A DNA stretch of 64,000 bases from assembly GCA_022453515.1 (NCBI GenBank), contig JAJNNY010000044.1, positions 186,001 through 250,000 of the forward strand, given 5' to 3'. The translations under genes and the position numbers were made by a program. The DNA comes from Astrocystis sublimbata. Taxonomy: Eukaryota > Ascomycota > Sordariomycetes > Xylariales > Xylariaceae. The notes beneath the pieces were generated by a model that had not been told where the DNA came from, did not search any database, and worked only from the letters and a program-made list of their open reading frames with translations. Of the stretch, positions 1-64,000 are shown one piece after another. How positions within the stretch are numbered: position 1 is the stretch's first letter; the number at the start of each line of letters is the position of its first letter.

Positions 1-405
1 AGCGAGCGCGAGTGAAATCAGGATTGAGCCAAGAAATAAGGTAATGAAGTTTGAGTTGCCAACAGATCGACGCATTGGGAGGCGTTTGGGCATTCGACGA
101 TCTGATGTAGGCGTAGGCCGAGACGCCTGGTTGGATCGGCGCTGGGAGGGAGAAGATGCTTCAAGTGTGGCTGAATCAGATGGTTCATCCGGTTCGGTAG
201 TCGAAGTGTGTGGGACTTCAATTTCCGGTGGAGGCATTATTGAATTGGAGGAATCATCTGGTTCCGCCGTCGAAGTGCGTAAATCTTCAACTGCTGAGTT
301 GCAACCTTGTTCGAGTAGTTGCTCGCCCCGTTGTGTATGTAGAGGTGGATTGTCCTCGATGGGATCGACTCCGTCGCTCGATCTCGACGCCGGGTCCAAT
401 GACAT
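1..405 (-). CDS. 5'-partial gene: Ser/Thr/Pro-rich N-terminus followed by a membrane segment
   Basis: An open frame of 135 codons runs without a stop from an ATG at 405 to the left edge, so only the N-terminus is present. It starts MSLDPASRSSDG and is acidic and rich in Ser, Thr and Pro. A near-repeat is visible (RTSTAEPDDSSNS, then HTSTTEPDEPSDS). A basic stretch around residues 90-120 (RRMPKRLPMRR) precedes a hydrophobic run, FITLFLGSILISLALA, at the edge. This layout (disordered, probably cytoplasmic tail, positive residues, then a first transmembrane helix) suits an integral membrane protein with an N-in tail. Codon use and the absence of stops in a compositionally biased frame support coding. 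The family is not recognised, because the catalytic or transport part lies outside the window. Frames on the plus strand here are shadows. Confidence 0.6.
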   Translation of the reverse strand, partial: MSLDPASRSSDGVDPIEDNPPLHTQRGEQLLEQGCNSAVEDLRTSTAEPDDSSNSIMPPPEIEVPHTSTTEPDEPSDSATLEASSPSQRRSNQASRPTPTSDRRMPKRLPMRRSVGNSNFITLFLGSILISLALA

Positions 406-2455
406 GGTGGATTATACTAATCAGATTCAAGACCAACGGTAGTTGTCAAAGACTTTGATAAGTCTAATGATGAAGGAAGGCGATAAAACTGACATAGGCT
501 TAGACGCGATTTCAGATGAAATAAGGTGACACTTGGAACTTGTAGACCAACACCTACCTATATATCACCAAGATATCTAAGCATTCTCCAACTCTCCCTC
601 ATAATAAGTGATTGCAGGGTAGGATATGGGTTAGCAATAGGGTTCCAGTTGATAGAAACACAACCATCACGGTGGCCATATATTTTGCCACTAATGTAGC
701 ATCTATATCCTTCAACGCTCCCCTACATACTTACCCCCGTCTTGGGCTGGTCAATTGTATTTAATACATAATTCGTGCTACAATACAGAAGCTAGATCAT
801 CGAATGAGATACCACCGTTAACAAGAAATGGGGTCTGTTTTATGACCCTCGACAGACGCACTTGCCACGTGGTATTGGCTGACCATGATTACGAAATGTG
901 CAGAAATCTCAGCCTACCTACACGATGCTTCGCCTGAATCAATATGAGCATTTTGTGAATAGGCATCCAAGACTAAAATTCTTCACACTCCATGACGGCT
1001 TTCGCAATCAATATTCCGACATATCCGTTAGCAACCGTATGATGCATGTCAAAAAGATACCTAAGTAGCTACTGAGATAATGTTCAAGTACGTATGAGTG
1101 AACATCGATTTACTCAAAACCCCGTATCCGGAAGACCAAGCGAGGCTGGCGACTTCACAAAGCCACGGATTAGCTCAGTTCAGGGGCTACATCATAGCAT
1201 GAGAGGCGTTCAGGACTTCAAGTGGCGAAAGCCAATGAGGTACAGGCCAGTTACAACCTCCAATCACTGCCCGCGGCACACTTGATATTGGTGGTGTCAC
1301 TACATATGGTAGGTAAGCAGGAAACTATTACGACGAAGCAATTAAAACAAATGATCGTCGGACGTTGCATCTTATGTAAGCTTATAATACCGGCAGGCAA
1401 TTCACATACAATAATCCTTGTGCCTTATGGCGATACGATACCCCTCATACAGGCACGTATAGCTCGTCATCGAAGTTCTTAAATACCTGAGGTACATTTT
1501 GGAAATGAAGCGTGTCACAGATGCTACCCCATGACGAAGGCAAACCGACCCCAACAACTACCGCCGTCGAACCGACCTTCAATAGTTTCTATTTTAGTTC
1601 ATCCCCTGATACCTTTGCTCACTTTACGAGCCACCGATCTCCTTGGCCCCAAGTCCTAGGTGAAGCAAGGTCAAGGTGAAGTTACCCCTGACATGAGAGC
1701 ATGAACCGAACAGCCGCGTCAGCCCCGAAAAGGAGAACGAGGAGACAAGGAAGGGGGCCCGCCCCCTGAGGAGTGGCGGCACAGACACGGTGCCTCCAAT
1801 ACAACAACGACCTAATTCTCTACACTCAGGCTCTCAGCCTATAATTTCTGTACTATATTCATACTTATTTCGTTCCTTTTTTAAGCTCCACGAGTAGATG
1901 TAGGTCAGTACCTTAAGCGCCCTACAGGAGGGCGACTGGCGAATTTGCATACAAGTGAAGCTTGCAGGTAAGGCCTAGGCAAGGCACGAAGGCACAAGTA
2001 CAGAAGCAGAGTTAAACGTAGTATAGGATTAAGTAAATCAATCGCTACTAATAAACAATTCGTAGCATTAGGGGGTATCATATTTTGTTAGCAATCCACC
2101 CTCTCATCTTCCCACCTCCTTCACCCCTTACCTCCTATCGCTACCGCTACCATAAAACTGTCCCAGGCAAAGAAAGAAAGAACACTTTCTTGATCGTCCA
2201 TCCCCCATCCCCCATCCCCCATCCACCATACTATCCACAGTTCCCCATTATCCTGCTTTCACCTAATCATCAGGCAGGTCGACGGCTTCATCTTTACTGT
2301 CCGCGCTCATCAGTTCCTTGTGGTCTGTCTCCTTGCCCCTGCTCTTTCGCTTCATCCTCACCCTCATCCTCGTTCACACCTGCTGGGCTGTCTCCAGTCC
2401 AATTCCAATTTCCAGCGGCCTCCCACAACCCTGGGATATCAAGGTTCATGTCCAA
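406..2455. other. Intergenic region, no gene seen
   Basis: The upstream side of the partial gene and the downstream side of MED5. Frames are short and frequently stopped. A (CCCATC)n-like microsatellite lies at about 2200-2225. No convincing RNA gene was found. Confidence 0.5.
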
Positions 2456-5400
2456 CTACGACATATCCATTCCATCCCATCCCTCGAGCAAGTCCGCCGC
2501 ATTCCCATTCGCCCCCATATCGCCTATATTCCCAAAGATATCATCATCAGCTCCGAAATCCAGCGCCCCGCTCGCGCCCCCATCACCACCAAGACCTAGC
2601 TCGCCTCCCGCATTGCCGAGATTGAGGTCAAGATTCCCATCCCCGGTGACCAATCCGTCACCCTGCGCGGCAGCCAGCGCCGCCGCCGCCGCTGCGTTGT
2701 CGTCGAGGTCGAGGGCCAATTCCCCTTGCAGCATCGCCTCGGCTGGTTGGGGCATCATGAGCTGCGCCTCTACGCGCAGATAGAGACGCACGACGTGTTC
2801 CGCCAATACCGGGTCCGTTTTCTGTATCATCTTGAAGTCCTCGGCCTCGTATTTCAACGACTCTCTGAGAGATATCTGTCTTTGGGGGGTGACGACGGGA
2901 TTGTTGTGGTCGACGAGTAGCGACATGACGGGGGGCAAGGGGGCATTAGTCGCGTCCGGGGCGCAGATGAGTGCGGTCGCCACATCGTACATGACGCTGC
3001 TGCTGCTAGGGTCCTCTTGCTGCTTCACCTCATCGAGAATTATCTGCAGAAGTCTCCTGGCCCCCAGGATCCTGTGCGCAGCGAGTAATTGGCGGTGTGT
3101 GTACGAAGTTGGTATCATGTTGATGCCTGGCTGCAGGCTCCATTGCACGAAACTCTGGATCGTCTGTCGCACCGAGGCAGCTAGACCACCATTATTAGTG
3201 CTGGTCCAAGCCTCGAGCTCGTTATGGCCAGCGCCTGCGGTGCGTCTGGATAAGCGGATATTATGTCTGATTGCATTGAGCAGAGGCTCAATCTCTTGAC
3301 ATTTGGGATCCTGTCTTTGATAGGATCGGAGAGAATGTTCTAACGGTTTAGCCACGATATTGAGAACGGCTGAGAGCATGGTTTGTGCCTCATCAGAGCC
3401 CTTCTTCTCCAGTAGAATCAACTGTAAAATGGTGATTACTGCCTTCTGGTCGGGGCGGCTTTCGACCCATAGCTGATCAGACATGTACTTGATGGCCACG
3501 ACTAATGACGGGAGCAGAAAGGGATCGACCAAGTCTAGCGTCCTCATTAGCATCAACGCGTCACATGCAGCCCAGTGATTCACCTACATTCGATACCGGT
3601 CTTCAAACTTTCCTCGTTCAGATATTGTGTAGCGAGTGCAAGGATGATATTTTGAAAGAGGGTCGACACGAGAAGGTAAAAGTCCTGTGGGGGACATGAT
3701 GACATAAGCTCATCCCCTAGACCCTTGGCTTCAGTGTCAAAGAGCCCTTGGATCCAACCATCCAGATGTGCTTTCTCGGAATCGTTGAGCTCATCCATTG
3801 GTCGGCTCAATTGACCCTGGTATTGTAGTTTGGCAACGAATGATTGCGTCGATCGAATTCCGAGGTCCAAAGGCGTAAGATTATAACGATAGACAAATGC
3901 CAATACAAGCAGAAGAATGGCGCCAAACTCTTCATAGACTGGCTGGTACTCCCCCTGGTCCTCGTCATAGCGCCAATTATCAAGAAGCTCGCATAATGGG
4001 AGCAAGATTGTTGCCGGCTTGCCAAATAGCAGCATCACATCTAAAGAAAGCGGCTTTTTAGCTAGTTGGCTACAGAGCAGCTTGAGCGACATGGTCTCCT
4101 TGTCGGTACAAAGACGACCGATCATCTAGTAAATGTCAGCATGGGAAGTCTGAAGTGAGGGAGCAACTGTAGACTTGCCTCGATTAAAGCCTGACAGACA
4201 GCGCCCACATTGCCATCCATGTTGTCAACCTGGTGAACTAGCTCCTGTATGCGTTCGGGTTCGGCGATGCAACGCTCGACCAGCGTCTCCTTGACCTGTC
4301 GGCCATCCTGTGGTAGGCTTTGGTAGGTGATTTCGCCTAGCAAGCCTTCGATGCTAGATTCCGGTATGAGCCCATGCAGACAGCATGCGAAACAAAAGTC
4401 CTGGCGGACGCCGTCGGTTAGTGTATTGTTGTGATTAGTGTCATCGAACATGGCAGATAAGGTCGGAAATGCGTTAGTGTCCACCTGCGCCAAAGCCCGT
4501 GTGATACAGTATTGTGGAGTCAGGGGAGCAAACATGGAGTTGGCCAGGGTGGCGAGCAAGAGTGGCAGCTTGTTGATGAGGTAAGATCGGAGCAAGTGTC
4601 CCGTCTTTTGGCCCTCGTTCCGAAATACTGCATTGGCAAGGACGTCGAAAGAGGCTAGAATCAGATCGATGGTCGTGGTTTGAATGTCACCCTAGCGTCA
4701 GTCAGTAAGAATTCCAATACACTTGCGAATATTCGTACCTGGTACCGATTGTGAAGATAGTTGAACAGGACGTCATCGTCCAAGAGTGGCCGTCCGACGA
4801 GCTAGATCAGGTCAGCTGCGGCTTTTGGGGGCTCATCGCAGTATTCCATACCGACGCATTCAGGAAGATATATAGACCGGCCCTGGAGTTGGAGATGGGC
4901 AACTCGGGAATGACAATACTGTCGAGAGCCATGGAAGACTCTAAGTCGTCGATTTCCATACTGGGAACTTCTTTCTTGGCTTTGTCGACGGGTTCAAACG
5001 AAGCGAGGGTCTCGGCGCGGAACTGCTCGAGCCTACTCGCAATTGGCGCGGCATTCTGGACGATAGAGGGAATGAAAGAAGTTAAGCTTTCCGAGAGGGC
5101 GCGGCGCACATCTGGAAGCGGCACGGGGGTTAGCGACGACCGGAGGGGGGGGTGGGCGGGGAAGCATGTGGTACGAAGGCCGGGGAAAGGGGGTCGTACC
5201 TTTGCCCGCGCGTCGACTTAGGCCACGTAGGACAAGAGGGTCCTCGAATACGGCGAGCAGAAGCAGAACAAAGATAGCACGGGCAGCCTCCATCTCGTCT
5301 CTGGCGGTGTTCTGCAGCTGGGCCATGACGTCTTGGGCGAAGGCGGCAGAGGCCTTGGCGAACATGGTCATCCACCGAGCCACATGGACGCAGATGCCCA

Positions 5401-5896
5401 GTGCTTCACCCATGTTCTTGATGCCATTCTCCTGCCTCACTTCCTTGGAAAGGCGGTAGAACAGATTCTCTTCGGTGCCGTAGGAGCTGGCCCATCGCAG
5501 GGCCGGGGCTTGGCTGGGGTCGTCGGCGCAGTAGATCTGGGAGGTGGAGTATCTGTAGAGGCCGGCGAGAATGGAGGGCGTGTCGACGATGTCGCGCTTG
5601 GTCAGGGCGTGGAGGTAGGAGGGTATGCGCGGGTCGAGCATGATGTGGTTCGTGGGCTGGGGTCGAAAGAAGACGTCGGCAATGACAGCGGGCGGCAGCG
5701 GGTGTTTCCGATACAGCGCCGCCGCCTCGACGTCGAAGTCTTCTGTGTCGGCACGGGTGTGTAGGCATCTGGCCAGGTAGGCTGTCCACTGCCCACGCGG
5801 GCTGGCCGGGTCGTCGCCGTCGTGACTCGGATCGTGGGCCGCACTGGCACCGGCGCCAGTCGCCGAGTCGGGCGCTGTGTCCATGTCCATGTCCAT
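2456..5896 (-). CDS. NUT1: Mediator of RNA polymerase II transcription subunit 5 (MED5/Nut1)
   Basis: MED5 belongs to the tail module of the nuclear Mediator complex, which links activators to RNA polymerase II. The model has six exons: 5896-5200, 5111-4852, 4801-4739, 4691-4179, 4125-3588 and 3534-2456. They total 3150 nt and encode 1049 residues, a normal length for filamentous-fungal MED5. All phases join exactly. Recognisable blocks are WTAYLARCLHTR near the N-terminus, LLDDDVLFNYLHNRYQ, ETMSLKLLCSQLAKKP, YLVDPFLLPSLV (created by the last splice), NIVAKPLEHSLRSYQRQDPK and the acidic C-terminus ending EGWDGMDMS. The start is an ATG followed by an MDMDMDTAPDS acidic stretch. The first intron is 88 nt and the others are about 47-53 nt. 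The fourth (4126-4178) has a GC donor (GAG/GCAAGT). No lesion is visible, so the gene looks functional. Confidence 0.93.
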
Positions 5897-7991
5897 ATCA
5901 ATGTGATTTGCAGCGCAGTGGTGGGCGATCGAGCTTCAAGGCGAAGCCAATGTCAGCAGCATTCTGGGGCTGATTGGGTGCGTGGGTTGGCAGCATCCAA
6001 GCGAGGGCGGATGATGTTGTTGTTGTTATTGTTGTTGTCTTGGGGTGTGATGGTCCCTCGAGCTTGCATGAACAAAGAATTATTGGACAATGGCAACCTT
6101 GAAGCTTCACGTTTCAAGGTTAGCTTGCAGGTGCCTTAGCACTGACATGTGTCTAGGTACCCGAGGCACCTGCCCAAGCTTATCTCCATCACCTGGGCGA
6201 GGGGTAGCTGGGGGTAGCTTCCAGCCCCCGGAAGAGGCCTGCCTACATAGGTACCTACCTGGTAGGTAAGAATCTTGGTCGGTTTTTTAAATACCGATGC
6301 CGGCGCCTGCCGATGGAATACTACTAGTAGTCACCACCTTACGTAGGTACCTGGGCAGGTAGGCAGGTACCTTAGGTAAGCCCGACATTTCCAGACCTTT
6401 CCACCTTGGCTTCCTTCCCAAGAAAATATCTAGAGTGGTACCTTATCTTGAGCACCTACCTCATGTAAGGGCCCTAGGATTGGCCTATTTTTAGCATCAC
6501 TACATCCATGATGTATTGATCCCGCAGTAGGTACTTGGTACCTTGCTCGGACCCCGCCACCTTCAAAGTTGCTATTTTGCCATGCACCTACCTACATGGA
6601 CAAGCAACAAGCTGCACAATTGCGTGTCATGTCGACATGGCCATCACCTGATGAGAATACTCCCATCTAGGCCATCTATATTAAATAAATAGTTAAGGCA
6701 TGACCATGAATTGGAGAAAATGAGCAATCGGGGACACTGGTCCCTAGGACAGTGCATGCGACACACGCATACCGAACTTACTTGCCTCCAGAGTCACATG
6801 TCACATGTCATTGAAGTTGCTGCCCCCATGTATTCGTAGTCGAGACGTACATCCCATTTAGCCAACTTTCGATATAAGTATGTGCTCACTTTGCAATTGC
6901 CATCGGTGCTGGGCGTTTCTAGAATCCAAGTCGCATTACAAGTCAATTGCTCGCTTGAATTCGCAACTTTATTCAACAACTAGCTACTGAAGTAGTTGGC
7001 TGAGTACCTACCTACCTAGTAATTCACTAGGGCGCATAGAAAGTCAACAGACCCTTTCGTTGCATCCTCTTTGCTCCTGTCTCGTACATACAACGAAGGT
7101 GGTTCAAAGTCGTCAGGACTAACAACTAGCTGGGCGTTTCAGTAATCAACAAACAACTCGCTAGGGCACCAAGTTATCTTAATATGTTGTTAGCAACCGG
7201 AACGTTGATTGTAACATACTACCCAATAACAAGATCAGTTTTCGCGGAGAGAAGGAAAACAATATTTGCATATTTAATGGAATCGTCACAAGTTGAACAT
7301 TGTTGCCAAACCATGGCTGCCATAACAACTTTTGACAGACAGACACCTGCAGATCCAGACAGCCTTAAGTTATAAGTTGGTAAAGAGCATAGGATCTGGT
7401 AAGAATGCCTACCGAGGTAAAGTGTGGCCATCCAAGATAGAGTGAGTGATAGTTTAAGCCTACGTCATCAAACCTTATATTGAGCTCCGTGACGGGTTTT
7501 AAACCGTACTCTGCATGTCTTGGGAGCATAGCGCCTTCTCGAGTGATCGGCACTAGGTATCATGGCCCCAGGGGTTTGCCACTTCCCTAATAGCTAGGAT
7601 GTTATTCAGTGATAAGAGATTAGACGAACCGCCAACTTGTTGGTGACGATAATGTTTTGCTTGTATTCCACGCTTCTCTATAGCGTTCCTCGGTATCTAT
7701 AATTACAGTTGAAAGATTGATTGAGTTGCAGGTCTTCGCTTGGAAAATCAGACGCAGAATTCTGATTTGGTCCTTGCTAGATCATGGCCTGTTTCTTTTC
7801 TCGTCTGTCTCGGGCGTTATTAGCTTATTGCTGGGGTCCCTTCATGGCCGAATTGCGACTGTTGGTCTCCCCTCCTCCTCCTAAGTTGGTACATATCAAG
7901 ATGCTACCGTGAACTGTAGCACCTTTCGTCTTGTATTAGGCAGCAAAATCGCGTCCTGTGTAATGTGGCATTTCTCCTATTTGGCCGATGT
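5897..7991. other. MED5 upstream region and intergenic spacer
   Basis: No gene seen. At 6120-6560 the DNA is crowded with GGTACCTAGG/TACCTACC-type words in both orientations, a low-complexity motif that returns at 36.8-37.0 kb and 41.04 kb. The (GTT)n-like run at 6010-6040 is a microsatellite. Confidence 0.5.
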
Positions 7992-8860
7992 TCATGCGTC
8001 CTCCTCATCCTTGATGATCGGGGGTTCCTCTGGTGTTCGCGGACCAACCATCCAGTCCTTGATAACACTAGAGTCAATATTGTCCACTCATAGTGAGATC
8101 GGCACACGAATGGGTAGAGTGTAGCGGGAATGGGAGTATTATAATGGGACTGGTTGCGTGTTCGCTCCAATACTACTGGTGGGAATAGGGATAATAAGGA
8201 ACTCCATCGACTGACCTGCATAGCGAGCCATTGGCTCCAAGTTGACTCTGCGGTGACAATCTCCTCCTCTGTAACATGTTGTAGTGGTCGTAGAAATGGG
8301 ACAGTCTGCCCATCAGGCATGTCGTACTGCGCCTTGACGTCGAGCCAGTTGGAGGCTTTCGCAGCGAAGAGGTAATTCCTCCGCTCGACTTTGTGCAAAT
8401 GTCGTACTCCCAGAGCCCAGTCGTCTCCAAAGAACCCGTGCAACACGCCCGGAAAGTCATATCCTGTCGCAACTAATCGGCGGATGTAAGGGGTAAGGCT
8501 TGTAGTCTGGGCAGGATGACCTGGCGTAGCGAAGCTTCCTGCCGTTGGCGTAGGCATGGAGGAGGGCGAGCCCGACAGTCTCGACGACGTTACGGGGAGC
8601 TGTGTCTTTTGGAAAGGGAGCTGGATGTTGACGAATGCGGCTATCGCCTGGACGGGGCCGTCATGTTGCGCATGGTCTAAGAAGTACCGCACACAGGACT
8701 GGAAATGGGGGTACCATTGAAGGATGTCGAACTGGGAATCTTGCATGGGTAGGAAAGGTACTTCGGAATTTCCATCGAGGGGAAAAGCGGACGTCGACTG
8801 CTGAGACTCTGAATGGCTTGTCCCTTGCTGGAATATGTTGCCATGTGAATGGAAAGACAT
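7992..8860 (-). CDS. Conserved fungal protein of unknown function, two exons
   Basis: Exons 8860-8216 and 8057-7992 join in phase 0 across a 158-nt intron (donor GTCAGT, acceptor ATCAAG), giving 236 residues. The start is the ATG at 8860 (MSFHSHGNIFQQ). The frame stays open to 8923, but only with a non-ATG codon, so an upstream 5' exon cannot be excluded. Residues 1-120 are low in complexity apart from a helical core (FQSCVRYFLDHAQHDGP, AIAAFVNIQLPFQ). The second half is compact and probably folded, with YIRRLVATGYDFPGVLHGFFGDDW, HKVERRNYLFAAKASNWLDVK and TAESTWSQWLAMQDWMVGP. The tail is acidic (IIKDEEDA). No catalytic motif, signal peptide or membrane span was seen. I read it as a nuclear or cytosolic fungal-specific protein and assign no function. 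Confidence 0.7.
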
Positions 8861-11800
8861 GGCGTTCGTATAGATTTGGGCGCGCCTACAGTGTAGTCTC
8901 GGAGCTTTTGAAGGTCTTGTCAACAGATTAGTCGGCCTTGTCTTGTCAGAAATCCCGGTTGATTAAAGCTTCGAATATTTGAAGGCGGATCCTGTGGGCG
9001 TTATCCAGGTCCCCAAATTAGGGAGCCGACTACTGGTTATAGTATATCGCTCAGCACACGATGGGGTTCGCCAGAACCTGCCTACAAGGGCTCTAACGAT
9101 GCCTGCAGGATTCCCAGTATGTCGAATCAGTCTATGTGAAGTGCTTAAAGATGGGCCACCGGGACCAGAACGGGCGACAGTAGCGGTGGGTCAAAGAGGC
9201 CTTTAATACCCATCAAACTGGCTCTTGCTGTAGCTGGCCTCTACCTCTGTGACCACAGCATATAAACCGCGAGACCAATAAGTTTTATACTTCGGAAGCA
9301 GCCGGGGTGACGTATAACAAAGTCTTTAAGATCCAGGAAGTGAATCAATACAGAAGGAGAGGAGACTCCACGAGAACAAGAGTAACGGTGGACGTGTACG
9401 CCGGCTGGTATGACCGAATTACAGCGGTGGACCAGCAAGCGGATCTGCTGTAGCTGAAGACGACAGGCTACCGACTTAATGGTCTCTCATATGCATGACG
9501 ATAGGTCGACGGACGAATAGGTTCGCGTTGTACGATGGAAGGCGTTCGACGCTACCTGGGCGTGGCTTTGCGGGGGCCGATCAGGGCTGACGGGGAGAGA
9601 GTATGGTACCGAATGCGGCACAAGAACATGGAGGCAATATAGGGGTCCAGCGGAATGTCATCTGGACTTGCGTACATGGACTGTGTTCGTCGAGCAGGCA
9701 GGCAAGCAGCACAGTAGCGGTGGCGCCATTGCCATATACCCACTCCCTCGACTGGCGTCGCAAGTCTGCAGACTCGAGCCTCTCGCACTTATTTAGCGGC
9801 GTTGTGGCAAGCGATTTTCGCATGGGAATGCAGACCCATGCCGAAGAACTAGACTGGACACCTTAGGTATCAAACATGGGCGAAATACCAAACAAGCAAA
9901 AAGTCGATCCGAAGTGGAAACCGAGCTTTGAGGTTTTAGTGGCCCACACGCTCTGGGCTCCTGGTCTGCGATGAGTATGCGAGACAGACTGAGGCGAGGA
10001 CCTCAAGAAGGACTCGCCATCCACCCCAGTATGTACTTGCCCATACAAGAGCAGATGAGGCAAGGAGATCGTGGGAGCGCGGAGTCGCACAGGGCATAGG
10101 TGGTGGCCTCGCACGGTTCACGTGTCAATCAAACGACTGATGGGTTTCCAGTGAGGCAGAGCGAGCAACTAGATAGGTAGAGACGAACCCCGTCACCGTG
10201 ACTAGGATTGGCATCACTCAAGCATGTCAGGGCTAGAACAGCGGGAAGGCCATGGTGTGCAACGGCTTTTGACGGCGAGTCCGAGGGGAGACCGGCTAAC
10301 CCAATCTCGGTGGCCACGAGGTAGCTGATTCTTAGGTTTACTTGAGATCCGCTACGCAGTGCGGGTGCTGCTGCCGGTAATTCTCAACAGATAATATGCC
10401 AGCATGGGTAACCTGATGCACCAGAGAGGGACGAGGAGGCGAGAGTATGCGTAGGTACTCCGAGAAAGGCCAGTACCGGCACAGGGGTACAAATCCGTAT
10501 AAATAAAAGCTGCATGTATCATGGATCCCCTATATCCAGGTACATAGCTGATTCGTGAAATGGCACAGAAATATAGGTGTGCGTAAAAAAACGTGAATGT
10601 AAGGTCCTTTCCAAGTGTCGTTGACACAGTATGCTTTTAAGAAACATGCATGTGGGCGGTGTAGAGGCGAGGCGGCTGTAGATGGATTGGTTGGTGATCC
10701 AACAGCCGCAACGCAGTATCTGCAGCTAGGGGTGGGAAGCCCCTACAGCCCGCTGTACCAGATTTTGAGAATACCTGGTAGACATAGGCCCACGACCGTA
10801 TACTGTAGGAAGATACGGAGCAGGGCACGGTGCAGTTGGGCGAGCGGCCAGAAGCAGGCGCAACAGGGTGTCAAGCAGATAGGCGGGCGGAAAGGACCCT
10901 TGAAAGCGCACCCCGTTTCTAATCAGGGGTCCCGCCGACAGGGGCTGCCTCTCCGCTGGGACACTAGCCGCCTGGGTACGGTGGCAATTAGGTACCTTTG
11001 GAAGGGACTGCCTCGGCTTCCATGTGTCAGGGACCTCGAGATACAAGTGGTTATGTTATAAGCTCATTGTTAGCAGCGAGGTTACTCTCATGCATGTGTT
11101 TTTTTTATGAATTTTGTTATATAGACAGTTGAAAGTTGAACATGTCAACTTGAAAGGTGGGAGAACACAAAACTCCTACATTTGTTCTTACTATACCCCG
11201 GTATACAATGCATTGTCTCAGACATTGGCACCAGATACTTACTGGTAAGTACCTATATCATGTTCGATTGCCATATAGCCAATTGCAATTGTCTGGAAAA
11301 AGCAGGTCACGTTGGATGTGGGCGAGAGAAAAGTCAAGCAGACAGATCGATCGTCGAAATATGTGAACATCGATCAGTTAGATATTGGTCTAGACCGGCG
11401 TTGGGCAGTTGTCAAACTAACCCATGCGACTCAGCTACATAATCCATAGCAAATATGAAGATACCCCAACAGCGGGCGGCTTACACATAATATTTCCCCG
11501 TTCTAAATCCTGTCCCAGTCTAGTACCGAAGTAGACACCACTTGACTTTATGAACCAACCCCGGGGAACCTTGAACTGATTAAGTGATAGATTTCGTCTG
11601 ATAAACCAGACTGCGTTCGACGTTCCCGGCTTGTCTCCCGTGCACAATCTCAAGTGCCCCTCTATCGCCGAGTCCAGTTAATGAACATACATGCATCAAG
11701 TAAGTGAAGAACGACTATCAATAATGGTGTGTAAATAAGATACATACTGAGGTATCTACGAGTAGTTCCCCCTCCACTCTCGGCACCGACCGCCCAAAAC

Positions 11801-14800
11801 CTAGACCAATCTATATCTTGTCTCCACACATCGCTCTACCCAGCACGCTACCAAAAAGACGGAGTAAGGGTTGCATTCTCCAATCCAACGCGCCGACACC
11901 CCCAACGTCTCCAGGCTTTGACATGACCATCACCACATAGGTATCGTTTGCATTCCTATTTCTGAGGTCTGTCTGTGGGCATTGGCCCAGTGCGGCGGTA
12001 AGTCTGCCCGCCCTAGATACTACTACACCTTTATCTGACCCGAAACTGTATTTCTAGTCTGTGTTGTGGTGTTGAGGTCTTGTGCCGACCGCACTGTGTC
12101 AAGTCCATTACCCCATGGACGGCACCTACAATGTACGCAGTGAGTGTCGCTAAGGTATCAAGCTGCCAGGTGGGTGGGTTGGCCGGCAGCCGATAGGTAT
12201 GCCGCTATTAGCGAGTCATTGCGGCTCAGCTAGCCCACATTGGTCTAGACTCGGGGGTTTAGCGCAGGTGTGCATGCCGGTCGAGTAAGCGCCTAGCCCG
12301 GCACGCCCAGGTCTTCTTAGCTTCTGACCTTTGGGCGGCTTGGGCCTAACATGACCTTGGCATGCTTGGGTCCAGCCCGAAGAGAGTTGTCGCCGCATGT
12401 CTTGGTCTCCCGGTTCTTGGCTCTTCGCTAAACTTCAACATTATACTACCTACTCGTACAGTATGTTACCGAGATGCGAGAGACAACGTCTCGGTTTCTG
12501 CGGGATCTGAGTCACCGTGGCCATTGCTTTCCAGACCCGAACAACCCACGGTAGAATTGTCTCTGGTCAAGACACACGCGAAGTCCTCGTTCGCCAGTTT
12601 CACATCGGACAGTGCATAAGACGATGGCAACCGAGACGGCAATATCAATCGAACCTCAACCCCTTCGCAATCATACAGGCGGCACAGGTACTCGTAGCTG
12701 TCAGACTAAGAACCGCACCACGGCCAGAACACTGGCAAATCTTGGTAAACCCTCAGGGTTGTTCCAGGATCAGGGTTGCTATGAGCGCTAATTGAATAGT
12801 ATACACGAGGATCCAGGTGATCATCCGTACTTAATGATGTACTTATATCCTCCAGGTTGGGACACAACATAGATGCGACGAACCCATCCAAACTCAACTA
12901 CGAGTGCTCCCATCGCGCAAAATGCGGCTGGGAAAAAAGAATGCGGCTTGGTACAATTGGTTGATCTCAGAACAAGGCATTGTGATTCACATACGAGATA
13001 GGAATCATTAGAGAGCTCGAGAGCTATATCTGATTCCATAACTGACCGACCTAACCAGGACTTAATTAGCACCTAGAAATCCCAGACTAACCTTGAGCAG
13101 TAAGGTTTGCGGCAAACTGTACCGGACATTTCTGACTTCAATTTACTAGTAGAGACGGGCAAACTGGCCGCCGCCATAGCGATGTCGAGAGTATGCGCAC
13201 GAGTAGTAGTCGACTCCGGTACTCTGGCGCGCATCTTAGCGGGTTGTAGGCAATTCCTGCATTAGCACGGAGCTTGACATCTCCAGCCCACTCCATTGGC
13301 TGCATGGTGGCTTCGCCTGGCGGCCTCAATCCAACTCACACACTTGGTTAATTGCTGAGCTAGAAGCCCTTAGTGATGTCTTCAAGCTGTCGCTACGTTT
13401 TCATGATTGGTAGACAGGCAAAATGAACGACGTCACGGCCAGCCAAAAGTTTCATCTCGTCACCGCTTACCTCAGCTAGCTGGGGTGCTACCAAGAAGTT
13501 AGAAGGTGTGTATGCGGGAGGACATGTCCGGGGATATGGTCAGGTCCCAGTCAGGGGAACGTGAGCCACGACGCTATTAGATTCTAGCGAATAATGGCAT
13601 TTAGTTACAGGTGGTATGAATCAGGAATCAAAATGGGATTTTTTTGCCACCGGCTTTTGAAATGGGAATGTCAATGCGAAGCCGGCACCCTTAGAACGAT
13701 GCTTGGCTGTTGCTAGTTCTCAGATTGAGATCTAGGATGACTAGAGCCTCACTTCTACTCCAGACATCCAAAGTTTGGACTATCGCTATAACTCATTGAC
13801 ATCATTGAGTCGATAAATGAATCATATCTGAATAATTATGTCATGTGACTTCAGTTCTGGGGTCGGCTGCGACGATGCAAATGTTAACCAAGCAAAGCAA
13901 CGCGCGAAGAAACAGTCACAACAGCTCCCGACACTCAGATGTACGTCCAAAGTGACATACGAATCAGGCTGGGTGATTTGAGTCCGTATCGTATGCATAT
14001 GCAAACTCGCGATGGTTCAGTAAGTGGTACGTAAGTGATATCTCATCTGATTTGCAGTCATGGTAAAGAGGCTTATGGAACATTTAAGAATCCTGAAACA
14101 TAACTGAATCTACATTGGCACACCCACCCAGGCATTGGCTCCCTTTGGCACAGTGGATGCTATGGCGCTGATATCTGCAATATCCCATCCAATAATTAGT
14201 GTCAATAGTATCGAAAAGAATCTGAAGTAAATCAATACCACAAGCTACAATTGGAGTCCCTCCACTGATTGGCTACAGGCTGTCGGAAAGCTTGTGCTGG
14301 CCTATCAGGCTGCTGGCGGGCGTCCGTTCACCGGCTTGCATAATCTCCCACGTGCACATTGTCAAGTGTCACCGACAGCCCCGAAGTCGAGCTCGGACTC
14401 ATGTAAATCCCAGTTCCGCGGGGTCGTATATAAGAGCTGGTCGTATTGACATCTGACTAAGACTTGACATGGCGAGCATGCGCGTCAGAAGCTGCATGGC
14501 ATGATCCGCGATCTTCACGAGCAACTCCCAACGAATGGTTGGTCTCCATCTGAAAGTGACAGATACTCAACGACATGGGGGAATAAATGATTAGTGAGAC
14601 AGTGCCAGGTTCTAGGTCGTTCAAAGTACGCACTAACCCAGCTGAATGATAACATATGGCTCGACCATGCCGATAACCCGGTCTATTGGTCCCGGCGATC
14701 TGGGTCCGGTTCGTTTTCCTGGAGATCGGATGAGATGGCGAGCTGAAGCCCCTGTCGGATACGACCTTGTGGCTGAAAAAGCTCCCTGCCAGCCGAGCCT

Positions 14801-15829
14801 GCCTATGCAAATAGCCGCGACCAGGCCACCCCCCACCCCCCCGTTTAATGGGAAAACGCGGTCAACTACTTTGCGGCTGCAGAATTACGTACATATGTAC
14901 GCAACGCAACACCTCAGCATACACCCGTGCTAGCGTGCGTACGAGGTCAGATCCCTGTCACCAACCGTAGCATAGGGCATCGTGGAAAGTTGAAACCGGC
15001 AAGCCGCTGCCACAAGTAGATGACTGACGCTTCTAGTCAATGAGACCACCAGGACGGAGAAAGATTGCCGAGTTGGTGGCCATTTTCCACGTGAATTTCC
15101 AGTCCTCTCTCTCTATATCACTAAGCTTGAAACTCAGGGTAGTCTTGGCGACACATGTGAGGCGATGTTCATCCGCCTGTTTAGTTGTGTCATGTAGCCA
15201 TCGTGAGACTTTGCGCCGATGTCGTCCGAGTACACTTGGTATGACGTTACAGGTGCAGAGTCCGATGCGAGGTTGCGGCTACCTGCGTTTTGCATTATTG
15301 CCCAGAAGGATCTTGTGAATGATGATGGACCATAACTGCGATATCCGTTACCGGAGACACTCGAAGGTTTGAGGATCTACCTTGTCTATCCTCGGTCCTA
15401 AAACTAATGGCATATTCCGAGCTGGTCACCCAGGATATCATCTTGATCTTTCTGTTCATCATAACGTTCGGCTAGGCGAGCGCGGGAAAAGGTTCTAATG
15501 CTAGGTTATCGTAAATGAAGGCCTGGGACGAGCGCCGATCAGGTTCTGAGACACCGATACGAAGCACAACAGGAGCACGCAATATACACACCCTTTGTCT
15601 GGCACCAAGGGCCTAGTCTCGGGAGCTTACTACACCGCCCTCAACCCTATAGAGCACTTACCAACGTATATGCTATTCCTTGTTCGATGAATACCTAATT
15701 ATACTAATACCAATTGTTTAAAAGCAGTCCCTAGGTTATACGATAGTCGCTAATTTGCATATAGATTTCAGCAGAATGTTAATCCTAAGGCTTGTGTGGA
15801 AATTCTATTTGTTTCTCACATGACATGCC
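8861..15829. other. Seven-kilobase gene-poor stretch
   Basis: Base composition is balanced and stops occur in all frames. The longest frames (for example 10615-11061 plus, 10726-11046 minus, 14457-14810 minus) are repetitive in composition and have neither splice partners nor recognisable motifs, so none is called. A good TATA-like word (TATATAAGAG) at about 14428 has no gene behind it. I see no transposon ends. Confidence 0.45.
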
Positions 15830-16048
15830 TTACCCCAAAAGGATGGGCTTCTCCAAATATTGCCAGTATGGCAGGTCTGACCAGGCACTCACGTCGTCTA
15901 GGAATAACTTCTCAGTGAGCAGTTGTTTGAGACATCTACTGTCGTCCAGGATATGATCAAACTCCACGTTTTGAGCGACCAACAAGCACATGATGTAGTC
16001 ATCGCCATACACTTTGGCAGGGAGAGCAAGAACAGAATGGTCGTTCAA
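15830..16048 (-). pseudogene. Possible 3' exon or gene fragment
   Basis: A frame of about 73 codons ends in TAA at 15830. It has ordinary codon use and looks like folded protein (VYGDDYIMCLLVAQNVEFDH, CLKQLLTEKLFLDDVSAW, YWQYLEKPILLG). It has no ATG: the frame is open upstream to a TGA near 16085, and a CCAAG acceptor could precede TCTTTGAAC. No upstream exon was found before the F-box gene, which starts another 1.4 kb away on the same strand. It may be a truncated remnant or the last exon of a short, poorly supported gene. The family is not recognised. Confidence 0.3.
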
Positions 16049-16258
16049 AGACTTGGTAATCAGGAGTAGGAGTCCTTTTCGTACTCAAGACCTTTGATTG
16101 ATTTCGCCACTTTTCTCGTTCTCTTCTTCCATATATGTATCACAAAGAGCTGTTCCTCTTCTCTTGTTGACTCTTTCCCTGCTGTATAGTAGGCTTAGCG
16201 CCTCCCTTCGAGGCCAATAAGACGTGCCCTTGTAAAGCCCCCAGTCGTTACACCACAC

Positions 16259-17509
16259 TTAATCAACTGTGTATGTATCTGTGTGCTTGCCCCCAATGTC
16301 GCAATCAAAGAAATCAAATTCGACTAGGCCCCGACGCCCAGTCCGGTTATGGAGGCGGTACGATTTAAGAGGCGTGGTTCGTGACCCAGATAGGTATTTA
16401 AATATGGGAAACCAGGTCCCTGGGACCAGGTGGATTTCGGTCAATATCAGCTTGGTCGGTCGGACGGCCTGGAGATACTGTAAAAGAGCTTCGCTTGTAA
16501 CGTACAGGCCCTGTAAGCTGACGACCTTGAGATTGCGATGGGAAGGGAACTCGAGAGGGGTGACGAGGGCGCCGAGGTCTGTCGCGCCCTCCGATATATT
16601 AGTCAAAACACGGTCGTAACAGCATACATCAAGCTCTTCCAGATGGGGCATGAATTGCAGCAGGACCAACAAACCCCGGAGAAAGCGGGAGCCGTGCAAC
16701 ATCTTTTGGCCGGCTCCTGACCGGCTCCAGTCTTCTCCGGGGTCTGTTAGTCCTACAGAATAGGTCGTTGGAGGTGGAATTGGGGGCATATGCACCGAAG
16801 ACAAGCTCATCGTCAGCTCTCTAAGTGCAGCAAAGACGGTCGTTGTGGATGCCAAACTTATCATCGGAAGAAGAGTATCAAGGTACGATAGGTTGAATCC
16901 CTTAAATGAGCCAAAGATATAGAAATGATCGCTCACTGGCAAGTGGCTTTCACGAAGGGCTTCTATGGTTGCTGCAAACGCCTGATGAACGAGACGCGAA
17001 ATCTTTTGCAGCGCTTCCTCGTGAAGTGCAGAGGGCGCGTACGATCTCGCAGCCATTATTCGTAACAACTCGATCATATCTTTAGGCTGTAATTCGAGAT
17101 CAATGCGCAAGGACTTGAGACCTCCCCTGGAGGAATTTCTTCTGATGTTGTTGAACGCGTGGGTAAGAAGGCGCGCAAGGGTGGGCTTGCCAGGCTCGTC
17201 TGCGGTAACGCTGGTGAGAAAGCGCGGAGGAGTAAGCTTGCTAAACCCGTCTACAAGAACGCTGATGACAGCGCAATGTTGCAAAATACAACCTGCGCCG
17301 CCTGGGCGGGTCATGCGTATCAACTCGTCCAAGATCTCGTAATCGAGCTTGACATCCTTGTGGGCGAAAGCCCAAGGAACGTTGAATGGCGACAGCTTGG
17401 CCGCGAGGGTGAGAGACGCGAGTCGGAGGTTGCAGACTGATCGGCGATCTAGAGACCTCGCGACGAGGACGAGTAACTCGACGGCGAGGCGCTCTATCGT
17501 GGCCGGCAT
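16259..17509 (-). CDS. F-box-like protein
   Basis: A single-exon frame of 416 residues from the ATG at 17509. The N-terminus (ERLAVELLVLVARSLDRRSV, then CNLRLASLTLAAKL) has the hydrophobic spacing of a fungal F-box at about residues 3-40: an L-P/A-x-E-L-L start, an I/V-A-x-x-L-D centre and an LRL-x-S end. The rest alternates helix and strand, including repeated leucine-rich stretches such as LKSLRIDLEL, LRELTMSLSS, LEELDVCCYD and LKVVSLQGLY, like a degenerate leucine-rich substrate-binding region. Fungal F-box proteins of this size dock on Skp1 in SCF ubiquitin ligases and choose substrates; the substrate here is unknown. There is no signal peptide and no intron. Fungal genomes carry many fast-evolving F-box paralogues, so assignment to a named orthologue is not possible. 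Confidence 0.75.
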   Translation of the reverse strand: MPATIERLAVELLVLVARSLDRRSVCNLRLASLTLAAKLSPFNVPWAFAHKDVKLDYEILDELIRMTRPGGAGCILQHCAVISVLVDGFSKLTPPRFLTSVTADEPGKPTLARLLTHAFNNIRRNSSRGGLKSLRIDLELQPKDMIELLRIMAARSYAPSALHEEALQKISRLVHQAFAATIEALRESHLPVSDHFYIFGSFKGFNLSYLDTLLPMISLASTTTVFAALRELTMSLSSVHMPPIPPPTTYSVGLTDPGEDWSRSGAGQKMLHGSRFLRGLLVLLQFMPHLEELDVCCYDRVLTNISEGATDLGALVTPLEFPSHRNLKVVSLQGLYVTSEALLQYLQAVRPTKLILTEIHLVPGTWFPIFKYLSGSRTTPLKSYRLHNRTGRRGLVEFDFFDCDIGGKHTDTYTVD

Positions 17510-18735
17510 GGCTTTTGGATTGTTACTCTGTCTTGCTCGTATGGTGTGTTCAATATGATCAACAAGTCTTTGTGGACTGCTATTCTGCTAGTCCTTATGG
17601 GTAATTTGATGAAAACAATTAGGTCCTTACAATTTTAATGTCATAGTTCATATTGTTCAGTTCCAAACAAAACGTTTGCTCACCTTTGGTACCATCTGGG
17701 AGTTATTGCATAAAGTTTCATTAGTCAATGTTTGTCTTCAAGGCTAGGTGTGCGAGTTCGGTGTCGGCGCTGAGAGCTTTACGTGATCCAAAGTGATGGA
17801 TCTGGCCTTCGACATGCCGATTAAGCGATAACCTTTTCATCGATTTCCCATATTCAAGGTTTCAGAATATGCAAACATCGTGAGTTTCAGGGAGCAAGTC
17901 TCCAGTGCAGATGGGTGTAAGTCGCCCAAAGGCCCTGGCCCACAGCAACAATGTACCTGCGCTGTCTGTCTGTTGAATTTTCAAACCTGACGCTCAGGAT
18001 TTAGACTACTGCCACTCGATGATTGGCTCTAACTAGATAATGCCTCTCAGTGCCGTCACTTCGTCGGGTAGTAGTCTCCTGTGTAGAACATTAGCTCAAA
18101 CTTGCAGCCTGATTCGCCACGTACCCAAAAGTGCCGGACACATCGGATTGCGATCAGGCAAGTTGCGCACGCAATGACGGCATAACACGGAGCGCCATAC
18201 AATTTATGCGCTCATGTATCATCCTACATGCATGCATCTAGTGCTATTGGAAAGTTTCAAGTGTAACACGCAATTTGGTGATCAAGAGGCTGACGGACAT
18301 CGGACGATTGTTGGCAGGTTGAAATCCGAGTCGGCACCTGTCCCGTCTGGAGCCGAATCGTCACGTCAGGCCCAACGTAGCCTGCATATTCAGGGCAGCT
18401 GAGAATTCCATACCATTTCATGGAATATTGGCTCGTGCATTGATACAATGTAATATCATGAGTGACTCGAGTGATACGAGTGATATGCGCGCCTATGCAC
18501 ATGTATGCAAAGTTGTCAGACTCAGAGCATGTACCCAGCTCTCGATGACTCGTGTGCAAGCAGAGCAGCTGCAGAAATAGCTCGTAATCAAGAATCTTCA
18601 GGCATGTGATAGAGAGCCCTCCGGGGCACCTAACGAGGTCTTGTCCAACAGGGTAGTCACAGAGCCATATGATTGCCTATAAATAAGAGGCTCACCTCCC
18701 ACCACTAGTCGGATCTTTCTTGGTCTCCCCAGGCC

Positions 18736-18911
18736 CGCAGTGTGAAGAGAATATCTCTTCTTCGCCTCTTCACAGAGGCATGAGTGGCAGAGCCTCTCCA
18801 CGCGAGGGGCTCCGCCATATTCTCTTCACACTGCGTGGCGAGGCGATGGATTTGATGGCCTCTCCTGCAGACCACGGTTTCTAGATCCCATTGTTCGATG
18901 ATGGGATCTAG
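18736..18911. repeat. Cluster of perfect inverted repeats / potential hairpins
   Basis: A perfect 19-nt inverted repeat has arms 18736-18754 (CGCAGTGTGAAGAGAATAT) and 18817-18835. Its 62-nt spacer itself contains two smaller stems (GCCTCT/AGAGGC, and GAGCC.CTC/GAG.GGCTC). Immediately downstream a second perfect 11-nt repeat (CTAGATCCCAT at 18881-18891, its complement at 18901-18911) encloses a 9-nt loop. The arrangement would fold into a branched hairpin on either strand. It could be the core of a small non-autonomous element or a structured transcript. No terminal duplication was identified. Confidence 0.6.
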
Positions 18912-19429
18912 CGCATCTGCGAGGGCCGTTATCAACTTCTTCCATCGCTTCGCTAGGTGCGATCGACTCCAGACCTCGCTTGTTTTAGGGTGCATAAAAC
19001 GCTTATTGGTCTGGACCGCGCACTATCAAGGATAGCTTCACTCAGGCCTCGGTGAGCTTCCGCATGCCGACACAGCATACAAACGAACTTTTCGGATTAC
19101 TTCACAGCTCCGTGGGGATTTCTAGAGGTCTGGGCCTTTGACTCCTCGCTGGCATTGTCTACCCTTCCCAACATCGACACCAGGACCTCTGCGAAACCTG
19201 ACACACTGAAGACCTCCTTGTTTATCGCTGACATCGGCAATTGCGTGGTCAACTTTGTTGTCTGGAATTCGCACATCTTGGACTTGGGATGTCGTCGAGA
19301 GCTTTGCCGTCTCTATTGCAGATGAATGCCCGGCAGGTCGCAGAAGATGCGTCTTCTCCATGACCTTGATACCGGTACGCGAACCACAACGCAAAGCATT
19401 CGACATGATTATTGTTCAACATATACTTC

Positions 19430-19750
19430 GAATAGGACATGATGTCGGCTTATCCTCTGGATGATAACCTGATACTTTTCGGGCAACCTCAAACGTGTCT
19501 AATTACAACCGGGAGAAAGCCTGATGCACATCACTCAGCATAACCACTGGACTGTCCTCTGTGTTTGGTAGTACTTTTCGGGCAACCCTAAGGTATCTAC
19601 CTATAACTGGAGGAGAGTCTGGCGAGTCCACATCACTGTTCAACTACTTCGCTTGGATATGATATCAGTCTATTTTGGCATATAATACTTTTGGGGCAAC
19701 CTGAACGTGTCTATGCATAATCGGAGGGCAAGCCGAACGTATGGCATCTC
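19430..19750. repeat. Three degenerate tandem copies of a roughly 100-115-bp unit
   Basis: The word TACTTTTCGGGCAACC (TACTTTTGGGGCAACC in the third copy) recurs at about 19473, 19572 and 19686. Each copy is followed by a related tail (a CGTGTCT or GGTATCT word, then CCGGGAGAAAGCC / CTGGAGGAGAGTC / TCGGAGGGCAAGCC). Copies 1 and 3 also share the preceding GGA(C/T)ATGAT(G/A)TC segment. Period is about 99 then 114 bp. No open frame is maintained across the copies. Confidence 0.6.
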
Positions 19751-20577
19751 TATTGCGTCTTGAGCAGAACCGGGAAGAATACTGACTCTTCCCGCTTGCC
19801 AACTGCATCTGGAAAGGCAGCCGCAAAATCAGAAAACCCCATCTCTTTACGCCCGACGTATCCATTCTGCCATTCCGCCAAGGAGATTTTTATAATTAAA
19901 GGGCCCCCTCTCCTCGCTGTTAAAATACTCCGCAAGACGCCGAGCCGTGATCCGGTTCCCGCTCGTGGTGTACGAATGCAATGGGTCTCGATGGCATTTG
20001 ATTTGGGGAACTTCATCGCGGCATTCACCAAGGAGTCTATTACAACCTTGTCGATCGGAATTTTCCAAGTGCACACAATCGATAGAACCACCAACCGTCT
20101 CGAGGATCGGCACGGCCTTCATTCGCCAGCTGTATTACCTCCAGATGGAATTCAAGACGTCGGCTTCCGGCGCCTTATCGCTCAATGAGGGCACAAAACC
20201 GGCGGAAAATAGATATAAACGCAATAATTAGTTCGCAAGCGACAGTCTCGAGGTACGCTCACAAGCTTTCGCTCCCGTTCGAGGTGGCACGTATTGCGAG
20301 ACGGATACCTCGAGGAGACTCGCTGTAAAAGAGAACAGGATGACACGGCTACTGGATAAGCAGTGGATTGGAATGCGCCTCTTGCGGACGATGCGCGCAG
20401 CGTTTCATACGAACTGAGGAAAACTTCGACACTCGCGTGAATGACAAGTTCGACCTACAGCATTTCCATTTCCCTCGTAAGAGACCCACATTTGGAGTTC
20501 TCATGGAATCTGGATTGTTACTCGAAGTTGCATCCTACATCGGCGATCTCTCCAGGCCAAACTGCGACGCGATGTAT

Positions 20578-20599
20578 CTTAGACACCTAAGTGTCTAAG
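20578..20599. repeat. Short perfect hairpin
   Basis: CTTAGACAC and its exact complement GTGTCTAAG are separated by CTAA. The position is intergenic. It could be a transcription-factor half-site pair or chance. Confidence 0.35.
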
Positions 20600-21364
20600 A
20601 CTAAGCGTTCCAGTATGCTTCGTCCTAGAATCTCTGTCGAACTTATTAAGCATTCTTTTGCCGCCCATCTGTGTCAGCTCTTGCGGCGGTGGTCCTTGAT
20701 CGTCGTCCCTGGAAAATAGGTCTGGAGGAACTTGAGTCTTGACCTCCTTCAATCCCCACTAAACTCGGGGGAAAAATGGAGTTCACTTGGAATTAAACAT
20801 GGAAAAGGATATGCGATGATTGACTTTGACTCTTTATTCCATAGTATAATTGAAATTTATCTGTGTTGGTGATTTCACTCATCGATTTCTTGTCCGCATC
20901 TCTCTCAGTGATCACGATAGCCATTTGTGGAACTATATTACACTAGCAAGGGACAGCTTCACGCTGAAGGCATAGTCGTTGGGTGATTCTAACTTCGTTA
21001 TTAGCAAGGCCGAGCTTCCTCCAACCACCCAGGGTGGAGATGGGCCCGCTGCTTTTGGGAGCGCTTCGGTTCAAAGATCTCTTAGAGTTTTTGACTCTAG
21101 ATGCTCCAGGGCCGCTGCATGCTGTTTGGTTACAGGGCTACCAAGTCTCGAGGGAGCTTCGGAATCGAAATCGTTATCAATAATATATATCAGGGCACGG
21201 CGAGTCTCAATTGGAAGGTATATCGTCCAGGAACGTGGTTGGGTTGGTGGAAACGTGATTCGGCACGAAAATGGTAAAATAAATCAGTTCTCGGCCACCC
21301 CCCTAACCAGGAATGCGGCACGGAGTATGGTATTTGCGATGTCGCTTACGTCGCTCTCGAATTC

Positions 21365-21613
21365 TTAGAGCTTCGCTACTGTCGAAATCGTCGGCGTCCA
21401 TTGGCCGCGGAACGATATTTTCCCATCGTAAAGGATCCGACTTTTGTTGCCGCCCCATGCAAGGGTGTTGTGTAGCTGGAATTCCTCATGCTGCGACTGG
21501 GAATATTCAGTTCCAATCGGTGGAAAGGCTGAGCCATATGGGGAGTGGTGTTCTCCCCAGGGGAAGCGGCTGGCCTCCAAGCGCTGCACTTCTGGGTACT
21601 GTACGACACCCAC
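21365..21613 (-). pseudogene. Possible decayed protein-coding segment
   Basis: A frame of about 80 codons reads with plausible protein character (EVQRLEASRFPWGEHHSPYG, then FPPIGTEYSQSQHEEFQL, NTLAWGGNKSRILYDGKISF) and ends in TAA at 21365. Upstream, a different frame reads NVTITTVTP before a GTGAGT donor-like word. A 28-nt intron would be needed to join the two, too short for a fungal intron, so a frameshift is more likely. No ATG, signal peptide or family was identified. Confidence 0.25.
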
Positions 21614-22070
21614 AGGGTATACTCACACGGCGTCACGGTTGTGATGGTCACATTGCTAGCATGCTGTGTTGAAGAACAACACCCCTTTGCCCTTCTAATA
21701 ATTATTCCATCAACGCTGCGCAAAAGGCTGGACTGACTTAACGGCACGCCATTGAACCTTGGGCTAGAGCCGTGTTACGAGGCAAATCGAACTAAAATCA
21801 AATTGAACTGACAGTCGCCTTGCTTACCTCACATGTGAAGAGTGATGCTATGACCTTTTCGAACCCACGAGTGTATTATTGCCAAATGAGGAGAGCTAGT
21901 AATAGCTAATAATTACATGCAAGTCTTAACTCCAGCCTCTTGTGTTCTCCTTGGTTGTTTTTAGGCACTTCTCGTTAGTAATAACTGAAGATGCCCACAC
22001 CCTTCAACCCGATGCATCATTCAAATCAGTCCTAGCAACTCAACCTTTCCTCAAACTTGGGAGAACACAT

Positions 22071-22696
22071 CTAGTTAGGGTGGCAGATATAGCTGCTAAT
22101 CTTGTCGTTGAATTTGCCGTTGTACACGGAGCGTGAGCTCAGATCATCGTAACCCGGAGCAAAGGTGCCGAAATGTCCCTCGCTGTCATTGCAGTTGAAG
22201 TTACTACCCCATTGTTAGTATTCGTCTTTTATGATATAGGAGAGACACCGGAGAGGAGGTGCTGCGTATTCGCCAAACGTACCCGTAGAAGAGGCAGTAC
22301 TTTGGGTTGTCAGGGCCCAAGGAGCTGACTTTGTCATTGAGGTCCCCGCTGAGATTGACTTGAACGCAATATTAGTGATCATCAACTACCAAATGTATAG
22401 AATTTCTCCCAAAGCATAATAATCCACTCACCACACTGATACTCCGGTTGAACTATGTGGACACAGTAACCGTTGAAATGAGAGTCAACGCAGAGGTACA
22501 CTCCAGCATTTCCTCGCTTGTGCAAGGTGCTGTTGACACCTTCTTGAGGAATAAGCTCCTCGGGAACGCCGCTCGCGTAGACGGTGACAGAAGCATCGTC
22601 CAAATCAGCAACATTGACAACGGCTGGCTGAATTGCTGCAGCGAGGGCTGAAGTGGCAAGGGTGGCAATGGCCACAACACGTGTGAAAGAAGGCAT
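22071..22696 (-). CDS. Small secreted beta/gamma-crystallin-like protein with Kex2-type propeptide
   Basis: Three exons (22696-22432, 22358-22283, 22203-22071) join in phases 1 and 2 and give 157 residues. Residues 1-19 form a signal peptide (MPSFTRVVAIATLATSALA). A 41-residue acidic propeptide ends LHKR, a Kex2/furin-like site, leaving a mature protein of about 97 residues. The mature part has six cysteines and the duplicated Greek-key pattern known from fungal secreted crystallin-like proteins: AGVYLCVDSHFNGYCVHI, LSGDLNDKVSSLGPD, then FNCNDSEGHFGTFAPGYDDL and FNDKISSYICHP. A TATA box sits upstream. The second intron has an exact ACTAAC branch point. Secretion to the wall or medium is inferred. 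The family function in fungi is poorly defined: I infer a stable extracellular protein and do not call it an effector. Confidence 0.85.
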
Positions 22697-22802
22697 GGTG
22701 TCTTGTCTGAGAGAGGGTGAAGTTTCAAGAGTGATGATGCTGCTCGGTGTCGTTGTGGGTGACCAGAGAATCGAATCATGGAAATAGAGGGGATTTCCAA
22801 GA

Positions 22803-22811
22803 CCTTTTATA
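22803..22811 (-). promoter_or_regulatory. TATA box of the crystallin-like gene
   Basis: On the minus strand TATAAAAGG lies about 107 bp upstream of the ATG. This strong canonical TATA word suggests a regulated or highly expressed secreted-protein gene. Confidence 0.6.
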
Positions 22812-25800
22812 CTTGGGCAAGATGCCGAGAGTGAACATTGAACATAGGTCTTCTCCCCTCATATCGAAACCAAGCCGATCTCGCAATGAAGCCCAAGCTT
22901 CTCGACGGAAAAATGCGCCATAGAGAAACGCCACTAGCCTTGCATTTCCCATGCAGTCAAAAGGCCGACTGCAAGACTTGAGTGAATTTCAAGCAACCTG
23001 CAGTGAACTTTGTAAAGCAGTACGGTTGCATGCGTGCTAGCCGTAACTGGATCGACAACGATACATCTGCAGGGAAATCGTCGTACTATGACCAGCATAT
23101 ACATCAAGCAGTTCAGTGCTCGACTTGATCTGTAACTAATCAACCAAGTAAAGCAAAGCTACAGTGTCCTTTTCGCCTTAAGTATTTAATAATAGTAAAT
23201 CACTTACAGTTGTAAGTCCGCAGTTTGGCTTGATTATTATCTAAAAGCCTTGAGTATGAAAGCAAGAGAAGGCTTTGGCCTATTGAGTACATCTGCAGCC
23301 TATTCCCAAGGCAAGGAAGTGTTACGCTTGAGCTGTTGATCAGTCACAATACTACATAGCTAGGTCTACCTGCATTTTCCATTCAGCCTCACAAGCAGCT
23401 GAAGTCTCTTAGAAAGCGTCCCCACCTAATGTTACACGTACGTTGGCCTAGACCCAGCCCTGCTGCATGTACTTATTCGTGACAAATATCCATGACTTCA
23501 AGTCAAGGCAGATCATGACAAGCACTACTTACCGCCCAAGTAACATATTGCTGGCGGATTACATGCAATTACATAACCTCACTGGAAGGCGATTAATCAA
23601 ACGAGCAGGTCTAAGGGTAACCGAACGGAGTCACAGACCAGTCCGTTAAGACCGGCCATGGTGCTTTAAATAAGGTGTGATTAGCTAGATTTATGCTTCA
23701 GATGTGACTGAAGTTCTAAACTGTCGGATACTACCGTTTTGCCAAGAGCAGGCTAATGAACTAGGTCCCATGTGAGGCTCTTAAAGAGGGACCATGGAGG
23801 GCAATAGAATGTTTCGGCCGCAGGGTAGGACAGAACATTCCCCTATAACATCGAGCAAGCGATATCTATTTTAACTTTACTTACTAGGCTTTTCTAAGAG
23901 GGATCGGGATGTGTTGACTATGCTCAATTAACGTCTCTACGTATGGCTGTTCTCCCTACGAAAGTTTGAGACTCTCGCTTAGGTAATAGAGTTACAGAGT
24001 ACATGATTCCTGCTCAACTAACAAACACGTTAGTAATACACTAGAACAAAACAAGAAAGGTAGGCAGGGCTTGAGGGGTTGCGGGGTCTAGGCTTCATGT
24101 GCAGGTGACTAGTCGTATCAGGCGTTGCGTAAAGTGGTTGTCGAGGTGGTTTTCCAGGTTGCCATGATGATGGCAACGTGCGAGTTCGCCAAGACGCAAG
24201 TAAATCGATAGGTAGTAGCTAGCCTCAGATGTTAGTTCCTGGAGTGTTGTACCGATCTGCTGTGCCGCAGGTGGCCCACTGTTGCAGCTCTCTAGTGCCG
24301 ATTTGGGTGATGATGAGGCTCTTGAGGTTCTGAACCTGCAAATGAAGTTTCCATCTCCGAGGCCGGCCGGTATTTTGTCGAGCTAGCGCCTCTGGTAGCG
24401 AATGCTTAGCCCATCAGGTGGCTTCCACGTATTCAGCTCAATCCGCAGTGCCTTGCAGTAATTACCTTGCTGGTAGCTAGCTAGCCACTCTCGCCACTTC
24501 TCTCACAGACACCTCTCATACAGAATAGAGAATATAGTACTCTGCACCCGCACGGAGCCTTGACGCCCATCACACGCTATGAAACCCTCTCGAGTAGGTA
24601 CCTAGGTAGTGCAAGACGAGAGTGTCTGCTGAGATACATAGTGTGCAAGCAGTTAGTCGTGACTAGCATCGGGTCAATGAGCCCCATCGCAAAGGAAGAG
24701 CACGGCCTTGGAAAGTGCAAGATTGATGCAGTCGAGACATCACCAGACCATGCCAAGAAGCCAGATCAGACGCCTATTCTCTAGTGAGGAGTTAATCGCT
24801 AATTGGCTGTGCGGTGCATCGGTTATTGCCGTTGGCATGATGCTGATACGCTAGAACGTATGCCAGAAGTCAACATGTGATAATGTACCATGAGCAAATG
24901 CTACAAAACCGGCTGTGGTTGAGTCGTTGTTGACGTGAACCATCCCTATACCAACATACCATCATCTCATACACTCTTGTAATTGGAGAATATTGCCACA
25001 ATAGCTAGGATTGGGAATCCAGACCATTCAAAAGTTGCGACAAGATCAACACTTCACTAGAAACGAGGCTCCGAGGGTAATTAAATAACCTACCTAGATA
25101 GATTCAGGGAGGCGGGCGCTTATGCAGGTAAATATCAATTTACCAGGATCTTACGTCTTTACAGAAGCAGGCTGCCGAACTACGTATATTCTGAAGTGGT
25201 GCTAAAAAAGCAGCGCATCGCAGTTACTTGCTCTGTTTACCCGTTGGTATAGTATTCTTGGCTTAGCGTCATGTTCGATATCCGAACGTTTACAAGTGCA
25301 CATCTCGTAGTGGACACAATGTCGGCGAGCCATGCTTCGATCACTCCCTTACTGCAACTAATTGCTGGCCGTGCCCTCTTGTTCTCCTGCTGTTCCTCTT
25401 TACGGCAAGGTGGAAATGGAAGGCGGTGTCGCCTAGCTACTTATTCAGCTTCTTGAGCCTCAATGCGTGCCGGGATGGCACGGACGAGCTGATTGCGTTT
25501 GTCCCGTAGGCGGTGTGGCCGGAACAAGTCCAGGAGCATAGGTCGCAGGTGGGAGGCATCCAATAGGTAGGGATGAGGCGTTTAACAATTGTGTCAGCTC
25601 CCCGTTCCAGAAATCTTTTTTTTTCATTCTCAATTCTCAATCGATAGCCCCAGAGTCGCAGTAAAGTCGATGTATTCATGAGGTAGAGACCGCAGATACT
25701 GCTGCTGATATGCCTCATCTAGATCCTTGAGGAGTAGTAAGAGACTACTCTTGTGCGTGGTGAGCGTCTATTTAACCACTTCATCTACTTCCTTTCTCGG

Positions 25801-26895
25801 ATGATTGCTTCTTGTAATAGAACACAATGTCTTCAACAGCCACCTCTCTCCCCTGTTCGCCGACACAGAAGCCCTCTAGAGGAACGGCAACAGAGGCATT
25901 CAAGACGCCCTCGCCCGGCCTCCCAAGGATATGTAGTGACGTCTTGACCTAAACACCACTTTATGTCTCGCTGTCGACGTTGTACAGGATTTCGTCACAG
26001 GGCGCGTTGGGCCGATGTACCTGAGCACCTTGGACACCAACAGCTCAATCGACCACGACGTCAATGCCATTTTTAATGGAGACTTGGGCAAATAGTCCAT
26101 CGCTTAGATGAATGGGGAAAAGCAGTTCATTTCACGTCCAAACCACATCCTCCAGCCTGCCAGGTAACAATAATTGAAAACCTGAAGTAGCTGAAGTTAG
26201 AAGGGTAGGTGTACCTACTCACTCGTCACCATTGATGATAGATGACCTTCGCACTATTCTTGAAATTTTTGCAAAGCGCAAGCGTCAATTGTTTATTTGT
26301 TTAAGTGACTGTCGTTGTGTAAAACTTTCTTGGGGGACGAATGAAAACACCCCTTGAGGCAAACATCTGCTCACACTCTACGTTTTTACAGACTACGACC
26401 GATCTAGAGCGTGTTCGACGTGCCTCTCTAAGACAATTGGTGCTTATATAAGCAACCAGACTCGAATATTCACCCTATGACTTGATTTGATATATCTAGG
26501 ACCTTCCACAGCTCGAGCATTTGAGTTTCACGTCCCTGTCCTGATCCTCACCTTCTAATCTAGTAATCTCTGTTTTAACCCCATTTTCTACGTTTTTCTC
26601 AGTCAGTCAGGTGCCAATTACAATTACTCTTATATATGCTTTCTCATTGTTGGTCGCTCTCCTGGCCTTGGATCGGACTAGCCTCCAACTAAGTGAATTA
26701 GGCCGCTTTAGGTGATGATACAGGACTAATCTGGCACTTTGACATGTGCGATCCCTTCTGCCACCAATGAACAGCCTGGTATTTGTAATGGTGATAGTTT
26801 CGCCCTTTGGCCCTCGAAACCCTCGTCGAACTGCATTACACGACAGCGCACCCCCCATAGCTATAAACAAGCCGCATAGTCCATCCCACAGTGCC
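22812..26895. other. Intergenic region, no gene supported
   Basis: Short frames only. A plus-strand pair of short frames at 25826-26095 (ending with IDHDVNAIFNGDLGK) has some protein character but needs an unsupported splice and was not called. No RNA gene or mobile-element end was recognised. Confidence 0.4.
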
Positions 26896-27522
26896 TCATT
26901 CCGCAAGCGCCTTGCCCACAAGCGTCTGCGCACGCTCACTAAGCTGCATACCCAGCGCGATCTCGCGGCCCCTCGGGCTCATCTTGGCCCACGTCTTGCG
27001 GAGGATATTGACCATCTTGTCCTCGTCGACGTCGTCCCTCTTCTCGAAGTCGTCGAGCTGGTCGTCCAGGAACACGAGACATGCCACGTCCTCGAGGATC
27101 TGCGTCTCCGGGTCGCCGGTCAAGTTCTCCTTCCTGACGAGAGCGGCGACGCGCTCGATGTCTTCTGGTGGGATGGGGGAGGAAGAGGAAGAGAGGGAGG
27201 AGAGCAGGGTCTTGATCTTCTCTGCTGCTTGCGTCTTTTGCTTGGCGCGCCACATCAGGTAGCCCGGGCGCGTCATTGGGAAGCTGTCGCGGGGTATTTC
27301 CCATCTCCTGAAATGCTGGGCTCGTATCGCCAGCTGCAGCGTCAGCGGCGCATCGGGACACCGCACGGCAAGCCAGCGACTCATCTTGCGCGCGTAATGC
27401 AGCTCGGCAGGCACGGTGTCCCCATCTGCGCCTGGGGTTGTCTTTGGATCTTCGGCGTGTGCATCGTCAATGAGCTGCAGCGCTGCTGCGTAGTTTGGTG
27501 GGAGATCCGGTAGATTGGTCAT
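26896..27522 (-). CDS. DUF4202 domain protein
   Basis: A single exon of 208 residues. The ATG at 27522 (MTNLPDLPPNYAAALQLIDDAHAED) is preferred over the non-ATG extension to 27555, because family members begin just before the PPNYAAALxLID block. The DUF4202 pattern is clear throughout: ELHYARKMSRWLAVRCPDAP, LAIRAQHFRRWEIPRDSFPM, GYLMWRAKQKTQAAEKI, ILEDVACLVFLDDQLDDF and ILRKTWAKMSPRGREIAL. The invariant His/Arg/Glu/Asp residues in HYARKMS, AQHFRRWEIPR and EDVACLVFL are conserved, as in helical HD-like proteins, suggesting a metal site. That is inference. DUF4202 proteins occur in bacteria and fungi and are sometimes misannotated as glutamyl-tRNA synthetases, although no synthetase motif is present. 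Likely cytosolic and intact. Confidence 0.85.
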   Translation of the reverse strand: MTNLPDLPPNYAAALQLIDDAHAEDPKTTPGADGDTVPAELHYARKMSRWLAVRCPDAPLTLQLAIRAQHFRRWEIPRDSFPMTRPGYLMWRAKQKTQAAEKIKTLLSSLSSSSSPIPPEDIERVAALVRKENLTGDPETQILEDVACLVFLDDQLDDFEKRDDVDEDKMVNILRKTWAKMSPRGREIALGMQLSERAQTLVGKALAE

Positions 27523-28165
27523 GTCGTAGCGCTTTTTGCGTAGTCTTGTAATCACGGTCTACTCGTTCCCCTAAATGAACAGCGCGACGGCTATGGTAAA
27601 TGAAATATTTTGCGATTCAGGTAGTTAATTAGATTAAGGATGCAGATGAATGTCAGCTGTAAGACTTCGAGTCAGTAACACAAATGCAAACCTCGCCAAT
27701 GTGAATCTATCTACTATCTAGTCACCAATTTAGTGCTGGGAAATAGGTACAGCTACAGCATAGCATCGTGCCTCGGGTGGGGATTTAATGCCCCTTTATC
27801 CAATCATACAGAGCTTCTACGTGCGAAACGACAAACTGAGTATCCAGACCCAATATGACCAGAATATGATTTAAAGCCCGAGTCTCAGTTACTCTATACC
27901 TAGACTTGCGCAGCTTCGTCCTATTAAGCTTACCCAAGCGACTTCGAGATGCAGAGCATTGTGAATGTGGGGTTTGAATGTCTCTTGGCCCTTCGTCTCT
28001 CTTATCCTGCCAACGGCAGAGCCGCGCACGGTGGCCATTTCAGTTCAATCTGTCAATCGAAAACTCCCTAGAAGCAATAGGTATATTGATATTGCACTGA
28101 ACACCCCAACGCCATGAATCCGAAGCATAGAAGGCGCTCAGAATCGCACCGTATTGTGCCCCATT
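27523..28165. other. Spacer between DUF4202 gene and surface-protein gene
   Basis: This is the upstream region of the DUF4202 gene and the 3' side of the next minus-strand gene. No other feature seen. Confidence 0.5.
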
Positions 28166-29683
28166 CTATGTTCCGGGATACGGATGGTATGACCGCCAGT
28201 GATCGGGAGGCGGAGGGCTATACTGCGCATACTCGGACTGCTGATGGGGGCGGTACACAGCTGGCTGCAGCGGTTGTAAAGGTGGTGAAGGGTTCGAAAG
28301 CGCCGAGACCATCGTGTTATAGTTCTCAGCAGGGCTCACAGGACTGACCGGGCTGTCCTCAATTGGCGATACAAGTTCGTCCTGCGGTTTAGACGGCATC
28401 GCTTGAGTAGAACAGTGTGCTGGTATGCTTGCGTTGTGCATGCCCGTATTTTGTGCTGCACCAGTATTTGGTATGCTGGTGTTCTGTATGCCTGTGTTGG
28501 CATGGGTTTCTGCTGGATATGTCGGGTTCTGCATTCCGTAAGGATCGGGCGGGTAGCCCATCACGGGTTGATCCGACATCTGCGCCATTCCAGGTGGCGC
28601 TTCTCCGTAGAAGGTCGAAGGGTATTGCGATCCTGGTATCGCCTCATGGTAGTATATATCATGGTCGCTCGGTGGCATCTTTCGACCTAATGGGTCGGGG
28701 CCCGAAGCCTCCGACCGTCTCTTTCGCCGATGAAGGAAGAAGAATATGGCGGCAATAATCAACGCGAGTCCCGCGACGCCGCCGATTGTTCCGCCCACAA
28801 TCGCACCGACGTTCCTTGAGCTATGGCTTCGAATTGCACCGGGCGGCACTGCCGTGGCCGAACCATCATTGCCAGGAAAACTGACGGTGACGGTGGTCGT
28901 CCTCACTCCATCAGTAGTAGTGAAGGTGGACAGCGAGGTTGACGAGCTCGCATCACCTTGTGCTCCGAGACTAGCCACGATATCGCCCGTCGCAGCTCTT
29001 GAGGCGCATCCTACAAAATACGCTTCATATAATGGATCGTAGAAATTTGCTTCGTAAGAGTGTGTTACGCAGTGCGGCCGATGCGAGTCGCCGCTGTGTT
29101 TCACTCAGTATACGATGCACAGGCCCAGGAAAGTTGGCGATAAAGAAGTACCGTAGTTGATAGCGAAACTTGCATTGCTTACCAGTATGTCGTTAACGGA
29201 TCGCCCGACCATTGCGCCGAATTCGAAGACTCCAGACATGTGGTTGGCACGATGCAACCACGTGGATTCGTCGCCGTGCAGCATCCTACAATTCCGAAAT
29301 CCTTGTTCAGTCGGCAAAACTCCCCACTTTCGCAAGTAATTGCAGGCCCTGCATGGGAAGATCGCAGTGTTAGTTGATGTCGGAATCATTGCGAAAAGGT
29401 AGCGAAAAAGCCGTCGCTTTCACGAACCATTGAGATTGTCGGCGGAATAACCGCATATCGTGGGCGAACTGTCGTCTCTCCTCCCAAGCCCCCAATCCAA
29501 CGGTCGCTTCACAGGCGCAGGAGTCGTTTTCGGCACCCATCCATCAGGACCCGACGTGGCATGTCCACCGGCTGGCGTTGCCGGAGGAGTCCAATCCCCC
29601 GCATTGATCGCCGCCTGGAACGCCCGAGCTTTCGTATGCGCGACCACACAACTCAGAATCGTCAATCGAAGGGCGAGGGCCAT
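28166..29683 (-). CDS. Single-pass cell-surface protein (Mid2/WSC-sensor-like architecture)
   Basis: Three exons (29683-29428, 29348-29183, 29093-28166) join in phases 1 and 2 to give 449 residues. The ATG at 29683 starts a signal peptide (MALALRLTILSCVVAHTKARA). A cysteine-containing ectodomain follows: PTICGYSADN, then after splicing PAITCESGEFCRLNKDFGIVGCC and CIVPTTCLESSN, with further cysteines in HCVTHSYEANFYDPLYEAYFVGC. A Ser/Thr-rich stalk (SSSTSLSTFTTTDGVRTTTVTV) precedes one transmembrane helix (GAIVGGTIGGVAGLALIIAA) and a basic stop-transfer (HRRKRR). The cytoplasmic tail is long, rich in Pro, Tyr, Asn and Gln, and carries repeated NTGxxNTS/NAS words. This is the layout of fungal wall-stress sensor-like proteins. 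Ligand and pathway are unknown. Both splice joins restore cysteine-rich sequence and frame. Confidence 0.8.
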
Positions 29684-32619
29684 ACTCAATAATACATTCG
29701 TCCATCAAGGGGGAGGGGCCAGCACTACGCGGGAGAGTTCGAGGCTCGACGGGACATGCTACTACTTATGAAGAGGGCGAGCAGCATGCAATAAGATAAT
29801 TATGCGGATGCTACAGTATTGCTGCTTATTGCCGAGCGCGAGCTCTTCCCGTTGAGGCTGTCAGCTGAAGTAACACCCCGCTCGAGACCTCAAGTGATGA
29901 GACACTTCCCTGTCCAATGTCAGATTTCAGAAGCATCGGCAAGCAGGCCAGAAGAGAAGATCCCCAGAGCATGCCAATGAGAGCGCGGCCCTCTCCACGT
30001 AGCCGTCAGCACCAACCCGGAAGAATAGACGTGGGAGTGGACACTGCGAGGCGGCGCATCGGCCAACAAGACCGTACCAGCTGCAATGCACCCCTAAGTA
30101 GACAAAATCGACACGCACGTCAGAAGGGACGAGCCCAGTGGGCATCGCAAGATGAACATCTTCCCGGCTTGGTGCGTATTTAGCTCCCGTAAGCCGGGCC
30201 TATCTGGGCTGGTTGGTGTGCTGTAAGACGAACTCTCGAACAAGAGTTGTTTCCAAAAATAGAAACGGCGGCGCGGGCACGCGGGGTCGTGCGTTCTAGA
30301 CTAAGAAGCTGACCTCGTCTGACCAGACCAGCAGCTATTGACGATACCCTTTGAGAGCAGCGATTGACAACGCGCGACTCTTTGGACGGACTTTTGTGCA
30401 GATGCACTCGAGGCACTCCAGCCTTGAATTCAAATACTCTCGTCACACCAAGACTTGCATTTGCGACACGAAGGAATCAAGTTCAGAGTTTAATGTCAAA
30501 TACCTACATAGCACAAGCTGCACCACACTCAATCACGGATAGCTGTCACACGCTAGTATTGAGCATTGCTATAGTCCTGGTCGGTATGGTTCCTGGTCAA
30601 CAAGTAGTGACTTGAGCTGCATCTTGCCCATCGTAATCTGATTATGTGATGAATGCTACCGTGCTACATGCTAAGATGAAGAGCAATCGGTTCAATAAGC
30701 TCAAACAAGCTGAGTAACTTCCTGGTAAAGCACTCGGTATTATGAAAATGTTGCGAAGTCAATGCAGAGCTAGACGGCCACGCGATGTTATAATGACATG
30801 ACACAGCGTAAAATCTCGAAAGCGACGAAAGCTCTAGGTGAAAATTAGGTATGATCGGACAACCCGTCAGGGGCGTGATCGTGGTTCTCAAATAGCCTTT
30901 ATAGGGCAGTTGCGCCCACCTGTCCCTACCACTCCTCAAACACGTATTACTGACCTGCGCTTAAATCAGGTTGGAGACGCTCATATCTTCCATTCGACTA
31001 GGCTTGGCAGGAAATGTCGATGCCACCTACAGAGGATTTGGTTGTATCCCGGGTTGCGACCGTATGTCGGCTGTAGCCTGCGGATGCGCCCACCCTTTTT
31101 ACCAAAACGGGGACTGGTTGTCACTTTTTTTCAACACGTGTTGCAGTTGGAAATGATAACTTGTGGATAACTAGTGATGGGATAATTTGCGTAAACTAAA
31201 AAATGGGGGTTGCATTTCCACCTAAAATACCAAATGTATGCGTGGTCACAGGCCAAAGTCAAAACTGTTCTGAACTAAACGCCCATGTACTTAAAATTGA
31301 ACACACTCACCACATTAATTACCAAATAATTACTACCCATTCGTTTAATATAGATCAATTGGCGTTGATATTCAGTCTGCATTTTATAAGCCTGATTCCT
31401 CAACTGATGCCCTTACGAGCTGAATGTTCTCGATAGGAACAGTATTTATGGCTTGGGTGATATGACAGTCCTCAACCTGCATGGTGTGAACACGCTGAAT
31501 TGACGACGTGACAGTCGTTCGTGCACTGGGTTGTAAGTTGAGACTTGTCTTAACAGCAACCATTCCATCGTCCTAGCTTACGGCCTGATCCGACAAATCT
31601 GTTGACAAAACCATTCCGACCACGAGGACAGTCATTCCGTTTGATCTCGCGAGTACTACACTACAATAACATGCTACTGACAGGGGGCGCAGGTTCCGAA
31701 TACTGCTACGTTTGAACGGAATAGTAGATCTCAAAACAAAGGACGTGGCCCAGTAAGGAGCTTCTCTGGAAAAGATTCTACTGGGTAGTGTGTGCCTCTG
31801 AGCGTCGTCTAGCTTCTTGTATTTCTCGAGCTCCTCGAGCGGCATGCGCCACGGCCTCTGTAGGCCGGCCAGTAGAGACAAAAAACAGTCAGTCGGTTTG
31901 ACGCAGGAACCTTCGGCACGGAATACGGCGTCACAGTTGGCCGGCATTTCGGCCGGCAAGGCAGGAGGTCTGCTATACCTACACTTTGTAACGAGTATTA
32001 ACTATTTACCTAGGAATTTCACATTATGCGGCTGCTATCAGTATCGATGCATTGGTGTCGAGATAGGTTTTAGCGAAAACCCATCGAGCGTGTTCACACA
32101 GCTTGCTTAGGTAAGTACTTTAGGGTTTTGTCGGACTAAACAATCTCATCCAAATCCCATATTTATAGTTTTAGATCGCACGCGTCATTTTGCGAGACCA
32201 TGGTTTATGATTTACATAGATACGTCGGCATTCCACACCGGCTTACACCAAGACACCTAGCACAAGCTTCCAAATTAAGGGTACATAACCATATGCCGAC
32301 TTGAAGGAAGGTGCCAGAAGCGGCCAGGTGGAAGATGTGCAATTGGGGAGGTCTCGAAGCGGATAAACAGCGACGTCCCATTGATTCTACTTCGAGAGGT
32401 TGTATCCCAGGTAGTCGGGGCTAAATGAACACAACATTATATATTGCGGCACAGCTCCCACCAAGATCCTCTAGACGCCCTGGGAGGGGATGGCGTTCTA
32501 TCAGGAGCCGGGAAACCGTGACGTGTGGCTCGAGAAAGCCTACAAAAGGATTCTGCATGCTGACCCCCAGGTCTACAGACTCCTCAAGTTTCAAACACCT
32601 CGAATAGCCAACGTGCACG
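29684..32619. other. Intergenic region, no gene supported
   Basis: Frames at 29917-30183 and 31573-31959 are open but lack ATG-plus-splice support or recognisable motifs. The minus-strand frame at 31573-31947 contains a protein-like stretch (GLQRPWRMPLEELEKYKKL) and might be a fragment, but it is not called. Confidence 0.4.
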
Positions 32620-33364
32620 ATGTTTTGCTACATCAAACCACGCAATGGCGTTTTTGCCTTTTTGTTTCTCGGAGCGTCACATGTCATTGCTGCTTCAGAC
32701 CTTACCACCGCAGAAGTATATGCAGATGGCCCGCCATCGCCGCCTCTAGATGGCTGTACCCTCAATTCTATACTGGCACCGATTTGGCACGTTGATGCGT
32801 TCAAGTATGAAGAGGATGATGGTGATGGCGCCTCAACCGCCAACTTCATCCTCAGTAGCAGGATGATCGCCAGTCAGCTGAAATGTTTCGGTCGAGCCGA
32901 AGGTCGACGCCAAAGTGTGCAGGGCGAATGCATCAGTGAAGACGGGAAAGACCTGTCAACAACTCAGTTCTCATTTGGACCTTCATCCCGCGATCTTTCT
33001 ATCGAGCCTGCGTGGTCTTGCGAAGGCGGAGATGTTAGAGACCCGTGAGTGCAATGCACATTCCAATGACATGTCTCCTTTCAATAGACGACAGATAACC
33101 AAGACCTGTTCAAGTGTCAACTTCGTCGGCAACGGTACGGCCAGGCTAGATATAGACTGTGAATGGACCGAATGCACAGTAGTGGAATCCACCCGCATAC
33201 TAGTCAAATTGTATGAGCCTTTGGAAATCTCACCAAACGTCCCCCCGCCACCCCCAGGGCATAACACTCCTGGATGCAGCTCCCGCTCAAAATCGCCATC
33301 GGTATGTAAATTCTCACTTGGTCTACTTCTTGATGACTTTAAGGGACTTGAGCTACCTCAGTAG
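32620..33364 (+). CDS. Secreted protein of unknown family (first of an adjacent related pair)
   Basis: Exons 32620-33044 and 33088-33301 join in phase 2, and translation ends at the TAG at 33362. Splicing of the last 60-nt segment (33302-33361, donor GTATGT, acceptor CTCAG) or its retention leads to the same stop, giving 213 or 233 residues. Residues 1-25 form a signal peptide ending SHVIAA. The ectodomain has well-spaced cysteines (PLDGCTLNS, ASQLKCFGR, VQGECISED, EPAWSCEGG, TKTCSSVNF, IDCEWTECTV) and ends in a proline-rich stretch. The first intron splits a proline codon after a W-x-C...DP motif, and the same arrangement occurs in the neighbouring gene. Extracellular or wall location is inferred. 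No known family was recognised, and small cysteine-bearing secreted proteins of this type are fast evolving. Confidence 0.65.
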
Positions 33365-33663
33365 GTAATCTCACCCCCGAAGACATCTGCGAATTCTCGA
33401 ATTAGGAACAACTACTCGACTCTAGGTAGATAACGATTGCTAACTCTCGTGGTTGAAGTGGAGCATAAGGGACTTCACATGGCATGTGGGTACTACCATG
33501 TCCAGCGGACCGCCTAATCCAATCACAGGAATTCCAAGTATAACATACCTGTCGTTTGAGGCCGGCTCGAGTAAGTAGACCATAACATGTGTTCTTTGGG
33601 TCCTTCCTGTGAGCTGACAGGAGATGTCCGAGCAATGTTGATTTTATAATAACCGAAGGATAT

Positions 33664-34820
33664 ATGATGCTGACCTTGACTGTCGCAGTGAAAGTAAAGA
33701 ACGAAGCAATCCAGCAGACGTTTGAATGCGTATGGCAAGCGTTCAGCGAAGGTTCGCAGGTAGAACCCCGAGAAATATGGTCGTGTAACACCTATAGCGA
33801 AGAAGAGGTGAAAACTCCCAGACATACCTACGAGGACGAGATATCATTCCGGCATATAAGTTCAGAAAACAGGCTCGTCCTGAATCAGACATGGTATTGT
33901 GATGACGAAGGCCGAGATTCCCCGTAAGTTGTATTCAGGGGAGGGAATTCCGAGAGGCTGCTGCACGTGCTGACACGTAGTTATTTTCCATCTTGAAGCG
34001 AGAAGTTCCATGCCACAGGCTCCATCGAAGTCCCTCGTGTAGACTTCCCGACCCAGATTTCCCAGCCTTCCAACTTTACCATCGAGGGAAAGCTGGAGTC
34101 ACATTACGAGATGGAACCCGATGCTCTCGAGCTTCCCAATGCCGAAGCAGCGCGATGCACAGTCGTCTCCTTGGACGCCCAACGTTTCTTCCTCATCGAC
34201 CCAGCATTGCAATGGCCGACTAACTGGGAGTATAACAACAGCACCACTTCCCAAATTGCCAATTTTAACCTCTTTATGCGTTTTCCCTTTCAGGATGATT
34301 ATTATGTGTGCCGGGTGAGCGGTCTTGAGCTGCATCCCGCCGAGTTCGACCCGGAACGTTGGTGGGATTGCCCACCAATTAGTCAATGGGACCCTCAGAA
34401 CCTCAAAGATGTCGGCTTCAACTATAATCATGATACTGCCGTCCTTTCGGTCAACGCAACAGTATGTAGAAACCTGGAGCCCCCTCCCGCCCGTCTTATT
34501 TTTAATTCCCAGCCGACAAAAAAGAAGAAAAAAACGAGCTACTGGCTTTTTTACGCGGATACGCACTAACTTGAGTGCCTGTAGTGGACTTGCGACGATA
34601 TGAACGGAACCCCGTGAGTCGTTATGCACAACAGCATCGCTCGAGCTACCATTGACCAATTGACAGGATATATTTTCATGCGTATGCAATGGGCAACATT
34701 GGCGAACCAGAGTGCAATTGGGACGACACTTTCCAACGTCAACACTGCACATTTCCGGCGCTGGGCACTACTTCGCCTCCATTCAGTTTGCCATTCACGA
34801 AGCTCACACTCTCATCTTGA
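33664..34820 (+). CDS. Related secreted-type protein, second of the adjacent pair (5' end uncertain)
   Basis: Exons end or start at 33923, 33999-34461, 34585-34613 and 34667-34820, and all joins keep frame. From the ATG at 33664 the model is 301 residues. The frame is open upstream to a CTGACAG acceptor at 33620, where the phase and the preceding Arg-Cys-Pro (RCPSNVDFIITEGY) imply a missing 5' exon that could carry the signal peptide. Three introns fall after a W-x-C...P motif and split the proline codon (CC/N): WYCDDEGRDSP, WTCDDMNGTP, and the same in the gene upstream. This argues for repeated modules made by duplication. The central exon holds FTIEGKLESHYEMEPDALEL and DDYYVCRVSGLELHPAEF. 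The C-terminal exon holds PECNWDDTFQRQHCTFPALG. Function unknown. The phases do not allow simple fusion with the upstream gene. Confidence 0.55.
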
Positions 34821-37340
34821 GTGTAATTATCTGTAATTTTCAGGGATGTTCATTGAAAGTACCTCTCAAGATTGTCCAGAAGGAGCAGAAGGGTTGGTTG
34901 ATCGGCCTGAGTCCCCACAGAGATTTGTGTTTCTTTGACACTCATACAACTAGGTAGGCTCAATTGTGAAATCTTTATATCTTCTTAAGAAGAGTTGCCG
35001 TGATAGCTAAAATCCCTCAAAATAAGACTTACGAGCTTTGTTCTCAATTTGTAGCGGGAATAAGTCGTCTTAAGGTGGGCTAGATTCCAACAACTCGCGG
35101 TCGAACGATGGTTGCTGTTGCGCTTCAGGCGAGCACGGTCCAGAGGATCGATCACATCTATGGTTCGCAATTGAATTTTATACTATATGTCGACGACGCA
35201 TACTGATGGGGATGTCTAGTGCAATATAAAGGTAAGGTATCGTCGCGGGAAAGGGGTCGCGTGACGAGGTAGGGAGCTAAGGGAAGGGCGTTGCAAGCTC
35301 GTCAGATTACGGAGCTTTCAACTTGTAGGCAATGAGAATCCACGCTTAGGTCTATGTAAGTAATCACCGATACACAGCACTATATATAGCAACATGTTAT
35401 GAAATAGACGAAACATACATCCCAGCCGTTCAAATTGGGACTTCACGTAAGCCAGCTGTGCGGTGCCGTCTGCGAACAGGTAGGCGAATCATGCGATTGG
35501 TCTGTTGCACTCTCGCCCCCAGCTTACCTTCCAAAATCACACACAATATGCCCTGAGAGTTAGACGCAGAAAAAAGAAGTTGCCAATTGAGGCGCGGTAG
35601 AATAAAAATTACAGGCATTTGTAAGCTTTGGTGTCATTCGCACCATGCGATAGCAAATCAAGCAAACAAGCAGGCGCAACTTACAAAGATGGCCCCATGG
35701 GGCGAGAGCTTCTGGCGTCTCGCGTGTCTGGGTGTCCCTGCCTGTTTAGGCAACGGCATTTTCCTTGCTGCCGCTGTCATTGCGGCTCTCGGAGGCGCTC
35801 GGTCGGCCCGGCAGGCAATCGGTCGGCCGTACCCATGACCTGCAGCAGGGTCCTCCTGGTGAACTAAACGTTGATTGGCTTGTCTGCCTGCTGCTGCTTC
35901 CCCTCCTAGGAGGTCCCTAGAAATCGAGACCTGGAGCGCTGGTACCGGGAACTAATAGACTTCCCCACCATAAGTGGTGTTTACTTAGGCTTGCACTTAT
36001 ACTTGCACGCCTCCAAACGAGTACACATCTGAAGCTGGCGATGCTCATGCCGAAGGCATTGTCCAGGCCACGGAATGATCTTTCCGGATTACACGTTGTC
36101 AAGGGGTAATGCTATTGGTTTCTGGTATGACGACATACTCTTGTTGAAAGGCGCAAACAATCGCAATCCATCGCTCATGGCGTGATTATACACGGATATG
36201 TGGTCATCCAGCATGCTCGACAATAATTCGACCGCACAGATGAAGTGTCTCGCACACCGCTACACATTAATAATCTACCAGCCCCCGTCCTCCATTAAAC
36301 CCGGTATTGCTTGGACACGATCTAGATCAGTGGCGGCATGCGGACTCCAGAGAGATCTCTCGCAAAGGGGCCGCTCACGTGCCTTCGATCTCACGGATAA
36401 ATGTCACCCATTTATTGTCTGCGCCGGTTGAGGTGAGCTATCGCATCGCACGACGTCGCCATTTGCAACTCGAGTGATGATGCGAAAGAACTGGTTGCCT
36501 GAGTTGTGCCGGTACAATGCACACCATACCCAGTACCTCCGTCTCCCAGCTTGTATGTAAGCCGAGGTCGTGCATTGTCGCATGTGTGAGATGCGCGATA
36601 GACGCAGAAACTGGGAAGCTGCGTGCAAGTACCGCTACCAAGCAGAGACACAAGGTTGCAAGTACCTGGTTCCAGGGCCCATGTACCTACATGAGACTGC
36701 ATGTCGCCAGATATCGTCCGGGATCGAATGCAGTCGACATGTACCTCATAAGGAGTCCTTTTTTACATGCAGCTCTAACGTGTTGAGCGCCAGTGTCGAG
36801 CAGATAGGTACCAAGAGGTAGGTAGGCAGGCAGGTAGGTGTCAAGCACGGCTTGAGTGGTGTAGACGGCCAGGTGTAGTTGCTCGGCCCGACATACGGCA
36901 GAGACAGAGGTCCCCAAGTGAGCAAGCTGTACTTACATATCAGGTACCTGGGGGTCAGGTACCTATGTATCTCTTAGTGGCAGGAACGGTGGACAGAGTG
37001 GAGGTACGTACCTCGTCCGCCCGCCCAGCACCCTTTTTCTCCCGCACCTGTTTCCGGCTCCAGCAATCTAGACTCGCTCGACTTACAAGTCACAACCCAC
37101 CCGACCGACACTCGAACAACTCGACGATCAACCCGATGCCTGTGATTGCACCATCCACTGCCCGCCGTCGTTACGCAGACCCCTCTCCCTAGAGTCGCCC
37201 AACCGATGCCGTATACGACTCCATCACAAGGCGGGACTGCACCAACCCACGATTGCGGCAGCTAACAAGAGCAACGCCCCCCGAGATCCGTCCTCGGTCT
37301 CCCTCCCACCACGCCCTCGTCCACCACGCCCGCCCGAGGC
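34821..37340. other. Intergenic region and promoter of the zinc-cluster gene
   Basis: One small plus-strand frame (ATG 35689, stop 35838) encodes about 49 residues with a hydrophobic centre (LGNGIFLAAAVIAALGG), unsupported as a gene. GGTAGGTA/TACCT words are dense at 36670-36970, close upstream of the transcription-factor gene. Confidence 0.4.
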
Positions 37341-39788
37341 ATGGACATGGAACACATGAGCGTGCAGGTGGCAGCCGCAGATGCCGCCGCCGAGCTGGCC
37401 GTCGACGCCGCCGCTCAGGACCCGGCCAACCGCCCGCCCAAGAAGACGAGCCAGACCTGCTCCACCTGCCGCCTGCGCAAGGTACGCTGCGATGGCCGAC
37501 GCGACGTCTGCCAGAACTGCGAGCGTCTCGGCTTCACCTGCTCTTTCCAGGATGCCGCCTCGCCCCATGCCGACGGCGACGGCCTCACCCCCTTCAACCT
37601 GCCCCGCCGCCGCGTGCGCCTGGCTTGCACCAGCTGCCACTCGAGGAAAGCGAGGTGCACCGGCGAGACTCCCAAATGTGCGCGATGCCAGTCCCAGGGC
37701 ATCGAATGCGTCTACCGCCCGACCAAACGATCTGCCGGCATCAGCGGCGCCGCCGCCGCTGGCACCCAGCATGGCACCACCGATTCCGAACATGAGTCTG
37801 TCGCATCAGAGCCCCCCGAGAAGCGGACCATGACGCACAGGGACCACCAGGGCTCCCATCACGTCCGCAATGGCAGCAGCGCAGACCTGCACACCCACAG
37901 TCTCGATGTCTCCGGGGGCCAGCTTTCCAAGCGGCTCAGCTACGACCCGTACGTGGCCTCCATCACTGTCTTGGTGCACACGCAAAGGCTAATATGGGGA
38001 CTGTTAGACTCATATATCCGGATGAGGCTCTCATCCAGCGAACCTTCAACAACTATTTCCGCCACGTGCACCACGTTCCCGTCTTCTCCTTCCTCCATCG
38101 CGCCTCGCTCATGCAGCGCTACCATGCCGGCATGATGGATCGAGCTTTGCTGCTTGCGCTCGTGGGCGTGACGTCCTTGCTCACCGACTTAGGTTCTGGT
38201 ATGCGCGAATACGGCGCTAGATGTATCGACGAATGCCAGCAGATGGTTTTGCAGGATCTTGAAAACCCTTCCACTATCAAGATACAGGCGCTTGTGCTCG
38301 TCATGAAGCATAGGATCCTCTCCCGGAGGTTTACGAGCGCTTTTATGATAGCCGCCGTAGCCGCTCGTTTTGCATATGCTCTCCGACTCAATTACGAAAA
38401 CCAGAGCTTATGCTTCCTCGCTAGGGAGTCTCGTCGAAGGCTTATGTGGGCCTTTTTGACTATCGATTCGGGTGTCAATGGTGGACAGGCTGATTTTACC
38501 CTGCTTCCCCCCGATTCTTTGCATATCCAATTGCCATGCAACGAACGAAACTTTGAATTTGATCTTCCGCAAGTAACCGGCCATCTCCGCCCGCTTCCCT
38601 CACAACCCTTTCCAGATGATGTGGGCTCCTTGGCCCTGCACGTCCGGCTCCTGTGGATGCGGAGTAGGGTGTCGTACTGTACCAAGAACGTGTTGAACAT
38701 GCCCGAGTCCGAAGTGGCGCAACTGCCGCAGTTGATCAAAGTATTGGCTCAAGAGTTAGATACCTTCAACGATCATCTGCCAGCCTCATTCAAGTTTTCC
38801 GAGAGCAACCTTCAACTACGGGCCTATTCTCCACGTTTATGCGTCTACATCATGATCCATGTCTGGTGGCGGCAGTGCCATTGTGACCTGTACCGTATCG
38901 TTTTGACAGGTCTAAAAGAGGCTCTCCCCAAATCCGGTGTTAGTCGCCTCGAGCCTCAATTCGTGTCTTATTGTATACGCCAGTGCTTTGAGCATGCCAT
39001 CGCCATGGTCGACATTTTCAGACACGTGCTCGCCTTGGATGGTGGGCTGCCCGTCACGGATCTCGATCTTTCCGTTTGTGCCTATCAATGTGCTCGAATG
39101 TTGTACTTCGCCTATCAGACAAACAAAAGCGAGTTGCGATTGTCCGCCGACCAAGTGATTGAGCATGCGAACCGATGTCTGCAAATTGCCCGAGCCATGA
39201 ATCACGTTCCCGCCGGCGCTGCAATTGTAGGTCAATGCCCCAATTCGATATGTGCCCGTTTCCTAACCATGATCATAGGTCTCCGATCTCGAGAAGCTTA
39301 TATCGCGCGGACTTCGTTCCAGTGTTAGTCCGGGTCGGCAAGATACGCCTGATGTCCTCAACTCAGGTACTCTATCACAGCCGCCCCTGTCACGCCAGAT
39401 CATGAATCACAATCCGCATATCCACCTCTTGGATGAGGGTGAAGCACCTATGATTGCGGTGCCATCGCCGTCCGCAAATATCTCCTCACCCAACCTTCAT
39501 GCCAATGGTGGCTCAATGCCTACTCCCGTATGCGATTCGACACCTGGCTCAATGCAACACCGCCGCGATCCGTCCTTTTCGGATCTGACCGTCAACGACC
39601 CGACCATGGTCCGACCGCATCTGCCGCCCGTTGTTCCTCCTGACGGCTTAGACAATAACAATGCCTTTGAGGGCGCCATGGACGGCTTCGACTTCGCTAT
39701 GGAGTCGTACGGCAATACGGGTGTGGACTCTGCTTCGTGGTACTCGCAAGAATGGCTGCCTGCGGACTTTACTACGATGCCGGTCTGA
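37341..39788 (+). CDS. Transcription factor with two Zn2Cys6 clusters and fungal-specific regulatory domain
   Basis: Exons 37341-37948, 38008-39226 and 39279-39788 join in phases 2 and 0 and give 778 residues. Two complete binuclear zinc clusters with identical CX2CX6CX6CX2CX6C spacing sit at C40-C67 (CSTCRLRKVRC...CQNCERLGFTC) and C96-C123 (CTSCHSRKARC...CARCQSQGIEC). Each has the basic linker RLRK or SRKA expected to touch CGG-type half-sites. A middle-homology region follows (IQRTFNNYFRHVHHVPVFSFLHR, ALLLALVGVTSL, YALRLNYENQ, LARESRRRLMWAFLTIDS). The C-terminus is low in complexity and rich in Ser, Pro, Asp and Gly, like an activation region. Most fungal factors carry one cluster, so the tandem arrangement may allow monomeric binding to paired sites. 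Nuclear location is inferred and targets are unknown. The start ATG is the first in frame after a GC-rich leader. Confidence 0.88.
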
Positions 39789-39904
39789 TGATGTTTTATG
39801 GGACCATACATACCGTTGTGGTAATTTTGATGGGTTGGATCTGATGAGCGGTTCATTTACCCTCTTGCACATTTACCATGTTGGGATTTTGTTGCCGTGG
39901 ACAA

Positions 39905-39910
39905 AATAAA
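39905..39910 (+). terminator. Polyadenylation-type signal
   Basis: AATAAA lies 117 nt after the stop of the zinc-cluster factor, a plausible 3'-end signal. Confidence 0.4.
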
Positions 39911-41812
39911 AGACACAATTACGAAATGGCCACTGCCTTCGATCAATTGATCGAGGTTGAAGACGGCCAAGGCATGACGTCCTCAAGAGCCTACGATCAG
40001 CTTCAAACTCCTCAGCAGCTCGGATAGTGGATACAGCACCTGGCAGCTACCCGATGACACAATTAGCAAGTTTCACGGCGCATACCCTGGTAGCGAAGGC
40101 GGTATACGCATGTGACTTCGCTCGCCTATCCTCAAACCAAAATGAACAGCAACGACAGCCAGCCACAACTGATCAAGTTTGGGGACACGATACTTTGTCT
40201 ATTCCAGCACAAAAGCCTACGATGTCTCCCGAAACAGTCGTGGTTGGTTGCGGATGTTGACATGGCAAGCTGGGGACGCGGGAGATGATCCAGCCAGTTC
40301 CTATGGGCTTGTTGGTCAAAGTTTGATGAACGGGTCAACAAAAAAAAGATCTGAAGCAAATCACATCGTGTGAAGCTCATGCACGAAGCTGTCAACTTCA
40401 CATCAAGTTCTTTTGCGAGTCCAGGTCAAGGGATTGTCAAGGATTATTAAGGCTACATCAACGGAGAAGGAGTCTTGGTCCACATCGCGCCTACGGATTG
40501 AGAGTATCTACCGTGCATGGCTCGTGCACACGAACACGCACGCGCATACATGTATGTGACGCATGAGCACGGAAAATGGTCCTACTAGCAGCGCGAAACA
40601 CTGCACACTGTTAAGCTTACAGTTTGGGACTCCGTATCGTCGGTGCAGCTGAGCCTAACCTGGCTAGCTCTATCTGCCTACCTCCCTTGCCACGGTATCC
40701 ATCCGATAAGTTTCGATGAAGCCCAAGTCTTCCAAGTCCAATGCTTGAGAGTTGAAAGGAAAGGAGGAGGAACAACACACCAATGTTCTTCCATGATGGC
40801 GATGACTGTACGTTTGCTTCGTCTGGGTTGGGAGAGATAAGGATTACATTTATTGATAAAGATGAATGTAGGGTCGGGCTAGGATCTTCTAACCAACGGA
40901 TTTGATGGTGCAGGTGGGCTGTGTATCATCACATTATATGTAAGACAGAGAGGTAGAGGGAAGACCAGGCGTGGGGCGCGGTAGTGGCTTGAGAGAAAAT
41001 GGAGATATATCAGCCAGGGTTGGAAGAAGAGGCATTGAGTTACCTACCTACCTAGGTAGCTAGCTAATATGGATAGCATATCGGGTATAAGTGATGAAGT
41101 GAGATATCATATTGACTACCTATTGACTACTTGGTGTTCGACTCGTACGCATGTAATTGTGAATGTGGCAAATGGTCAAATACGAGTACAAGGACGTCAG
41201 AGAGATTGTTAGGGGAAGTCAGCCTCAGGTCTCTACTTGCTACTCGTTACACGTATTCAGTTTGATAGAGGGAAGTTTGATAGGGCATCAATGTTCCGCT
41301 AATTGCATTGATGTGCGTATATGCAGGTGTCCTCCCTTGCACCTTTCACTCTTGTACTTTGTTGCGTGACGCGAAAACCAAAAACTCATCCCTCCGCCTT
41401 TCGCTTTCCTTTTCCACGTCATATTTCCCACCTATGAGGATATGGGAAGTTTCAAAGGGATGAAAGAAGGTAACAAACAAGGTATTAGCCGAACCTTTGT
41501 ATACTCCGATGAAGCGAAACTTGACCATATCATAACAAACATCTGTAACTATCACAGTTGGGTTGCATCATAGGGATATCCCTTGGGTTTTGAAAATGGC
41601 TCCCTATTTATAAGTCTGATTGAGTACCCGTATATGCTTTGGCGTTTCCTTCTACAGCCCACACCTCCAGCAGCATTTGTTGGTGGTATGATTAGCACCG
41701 ACAATATCGCTATACACACGGCCTATTCCAGATATTCCAGCACCAGAACCACAGATATTGTACCCATCACTTCAACTGGTACCGAACCGGAACCCCGCGG
41801 ACTGCTTTAGAT
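39911..41812. other. Intergenic region, no gene supported
   Basis: Short frames only. Alternating purine/pyrimidine CACACGAACACGCACGCGC-type sequence at 40520-40560 and TACCTACCTACCTAGGTAG at 41041-41060 are the only notable words. Confidence 0.4.
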
Positions 41813-43444
41813 ATGGCGGCAATGGACACCAGGCAATCCAGCACTCCCACTACCGAGACGGAATACATCACCAGAGTCTTCCCAAAAGAACTGGCGGCCG
41901 AGCTTCCGCTGAATACCTCGGCGGAACAATATGGGAGCTTGTCTGGCACGCTTCCTAGTGTCCTGTGGGCCTTTGCTGTCAGACTAAGCAGCGATGGCCA
42001 TCTCGAACTGATGCGTCTGGTTTTCGAGTTCAACGAGTATGTTAACTACTTAGCTATTCAACTTACAGTGTGTGTTTGTCTACTAGCTAACGAAAACTGT
42101 ATAATTAGTGAAATAACGAGGGCCGTGATGGCAACGGCATTTTCTGTCGGAGAGCAGGAACCCACAGATGAAGTGCTCGTTCCGGGAGCGCTGCGTTCAT
42201 GGACCGGAAGTGTAGGATCATGGGCCAGGCGGAGACGTTCAGATAGAGCGAACTCGAACGAGGCCGTTGAGGCCACCGCATATCCTGCCCTGTGGCAAGA
42301 GTATCGACAAGCCATGTTGAACTCATCGGCATATCCATGGCTTATAGGTTCCATCATTGCTAAACTGGATTTCGAGTTGCCTCCGGGACTCGACGACGCT
42401 CGCTACCAGATCAGGGCTAAAGTGCTCAAAACACTCGACGTATCATCCGCGGTTCTTCACCTAGATCTCATATGTATGGCTGGATCTGTTGTCCTTCGCT
42501 TACCGTGGATTCAAAACTTCCTCGCGGCGCAGAAGTATAACCGACCCATCCACAAAGTCCTCCCTGATGCGTTGGTCGTCATAGGCAGTGCTGACCGGGC
42601 TTTGGTTACTGTCTGTAGCCAATACCTGGAGGCTCTATGGCCACATACCGGACCGCAGATCCTTGAGCTCTGCGTCGGTTTGCTCAGCCATCCCCACGGC
42701 CGTGTAGAACGTGAGTACTCCTCCTTTAGTTGCCTAACCCGTCATAACTCTCTCATAATTGGTTATTGTCAACTGACGCTCGGGTATTGGCCAGGCACAC
42801 TGTTTGACAGGACCATGATTGAAGCCTGGGCCGACCAGGACGAATCTATGGTGAACTTCAAAGTTACCGGCAACGTATGTTCCCTGATCGAGGTGGGGGA
42901 GGCAGTGGCTTGGCTGAGCGCGGCGTTCAACAATGACTTGTCGGGAACCAGCCTCGCTTTCCGCTATCCCAACTGCAGTGAACCAGACCGAGACGACAAG
43001 TGGTTGCCTGCTTTGAACTTTGCCTTCCTCGAGCCGCCGCCTGCCACTCTTGCGGCTTCGCCCAGCCCCACGGAAGAGTCTACTCCAAGTCCTCCGAGAA
43101 GCTGCTGGGCCAACCTATTCGGGGACCGTCCCGTCGTCAGCGGGTATCCCATCCCGCGCCGAGCCGTGAGACAAACCGGCGCCGAGATGCCGCTTGGTCT
43201 GATGGCGCAATCAGTCGGCGAAAGAACGGTTGGGGTATGGAAAGGACAGCCGCTGATCAAAGGGTTCTCCTCGGCTTTGGTCCCGACAGAGTACGACCGA
43301 GACGTCGTGTCCTGGCATTATGTATTTAACGAGCATGGGGGTCGCCTCTCGTACACGGATCCGAGAGTGCAGGGTTTGCTTGGGGACGCCATGGAAGGAT
43401 TGACATCTGAGATGGTCGACTGTTCGCGACATGTTGTTATTTAG
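41813..43444 (+). CDS. Conserved fungal protein of unknown function
   Basis: The whole interval is one open frame of 543 codons, but two segments look like introns: 42037-42108 (GTATGT ... GCTAAC ... ATTAG, 72 nt) and 42711-42794 (GTGAGT ... CTGAC ... CCAG, 84 nt). Both are multiples of three and free of stops. Spliced, the protein has 491 residues and loses two out-of-place inserts, the first strongly hydrophobic (YVNYLAIQLTVCVCLLANEN). The start MAAMDTRQSSTPTTE is the first ATG. Conserved-looking blocks are LPSVLWAFAVRLSS, YPWLIGSIIAKLDFELPPGL, YQIRAKVLKTLDVSSAVLHLD and the C-terminal VVSGYPIPRRAVRQTGAEMPL with IKGFSSALVPTEYDRDVVSWH. The C-terminal block resembles one I associate with large uncharacterised fungal proteins near NLR or ankyrin genes (from memory, low certainty). 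No catalytic motif was found. The neighbouring P450 lies on the same strand 1 kb downstream. Confidence 0.72.
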   Translation: MAAMDTRQSSTPTTETEYITRVFPKELAAELPLNTSAEQYGSLSGTLPSVLWAFAVRLSSDGHLELMRLVFEFNEYVNYLAIQLTVCVCLLANENCIISEITRAVMATAFSVGEQEPTDEVLVPGALRSWTGSVGSWARRRRSDRANSNEAVEATAYPALWQEYRQAMLNSSAYPWLIGSIIAKLDFELPPGLDDARYQIRAKVLKTLDVSSAVLHLDLICMAGSVVLRLPWIQNFLAAQKYNRPIHKVLPDALVVIGSADRALVTVCSQYLEALWPHTGPQILELCVGLLSHPHGRVEREYSSFSCLTRHNSLIIGYCQLTLGYWPGTLFDRTMIEAWADQDESMVNFKVTGNVCSLIEVGEAVAWLSAAFNNDLSGTSLAFRYPNCSEPDRDDKWLPALNFAFLEPPPATLAASPSPTEESTPSPPRSCWANLFGDRPVVSGYPIPRRAVRQTGAEMPLGLMAQSVGERTVGVWKGQPLIKGFSSALVPTEYDRDVVSWHYVFNEHGGRLSYTDPRVQGLLGDAMEGLTSEMVDCSRHVVI

Positions 43445-44414
43445 TGTAGTTACTTCTGCTTTAAACTAATCACGCTGATTTTTCAATCTCCACGATGAAT
43501 CGAAATGTAGTTGTCGATCGATCCTGCTAATATGATGCTGGTTTGGGCACCGAAAATGTCATCTAGCCAATTGATATATCCTCTTTAAAGCGACCTGATC
43601 CTTGACTCGCCATTGATAAATCACGATTAGTGTCGGCAGTTATATTAGGGCTGGCTGGCTGGCATATCTGTGAACGTAAGGTCATCTTTGGCTGCCCCGG
43701 GTAATAATTAACAGGCTTTGTTTTCAGGAAGACTCGAAAGGTCAGCTCTCCGACTCAGATAGAGATCCGTCACAGGGATCATTCTGGTAGTCCCAGGACT
43801 GTGGCGGCGATGATCTCGGGACAGTCGTCTGTAATTAATCTTGGTATTTGAAAAGTCTCTCGAGTCCTGGGTTGTTCTGCAGGGTAGGTTCAGAGGAGCC
43901 ACCGCACAACTTCCCTTCTACTGGACAACTCACGCATCAGGAGCATATTCGAGACAGTTCTTCGATATAATCACTCGCCCACCTCCCTGGCACAGCTACT
44001 TCTAGTGGGGCAGTTTGCGGCTAGTATTTAGGCCTGACATAAGTACACCAATATTCACAGACGGTACTGTTTTGATTGGGAATGTTTACAGGCCTCGGCT
44101 ACGCACCCAAATCCTAGCCCCAGTTGGTATATTTGTATTGCGTGGTATAGTGCGGCAGTCCTGTTCTATGACAAGGACTTCACTGTATTCTAGGGGCTGA
44201 GCTGTGGCACAATGTTTGATAGACTTGGACATGCAAGGGATGGGGAGCTCCCAACTCGTTGGTTGGGTCTTTGTCCGCGTCGTGCATCCCCGCTCCTTGC
44301 TTCATCCTCCCCCCAAGCTCTTGTTTCGAGGCCGCTGAATCGTCTTTTCCACAGTCCCCGACAAACAACGGTTGTCTATCTTTAGCAAGGTTTGGTTCGC
44401 ACTCATTCTTGCTA
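43445..44414. other. Spacer and P450 promoter
   Basis: No gene seen. The open frame leading into the P450 extends back to 44259 only through a non-ATG start. Confidence 0.5.
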
Positions 44415-46175
44415 ATGGCGGTTCTCTCTCTGTTTCTCTGGGGTTGCCTGTTACCGCCAGTGGCAGTAGCTTTGCAGACGGCGCAGCAACTGTACCGAAA
44501 CTACTGTATCGCGCGCAAGATTGGTGTCCGTTTCCATGTCATCCCCATCAGTCACCTCAACCACTTCTGGATGCTCGTAGACCGCGCCGTTCTCTCGCGT
44601 GTAAGGAGAGTCTTTGGCGAAAGCACTTTCACCCGATATAATTGGATGGGATGGGAACTACCTGACAGGTACTCATCGCATCACGAGCTCGGTGACGCTT
44701 TCATGCTTGTGACGCCCGGTCGCAACTGGTTATATCTCGGACATCCTGACCTCGTGGTTGATGTCGTCCGCAGAAGAGACGACTTCCCTCGCTGTGTCGA
44801 ACTCTCACAGGTCCTCGACGTCTTTGGGCCTTCTGTTGGCAGTGTAAGATTTTTCTCGGCTGCCGTTTTCTGTTGCATATTGAACATAACTTACTCGTGA
44901 CAACAGGTCGAAGGCCAGCGATGGGCAAACCAGAGAAAAATAATGATGTCATGCTTCAACGAACGATATAACGAGACGGTTTGGTCGGAAAGCATCAGTC
45001 AAGCGAACGATATGATCCGGTACTGGCTGGCCCGAGCATCTATTCGAACTACTGCCGATGATGCCCGTACTTTATCGCTCGATGTTCTTTCCAAAGTTGG
45101 CTTTGGGAAGTCGTTCAGCTTCGAGGGCTCCGACGAGGCGTCCTACGCGAAGCCATCAGCAAGCTATAAGAAAAGTTTACAGCTAATTCTGGAGAACTGT
45201 ATTCTTATTATTGCAATGGGTCCTCGCTTCTTTACCAGAATGCCTTGGCTTCCTCGAAAATGGTGTGAGGTCGGAGAAGCCGTGACAGGGTTCCGAAAGT
45301 TCATGACCGACACGTATGAAGCCGAGAAGAGGAGGGTCTCCTCTGGCACATCATCCGCCGCAAGTAACAGCACATTCTTGTCGTCTTTGGCCAAAGCATC
45401 ACTTGCTGCCAAAGATGGCGAGGGCCTTACCGAACAAGAGATCTATGGCAACATATTCGTTATTAACTTTGCTGGCCACGATACTTCGGCACACGTTTTT
45501 ACGTTTGCCGTATATTTCCTCGCTGCCAACCCTCAAGTACAAGACTGGTTGTCTGAAGAGCTGAAACTAGTACTCGGGAACTCGTCTCCAGACCAATGGG
45601 ACTACAGACTCTTCCCTCGTCTCAAGCGTTGCCTGGCCGTGCTGTACGAAACCATTCGTCTCTATACTCCTGTTCCTGTCACCAAGTGGACAAAAGACAA
45701 GACACAGACATTGATCGTCGGCGACAAGGCTCTTGTTCTGCCACCCAACACTATGATGTGCTTGGCTTATTCATCTTTACAAACGGACCCTAGATGGTGG
45801 GGTGACGACTCCCTGACCTGGCGGCCTTCGCGTTTTATCCGGTCCACCGCCAAGTACAGCCAGAAGGTCGACAACCAGTATCCAGATGCCTCTCTCTCGG
45901 AAGAGGAGTTCATCGAGCCAAGGCGTGGAACGTTTGTTGGCTGGTCCGAAGGCACCCGCGATTGTCCCGGGCGTAAATTCTCTCAGGTCGAGTTTGTAGC
46001 AACTGTGGCGTCGCTCTTTCGGGACTACATCGTCGCCCCTGTGCCATTCAAGGGCGAAACAGATGAGGTGTCACGGAAACGTGTGCTTGATTTGATCAAG
46101 AACGACTCAGGCATGGTTTTGTTGCAACAAATGCTGCATCCGGAGCGAGCACCCCTTGTCTGGAGTAAAAGGTAA
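44415..46175 (+). CDS. Cytochrome P450 monooxygenase
   Basis: Exons 44415-44843 and 44907-46175 join in phase 0 (donor GTAAGA, acceptor CAACAG) to give 565 residues. The ATG at 44415 begins an N-terminal membrane anchor (MAVLSLFLWGCLLPPVAVAL), typical of ER-bound microsomal P450s. Hallmarks are present: the C-helix WxxxR-like QRWANQRK, the I-helix oxygen-binding AGHDTS (about residues 332-337), the K-helix ExxR (YETIR, about 391-394), the PERF-like region WRPSRF and the heme-binding FVGWSEGTRDCPG with the cysteine ligand at about residue 496. The enzyme should use NADPH-P450 reductase to oxidise a hydrophobic substrate. The substrate cannot be told from sequence. No polyketide or peptide synthase is in the window, so a secondary-metabolite cluster is not supported. 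No defect is visible. Confidence 0.92.
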
Positions 46176-47068
46176 TCAACTGTGACTGCGATAGTCGAAT
46201 TTGACCACTTATAACGAGGAAAATTAGCGCTCATCGGACTCGTGATTTCTCTATATAAGAGCTGGGGAGCTCCGAACTCATTGGGTAACGCCCGAGACCA
46301 AATTCAGTTAAATTGGCGACACTTTACCATTTGCTTCTACCAATCAATTACCTAAATCCCTAACTACTGTACTATTTTTTTGCTCCGATGTAGATATATC
46401 ATGGCGCGCAGCCTGATCTCAACATTCGCCAACGTTGACGTAATATGCAGAGATAAATTGGCTCAAAATACCAAGGCAGGCTGTGCATGCACATTGCAGC
46501 GGCTACTGGGTTTCATTCGGTGATTCTGTGACGCTGGCTGCATCTCGCCGGCATGTGCAACAATAAGGTGGCGGGTACGACTCTGACCGCATGGGACTAG
46601 AATGCAGGCCAGGAAGTGCAATATTGATAACTCGGTACGAAGGTGTCTGCTGACTCATCGTGGCGGTGCGGCGGTCTCGCCCCTCTTCGTAGCCGCCGGG
46701 CCTCCGTTTTGCCATCGGCGCGTCGACCCCACTCGGGCACCGTATTGAGAGAAACGGAACGGTCGAACCCACCCGAGGCATGCTGCTCCTCCTGGCCCGA
46801 ACGATGCCGCTTCTACTTAGGCCACCCCCCTTCCACCCCTTCCCGGAACATCCTGGGCCCACCAACTGATCCTTCAATCGAGCCGCCGAGGGCGCGCTAG
46901 GAACCAACAATGGGTCTTGAGGCTATGGGACAATCCCTCCATGCCCAATTCTCCTCCGCGCTTGTGATGAGGGACCTCTTTCTGATTTATATAAAGCCAG
47001 GAGCTGCGGTTCACTATTTCCTGCTTTTTCTATGGACCTTGTGAACCTTCTTTCAATCGTTCTCGAAG
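46176..47068. other. Spacer upstream of the recombinase gene
   Basis: Overlapping frames of about 85-135 codons on both strands in a GC-rich patch (46503-46910) look like chance. If the recombinase belongs to a Starship-type element its 5' end would be expected here, but I could not identify a target-site repeat. Confidence 0.4.
46988..46995 (+). promoter_or_regulatory. TATA box of the recombinase gene
   Basis: TATATAAA lies about 80 bp upstream of the ATG at 47069. Confidence 0.5.
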
Positions 47069-49020
47069 ATGGCGACCAGTTCTATTGAGCCTGTGCCCTC
47101 TAAGCAGCATTTCACTGCTCTGCCCTCCCGCGAAGAGAGCCGGACGATAGCCCAGAAGCATTTCGAAGAATACGTTGTGCGACCTATCGAAGACAAACCT
47201 TTTGTAGCCGAAGATACTCAGAAAGAACGAGATCGGCTCTGGGGGCGTTGGGCCCAGTAAGCTTTGCTCTTCGAGCTTCCTTATCTTGTTGCAATTTCTT
47301 ATTACGGCTGGTTCGTCTGTACCAATGTACTAATAAGATTCCACACAGACATTGCAATGATATCGGAGTTGATAATCAAAGATCATGGCTCAATTTTGTG
47401 TTACGCCCTCAAGACTCCGACACCCAGGCTCCGTTTAGATCATTTCTTCGCACCTATGTCGAACTCTCGGTTCAGAAACGGCCCGTGCTCAATGATCGCG
47501 AATATGAATACAAGAAGACATTGAACTCGGCTTTCAGTCTAACTGAGGTGTGGCGAAGGCTTGTAGCTTCTGCAGACCACGAGGTAATGAAAAAACGGAG
47601 AAGGGACGAGCCTGCTCAAGCCGACATATTCAGGCTAAGGTGGATCAGTAAAGATGAGGGCAGCCGAGAGGGCCCTGCCTATCTGTTGGTAAAGGTATTT
47701 CCAATCCAACATACTATTGGACCAATGTTAAGCGAGATTAGTGGCTCTCACCGTCGAGATAGTATTGCTAACATATTGTCTTGGTACAGTGGATATTTAC
47801 TGAGCTGGCTGTCGAAATAGGCTTGGATACAAACCCGACCTACCAAAAGATTGCCATGACAGGCACTGATGTAGGCGTGACCCTCCAGACGCTGTGGTCG
47901 AGAGCAAACGATATACCTTGCAACCCAGAGACCAGGGTGTCTTTCCACGCCATCATTCTACTGGCTGCTATTGGCGGTTTTCGGCCAGGTACGCTATTAA
48001 ATTTGACCTATTCCCAATTCCATGTAACCGTGGTGCGTGATCCGACCAATTCGGCCAGAACCCAGATTGTCGTGACGATAAATATCAAAAGAAACAAAAT
48101 CAAGGAAACAGCCAAGACCAGCCGCGCTCGGAACGGTGGCAGGTAAGTAAAGTGATATTTTTCTAGTCTTATGAGCATCGCTAACTCGCCTGCTAGCATT
48201 GGATTTTCCATCACCTTGATCCCAAACTGCACGTTCTGCCTCGCTAGCCTAATTTTGACACGGGGCGTCCAAACAAATGGCTTTGACCCCGACTTTACGA
48301 CGGTTGATCAGATATTCGACCGTCCGAATCTAGAGCACGTGGATTTTGTACCTCTTCGATGGAAGACAGATATGCTGGAGGAAAAGATCTTTCCCATGTC
48401 CTACAAGACGCTCAACGACCTGTGGCACCGTGTGCTCTTAGTTACCGGTGCCCGCGAGGACGCGCGCCTTTACAGCCTACGAGTAGGCACAGGTGCGAAT
48501 CTGGACGGTACGCTCGCCTTACGCTCTAGCTTCCTTCAAATCTGCAAACGATTCAGTTTACTAATACCGTTTGCTAGGTGTCCTTTCTGATGCCTTGCGC
48601 AATTACGTTCTCTCCCACACAACCCACGTGTTCGAATCGAGCTATCAGTCGTTCCGCGTACGCGCCGACTTGATGCAATTAGCATTCAAGGCCGACGCAG
48701 GAAATCACAGCCAGCTTTTTGCGAGACTCTGTGACGTTTCTTTAGGTAGAGACACAAATGCCCCAGCCAATATCAGCGTAGAGGAAGAACGTCAGTTTGA
48801 AGAACGGAAAGACATAACCGAGCTTCGCAATGCTATTAAAAAGACAATCGATCCAAAAGAGCGAGCACGTCTTCGTACAAATCTGAACAATCTTTTCAAG
48901 ACGCTTGGCCAGCTGAAACTACAAGATAACCGGACCAAATATTTTGAGCAAGTCGAGCCCAAGGACACGCAACTGACAAGATCTGCGCGCCTAACGAGAA
49001 AGAAACTCCTTTACCACTAG
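47069..49020 (+). CDS. DUF3435 (captain-type) tyrosine recombinase, probably truncated by a frameshift
   Basis: Five exons (47069-47256, 47349-47694, 47790-48142, 48197-48507, 48578-49020) join with exact phases and encode 546 residues. DUF3435 proteins are tyrosine recombinases, best known as the captains that mobilise Starship elements by cutting and joining DNA in the nucleus. The catalytic pattern is complete: R243 in AAIGGFRPGTLLNL; YSLR with Y388 and R391; and H413, H416 and nucleophile Y422 in LRNYVLSHTTHVFESSYQS, preceded by the family signature LSDALRN. The N-terminal 178 residues correspond to the DNA-binding, SAM-like part. Translation stops at LTRKKLLYH, but near 48950 coding sense passes to the minus-one frame (open from 48948) and continues into the zinc-finger/chromodomain frame. 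The C-terminal 20-odd residues here are therefore probably out of frame. The recombinase core itself is undamaged. Confidence 0.85.
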
Positions 49021-50675
49021 TTATTGCGAGGATCTCTCGGTCGTTATGTGCTTTTGTCGAGGAGCCGGCCGCAGACCACACGCGCCGCTCAAGATATTAT
49101 ATGTCCTTTCTCCTGGCATACCTCACTAACGCACCACCGACCGTCTCGGATGAGCTGGAATTAAAGCAAGAAAAGAAGGCCTGGGCTGACCCCAGTCCTG
49201 CCTCACAGGATGGACTATCTCGCTGTCTTCTCTGTAAAAAGCTATACGCCAGTCGGAGCGCCTTAACACGACATTACAAGGCTTTTCACACCGACGATAC
49301 AACCTTTAGTCGGCCGTTCTCATGCCCCAAGTGTCAGTTAATAGGACTAGAGGAGACGCTGATCGAGGGTGCTCGCCAATGGAGTAACCATGTTGAAAGG
49401 GTGCACGGAAAAGTACATACGCCCAATTGGAACCCTCAACAGAACCCATCAGCACGGCCTTGCTGTCTCTGCGCTTCTGAGCTCGCCACCGAAGCCGGGC
49501 TAATCAGCCATGTGAATCGCCACGCTCAAAGCGTATCTCGCCAATGGCCCACCACTTGCCAAATTTGCCCTAACGTCTCCTTTGACGACGTGTGGGCGTG
49601 GCTTCGGCATTTGAAAGCTGGTCACATACCGTCTGCACAGATATGCCCTATATGCGGCTATATCTGCTCTACGTCGAGCGGGTTGACAAGGCATTTCACC
49701 TCAAGTCACACCCTAGACTTTCAATGTTCTTTCCCTTGCTCTATCTGCGAACGAGAAGGTGCCGATGCTATTCATACCATCGACGGGTTCTCATCCTGGC
49801 ATGTACATCTAATGGCAGCTCATAGGGAATGGGCTTATCTAGGCTGGAGTGACAGCAGCCAATACCTACTGACATACCCGAAAAGAGGTGCCAAGGAAGA
49901 TACTACATCGAACCGGCCGTCGATCAACCCTGTTCAAAATGAAACAACTTCGAGCCAACATTGCATACACGAAGGTGAGCAGCACCAATACACTTCGACT
50001 ACACCAAACTTGCCTGGGAGCCCATCTTCGTGTCCTGGATTAACCACGGCAACGAGTGGATCGTCAGACTCACCGCTGACGAAAGCCGCGTATACATCAA
50101 ACAGCGATGTTTTCGAACAAAACTTTCAGCTTGAACATGGTGGATATGATGGGATGAAATCACAAGCAGACACGTTTCGTGTCTTTCACACCGAGTCAGA
50201 AATTGCATCCGTTCCCATGGAATTGGTCGACCCTGCGCTTCGTGATGATCACCAAGATCTGACGCACCCGATGGAAGACGTTTACAAATCTACAACTGAT
50301 CTGAGCTTCGACTTCCAACAAACCGACTCTATGGATGTCGATAAACATCACGCGGTTGATTGCATACTCGAGCGTTGGAATAAGAACCTTTTCCTCTTGC
50401 GATGGCTAGAAGACGGAAGCTATTGGTGGGTTCAACGGAAGGACATCAATGCTGACTTGGTTCGGACCTTTGAAGAGAATTATACAGGAATTCATCTCGG
50501 AGTGGACAAGGTATTGGCCACCCGGAAGCGACGCGGAAAGATCGAGTACCGTATTCGCTGGTTTGGTTATCCAGTGGAGGAGGATACGTGGGTGTCAGAG
50601 AAACAGATGAGCCCGGAGCTGGTAAAGAAACATAAACCAACAAAGGCTGCAGTAAAGAGGCGAAAGAGATATTGA
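48948..50675 (+). CDS. C2H2 zinc-finger and tandem chromodomain protein, probably the C-terminal half of the recombinase
   Basis: The frame is open from 48948. The first ATG is at 49101, giving 524 residues, but coding-like sequence (DKICAPNEKETPLPL, AFVEEPAADHTRRSRYY) precedes it. Six C2H2-type fingers follow at about residues 42-63, 75-102, 121-141, 153-175, 182-203 and 213-241 (for example CLLCKKLYASRSALTRHYKAFH, CPICGYICSTSSGLTRHFTSSH). After a disordered acidic linker comes a degenerate chromodomain-like segment (VDCILERWNKNLFLLRWLED) and a canonical chromodomain (VDKVLATRKRRGKIEYRIRW, FGYPVEEDTW), ending in a basic tail. Chromodomains bind methylated histone H3, and retroelement integrases use them to target heterochromatin. 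Starting exactly where the DUF3435 frame fails, this is best read as the same gene split by an indel. A separate gene starting at 49101 is the alternative. Confidence 0.8.
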   Translation, partial: ASRAQGHATDKICAPNEKETPLPLVIARISRSLCAFVEEPAADHTRRSRYYMSFLLAYLTNAPPTVSDELELKQEKKAWADPSPASQDGLSRCLLCKKLYASRSALTRHYKAFHTDDTTFSRPFSCPKCQLIGLEETLIEGARQWSNHVERVHGKVHTPNWNPQQNPSARPCCLCASELATEAGLISHVNRHAQSVSRQWPTTCQICPNVSFDDVWAWLRHLKAGHIPSAQICPICGYICSTSSGLTRHFTSSHTLDFQCSFPCSICEREGADAIHTIDGFSSWHVHLMAAHREWAYLGWSDSSQYLLTYPKRGAKEDTTSNRPSINPVQNETTSSQHCIHEGEQHQYTSTTPNLPGSPSSCPGLTTATSGSSDSPLTKAAYTSNSDVFEQNFQLEHGGYDGMKSQADTFRVFHTESEIASVPMELVDPALRDDHQDLTHPMEDVYKSTTDLSFDFQQTDSMDVDKHHAVDCILERWNKNLFLLRWLEDGSYWWVQRKDINADLVRTFEENYTGIHLGVDKVLATRKRRGKIEYRIRWFGYPVEEDTWVSEKQMSPELVKKHKPTKAAVKRRKRY

Positions 50676-51174
50676 GCAGGTGTTATAGACTAATTATACG
50701 AAGGGCCGGTTAGGCAGGCTAAGTAGAGCCACGGGCTGAGTAGCGTCAAGGGATCCAAGGATTCCCACGCATAAAACGATGTTCAGTTACATAATCCGAG
50801 ATTGTGTAATGCTCTCGAAGGATTTACCCACAGAGGACGAGTGAGCAGTATGGGAAGTGCTCCTCTATATCGTCGTAGTCGCACAGACGAGTCGAGCAAT
50901 CAGGGCAGATGATGGATAATAGATGAAGGAAAAACTATATTTATAAATACAGATATCTCCTGTGTGAATAGTTCTGGTATGTCCTTTATTATAGCGATGT
51001 ATATGTGTTTGGCGAGGTACATTTTATTCCTAGTCGTATTCTCCTGCAGTCACGGTGACAGAATTTCGCTATTATGGCACGTCAGGCTGCTAGGATCTTA
51101 CCTGTCAAACATTGAGCAGTACGTTGGTGAATCTTATGTACGTAAGATAACACACAATAACGACAGTCGTAGGT
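50676..51174. other. Spacer between the recombinase and the CYTH pseudogene
   Basis: Convergent 3' regions. No gene seen. Confidence 0.5.
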
Positions 51175-52092
51175 CTAAGCAAGCGAGCTTTTCCACATCT
51201 CATATACTGTCAGCTTGCCGACGGGTGTTGGAGTCGTTGCGAACAGCTTCGAGTTCGCCATCATGAAGTCCTTCCGCTCTCCCATCCTCAGCGCCGCCTT
51301 CTCCACACCCTCGGTCGCAAACTATTGAAATAGTTCTACTTCCCCGATAACATGGGTGAAGGCAGATTCGGTGGGTGCATTATTCGCAGCCATAGCTCTG
51401 GCCTCGGTGACCTCGTCCATCACAATCGTCATTTTCGCCGAGGGTTTCTTGCCGTCGGCCAGCCGTGCGACCTCCCACGCTAGGCGCTTCGTTCGGAGGT
51501 CAGTGACTACTTGCAAGTCCTCCAGTCTGGTATTTGCCCCCGTAATCCGCAGCACTTCATCTGATACCTTATTTTTCCCATCGATCTCGACGAATTCTGA
51601 ATTGTTGTAATGGCCACCGAGTCTCAACTTGGCATTCCACTGTGGCTTCGGACTGTGCAGGTAAATAACGGTTAGCGACTGAGCCCATAGTAAAGCGAAT
51701 CATGAATGGATTAATCTGAATTCACAATTACCCTACTACCCCACAAGTCTATCACCTGTTTTAGATCAGGGCGATCAAATGCAGATTCCGGATACTTACC
51801 TCGCATCTTGAGCTAGCACAACGTCGACTTTAGCGGTGGCGTCGTGATCGTGATTGTTTTGCGGATTGGGCGGGCCGAGAAGGAAGGAATGAGCCTGGCG
51901 CTGTCGTACCCAGAGCCCTAGGGTGCCAAGTCGACCAATCTGGGTGTCGTAGTAAATGTCAGGGATTGCGTCCAGTCCTCCGACAAGAACACGGAGGCGA
52001 ACTTGGGACCGAGGTTAAACTTGCTCGACTTCCACCTTGGATACAATACGTGCGAGCCGCGAAACACCGAGTGCTGGCCCTGTTGGATACAT
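51175..52092 (-). pseudogene. Decayed CYTH-domain (triphosphate tunnel metalloenzyme, thiamine-triphosphatase-like) gene
   Basis: The minus-strand reading shows CYTH landmarks in order: SKVEVEQ then KFNLGPKFASVFLS (the ExExK start), DIYYDTQIGRLGTLGLWVRQRQ, an intact phase-2 intron (51653-51799, GTAAGT...CACAG), PKPQWNAKLRLGGHYNNSEFVEI, TKRLAWEV and HVIGEVELFQ. CYTH enzymes hydrolyse triphosphates such as thiamine triphosphate inside a beta-tunnel using the ExExK acids, basic residues and Mg2+. Lesions are a frameshift between EVEQ and KFNL at the catalytic ExExK motif, a second frameshift before LDAIPDIYYD, and a CAG-like to TAG nonsense after VELFQ. The original reading continues past the nonsense codon (VEKAALRMGERKDF, PVGKLTVYEMWK) to a stop at 51175. 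The gene lies at the edge of the AT-rich block. Assembly error could explain the indels but less easily the nonsense codon. Confidence 0.75.
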
Positions 52093-52795
52093 TGTACAGT
52101 TTGCTGAAATTCTCAGATCATGAACGGCTGGTGAAACGAGGGTGATTGATCTTCCTCGATGGTTGAGATAAAGAAAGGAAGGTTCTGATTTCAGGTTCAA
52201 ACACTGACTGTTTGTTGTAAGTGTTCTACATATTGTGTTTGTTTATTAGAAGGTAGGTCCTGATTAACATGTATAACCAAAGTACTAACAAACGCTCCAA
52301 ATTACCTATCTAGGTCACATAATTAAAACCTATCAAACACAAAAAACACATAGCAATCAGAAAAAAAAAAGAAAAAGAAAAAGAGAAGAGGACCGCCCTA
52401 GCAGTATAATTACCTGTCTTTAAGTATGTGAGGCCCGTTAGTTTGGTACGTACTTTTAAAAGTACTAACCATATCAGTTATATATACTAGGCCATATACT
52501 ACTTGCCCACCTAGCAGCATATTCAAGGTAGATAAATATAAATATAACTATCAAATAATTTACTTTTAATATTAACTAATGAAAAAAAGGGTTAAAAAAA
52601 AGGTAAGAAGCCGAATCGTGGTTACATAATCAAATAGTGCTTTATTAAAGTAGCCTAAAGCTAGTCGCCCGTTCACCAGTTACTCTACTTATAGTCCCGG
52701 GGAAAAGAGGGAGAGCCACAAATAACGATCCGGCCCTCCCAGGAATAAAGAAATACCCAAGGACATCTGAACCTACCCATTACAACACCTCCTTA

Positions 52796-54132
52796 TTATA
52801 ATAACTCGTCAGATATAGAGCCACATCCCGCCACATCTTTTTTGACCACTTCCTTCGTCCAGTTATACATGCCCCCACGCTGGTTAAAGGCGTCTTGGTC
52901 CCAGTAAACTTCGCTCAATGCTTGTTACACTCTAACGTCTAGAATCGATCTTAACTGCTTTTCGGCCCTAGTACCCTTGTTAAGAAAGCAGAGGTACTCA
53001 TCAAGGATAAGGTAACTAGAAGCCATGTGTTACAAGGGCAGAGTATTCTAGGCTTGGGAATAGCTTCATATTCCAAATAATCCAATAATTATCTATAGCG
53101 TCAAAGGGTATTAACCTTCTAAGTCTGTAAGAGAGAGATAGAGACCCAGCCGGCCTTATATACATAAAGTGTCTTTGTATTCGTAGTACCCCGCTCCAAA
53201 GGGTGGTCCGTATAACACTATGAGAGTGTTTAGCTTAGGCATAACTAAAACCACGTGTTGGTGTCTATCGCAGAATGCCTTGAACTGGTCGTCCGAAATG
53301 AGAAGCTCCTGGGTATTTCGCTTCCGTTTAGCTAGATGGACATCCTCCGGGGAATCGTTCTCGCCTTTGACGTAAAAAACTTGAAAGACCTTCCGACGGA
53401 AAGGTTCGAGTCCTTACACCTTGTTCGCTATATCTTTTTCCTAATTGTGGATACAGATAACCGTGTTTAACTCGAGTTTGATATTAAACTTCCGGTACTA
53501 GTCGCAGATCCTAAAAAGCTGCTTAATATTATCGCCGGTACTACAACCAATATTATTGTTCGTTTTCTCGTTGAAACTATCGTAGCTAATACTTAGGACG
53601 TCCACCCACCGGCTATACCGTTCTATCCACCCCTTGCGAATCTTTGTTCCGTTACTAATAATGCTAACGCTTTCGAGCCCGAGTTCCTTTTTATAGAAGC
53701 GACAAAGTGTCGCTAGCCGGTCCGAGTAGAGAAAGGGTTCGCCTCTAACGAAATTAATTTAACGCACTATAGTACCCAAGAATTAGTAATTACTACTTAA
53801 ACTAGGACTTTAAAATCTTTTTTAACCTAGTAACGTATTAAAGAGGCACTAAGCTAAGTCTATTAACGATTCTAGTGGCAAGCAGGGCAGGAATATGGGA
53901 TTTCTATTAGCTATTTATTACCTGCCGCCTTAAGCAGCCTAAGCCCATACTTTATCTGATCTTTAGAGGCAGTATATAAAGATTTCTCGGTATAGAAACA
54001 GAAGCCACACTCCTTGTTATATTTACAAATAAAATAATAGTTAACTGAGACCGGAACGACGATTTTACGGTAGTTGTTCCAATGGACCAGATAAACCGCG
54101 AAACTCACCAGAACAGCGTATAAGGCTGACAT
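52796..54132 (-). pseudogene. RIP-decayed viperin-type radical-SAM gene
   Basis: Viperin (RSAD2 family) converts CTP or other NTPs to chain-terminating 3'-deoxy-3',4'-didehydro nucleotides. The reading starts at an ATG (54132) with a hydrophobic N-terminus (MSALYAVLVSFAVYLVHW), then VPVSVNYYF and the cluster motif. In the CX3CX2C motif the first cysteine is now Tyr (YNKECGFCFYT). An intron (53767-53921, donor GTAATA, acceptor CTATAG) follows LLKAA. Next come INFVRGEPFLYSDRLATLCR (the GGE SAM motif now RGE), KKELGLESVSIISNG, VDVLSISYDSFNEKT, KVFQVFYVKGENDSPED and DDQFKAFCDRHQHV. A roughly 200-nt interruption comes next, then MASSYLILDEYLCFLNKGT, SILDVRV, ALSEVYWDQDAFNQRGGMYN and WTK. At least five in-frame stops (two at conserved Trp positions) and the motif losses make it inactive. 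Confidence 0.85.
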
Positions 54133-54861
54133 AATTAAAGTCCAACGGAAAAAAAAGAGGCTAAATAGTATTAAAGTATTTATAATCCTAAAGACTTTAA
54201 AAAAACTGTTAAAAAAAGTAAAGGCTAGAGGAGTTAAATAATGCTAAATAAACGGCGACCTTTAAAGAATCAATAGAGATATTTAATAAGTCTGGCAGGC
54301 AGCGGAAGGCAACGTGGGAGAATGAACGTTAGTAGAAGTTTCTAAAAGCAACCAAAATAAAATAGCTGTGGGTCTTATAGCCATAGCTACATAGGGTACG
54401 TTTATAGTATAAAACGCGTTATTTGTTCCTATTGCTTCGTGGACTTTCCACTAAAAGAAACGTTGCTAGCTAGAACAATAATTATATGAACTATACGTAA
54501 TTTAATAACAATTCTAAGCAATTCTTAGCAAACATTTATATACCTGAGCCCTTCCCTGTGGTTCATAAAAGCACTGCCTAGGCTCGCGGTATTAGGTCTT
54601 TAAGTATTAGTTTAGTACTTTCTCCCTATAATCTATTAACCCTATTTACGGGAGGGTTAAACTCGCGGTATATATTAGTTAAATCCTGACTATACCTTTA
54701 CTATACCCTGGTTAAACAGTTATTATAACAAAAAGTAAAACACTAATAATAATACACCTGCTTAAATCATTTTTCTATTATCAAACTGAGTTTAACCACC
54801 CTAAAACATATATTAGATCCATTTAAAAACTACCCTTAGAAAATCCGAAATAGCGAGCACT
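54133..54861. promoter_or_regulatory. Shared divergent promoter region of the viperin and kinase relics
   Basis: 729 bp separate the ATG of the viperin relic (minus) from the ATG of the kinase relic (plus). No coding sense was seen, so the pair would have been divergently transcribed from here. The DNA is strongly AT-mutated and no factor site can be trusted. Confidence 0.4.
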
Positions 54862-55470
54862 ATGCAGTCAGGTAACAATAGGATTGTCCTTGTCCTCGGC
54901 CCCCCTAGGAAGCAACAAAAGTACTGTTTGCAAAAGGGCCGTCGAATTGTTGAAGCAACCTTTCCACTATTACCTCTCAGTGGGAGACCTTCTACGTAAG
55001 ATCTGCGAGCATAAGACAGTCTATAACGAGAACAAAAATAATTATAACAAAATCCGCGATTTTTTACGAAACAATAAGCTGCTGCCTGCTAAGGTACTCA
55101 TTCCTATTTTTAAGCGCAAGATAGACTGATTACTATCTGGCTGGGTCGATACTTGGTTGATTAATAGATTTCCGCGCAATATAGAGCAGTTACTTGTGTT
55201 CGAAGAGAAGGTAAGAATATAAAACAATATACGAAGGAATACCGCTTAGGACAAAAATACTAACATGTTTATTAGATTGGTAAGCCGATAAAGGTTATCG
55301 TTTTCGAATATAGTTGCGATACTACGAAACGCTGATATCTAAACCGAGCTAAAAAGCGGATAGATAGTAATAAACGTTTTAATAAACGGTATAGCGATTA
55401 TATTAAGAATATAGAGGATATTTAGAAACATTATAAAATTATAGGTACTATAGAATTAGTATATAGTTAA
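54862..55470 (+). pseudogene. RIP-decayed nucleoside-monophosphate kinase (adenylate/UMP-CMP kinase family)
   Basis: From an ATG at 54862 the reading MQSGNNRIVLVLGPP runs into a short frameshift, then GSNKSTVCKRAVELL: the Walker A loop, with one glycine changed to Asn. It continues with HYYLSVGDLLRKICEHKT (NMP-binding SxGDLLR), DFLRNNKLLPAKVLIPIFKR, a stop, and LINRFPRNIEQLLVFEEK (the family DGFPR motif now NRFPR). An intact-looking 65-nt intron follows (55211-55275, GTAAGA, TACTAAC, ATTAG), then IGKPIKVIVFEYSCDTTKR, a stop, and YLNRAKKRIDSNKRFNKRYS with DYIKNIEDI...KHYK. These enzymes phosphorylate NMPs. Beside viperin the expected role is supplying or charging the nucleotide substrate or product, as with CMPK2 next to RSAD2 in vertebrates. 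Substrate choice cannot be read. Three or more stops plus motif changes make it a relic. Confidence 0.8.
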
Positions 55471-56599
55471 ACTCTTTGGACGAAGCTATTATTACTAATT
55501 ATTTAAATAGGTCCCTAGGGATGGAAATAAAGATAAATGCTTGGAGGAATTTATAGCGGCTTTACTTACGGTGCTTAGAGACTAAATAGGGCATAATACG
55601 AGCTAGAGTTATACTAACTTACAGAGATTCTAGAATAGATTAATAAGCTAGTAAGAGTGCGAATATAACAGCCTGTAAGCTATGAAGCAAGCTAGAGGAG
55701 CCGATCATGCTTGTGTACTATAGGCGGGCAGGCAGGAATTTAAAGCTTAACGTTTGCTTAGCGTGCCTATTTTGCTCCTTTATTTTAGCGCTATTACCTT
55801 TAATAACCAGGTCCATTCCTTTTGCCGGCAGAAAAAATACATACCGCTTTGGCGCTACTTTAATAACGTAGCTTAATTATATAAATCTTTTATGCCAGTA
55901 GAAAAAAAGGTACCATACCTACTAATCCCTGCGCAGCCCCCCTACATGTGCCAAGGTTTGATTTTACTATATAAATTTCACTTTCTAGGATCTCCTTGTT
56001 TCCTAATTTCCTTTTAATAAACTACGATACTTAGTACTTTAAGCCTAATCTTTTTTATTCTCTATTCCTAATTACACTTAGGGTAGTATTTATTATAAAA
56101 CTAGTTATTATTTGTTTTAACCAGTATAGCGATATATATATGTTTTAACGAAATATATTTTATTTTTAGTTATGTTTTTCTCTAGCTACTATAATATATT
56201 TTCTCGATAAATCGTTTATATAGACCTAGCTACTATAGCGCGTCGGGCCGCTCAAGTTTTGTAGGGCGGTTTCTAGGTAACTTGTGAGGCGGGATGTATG
56301 TAGGCTTGCCTCGCTACTGCCTCGGTACCTCGAGGCGTACCTTCTTTGTAACAAACAATAATAGCTTTCGATAGCGTCCCCCTTCCCCCCCCCGGAATAT
56401 CAACATCAACATTTTCGTATTAAAAGCTGCTTCTATACTAACTAGGCTATTTTAAAAACTATTAATTAGTTCATCTGGTTAGTTACTACTATATTTCTCG
56501 CTTTCGTTATTCCCAGATGCCCTATATCGCGTACCTTTATTCCTCTGCTATAGTTTTCGCTGTTTACGGTTTCGCATCTCCAGACAACAGTATTGCGCA
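55471..56599. other. AT-rich interval, unassigned repeats
   Basis: Two similar segments (about 55835-55885 and 55890-55930, each GCCRGYAGAAAAAA followed by an ATACCGCT/ATACCTACT word) suggest a mutated repeat. A GC-richer patch at 56265-56345 may be a less mutated fragment. No gene identified. Confidence 0.4.
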
Positions 56600-58020
56600 A
56601 AGTTACCTCCTTCTACAGCCATCTATTTGATTTTTCGTTAACCAGAAACCGAACAAACGCGCCTTACTGTGAATATCCCAACGATGTACGATAACCCTAG
56701 CGAGAGCTCTGCTCTCTAGGTCGAACCTGGATTCCGTTGCTAGAGCTCCCACCCTCTCAGCAACTTAAGGCTCGTCTGCGCGAGCAAGGCGTCGATAGGC
56801 ATACCATCCTTACCTATCCCGACGAGTCGGAGCTGTACGAAAGTCTCGGTATTAAAACATTAAAGCATAAAAATATTTTATATTATACCTGCTGTGAGCT
56901 CTGCCAATAAAGCTAGTCGTACCAACGGTACCTATCTAATCCCTTTGCTCCGAAGAACATACCGACTCGCCGACCGTACTATCCCGTCGACCCTGTTAGT
57001 ATTTCTGTCGTTTCTCCGTTTGTACTAGGACTTGTACCTACCGCGGCATCTCCCGCGCCCAACGAGTCTGCCAATCGTTAGAAGCGATACATGGCCCCGA
57101 ATCCAGTCTTGGGAGAAATATAACCGCTTATACCTTTTACTACCGATATTACTATTACGAAAAAAAACAACGCTCCTGCCCTTATCCAATTAACAGACTC
57201 GTAATATAGTATTACTACTATCTATCGCCAGGATTCTACTAATATCTATAGTACAAAGCGGAAAAACAAGGAAGATTATAACTAGTCTCGTACGAAACAT
57301 ATAACCATCGAAGTAATCGAGTTCTCCGATAACGATAGCGATAATAATAGCGATAATAATAGCGATAATAATAGCGACGATATCCAGGCATCGCCTTAAT
57401 AACTACAATCTATAGATAGTATTCCTGATAGACCTGCGAGTCGTGGGTTGGACACCGAATTCAGCGGTTGATATACAAATCGCCACATTACCGAGTACGA
57501 CTGGGCAAAAGTGTGTAAGATGTTCTAGTGCCCTATATCTATCACGAGTCTAAAGCCTCCTGGGCTCGTCGTAAAGATCGCCGCCTACCAGCTATACGCG
57601 ATATGGTAGATACTGCCTGGGCGATGCGATGGGCCTTAGCAGGACCATCGAGGTCGTGTCGACCTTAGCCATGTTTGCTATGATTAAGGCCAACCATAAG
57701 GAAGTGCTCCGCTTCTGGAAAGATGGAGTTGCGGCGGAAGGCCGACTATACTTACCTTAACGGCAGACGGAATGCCATAGCCGTTGTCCCAGCTAGTCCG
57801 GATCGCCATACCCTACAGAGTATATATGTGTTAGATCTGGCGATACCTATAAGATTGCGACGCGCATGCCTTCGCTACTAACCATCTGCGTCGTACCACT
57901 ATATACAATCTCTCTATACTCGCCCGCTTTATCGATCTATTACGCAACATAGCGTTACGTAGTATATTAACCTTATTAAACGCTTTATAAAAAAAAAGGC
58001 CCTAACCTGTTCGGTCTACG
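56600..58020 (+). pseudogene. Relic of a SNF2-type helicase gene (N-terminal and motif-I region)
   Basis: Broken frames on the plus strand read as one long protein. They give SQQLKARLREQGVDRHTI, LTYPDESELYESLGIKT, an acidic low-complexity stretch VIEFSDNDSDNNSDNNSDNN, then LDTEFSG and ITEYDWAKVCKMF. PPGLVVKIAAYQLYAIW (Q-motif-like, 'LPGL...YQ') and the ATPase motif I appear as DAMGLSRTIEVVSTLAMFAM, where the family has DxMGLGKT. KANHKEVLRFWKDGV follows. The Gly to Ser change in motif I is G-to-A; Lys to Arg is not RIP-type. SNF2 ATPases of this kind are common in subtelomeric or repeat-rich fungal DNA. Several stops and at least one frameshift, between the Q-motif region and motif I, make it non-functional. 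The C-terminal helicase lobe was not recognised. Confidence 0.6.
57339..57375 (+). repeat. 12-bp tandem repeat inside the helicase relic
   Basis: GCGATAATAATA is repeated three times. In the relic's frame each unit encodes Ser-Asp-Asn-Asn, as expected for a disordered acidic linker. Confidence 0.6.
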
Positions 58021-58224
58021 AAAAATAGTTAGACCTTTGTTTCTTTTACTTATTACGGAGTTTAATAATATACTTAATTAGCTAATATCGCTATAAGCCC
58101 AGAATTGCGATTAAGGCAGCTATAAATAAGAATAGTAAGCAGTCCTATCTTAGTTATCGAAAACGTAGCTCAGCTACTGCTTTAAAAAACGCCCCTATAC
58201 TACTACCAGCTAGCACAAAAAAAA

Positions 58225-58990
58225 CCAGCCCGTACGATCGGGCCTTTTAATAGCCGCTTATCGATTATAGGATTTACCCCGATAATTATAAATATCCTAA
58301 CAGGCAAGAATTACTTTTGCCTAAAAACTTAGAAAAAATTATACAAATAATAGTAAAACCGCGGTGTGCTCTATCCCTTTTGCTTTTTAGCTAAAAAGAC
58401 TTTAAGCAATTTAAACGAAAAAATACACGTGCTCGCCAAAAATAGCAAACTATATCCAACGTAATATCTATTATCAAGGGCGAGGTAAGGGATAGCAGCT
58501 GTATTTCTAGGCAAGTCCCATTTACAAACCTAAAAAACCCAACGGTTGATTTACTTATACCTAGTAGTCTCGATTAGTATTATAGCGCCCGACCTAAATA
58601 GCTTGATTAAAGAGTTCAAACATAGCTAGGAAAACATATTTTACTGTTTATACAAAATGATTTTTTTATCGCGCCTAAATTTTTTCTAACTATAAAAAGC
58701 CCAAAAGGAACCCTAGCGGTAGCTAAAAACCAAGCGTATTATAATAGCGCGCTAAAAACAAGGGGCATAAGCAGTCTTTAGATATATAGTAACCCAGGAT
58801 TAGACCCTAGCAATAAGGCATATATATTAATATCGACATACTATAGGGGTACTTTAAAGATATAATCCCACTTACTAACTACCTCTTATTGTTCAATTGC
58901 GTTTAATAGTTCTAGAACAAATAAGCGCCCTTAACCGTTTGTTCGCTACGGTACATATCTTAAATACAAGCTCTACGTAACTTTATACGA
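58225..58990 (+). pseudogene. Relic of a DUF7924-like fungal protein
   Basis: The plus-strand reading in one main frame gives PYDRAF, then IDYRIYPDNYKYPNRQELLL, DFKQFKRKNTRARQK, VISIIKGEVRDSSCISRQ, PFTNLKNPTVDLLIPSS, YYSARPK, LGKHILLFIQNDFFIAPKFF, TIKSPKGTLAVAKNQAYYNS and ALKTRGISSLQ. I recognise this order as the fungal DUF7924 type: the YPD.Y start, the YYGARPEQL centre, the APNFFLxVKxPxG core, and the ALGARG region. The family is common in filamentous fungi, often in variable regions. Its function is not established, though the core resembles a restriction-endonuclease-like fold (inference). Around eight stops, mostly TAG/TAA at positions expected for Gln, Trp or Arg, make it inactive. Confidence 0.6.
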
Positions 58991-60999
58991 TACTACCCTT
59001 TGCGAAGTACTTAGGGCCCAGAAAGTAACGAATTTCTGCAGATATAATCCTTAATACAGATCAAGATTCTAGTCCCTTCCAACCTTTTAACCAGCTATAT
59101 TTCTCGTTAAGTCTATCCAAATATACGTTACCTAAATAGATATCCCCTGCTATATCTTCGACAGCGGGTACTAGCGTACATAGTATAGCTTCTTTCGAAA
59201 AAGCGTCTTTTACCTTATATATTCCTCCTTTTTGTTCGCCCTCGGTACGAATCAGATCTACCTAGTTTAGGATATCGGGAATATCATGGATAAACCTGCT
59301 AGTATCTCAACGAAACCCATATTAAATATCCTAGTTACCTTTAGTAAGCCATACCTAATAAAGATAGTCTCGAAAGCTCCCCTACTATAGAGAGTGCCAA
59401 AGTTCTAATTCGACCTTTTGGATTTTAGTAGCTTTAAGCAGGGGCTAGGTAATAGTAGATCAATTTAATTAAAGATTATACTGATACTATAAAATCTCGC
59501 TTTGTAGGATATTTTTATTCTCTAAATACGTTCTTGCCTTAGCTTTATCTAAGAAAAATTAAGGTACTCCAGATTAAGCAACTATAACAAGATTAGGCTT
59601 CGACACTAAACCATAGCTATAACGTTTCTCAAGTATCTCTAGGAACCGCTCGATCCAACCGAATAAAGCTAGATCGCTAAGAAAGAAAACACCTAACTAC
59701 TATAAACCGAGGCGTAGCCTACAAAGGAGAAAGGTTTTCGCGATAGTCTCCGCATAAAGCTTAAGGATCGGTAGAACAGCATGGCCAGGGCAGCTAAGAA
59801 TGCTACCATTAAGGGTATTAGAGGCCCCACGCTCCCTTGGGTTGCCGGTACAAGTCCGAATAAAGTGCAAAGCTTAATTAGTAGTACTATAGCCTCCTCG
59901 GCCGAAAGAGGCGCTTCTTCTAGATCGTAGGAAATCCGATGCCCAGAGACAAGTACGATATCGGCGTTTAGGTACACCGCCTATACCGGAAAAGGGCCTT
60001 TTACAAACCATCCTATAGAAGGAGTAAAAACCGCCGAAAGCCACCGAACAAGCCTATCCGACGCGCCTACGAGATCAACAACATTATCGGTCGCTATTGT
60101 AACAAGGACTATTTATTAGAATAATTATATATACCGAAAGTTCCGGGCTTAAAACTCGAATAGTTAAACAAAAAAGATATAAAACTAGTAAAAAAATAAT
60201 AATAAAAATCCTTTGGGTTAAGGAAGTTAAAGTTGGGATATTAGTACCAAGCATCTCAAAGGTTTATTAAAGCCTAAAAAAAACCGTTATTAGGTAGAGC
60301 ATAACTGGGTATTCCAATCGTTACTACTACTACACCCAAGGTAAAAAGGGCTCGATACTTACTATACAGCCTAGCCCCATAAAACTTTACTCCTTAGGAA
60401 CAGTTAAAGTAATACAGGGATATCCTTTATAATAATAGAAAGGTCGTATAATATAGAGGGGTAACAGCCTGCCGGGAGGTTACAAGCACGTCCAAAAAGC
60501 CGCAACCACGTTTTTTAGCCACTATAATAAACCTGTTCGATCTGTACCGAGTTTAGGATGAGAGGGTTATTTTTAGTATCGATCAAAATATCGCAGGAGC
60601 TATTATCCGAAGTTGTGGCACAAGATTAGACTTAGCTATCATCTCTAGACGGTAGTTCATCGCTGCTACAGCAAACCTTTTTAGCGGTAGAAACAGCCTC
60701 GAGTACATTTTAGCCTATCTCTATCCAGGTCTAGATTTCGTACAGCCGGCTAGCTCGGCTTTCCATATCATATAGCAGAGTTATTAGTACGCGACGCGTT
60801 AGCAAAATAAGAGCGAATAAGTAAACACAGTGTTGCTTAGCTTCCCTACAAGCTTGGACAAAGGTTTAACATACCTTTATTAAAAGTAGTACAGTATAGG
60901 ATCCTGTAGGCACTCGCTAACCGACCTTATTACTAAGCCAAAATTCAGATCGACTACTACAAAAGGAATGATTTATTAGCTATACAAGAAAAAACGCTA
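58991..60999. other. AT-rich interval, unassigned
   Basis: A minus-strand frame (59693-59977) with a less mutated composition reads EEAPLSAEEAIVLLIKLCTL and a hydrophobic stretch. A further minus-strand stretch at about 60700-60870 reads QACREAKQHCVYLF and LYDMESRASRLYEI. Both look like gene remains but no family was recognised. Confidence 0.35.
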
Positions 61000-61600
61000 T
61001 CTTTATATCCTTTTATTCCTTGTTTAGTTCTATGTATAGCTGGTTATGTGACCAGGACGCCCGGGTTTCTTTTAGCATACTATGGTTCCATAGTCCGTCC
61101 TATTATTATCTTCCTCTTATTATTATAACGAACTCTATCCAGTTAAAGTTGCCCAAGTCTTCATTCCAAAGCACCGGGTTTCCCGTATTGTAATCCCGGT
61201 AGATCCAGGCCTAACGCGCCAGATCCTATCGCTTTTATAAGTTTATTACCGAATCCCACTTAGTCCACTCGGCCTTAGCCCCTTCGTCGGCCCTCTTCTT
61301 ACCGCCTTTTCCCGCCTATTCTGCTCTTCGGCTTTTCTTGGCTAACCCTGGACTCCGGTTATACTGCTCCCCGCCGCAGCATCAGCAACATCAAGTCTAT
61401 CAAACTAATCCTCTAGGTCGTCGTTAGGATAATCGATATCGTTGGCTCGAAATGCTAGATAATCTAGAAGATACTTATGTAGCATGAGAGGTTGGGCTGC
61501 CCTGGCTTTATCAGGAAAGTATTTCTTTCCGCATGCACAAGGTTAAAAGCATATCTTCCAGCCTCCCACCGCACCGCTATACATCTAAGCCTAACATATC
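61000..61600 (-). pseudogene. Unidentified gene relic
   Basis: The minus strand reads with protein character in pieces: CACGKKYFPDKARAAQPLML, HKYLLDYLAFRANDIDYPND and an acidic DDLED; then a basic Arg/Lys-rich region; then AWIYRDYNTGNPVLWNEDLG, NFNWIEFV and LWNHSMLKETRASWSHNQ. Stops (TAG/TAA) and frame changes interrupt it. GC content is higher than in the surroundings, which suggests incomplete mutation. No family could be named. Confidence 0.35.
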
Positions 61601-63429
61601 TCAAAAAGCTTTTTACATTTCCTACATTTCGATTCGCTTACTCTAGCATATTCATTATTCGCGTATCCACAGCGGGAACAAGTACCTTTCCGCCCAGAAC
61701 TAGTTAATATAAGTACGAAGGGCTTATAAAGCTTTACCCCTCCTACGTTCGAATATAATTTTTTAGACAAAGATATTTAAGTAATACTATTAGAATATGT
61801 TTATAAGATAAATTAATCAACCACTCTGTTTGTGTTTTATCGTTCCATTCACCCTTATATACGTCTTCCTAATATCCCTGGCCTTTTATCTCGACTTTAC
61901 ATATGCTTGATCTATATATTGCAAATAGTCCTTAGAGATCTTAAGAATCAGATGAGCGACTCTACACATACCGTGCTACAAGGAGTAGTATCGCAAATAT
62001 GGCAAGGGCTCTTATAAAGGGCTTAGAATCAATCTATTTAACTAATAACTCTCTAAGGGTCTCCAGGTCCGTAGTTACCTCCCTTCCCTTATTAGTAAAA
62101 TTTATAGCCTATCTCTGCCCAACGGGTCTTCATATAATTCTATTTTTTAGCTATAGGTATCGTTATTATCAGGTCTCTTTACAAAAAAGTCCAGCGCGCA
62201 TAACTAATAACATCCAATAACCTAAACCCTATTAGCTTATCACACTCAATAGTTCCCTCGGTTTTAATCCCAGGTTCATCTAAGCGCGAATAGCAAAAAG
62301 GGGAGGGGTAAATCTAAATAACAGTATACCGAACATAAAATAAAAAAACTAAATATATTAACAGTCTTAGGATATCTTCTAGTCGTTCCTAGTTCTGCCC
62401 CGTCATAACATTTCAAACGCCGCTTTGGTCTAAGGAGAAATTTCCGATAGAATTAGCCACTAGAGGTGCCGTGTCTATATTGGGCCACAAGAATCGATAA
62501 TATAAGCTATAGACGTTGTCCTAATTAACATCATACTCTCCCTATATCTAACCACTCGTTTATAGTTCCTTAGCTATTAATCTAAATATTTCATACATCT
62601 ATTATATTAGTTACTACTAAGATTTCTATCTCTAATTAGTAATAGGAGCCCCTAAAAGCCTCCTTAACGATCGCCCGCTATTATTCATTACCTATAAATC
62701 AAAAACCTCTAACATACTGCCTATACTTCTCAAGTAATATATAGCAAGATTATTACAGTTTAGTAGTGCTATTAAGAATTTATAGGGAACTAGGATATAA
62801 ATATGTTCTTTCTTATAATACTAACATAGAGAAACCCCCCCCCCCCCCCAACTGTCATCACTTTATAACAAGCGTTGTATAACCGAATAGCATTGTTTTC
62901 GTACGGCATCACAACATACGAAGTTCACACTCGATCCCTACGTTCATAGCTAGTCGTTTATCACTTGTGCCCCTCTAATACGGTAATATATAAGGAGATT
63001 TATTAGCATATCAGCATTATACTCGACTTTTTACTGCTTTGTGGGAAAGTGGAAAGACCTTCGTAATTAAAAAATAGTATCTATATCTCTAATTAGTATT
63101 TCTTAGAGTATTTTATATTTAGGAATCTTATAGTTTTGTTAGTTAATTATACTATTTAAAAAAGTATCACACTCGGTCTTTTAAAAAAACATTCGTTTGC
63201 TATTTATAAGTATAAGTACATAAAGCAAATTTAACCTTACTATATCGTGTTTATACCTTAAAAAAAGCACAAACTCCTCTTAAAACCGTATATAAAGTCT
63301 CCTTTACACCTCTATATAATCTTAGACTTTACTATTTAAGCCTCTACAAACTATCCTCGAATTCTTATGCTTCTACACTCTTAATATAAACGTCTTTTCT
63401 ATAATCACAACACTCTTTCGAAAGTTTCA
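61601..63429. other. AT-rich interval, no gene recognised
   Basis: Dense TA-rich sequence with stops in all frames. A run of 15 C at 62835-62849 stands out. Confidence 0.45.
62835..62849. repeat. Homopolymer of 15 C
   Basis: An uninterrupted poly-C tract in otherwise AT-rich DNA. It may be a true homopolymer or a sequencing or assembly weak point. Confidence 0.7.
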
Positions 63430-63930
63430 TCGGCGCCTTACCAAACAAGCTATCATTAAAGGCATACAGCAGGCTATCATTATTTCTGGTTTTACCTATA
63501 TTAGCAAATCGACCCTAGCCCAAAATTTAACCCTCAAAAGTTATTCGGTCATAGACCTCGACTCTTCGAAGTTCTCACATCTGGCTAACAAACAAAAAAG
63601 TCCCAATTTCAAACGATATTACCGAGATACTATCCTACAAGCTACCAATAGCAAAACGATTATCTTAATTTCTACTCACAGCAAAATACGGAACAAACTC
63701 CAGAGTCTTAGGGTTCACTTCTCATTAGTTATACCTCGCCAACACTTAAAAAATAAATAGCTGTAACGTTTAGAAAACAAAAGCTCTAGCAACCTAGTCC
63801 CTAACTTCAATAAACAATAGGATACATTTATTACCAGCTATACAAGCCAACAAAGCTGCGACATCGTACTCCTCGGCCACGGAGAATACCTATCGGACAT
63901 CGTACCCAGAATCATCAACCGCTCCCACCC
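63430..63930 (+). pseudogene. Relic of a P-loop kinase-like NTPase
   Basis: The plus-strand reading gives QQAIIISGFTYISKSTLAQN, whose end is a Walker A loop with its glycines lost: the family form is GFxGxGKST, here GFTYISKST. It continues SYSVIDLDSSKF (an acidic Asp-x-Asp strand typical of kinase-fold P-loop proteins), FKRYYRDTILQA, KTIILISTHSKIRNKL, FSLVIPRQHLKNK, then after stops CDIVLLGHGEYLSDIVPRII. Strand order (Walker A, VIDLD, ILISTH, LVIP) matches small P-loop kinase-like proteins found in fungi, bacteria and phages. The substrate is unknown. The start codon was not located. Gly to Ser in the loop and several TAG/TAA codons fit RIP. Confidence 0.6.
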
Positions 63931-64000
63931 GGTATAGAGTTCTTCTGCTAAAGGGGTCAGGGGTTACTAAAACAGTTAGTAGCTCAACAATAGGGATAAA

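Follow-up and report, generated by a model that had tools for sequence, protein, structure and literature searches.

A second, decayed viperin and NMP kinase gene pair in the genome of Astrocystis sublimbata

Known pairings of viperin with nucleotide kinases

In vertebrates, the viperin gene RSAD2 adjoins, in inverted orientation, the gene of a nucleotide kinase, CMPK2, which is described as aiding the making of ddhCTP (PMC10058120, PMC8801973). In bacteria, a CMPK2-like kinase gene is reported to adjoin 15% of the viperin genes (PMC11249213). As regards fungi, an enzyme of the viperin family was reported to dehydrate CTP and UTP (PMC9642334). The main text of that study, which deals with the radical-SAM nucleotide dehydratase (SAND) TtRSAD2 of Thielavia terrestris, mentions no kinase partner, nor does the word kinase appear in it (PMC9642334). 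No report of a fungal viperin-kinase pair was found in the literature searched by title and by the beginning of the abstract.

The locus considered here lies in a stretch of 64,000 nucleotides of the A. sublimbata genome (hereafter the window). An initial annotation made from the letters alone read two neighbouring head-to-head genes as a viperin and an NMP kinase, both mutated to relics. The analysis reported below shows that in these relics A. sublimbata has a second viperin-NMP kinase pair, the genes of which are transcribed divergently. Relatives were collected with two viperin searches, which returned 1648 and 1941 proteins and of which the best 120 each were taken (127 distinct proteins), and with one kinase search, which returned 49 proteins, all taken.

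The viperin relic

The broken viperin gene, of the same enzyme family as TtRSAD2, occupies positions 52796-54168 of the minus strand, head to head with the kinase relic. It is made up of the following parts:

53914-54168, minus strand: N-terminal part with the [4Fe-4S] cluster motif, which reads YNKECGFC where relatives have CNKECGFC and the like.
53759-53913, minus strand: intron-like interruption between '..LLKAAG' and 'INF..GEPFL', with GT after GCAG.
53219-53758, minus strand: radical SAM core, INFVRGEPFL .. ELGLESVSIISNG .. GENDSPEDVHLAKRKRN, with 3 internal stops.
53027-53218, minus strand: likely 192-bp insertion in the viperin frame, flanked by ATA/ATG.
52796-53026, minus strand: C-terminal part, MASSYLILDEYLCFLNKG .. 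RGGMYNWTK, with 1 internal stop.

Family models for viperin/SAND are matched along most of this length. Three pieces, 53498-53758 (E 7.8e-20), 53911-54243 (E 6.2e-11) and 53156-53413 (E 1.5e-8), match TIGR04278, and two pieces match NF038283; the pieces 52796-52924 and 52951-53088, each taken alone, gave no family match. Solved viperins from the PDB are matched by the piece 53498-53758 with E 3.9e-20. The intact relative used as a reference, F5B18DRAFT_665753 of Nemania serpens (P0067), aligns from residue 2 to residue 324 in three stretches, at window positions 53887-54168, 53219-53758 and 52802-53038. Its residues 2-95 are found in the first of these (contig C129, positions 239887-240168) with E 1.1e-33, while the radical SAM core is 68% identical (E 2.2e-77) and the C-terminal part 77% identical (E 1.8e-21). 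The family assignment made initially is thus upheld both by the three TIGR04278 matches and by the alignment of P0067.

The reading frame carries 4 internal stops, and GGEP is changed to RGEP. In the cluster motif CxxxCxxC, kept in 122 of the 127 viperin relatives among the matches listed, the first Cys has become Tyr. Because this motif is broken, the gene should be regarded as a relic and not as an active member of the family.

The two interruptions of the frame appear to differ in nature. At the position of the intron-like stretch 53759-53913, P0067 is the only one of the 127 listed relatives whose model is also interrupted (AAGSK then PFLYP, the relic having AAGNK); the segment AGM[RK]KINFAGGEPF runs uninterrupted in 102 of the 127 relatives among the matches listed. 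The stretch 53027-53218 has a partial copy elsewhere in the genome (C51:18723-18843, 90% over 121 bp), and an edge of that match falls exactly on its own edge at 53218. Since the match stops precisely there, 53027-53218 is read, from the sequence, as most likely an insertion rather than an intron. Its ends, GTGTTA..TAACAC, are complementary at 9 of 12 end positions, a figure for which the chance level was not computed. With such inverted-repeat-like ends, the 192-bp stretch is possibly a miniature DNA transposon.

The kinase relic

A broken NMP kinase of the UMP-CMP/adenylate type, nearly full length, lies on the plus strand at 54862-55461:

54862-55210, plus strand: exon 1, with a P-loop altered by a frame change and by losses of Gly, a single internal stop in the main frame, and DGFPR changed to NRFPR.
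55211-55275, plus strand: intron, still recognisable (GTAAGA .. TACTAAC .. TTATTAG), at the same position as an intron of the intact kinase.
55276-55461, plus strand: exon 2, with two internal stops; the matched stretch is 55270-55455.

In the family-model search, the piece 54854-55129 matches TIGR01359 (E 6.9e-6) and PF13207 (E 1.3e-4), both under the curated cut-offs, a match to PF00406 likewise stays below its cut-off, and no kinase was recognised in the frame from 54817. The intact relatives P0161, a kinase of Xylaria arbuscula, and P0128, the intact kinase of A. sublimbata, pass the cut-off of PF00406, though not that of TIGR01359. In direct comparison with P0161, exon 1 is 72% identical over 104 aa (E 3.5e-53) and exon 2 is 63% identical over 62 aa (E 2.2e-24), so that the kinase proposed in the initial annotation is confirmed and its second exon located. 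The proposal that introns were still recognisable holds for 55211-55275, and 53759-53913 is intron-like; it does not extend to 53027-53218, where the match on C51 points to the likely insertion.

Three internal stops interrupt the kinase relic, its frame changes across the P-loop, and it lacks both an intact P-loop (GxxxxGK[GS]T) and the DGFPR motif. Of the 49 relatives, 48 have the P-loop and all have DG[FY]PR. In 44 of the 49, an Asn directly follows DG[FY]PR, a residue which we take to be typical of pyrimidine-specific UMP-CMP kinases. By its family-model matches the fungal partner kinase is assigned to the UMP-CMP/adenylate kinase family. The likeness to RSAD2-CMPK2 noted in the initial annotation therefore stands as one of arrangement and not of kinase descent, vertebrate CMPK2 being a member of the thymidylate kinase family.

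The two relics are divergent and both broken, as was originally described, and the pair itself makes neither enzyme.

RIP-type damage of the locus

The relic pair lies within a larger mutated block:

52200-64000, no strand: AT-rich RIP-mutated block, with a composite RIP index above 0 in every 1-kb bin from 52001.

The switch to AT-rich sequence at about 52.2 kb of the window is abrupt. Upstream of it the composite RIP index is negative in 50 of 52 1-kb bins, the remaining two, 1001-2000 (0.04) and 23001-24000 (0.20), being slightly positive; downstream, the block extends to about 252 kb of C129, followed by a mosaic up to the contig end. The relic locus has a TA/AT ratio of 1.46, a (CpA+TpG)/(ApC+GpT) index of 0.67 and a GC content of 0.38, that is, a raised TpA/ApT, a lowered second index and AT-richness, as in a RIP signature. 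The locus of the intact A. sublimbata pair on contig C124, with values of 0.72, 1.31 and 0.49, respectively, is devoid of such a signature. When relic and intact pair are compared, CpA, the context favoured by RIP, appears only mildly preferred: 62 of 195 sites are changed there, vs. 31 of 147, 43 of 167 and 45 of 175 in the other contexts. Mismatches of the viperin relic to P0067 are reachable by C>T/G>A in 68% of cases and by the reverse changes in 17%; in an intact control, the median shares were 16% and 10%. The damage to the pair thus appears, from its sequence, to be RIP-type mutation of the whole AT-rich block together with the likely insertion.

A six-frame Pfam scan of window positions 55400-64000 found no domain. 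Within this part, 57905-58864 is a RIP-mutated member of a dispersed family, whose best copy lies at C88:677775-678734 (72%), with more matches on C147, C24 and C134. The neighbourhood of the C88 copy codes for a fungal protein kinase (PF17667) and, weakly, for DUF7924.

The intact pair of the same genome

A. sublimbata possesses an intact viperin (P0001, identical to F4808DRAFT_409787) and an intact kinase (P0128), arranged divergently on C124 with about 1.5 kb between the start codons. The intact and the relic pair have in common both protein families, the divergent layout and the position of a kinase intron. They differ in that the C124 genes are without breaks and the C124 viperin has an extra intron between CNKE and CAFC, inside the cluster motif, which is missing from the relic; nor are the relics sister to the C124 genes. 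The initial annotation suggested that the fungus had once carried a complete system and lost it. This part of the proposal fails, because the intact divergent pair persists on C124 and the system as such was not lost by A. sublimbata.

The viperin search of the genome gave two loci, plus a weak match on C46 (E 0.04). Beyond the two loci of the paired kinase, the kinase search of the genome detected NMP kinases of more distant kinship on C163 and on C106, together with one weak match (E 0.15) on C51. Flanking the C124 pair are domains of a ribonuclease III (L003, 468-1178) and of an acyl-CoA-binding protein (L003, 6906-7229).

Pairing of viperin and kinase in other Xylariales

Of the 49 kinases, 26 are found on a contig equal in size to that of a viperin (57 of the 127 viperins being compared), and in 25 of these 26 matches the species name is the same. 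For six more kinases, the species also has a viperin in the list, but on a contig of another size (X. curta, Jackrogersella minutella, X. bambusicola, Ustulina deusta, X. arbuscula and Meristemomyces frigidus); some of these cases may represent second assemblies or strains. Wherever both partners are listed under one tag prefix (4 of 4 cases), the locus tags are consecutive: RRF57_012443/444, O1611_g451/g450, NUW58_g803/g802 and PG986_000199/000200. In both pairs of the A. sublimbata genome the two genes are adjacent and divergent. These comparisons indicate that the pairing of viperin with the kinase is conserved across many Xylariales. The adjacency in the window is not due to chance, as proposed from the outset, because kinases of the same family accompany viperins in many Xylariales. 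The search for intact adjacent homologues that the initial annotation recommended has yielded the C124 pair and the four consecutive tag pairs of other fungi.

When prokaryotic genomes were scanned for the surroundings of viperin genes, 88 pattern matches led to only 2 loci. With the fungal kinases as queries, no convincing neighbour was detected within 4 kb in the two bacterial loci; the sole match, 20 residues in L033 (E 0.009), was not taken as a neighbouring kinase. Prokaryotic viperin loci differ from the fungal pair in not consisting of intron-bearing eukaryotic genes.

Descent of the relic pair

Careful trees were built from single-piece relic rows together with 30 of the 127 viperins and 22 of the 49 kinases. 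The viperin relic groups with P0067 of N. serpens (support 100/99) and the kinase relic with P0161 of X. arbuscula (100/98). The same groupings appear in wider trees, built by a quick method from 95 viperins and 42 kinases (98 and 98), and trees with joined relic rows agree with those from single pieces. The viperin relic row has a long branch (1.19), which was flagged by the tree program, while the end branches of P0067 (0.052) and P0161 (0.016) are very short. Forcing the viperin relic together with the other N. serpens viperin, P0023, gave a borderline AU result (p 0.055).

When residues reachable by RIP are counted with the identical ones, the viperin relic reaches 91.1% with P0067, the next value among the 127 viperins listed being 82.5%, and the kinase relic reaches 89.0% with P0161, the next of the 49 being 80.9%. 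For this measure the pieces were aligned separately, and a protein was counted for a piece only if the comparison covered at least 60% of it; this left 109, 127 and 124 viperins for the viperin pieces, and 49 and 41 kinases for those of the kinase. P0067 and P0161, the nearest proteins to the two relics, are thus about 90% identical to them once RIP-type changes are allowed; they differ from the relics in belonging to other species, in having no internal stops, and in having been seen here as single proteins rather than as a pair. After these two, the next-nearest are viperins of U. deusta and X. bambusicola and kinases of X. bambusicola. As a separate observation, the viperins P0020 (Xylaria arbuscula) and P0024 (Xylaria venustula) group with the Hypoxylon/Apiospora type and not with most Xylaria copies, a placement that may reflect a further transfer or old paralogy.

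Weighing the explanations

We consider it reasonably probable that a viperin-kinase module moved between Xylariaceae and was then inactivated by RIP in A. sublimbata; the argument for transfer between species rests on the protein trees and on a mutated relic row with a long, flagged branch. The main rival assumes a single ancient duplication in Xylariaceae and no transfer at all: most species would since have lost the second pair, a few (N. serpens, X. arbuscula) would have retained it, and in A. sublimbata it would have decayed through RIP. The grouping of the relics with second copies and not with their own intact counterparts agrees with such a paralogy, and repeated loss would fit the patchy presence too. 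It requires, however, that the second copies evolve far more slowly: about 90% identity before RIP has to be set against the 72.7% between P0001 and P0023, the native-looking N. serpens viperin, for the same two species. Moreover, the nearest other rows are those of U. deusta and X. bambusicola, and the clade lies among, not outside, the Xylaria-type viperins. We therefore regard ancient paralogy as unlikely, though still to be taken seriously. A recent copying of the C124 pair within the genome, followed by RIP of the copy, was rejected and seems to us very improbable. The shared genome and divergent arrangement would suit it, as would the excess of 182 C>T/G>A changes over 79 reverse transitions in 1329 aligned DNA columns of relic and intact pair, but the same columns contain 210 transversions, and the AU test rejects the relics being forced together with their own intact copies (p 0.0104 for the viperin and 4.9e-6 for the kinase). 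The C124 locus, moreover, is free of a RIP signature, and its CNKE/CAFC viperin intron has no counterpart in the relic.

A domain scan of five of the six frames of window positions 46000-52001 revealed a further gene that has to be considered:

47925-50675 (domain 47925-48978), plus strand: DUF3435 (PF11917) gene, about 2-4 kb from the relic pair, with weak C2H2 matches and a chromodomain match following the domain.

We take DUF3435 to be the Starship-captain-type domain that drives Starship elements, and the gene could be such a captain with the relics and the RIP block as cargo. It is one of at least three DUF3435 loci of the genome (the others being on C136 and C187), is located near the relics and points towards them. 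Against this, neither the ends of an element nor a target-site duplication or an empty site were demonstrated in this one genome, the gene sits in bins lacking a RIP signature, and, to judge from its chromodomain match and its weak C2H2 matches, it may be just a normal gene of the host; cargo of a Starship is accordingly a rather improbable description of the locus. Accidental adjacency or spurious alignments might be invoked on the grounds that the kinase piece alone falls under the curated cut-offs and that two viperin pieces alone have no family match. This explanation is barely credible, given that matches to the kinase family reach E-values as low as 1e-53, that the relic shares a kinase intron position with the intact kinase, that the genome contains an intact pair laid out in the same way, and that the partners have consecutive locus tags in other genera.

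Proposed course of events and significance

According to the transfer reading, the pair would have entered the A. sublimbata lineage from a Xylaria-like relative, the donor being close to Xylaria bambusicola and Ustulina deusta. The pair would have landed in or beside a repeat-rich region and gained a small insertion, whereupon RIP (C-to-T and G-to-A) may have riddled it until both enzymes were dead. In a living module, as judged by the protein family and by the vertebrate and bacterial precedent, the UMP-CMP-type kinase would raise UMP and CMP towards UTP and CTP and, on the same grounds, would be coupled to viperin. The latter, a radical-SAM nucleotide dehydratase, would convert CTP and UTP to ddh-nucleotides, which would terminate viral RNA synthesis. 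A common divergent promoter would switch both genes on together. A broader proposal, that a complete antiviral viperin-kinase module spreads horizontally as a unit among Xylariaceae and is destroyed after arrival by RIP, is put forward tentatively and may well prove too strong. If it is true, RIP, itself a defence of the genome, wipes out a virus defence on its arrival, and the fossil pair links two genes that were found here only singly in two other species.

The pairing of viperin with a nucleotide kinase is known in vertebrates and bacteria, as described in the sources cited (PMC10058120, PMC8801973, PMC11249213), and here it appears to be conserved across many Xylariales. Since the kinase of Xylariales belongs to the UMP-CMP/adenylate kinase family, this suggests that a supplier of pyrimidine nucleotides was joined to viperin more than once. 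Through the intact pair of A. sublimbata, a fungal viperin pathway becomes directly testable. In general, the dead second pair suggests that fungal genomes gain and lose viperin-kinase modules and that RIP can be a means of their removal.
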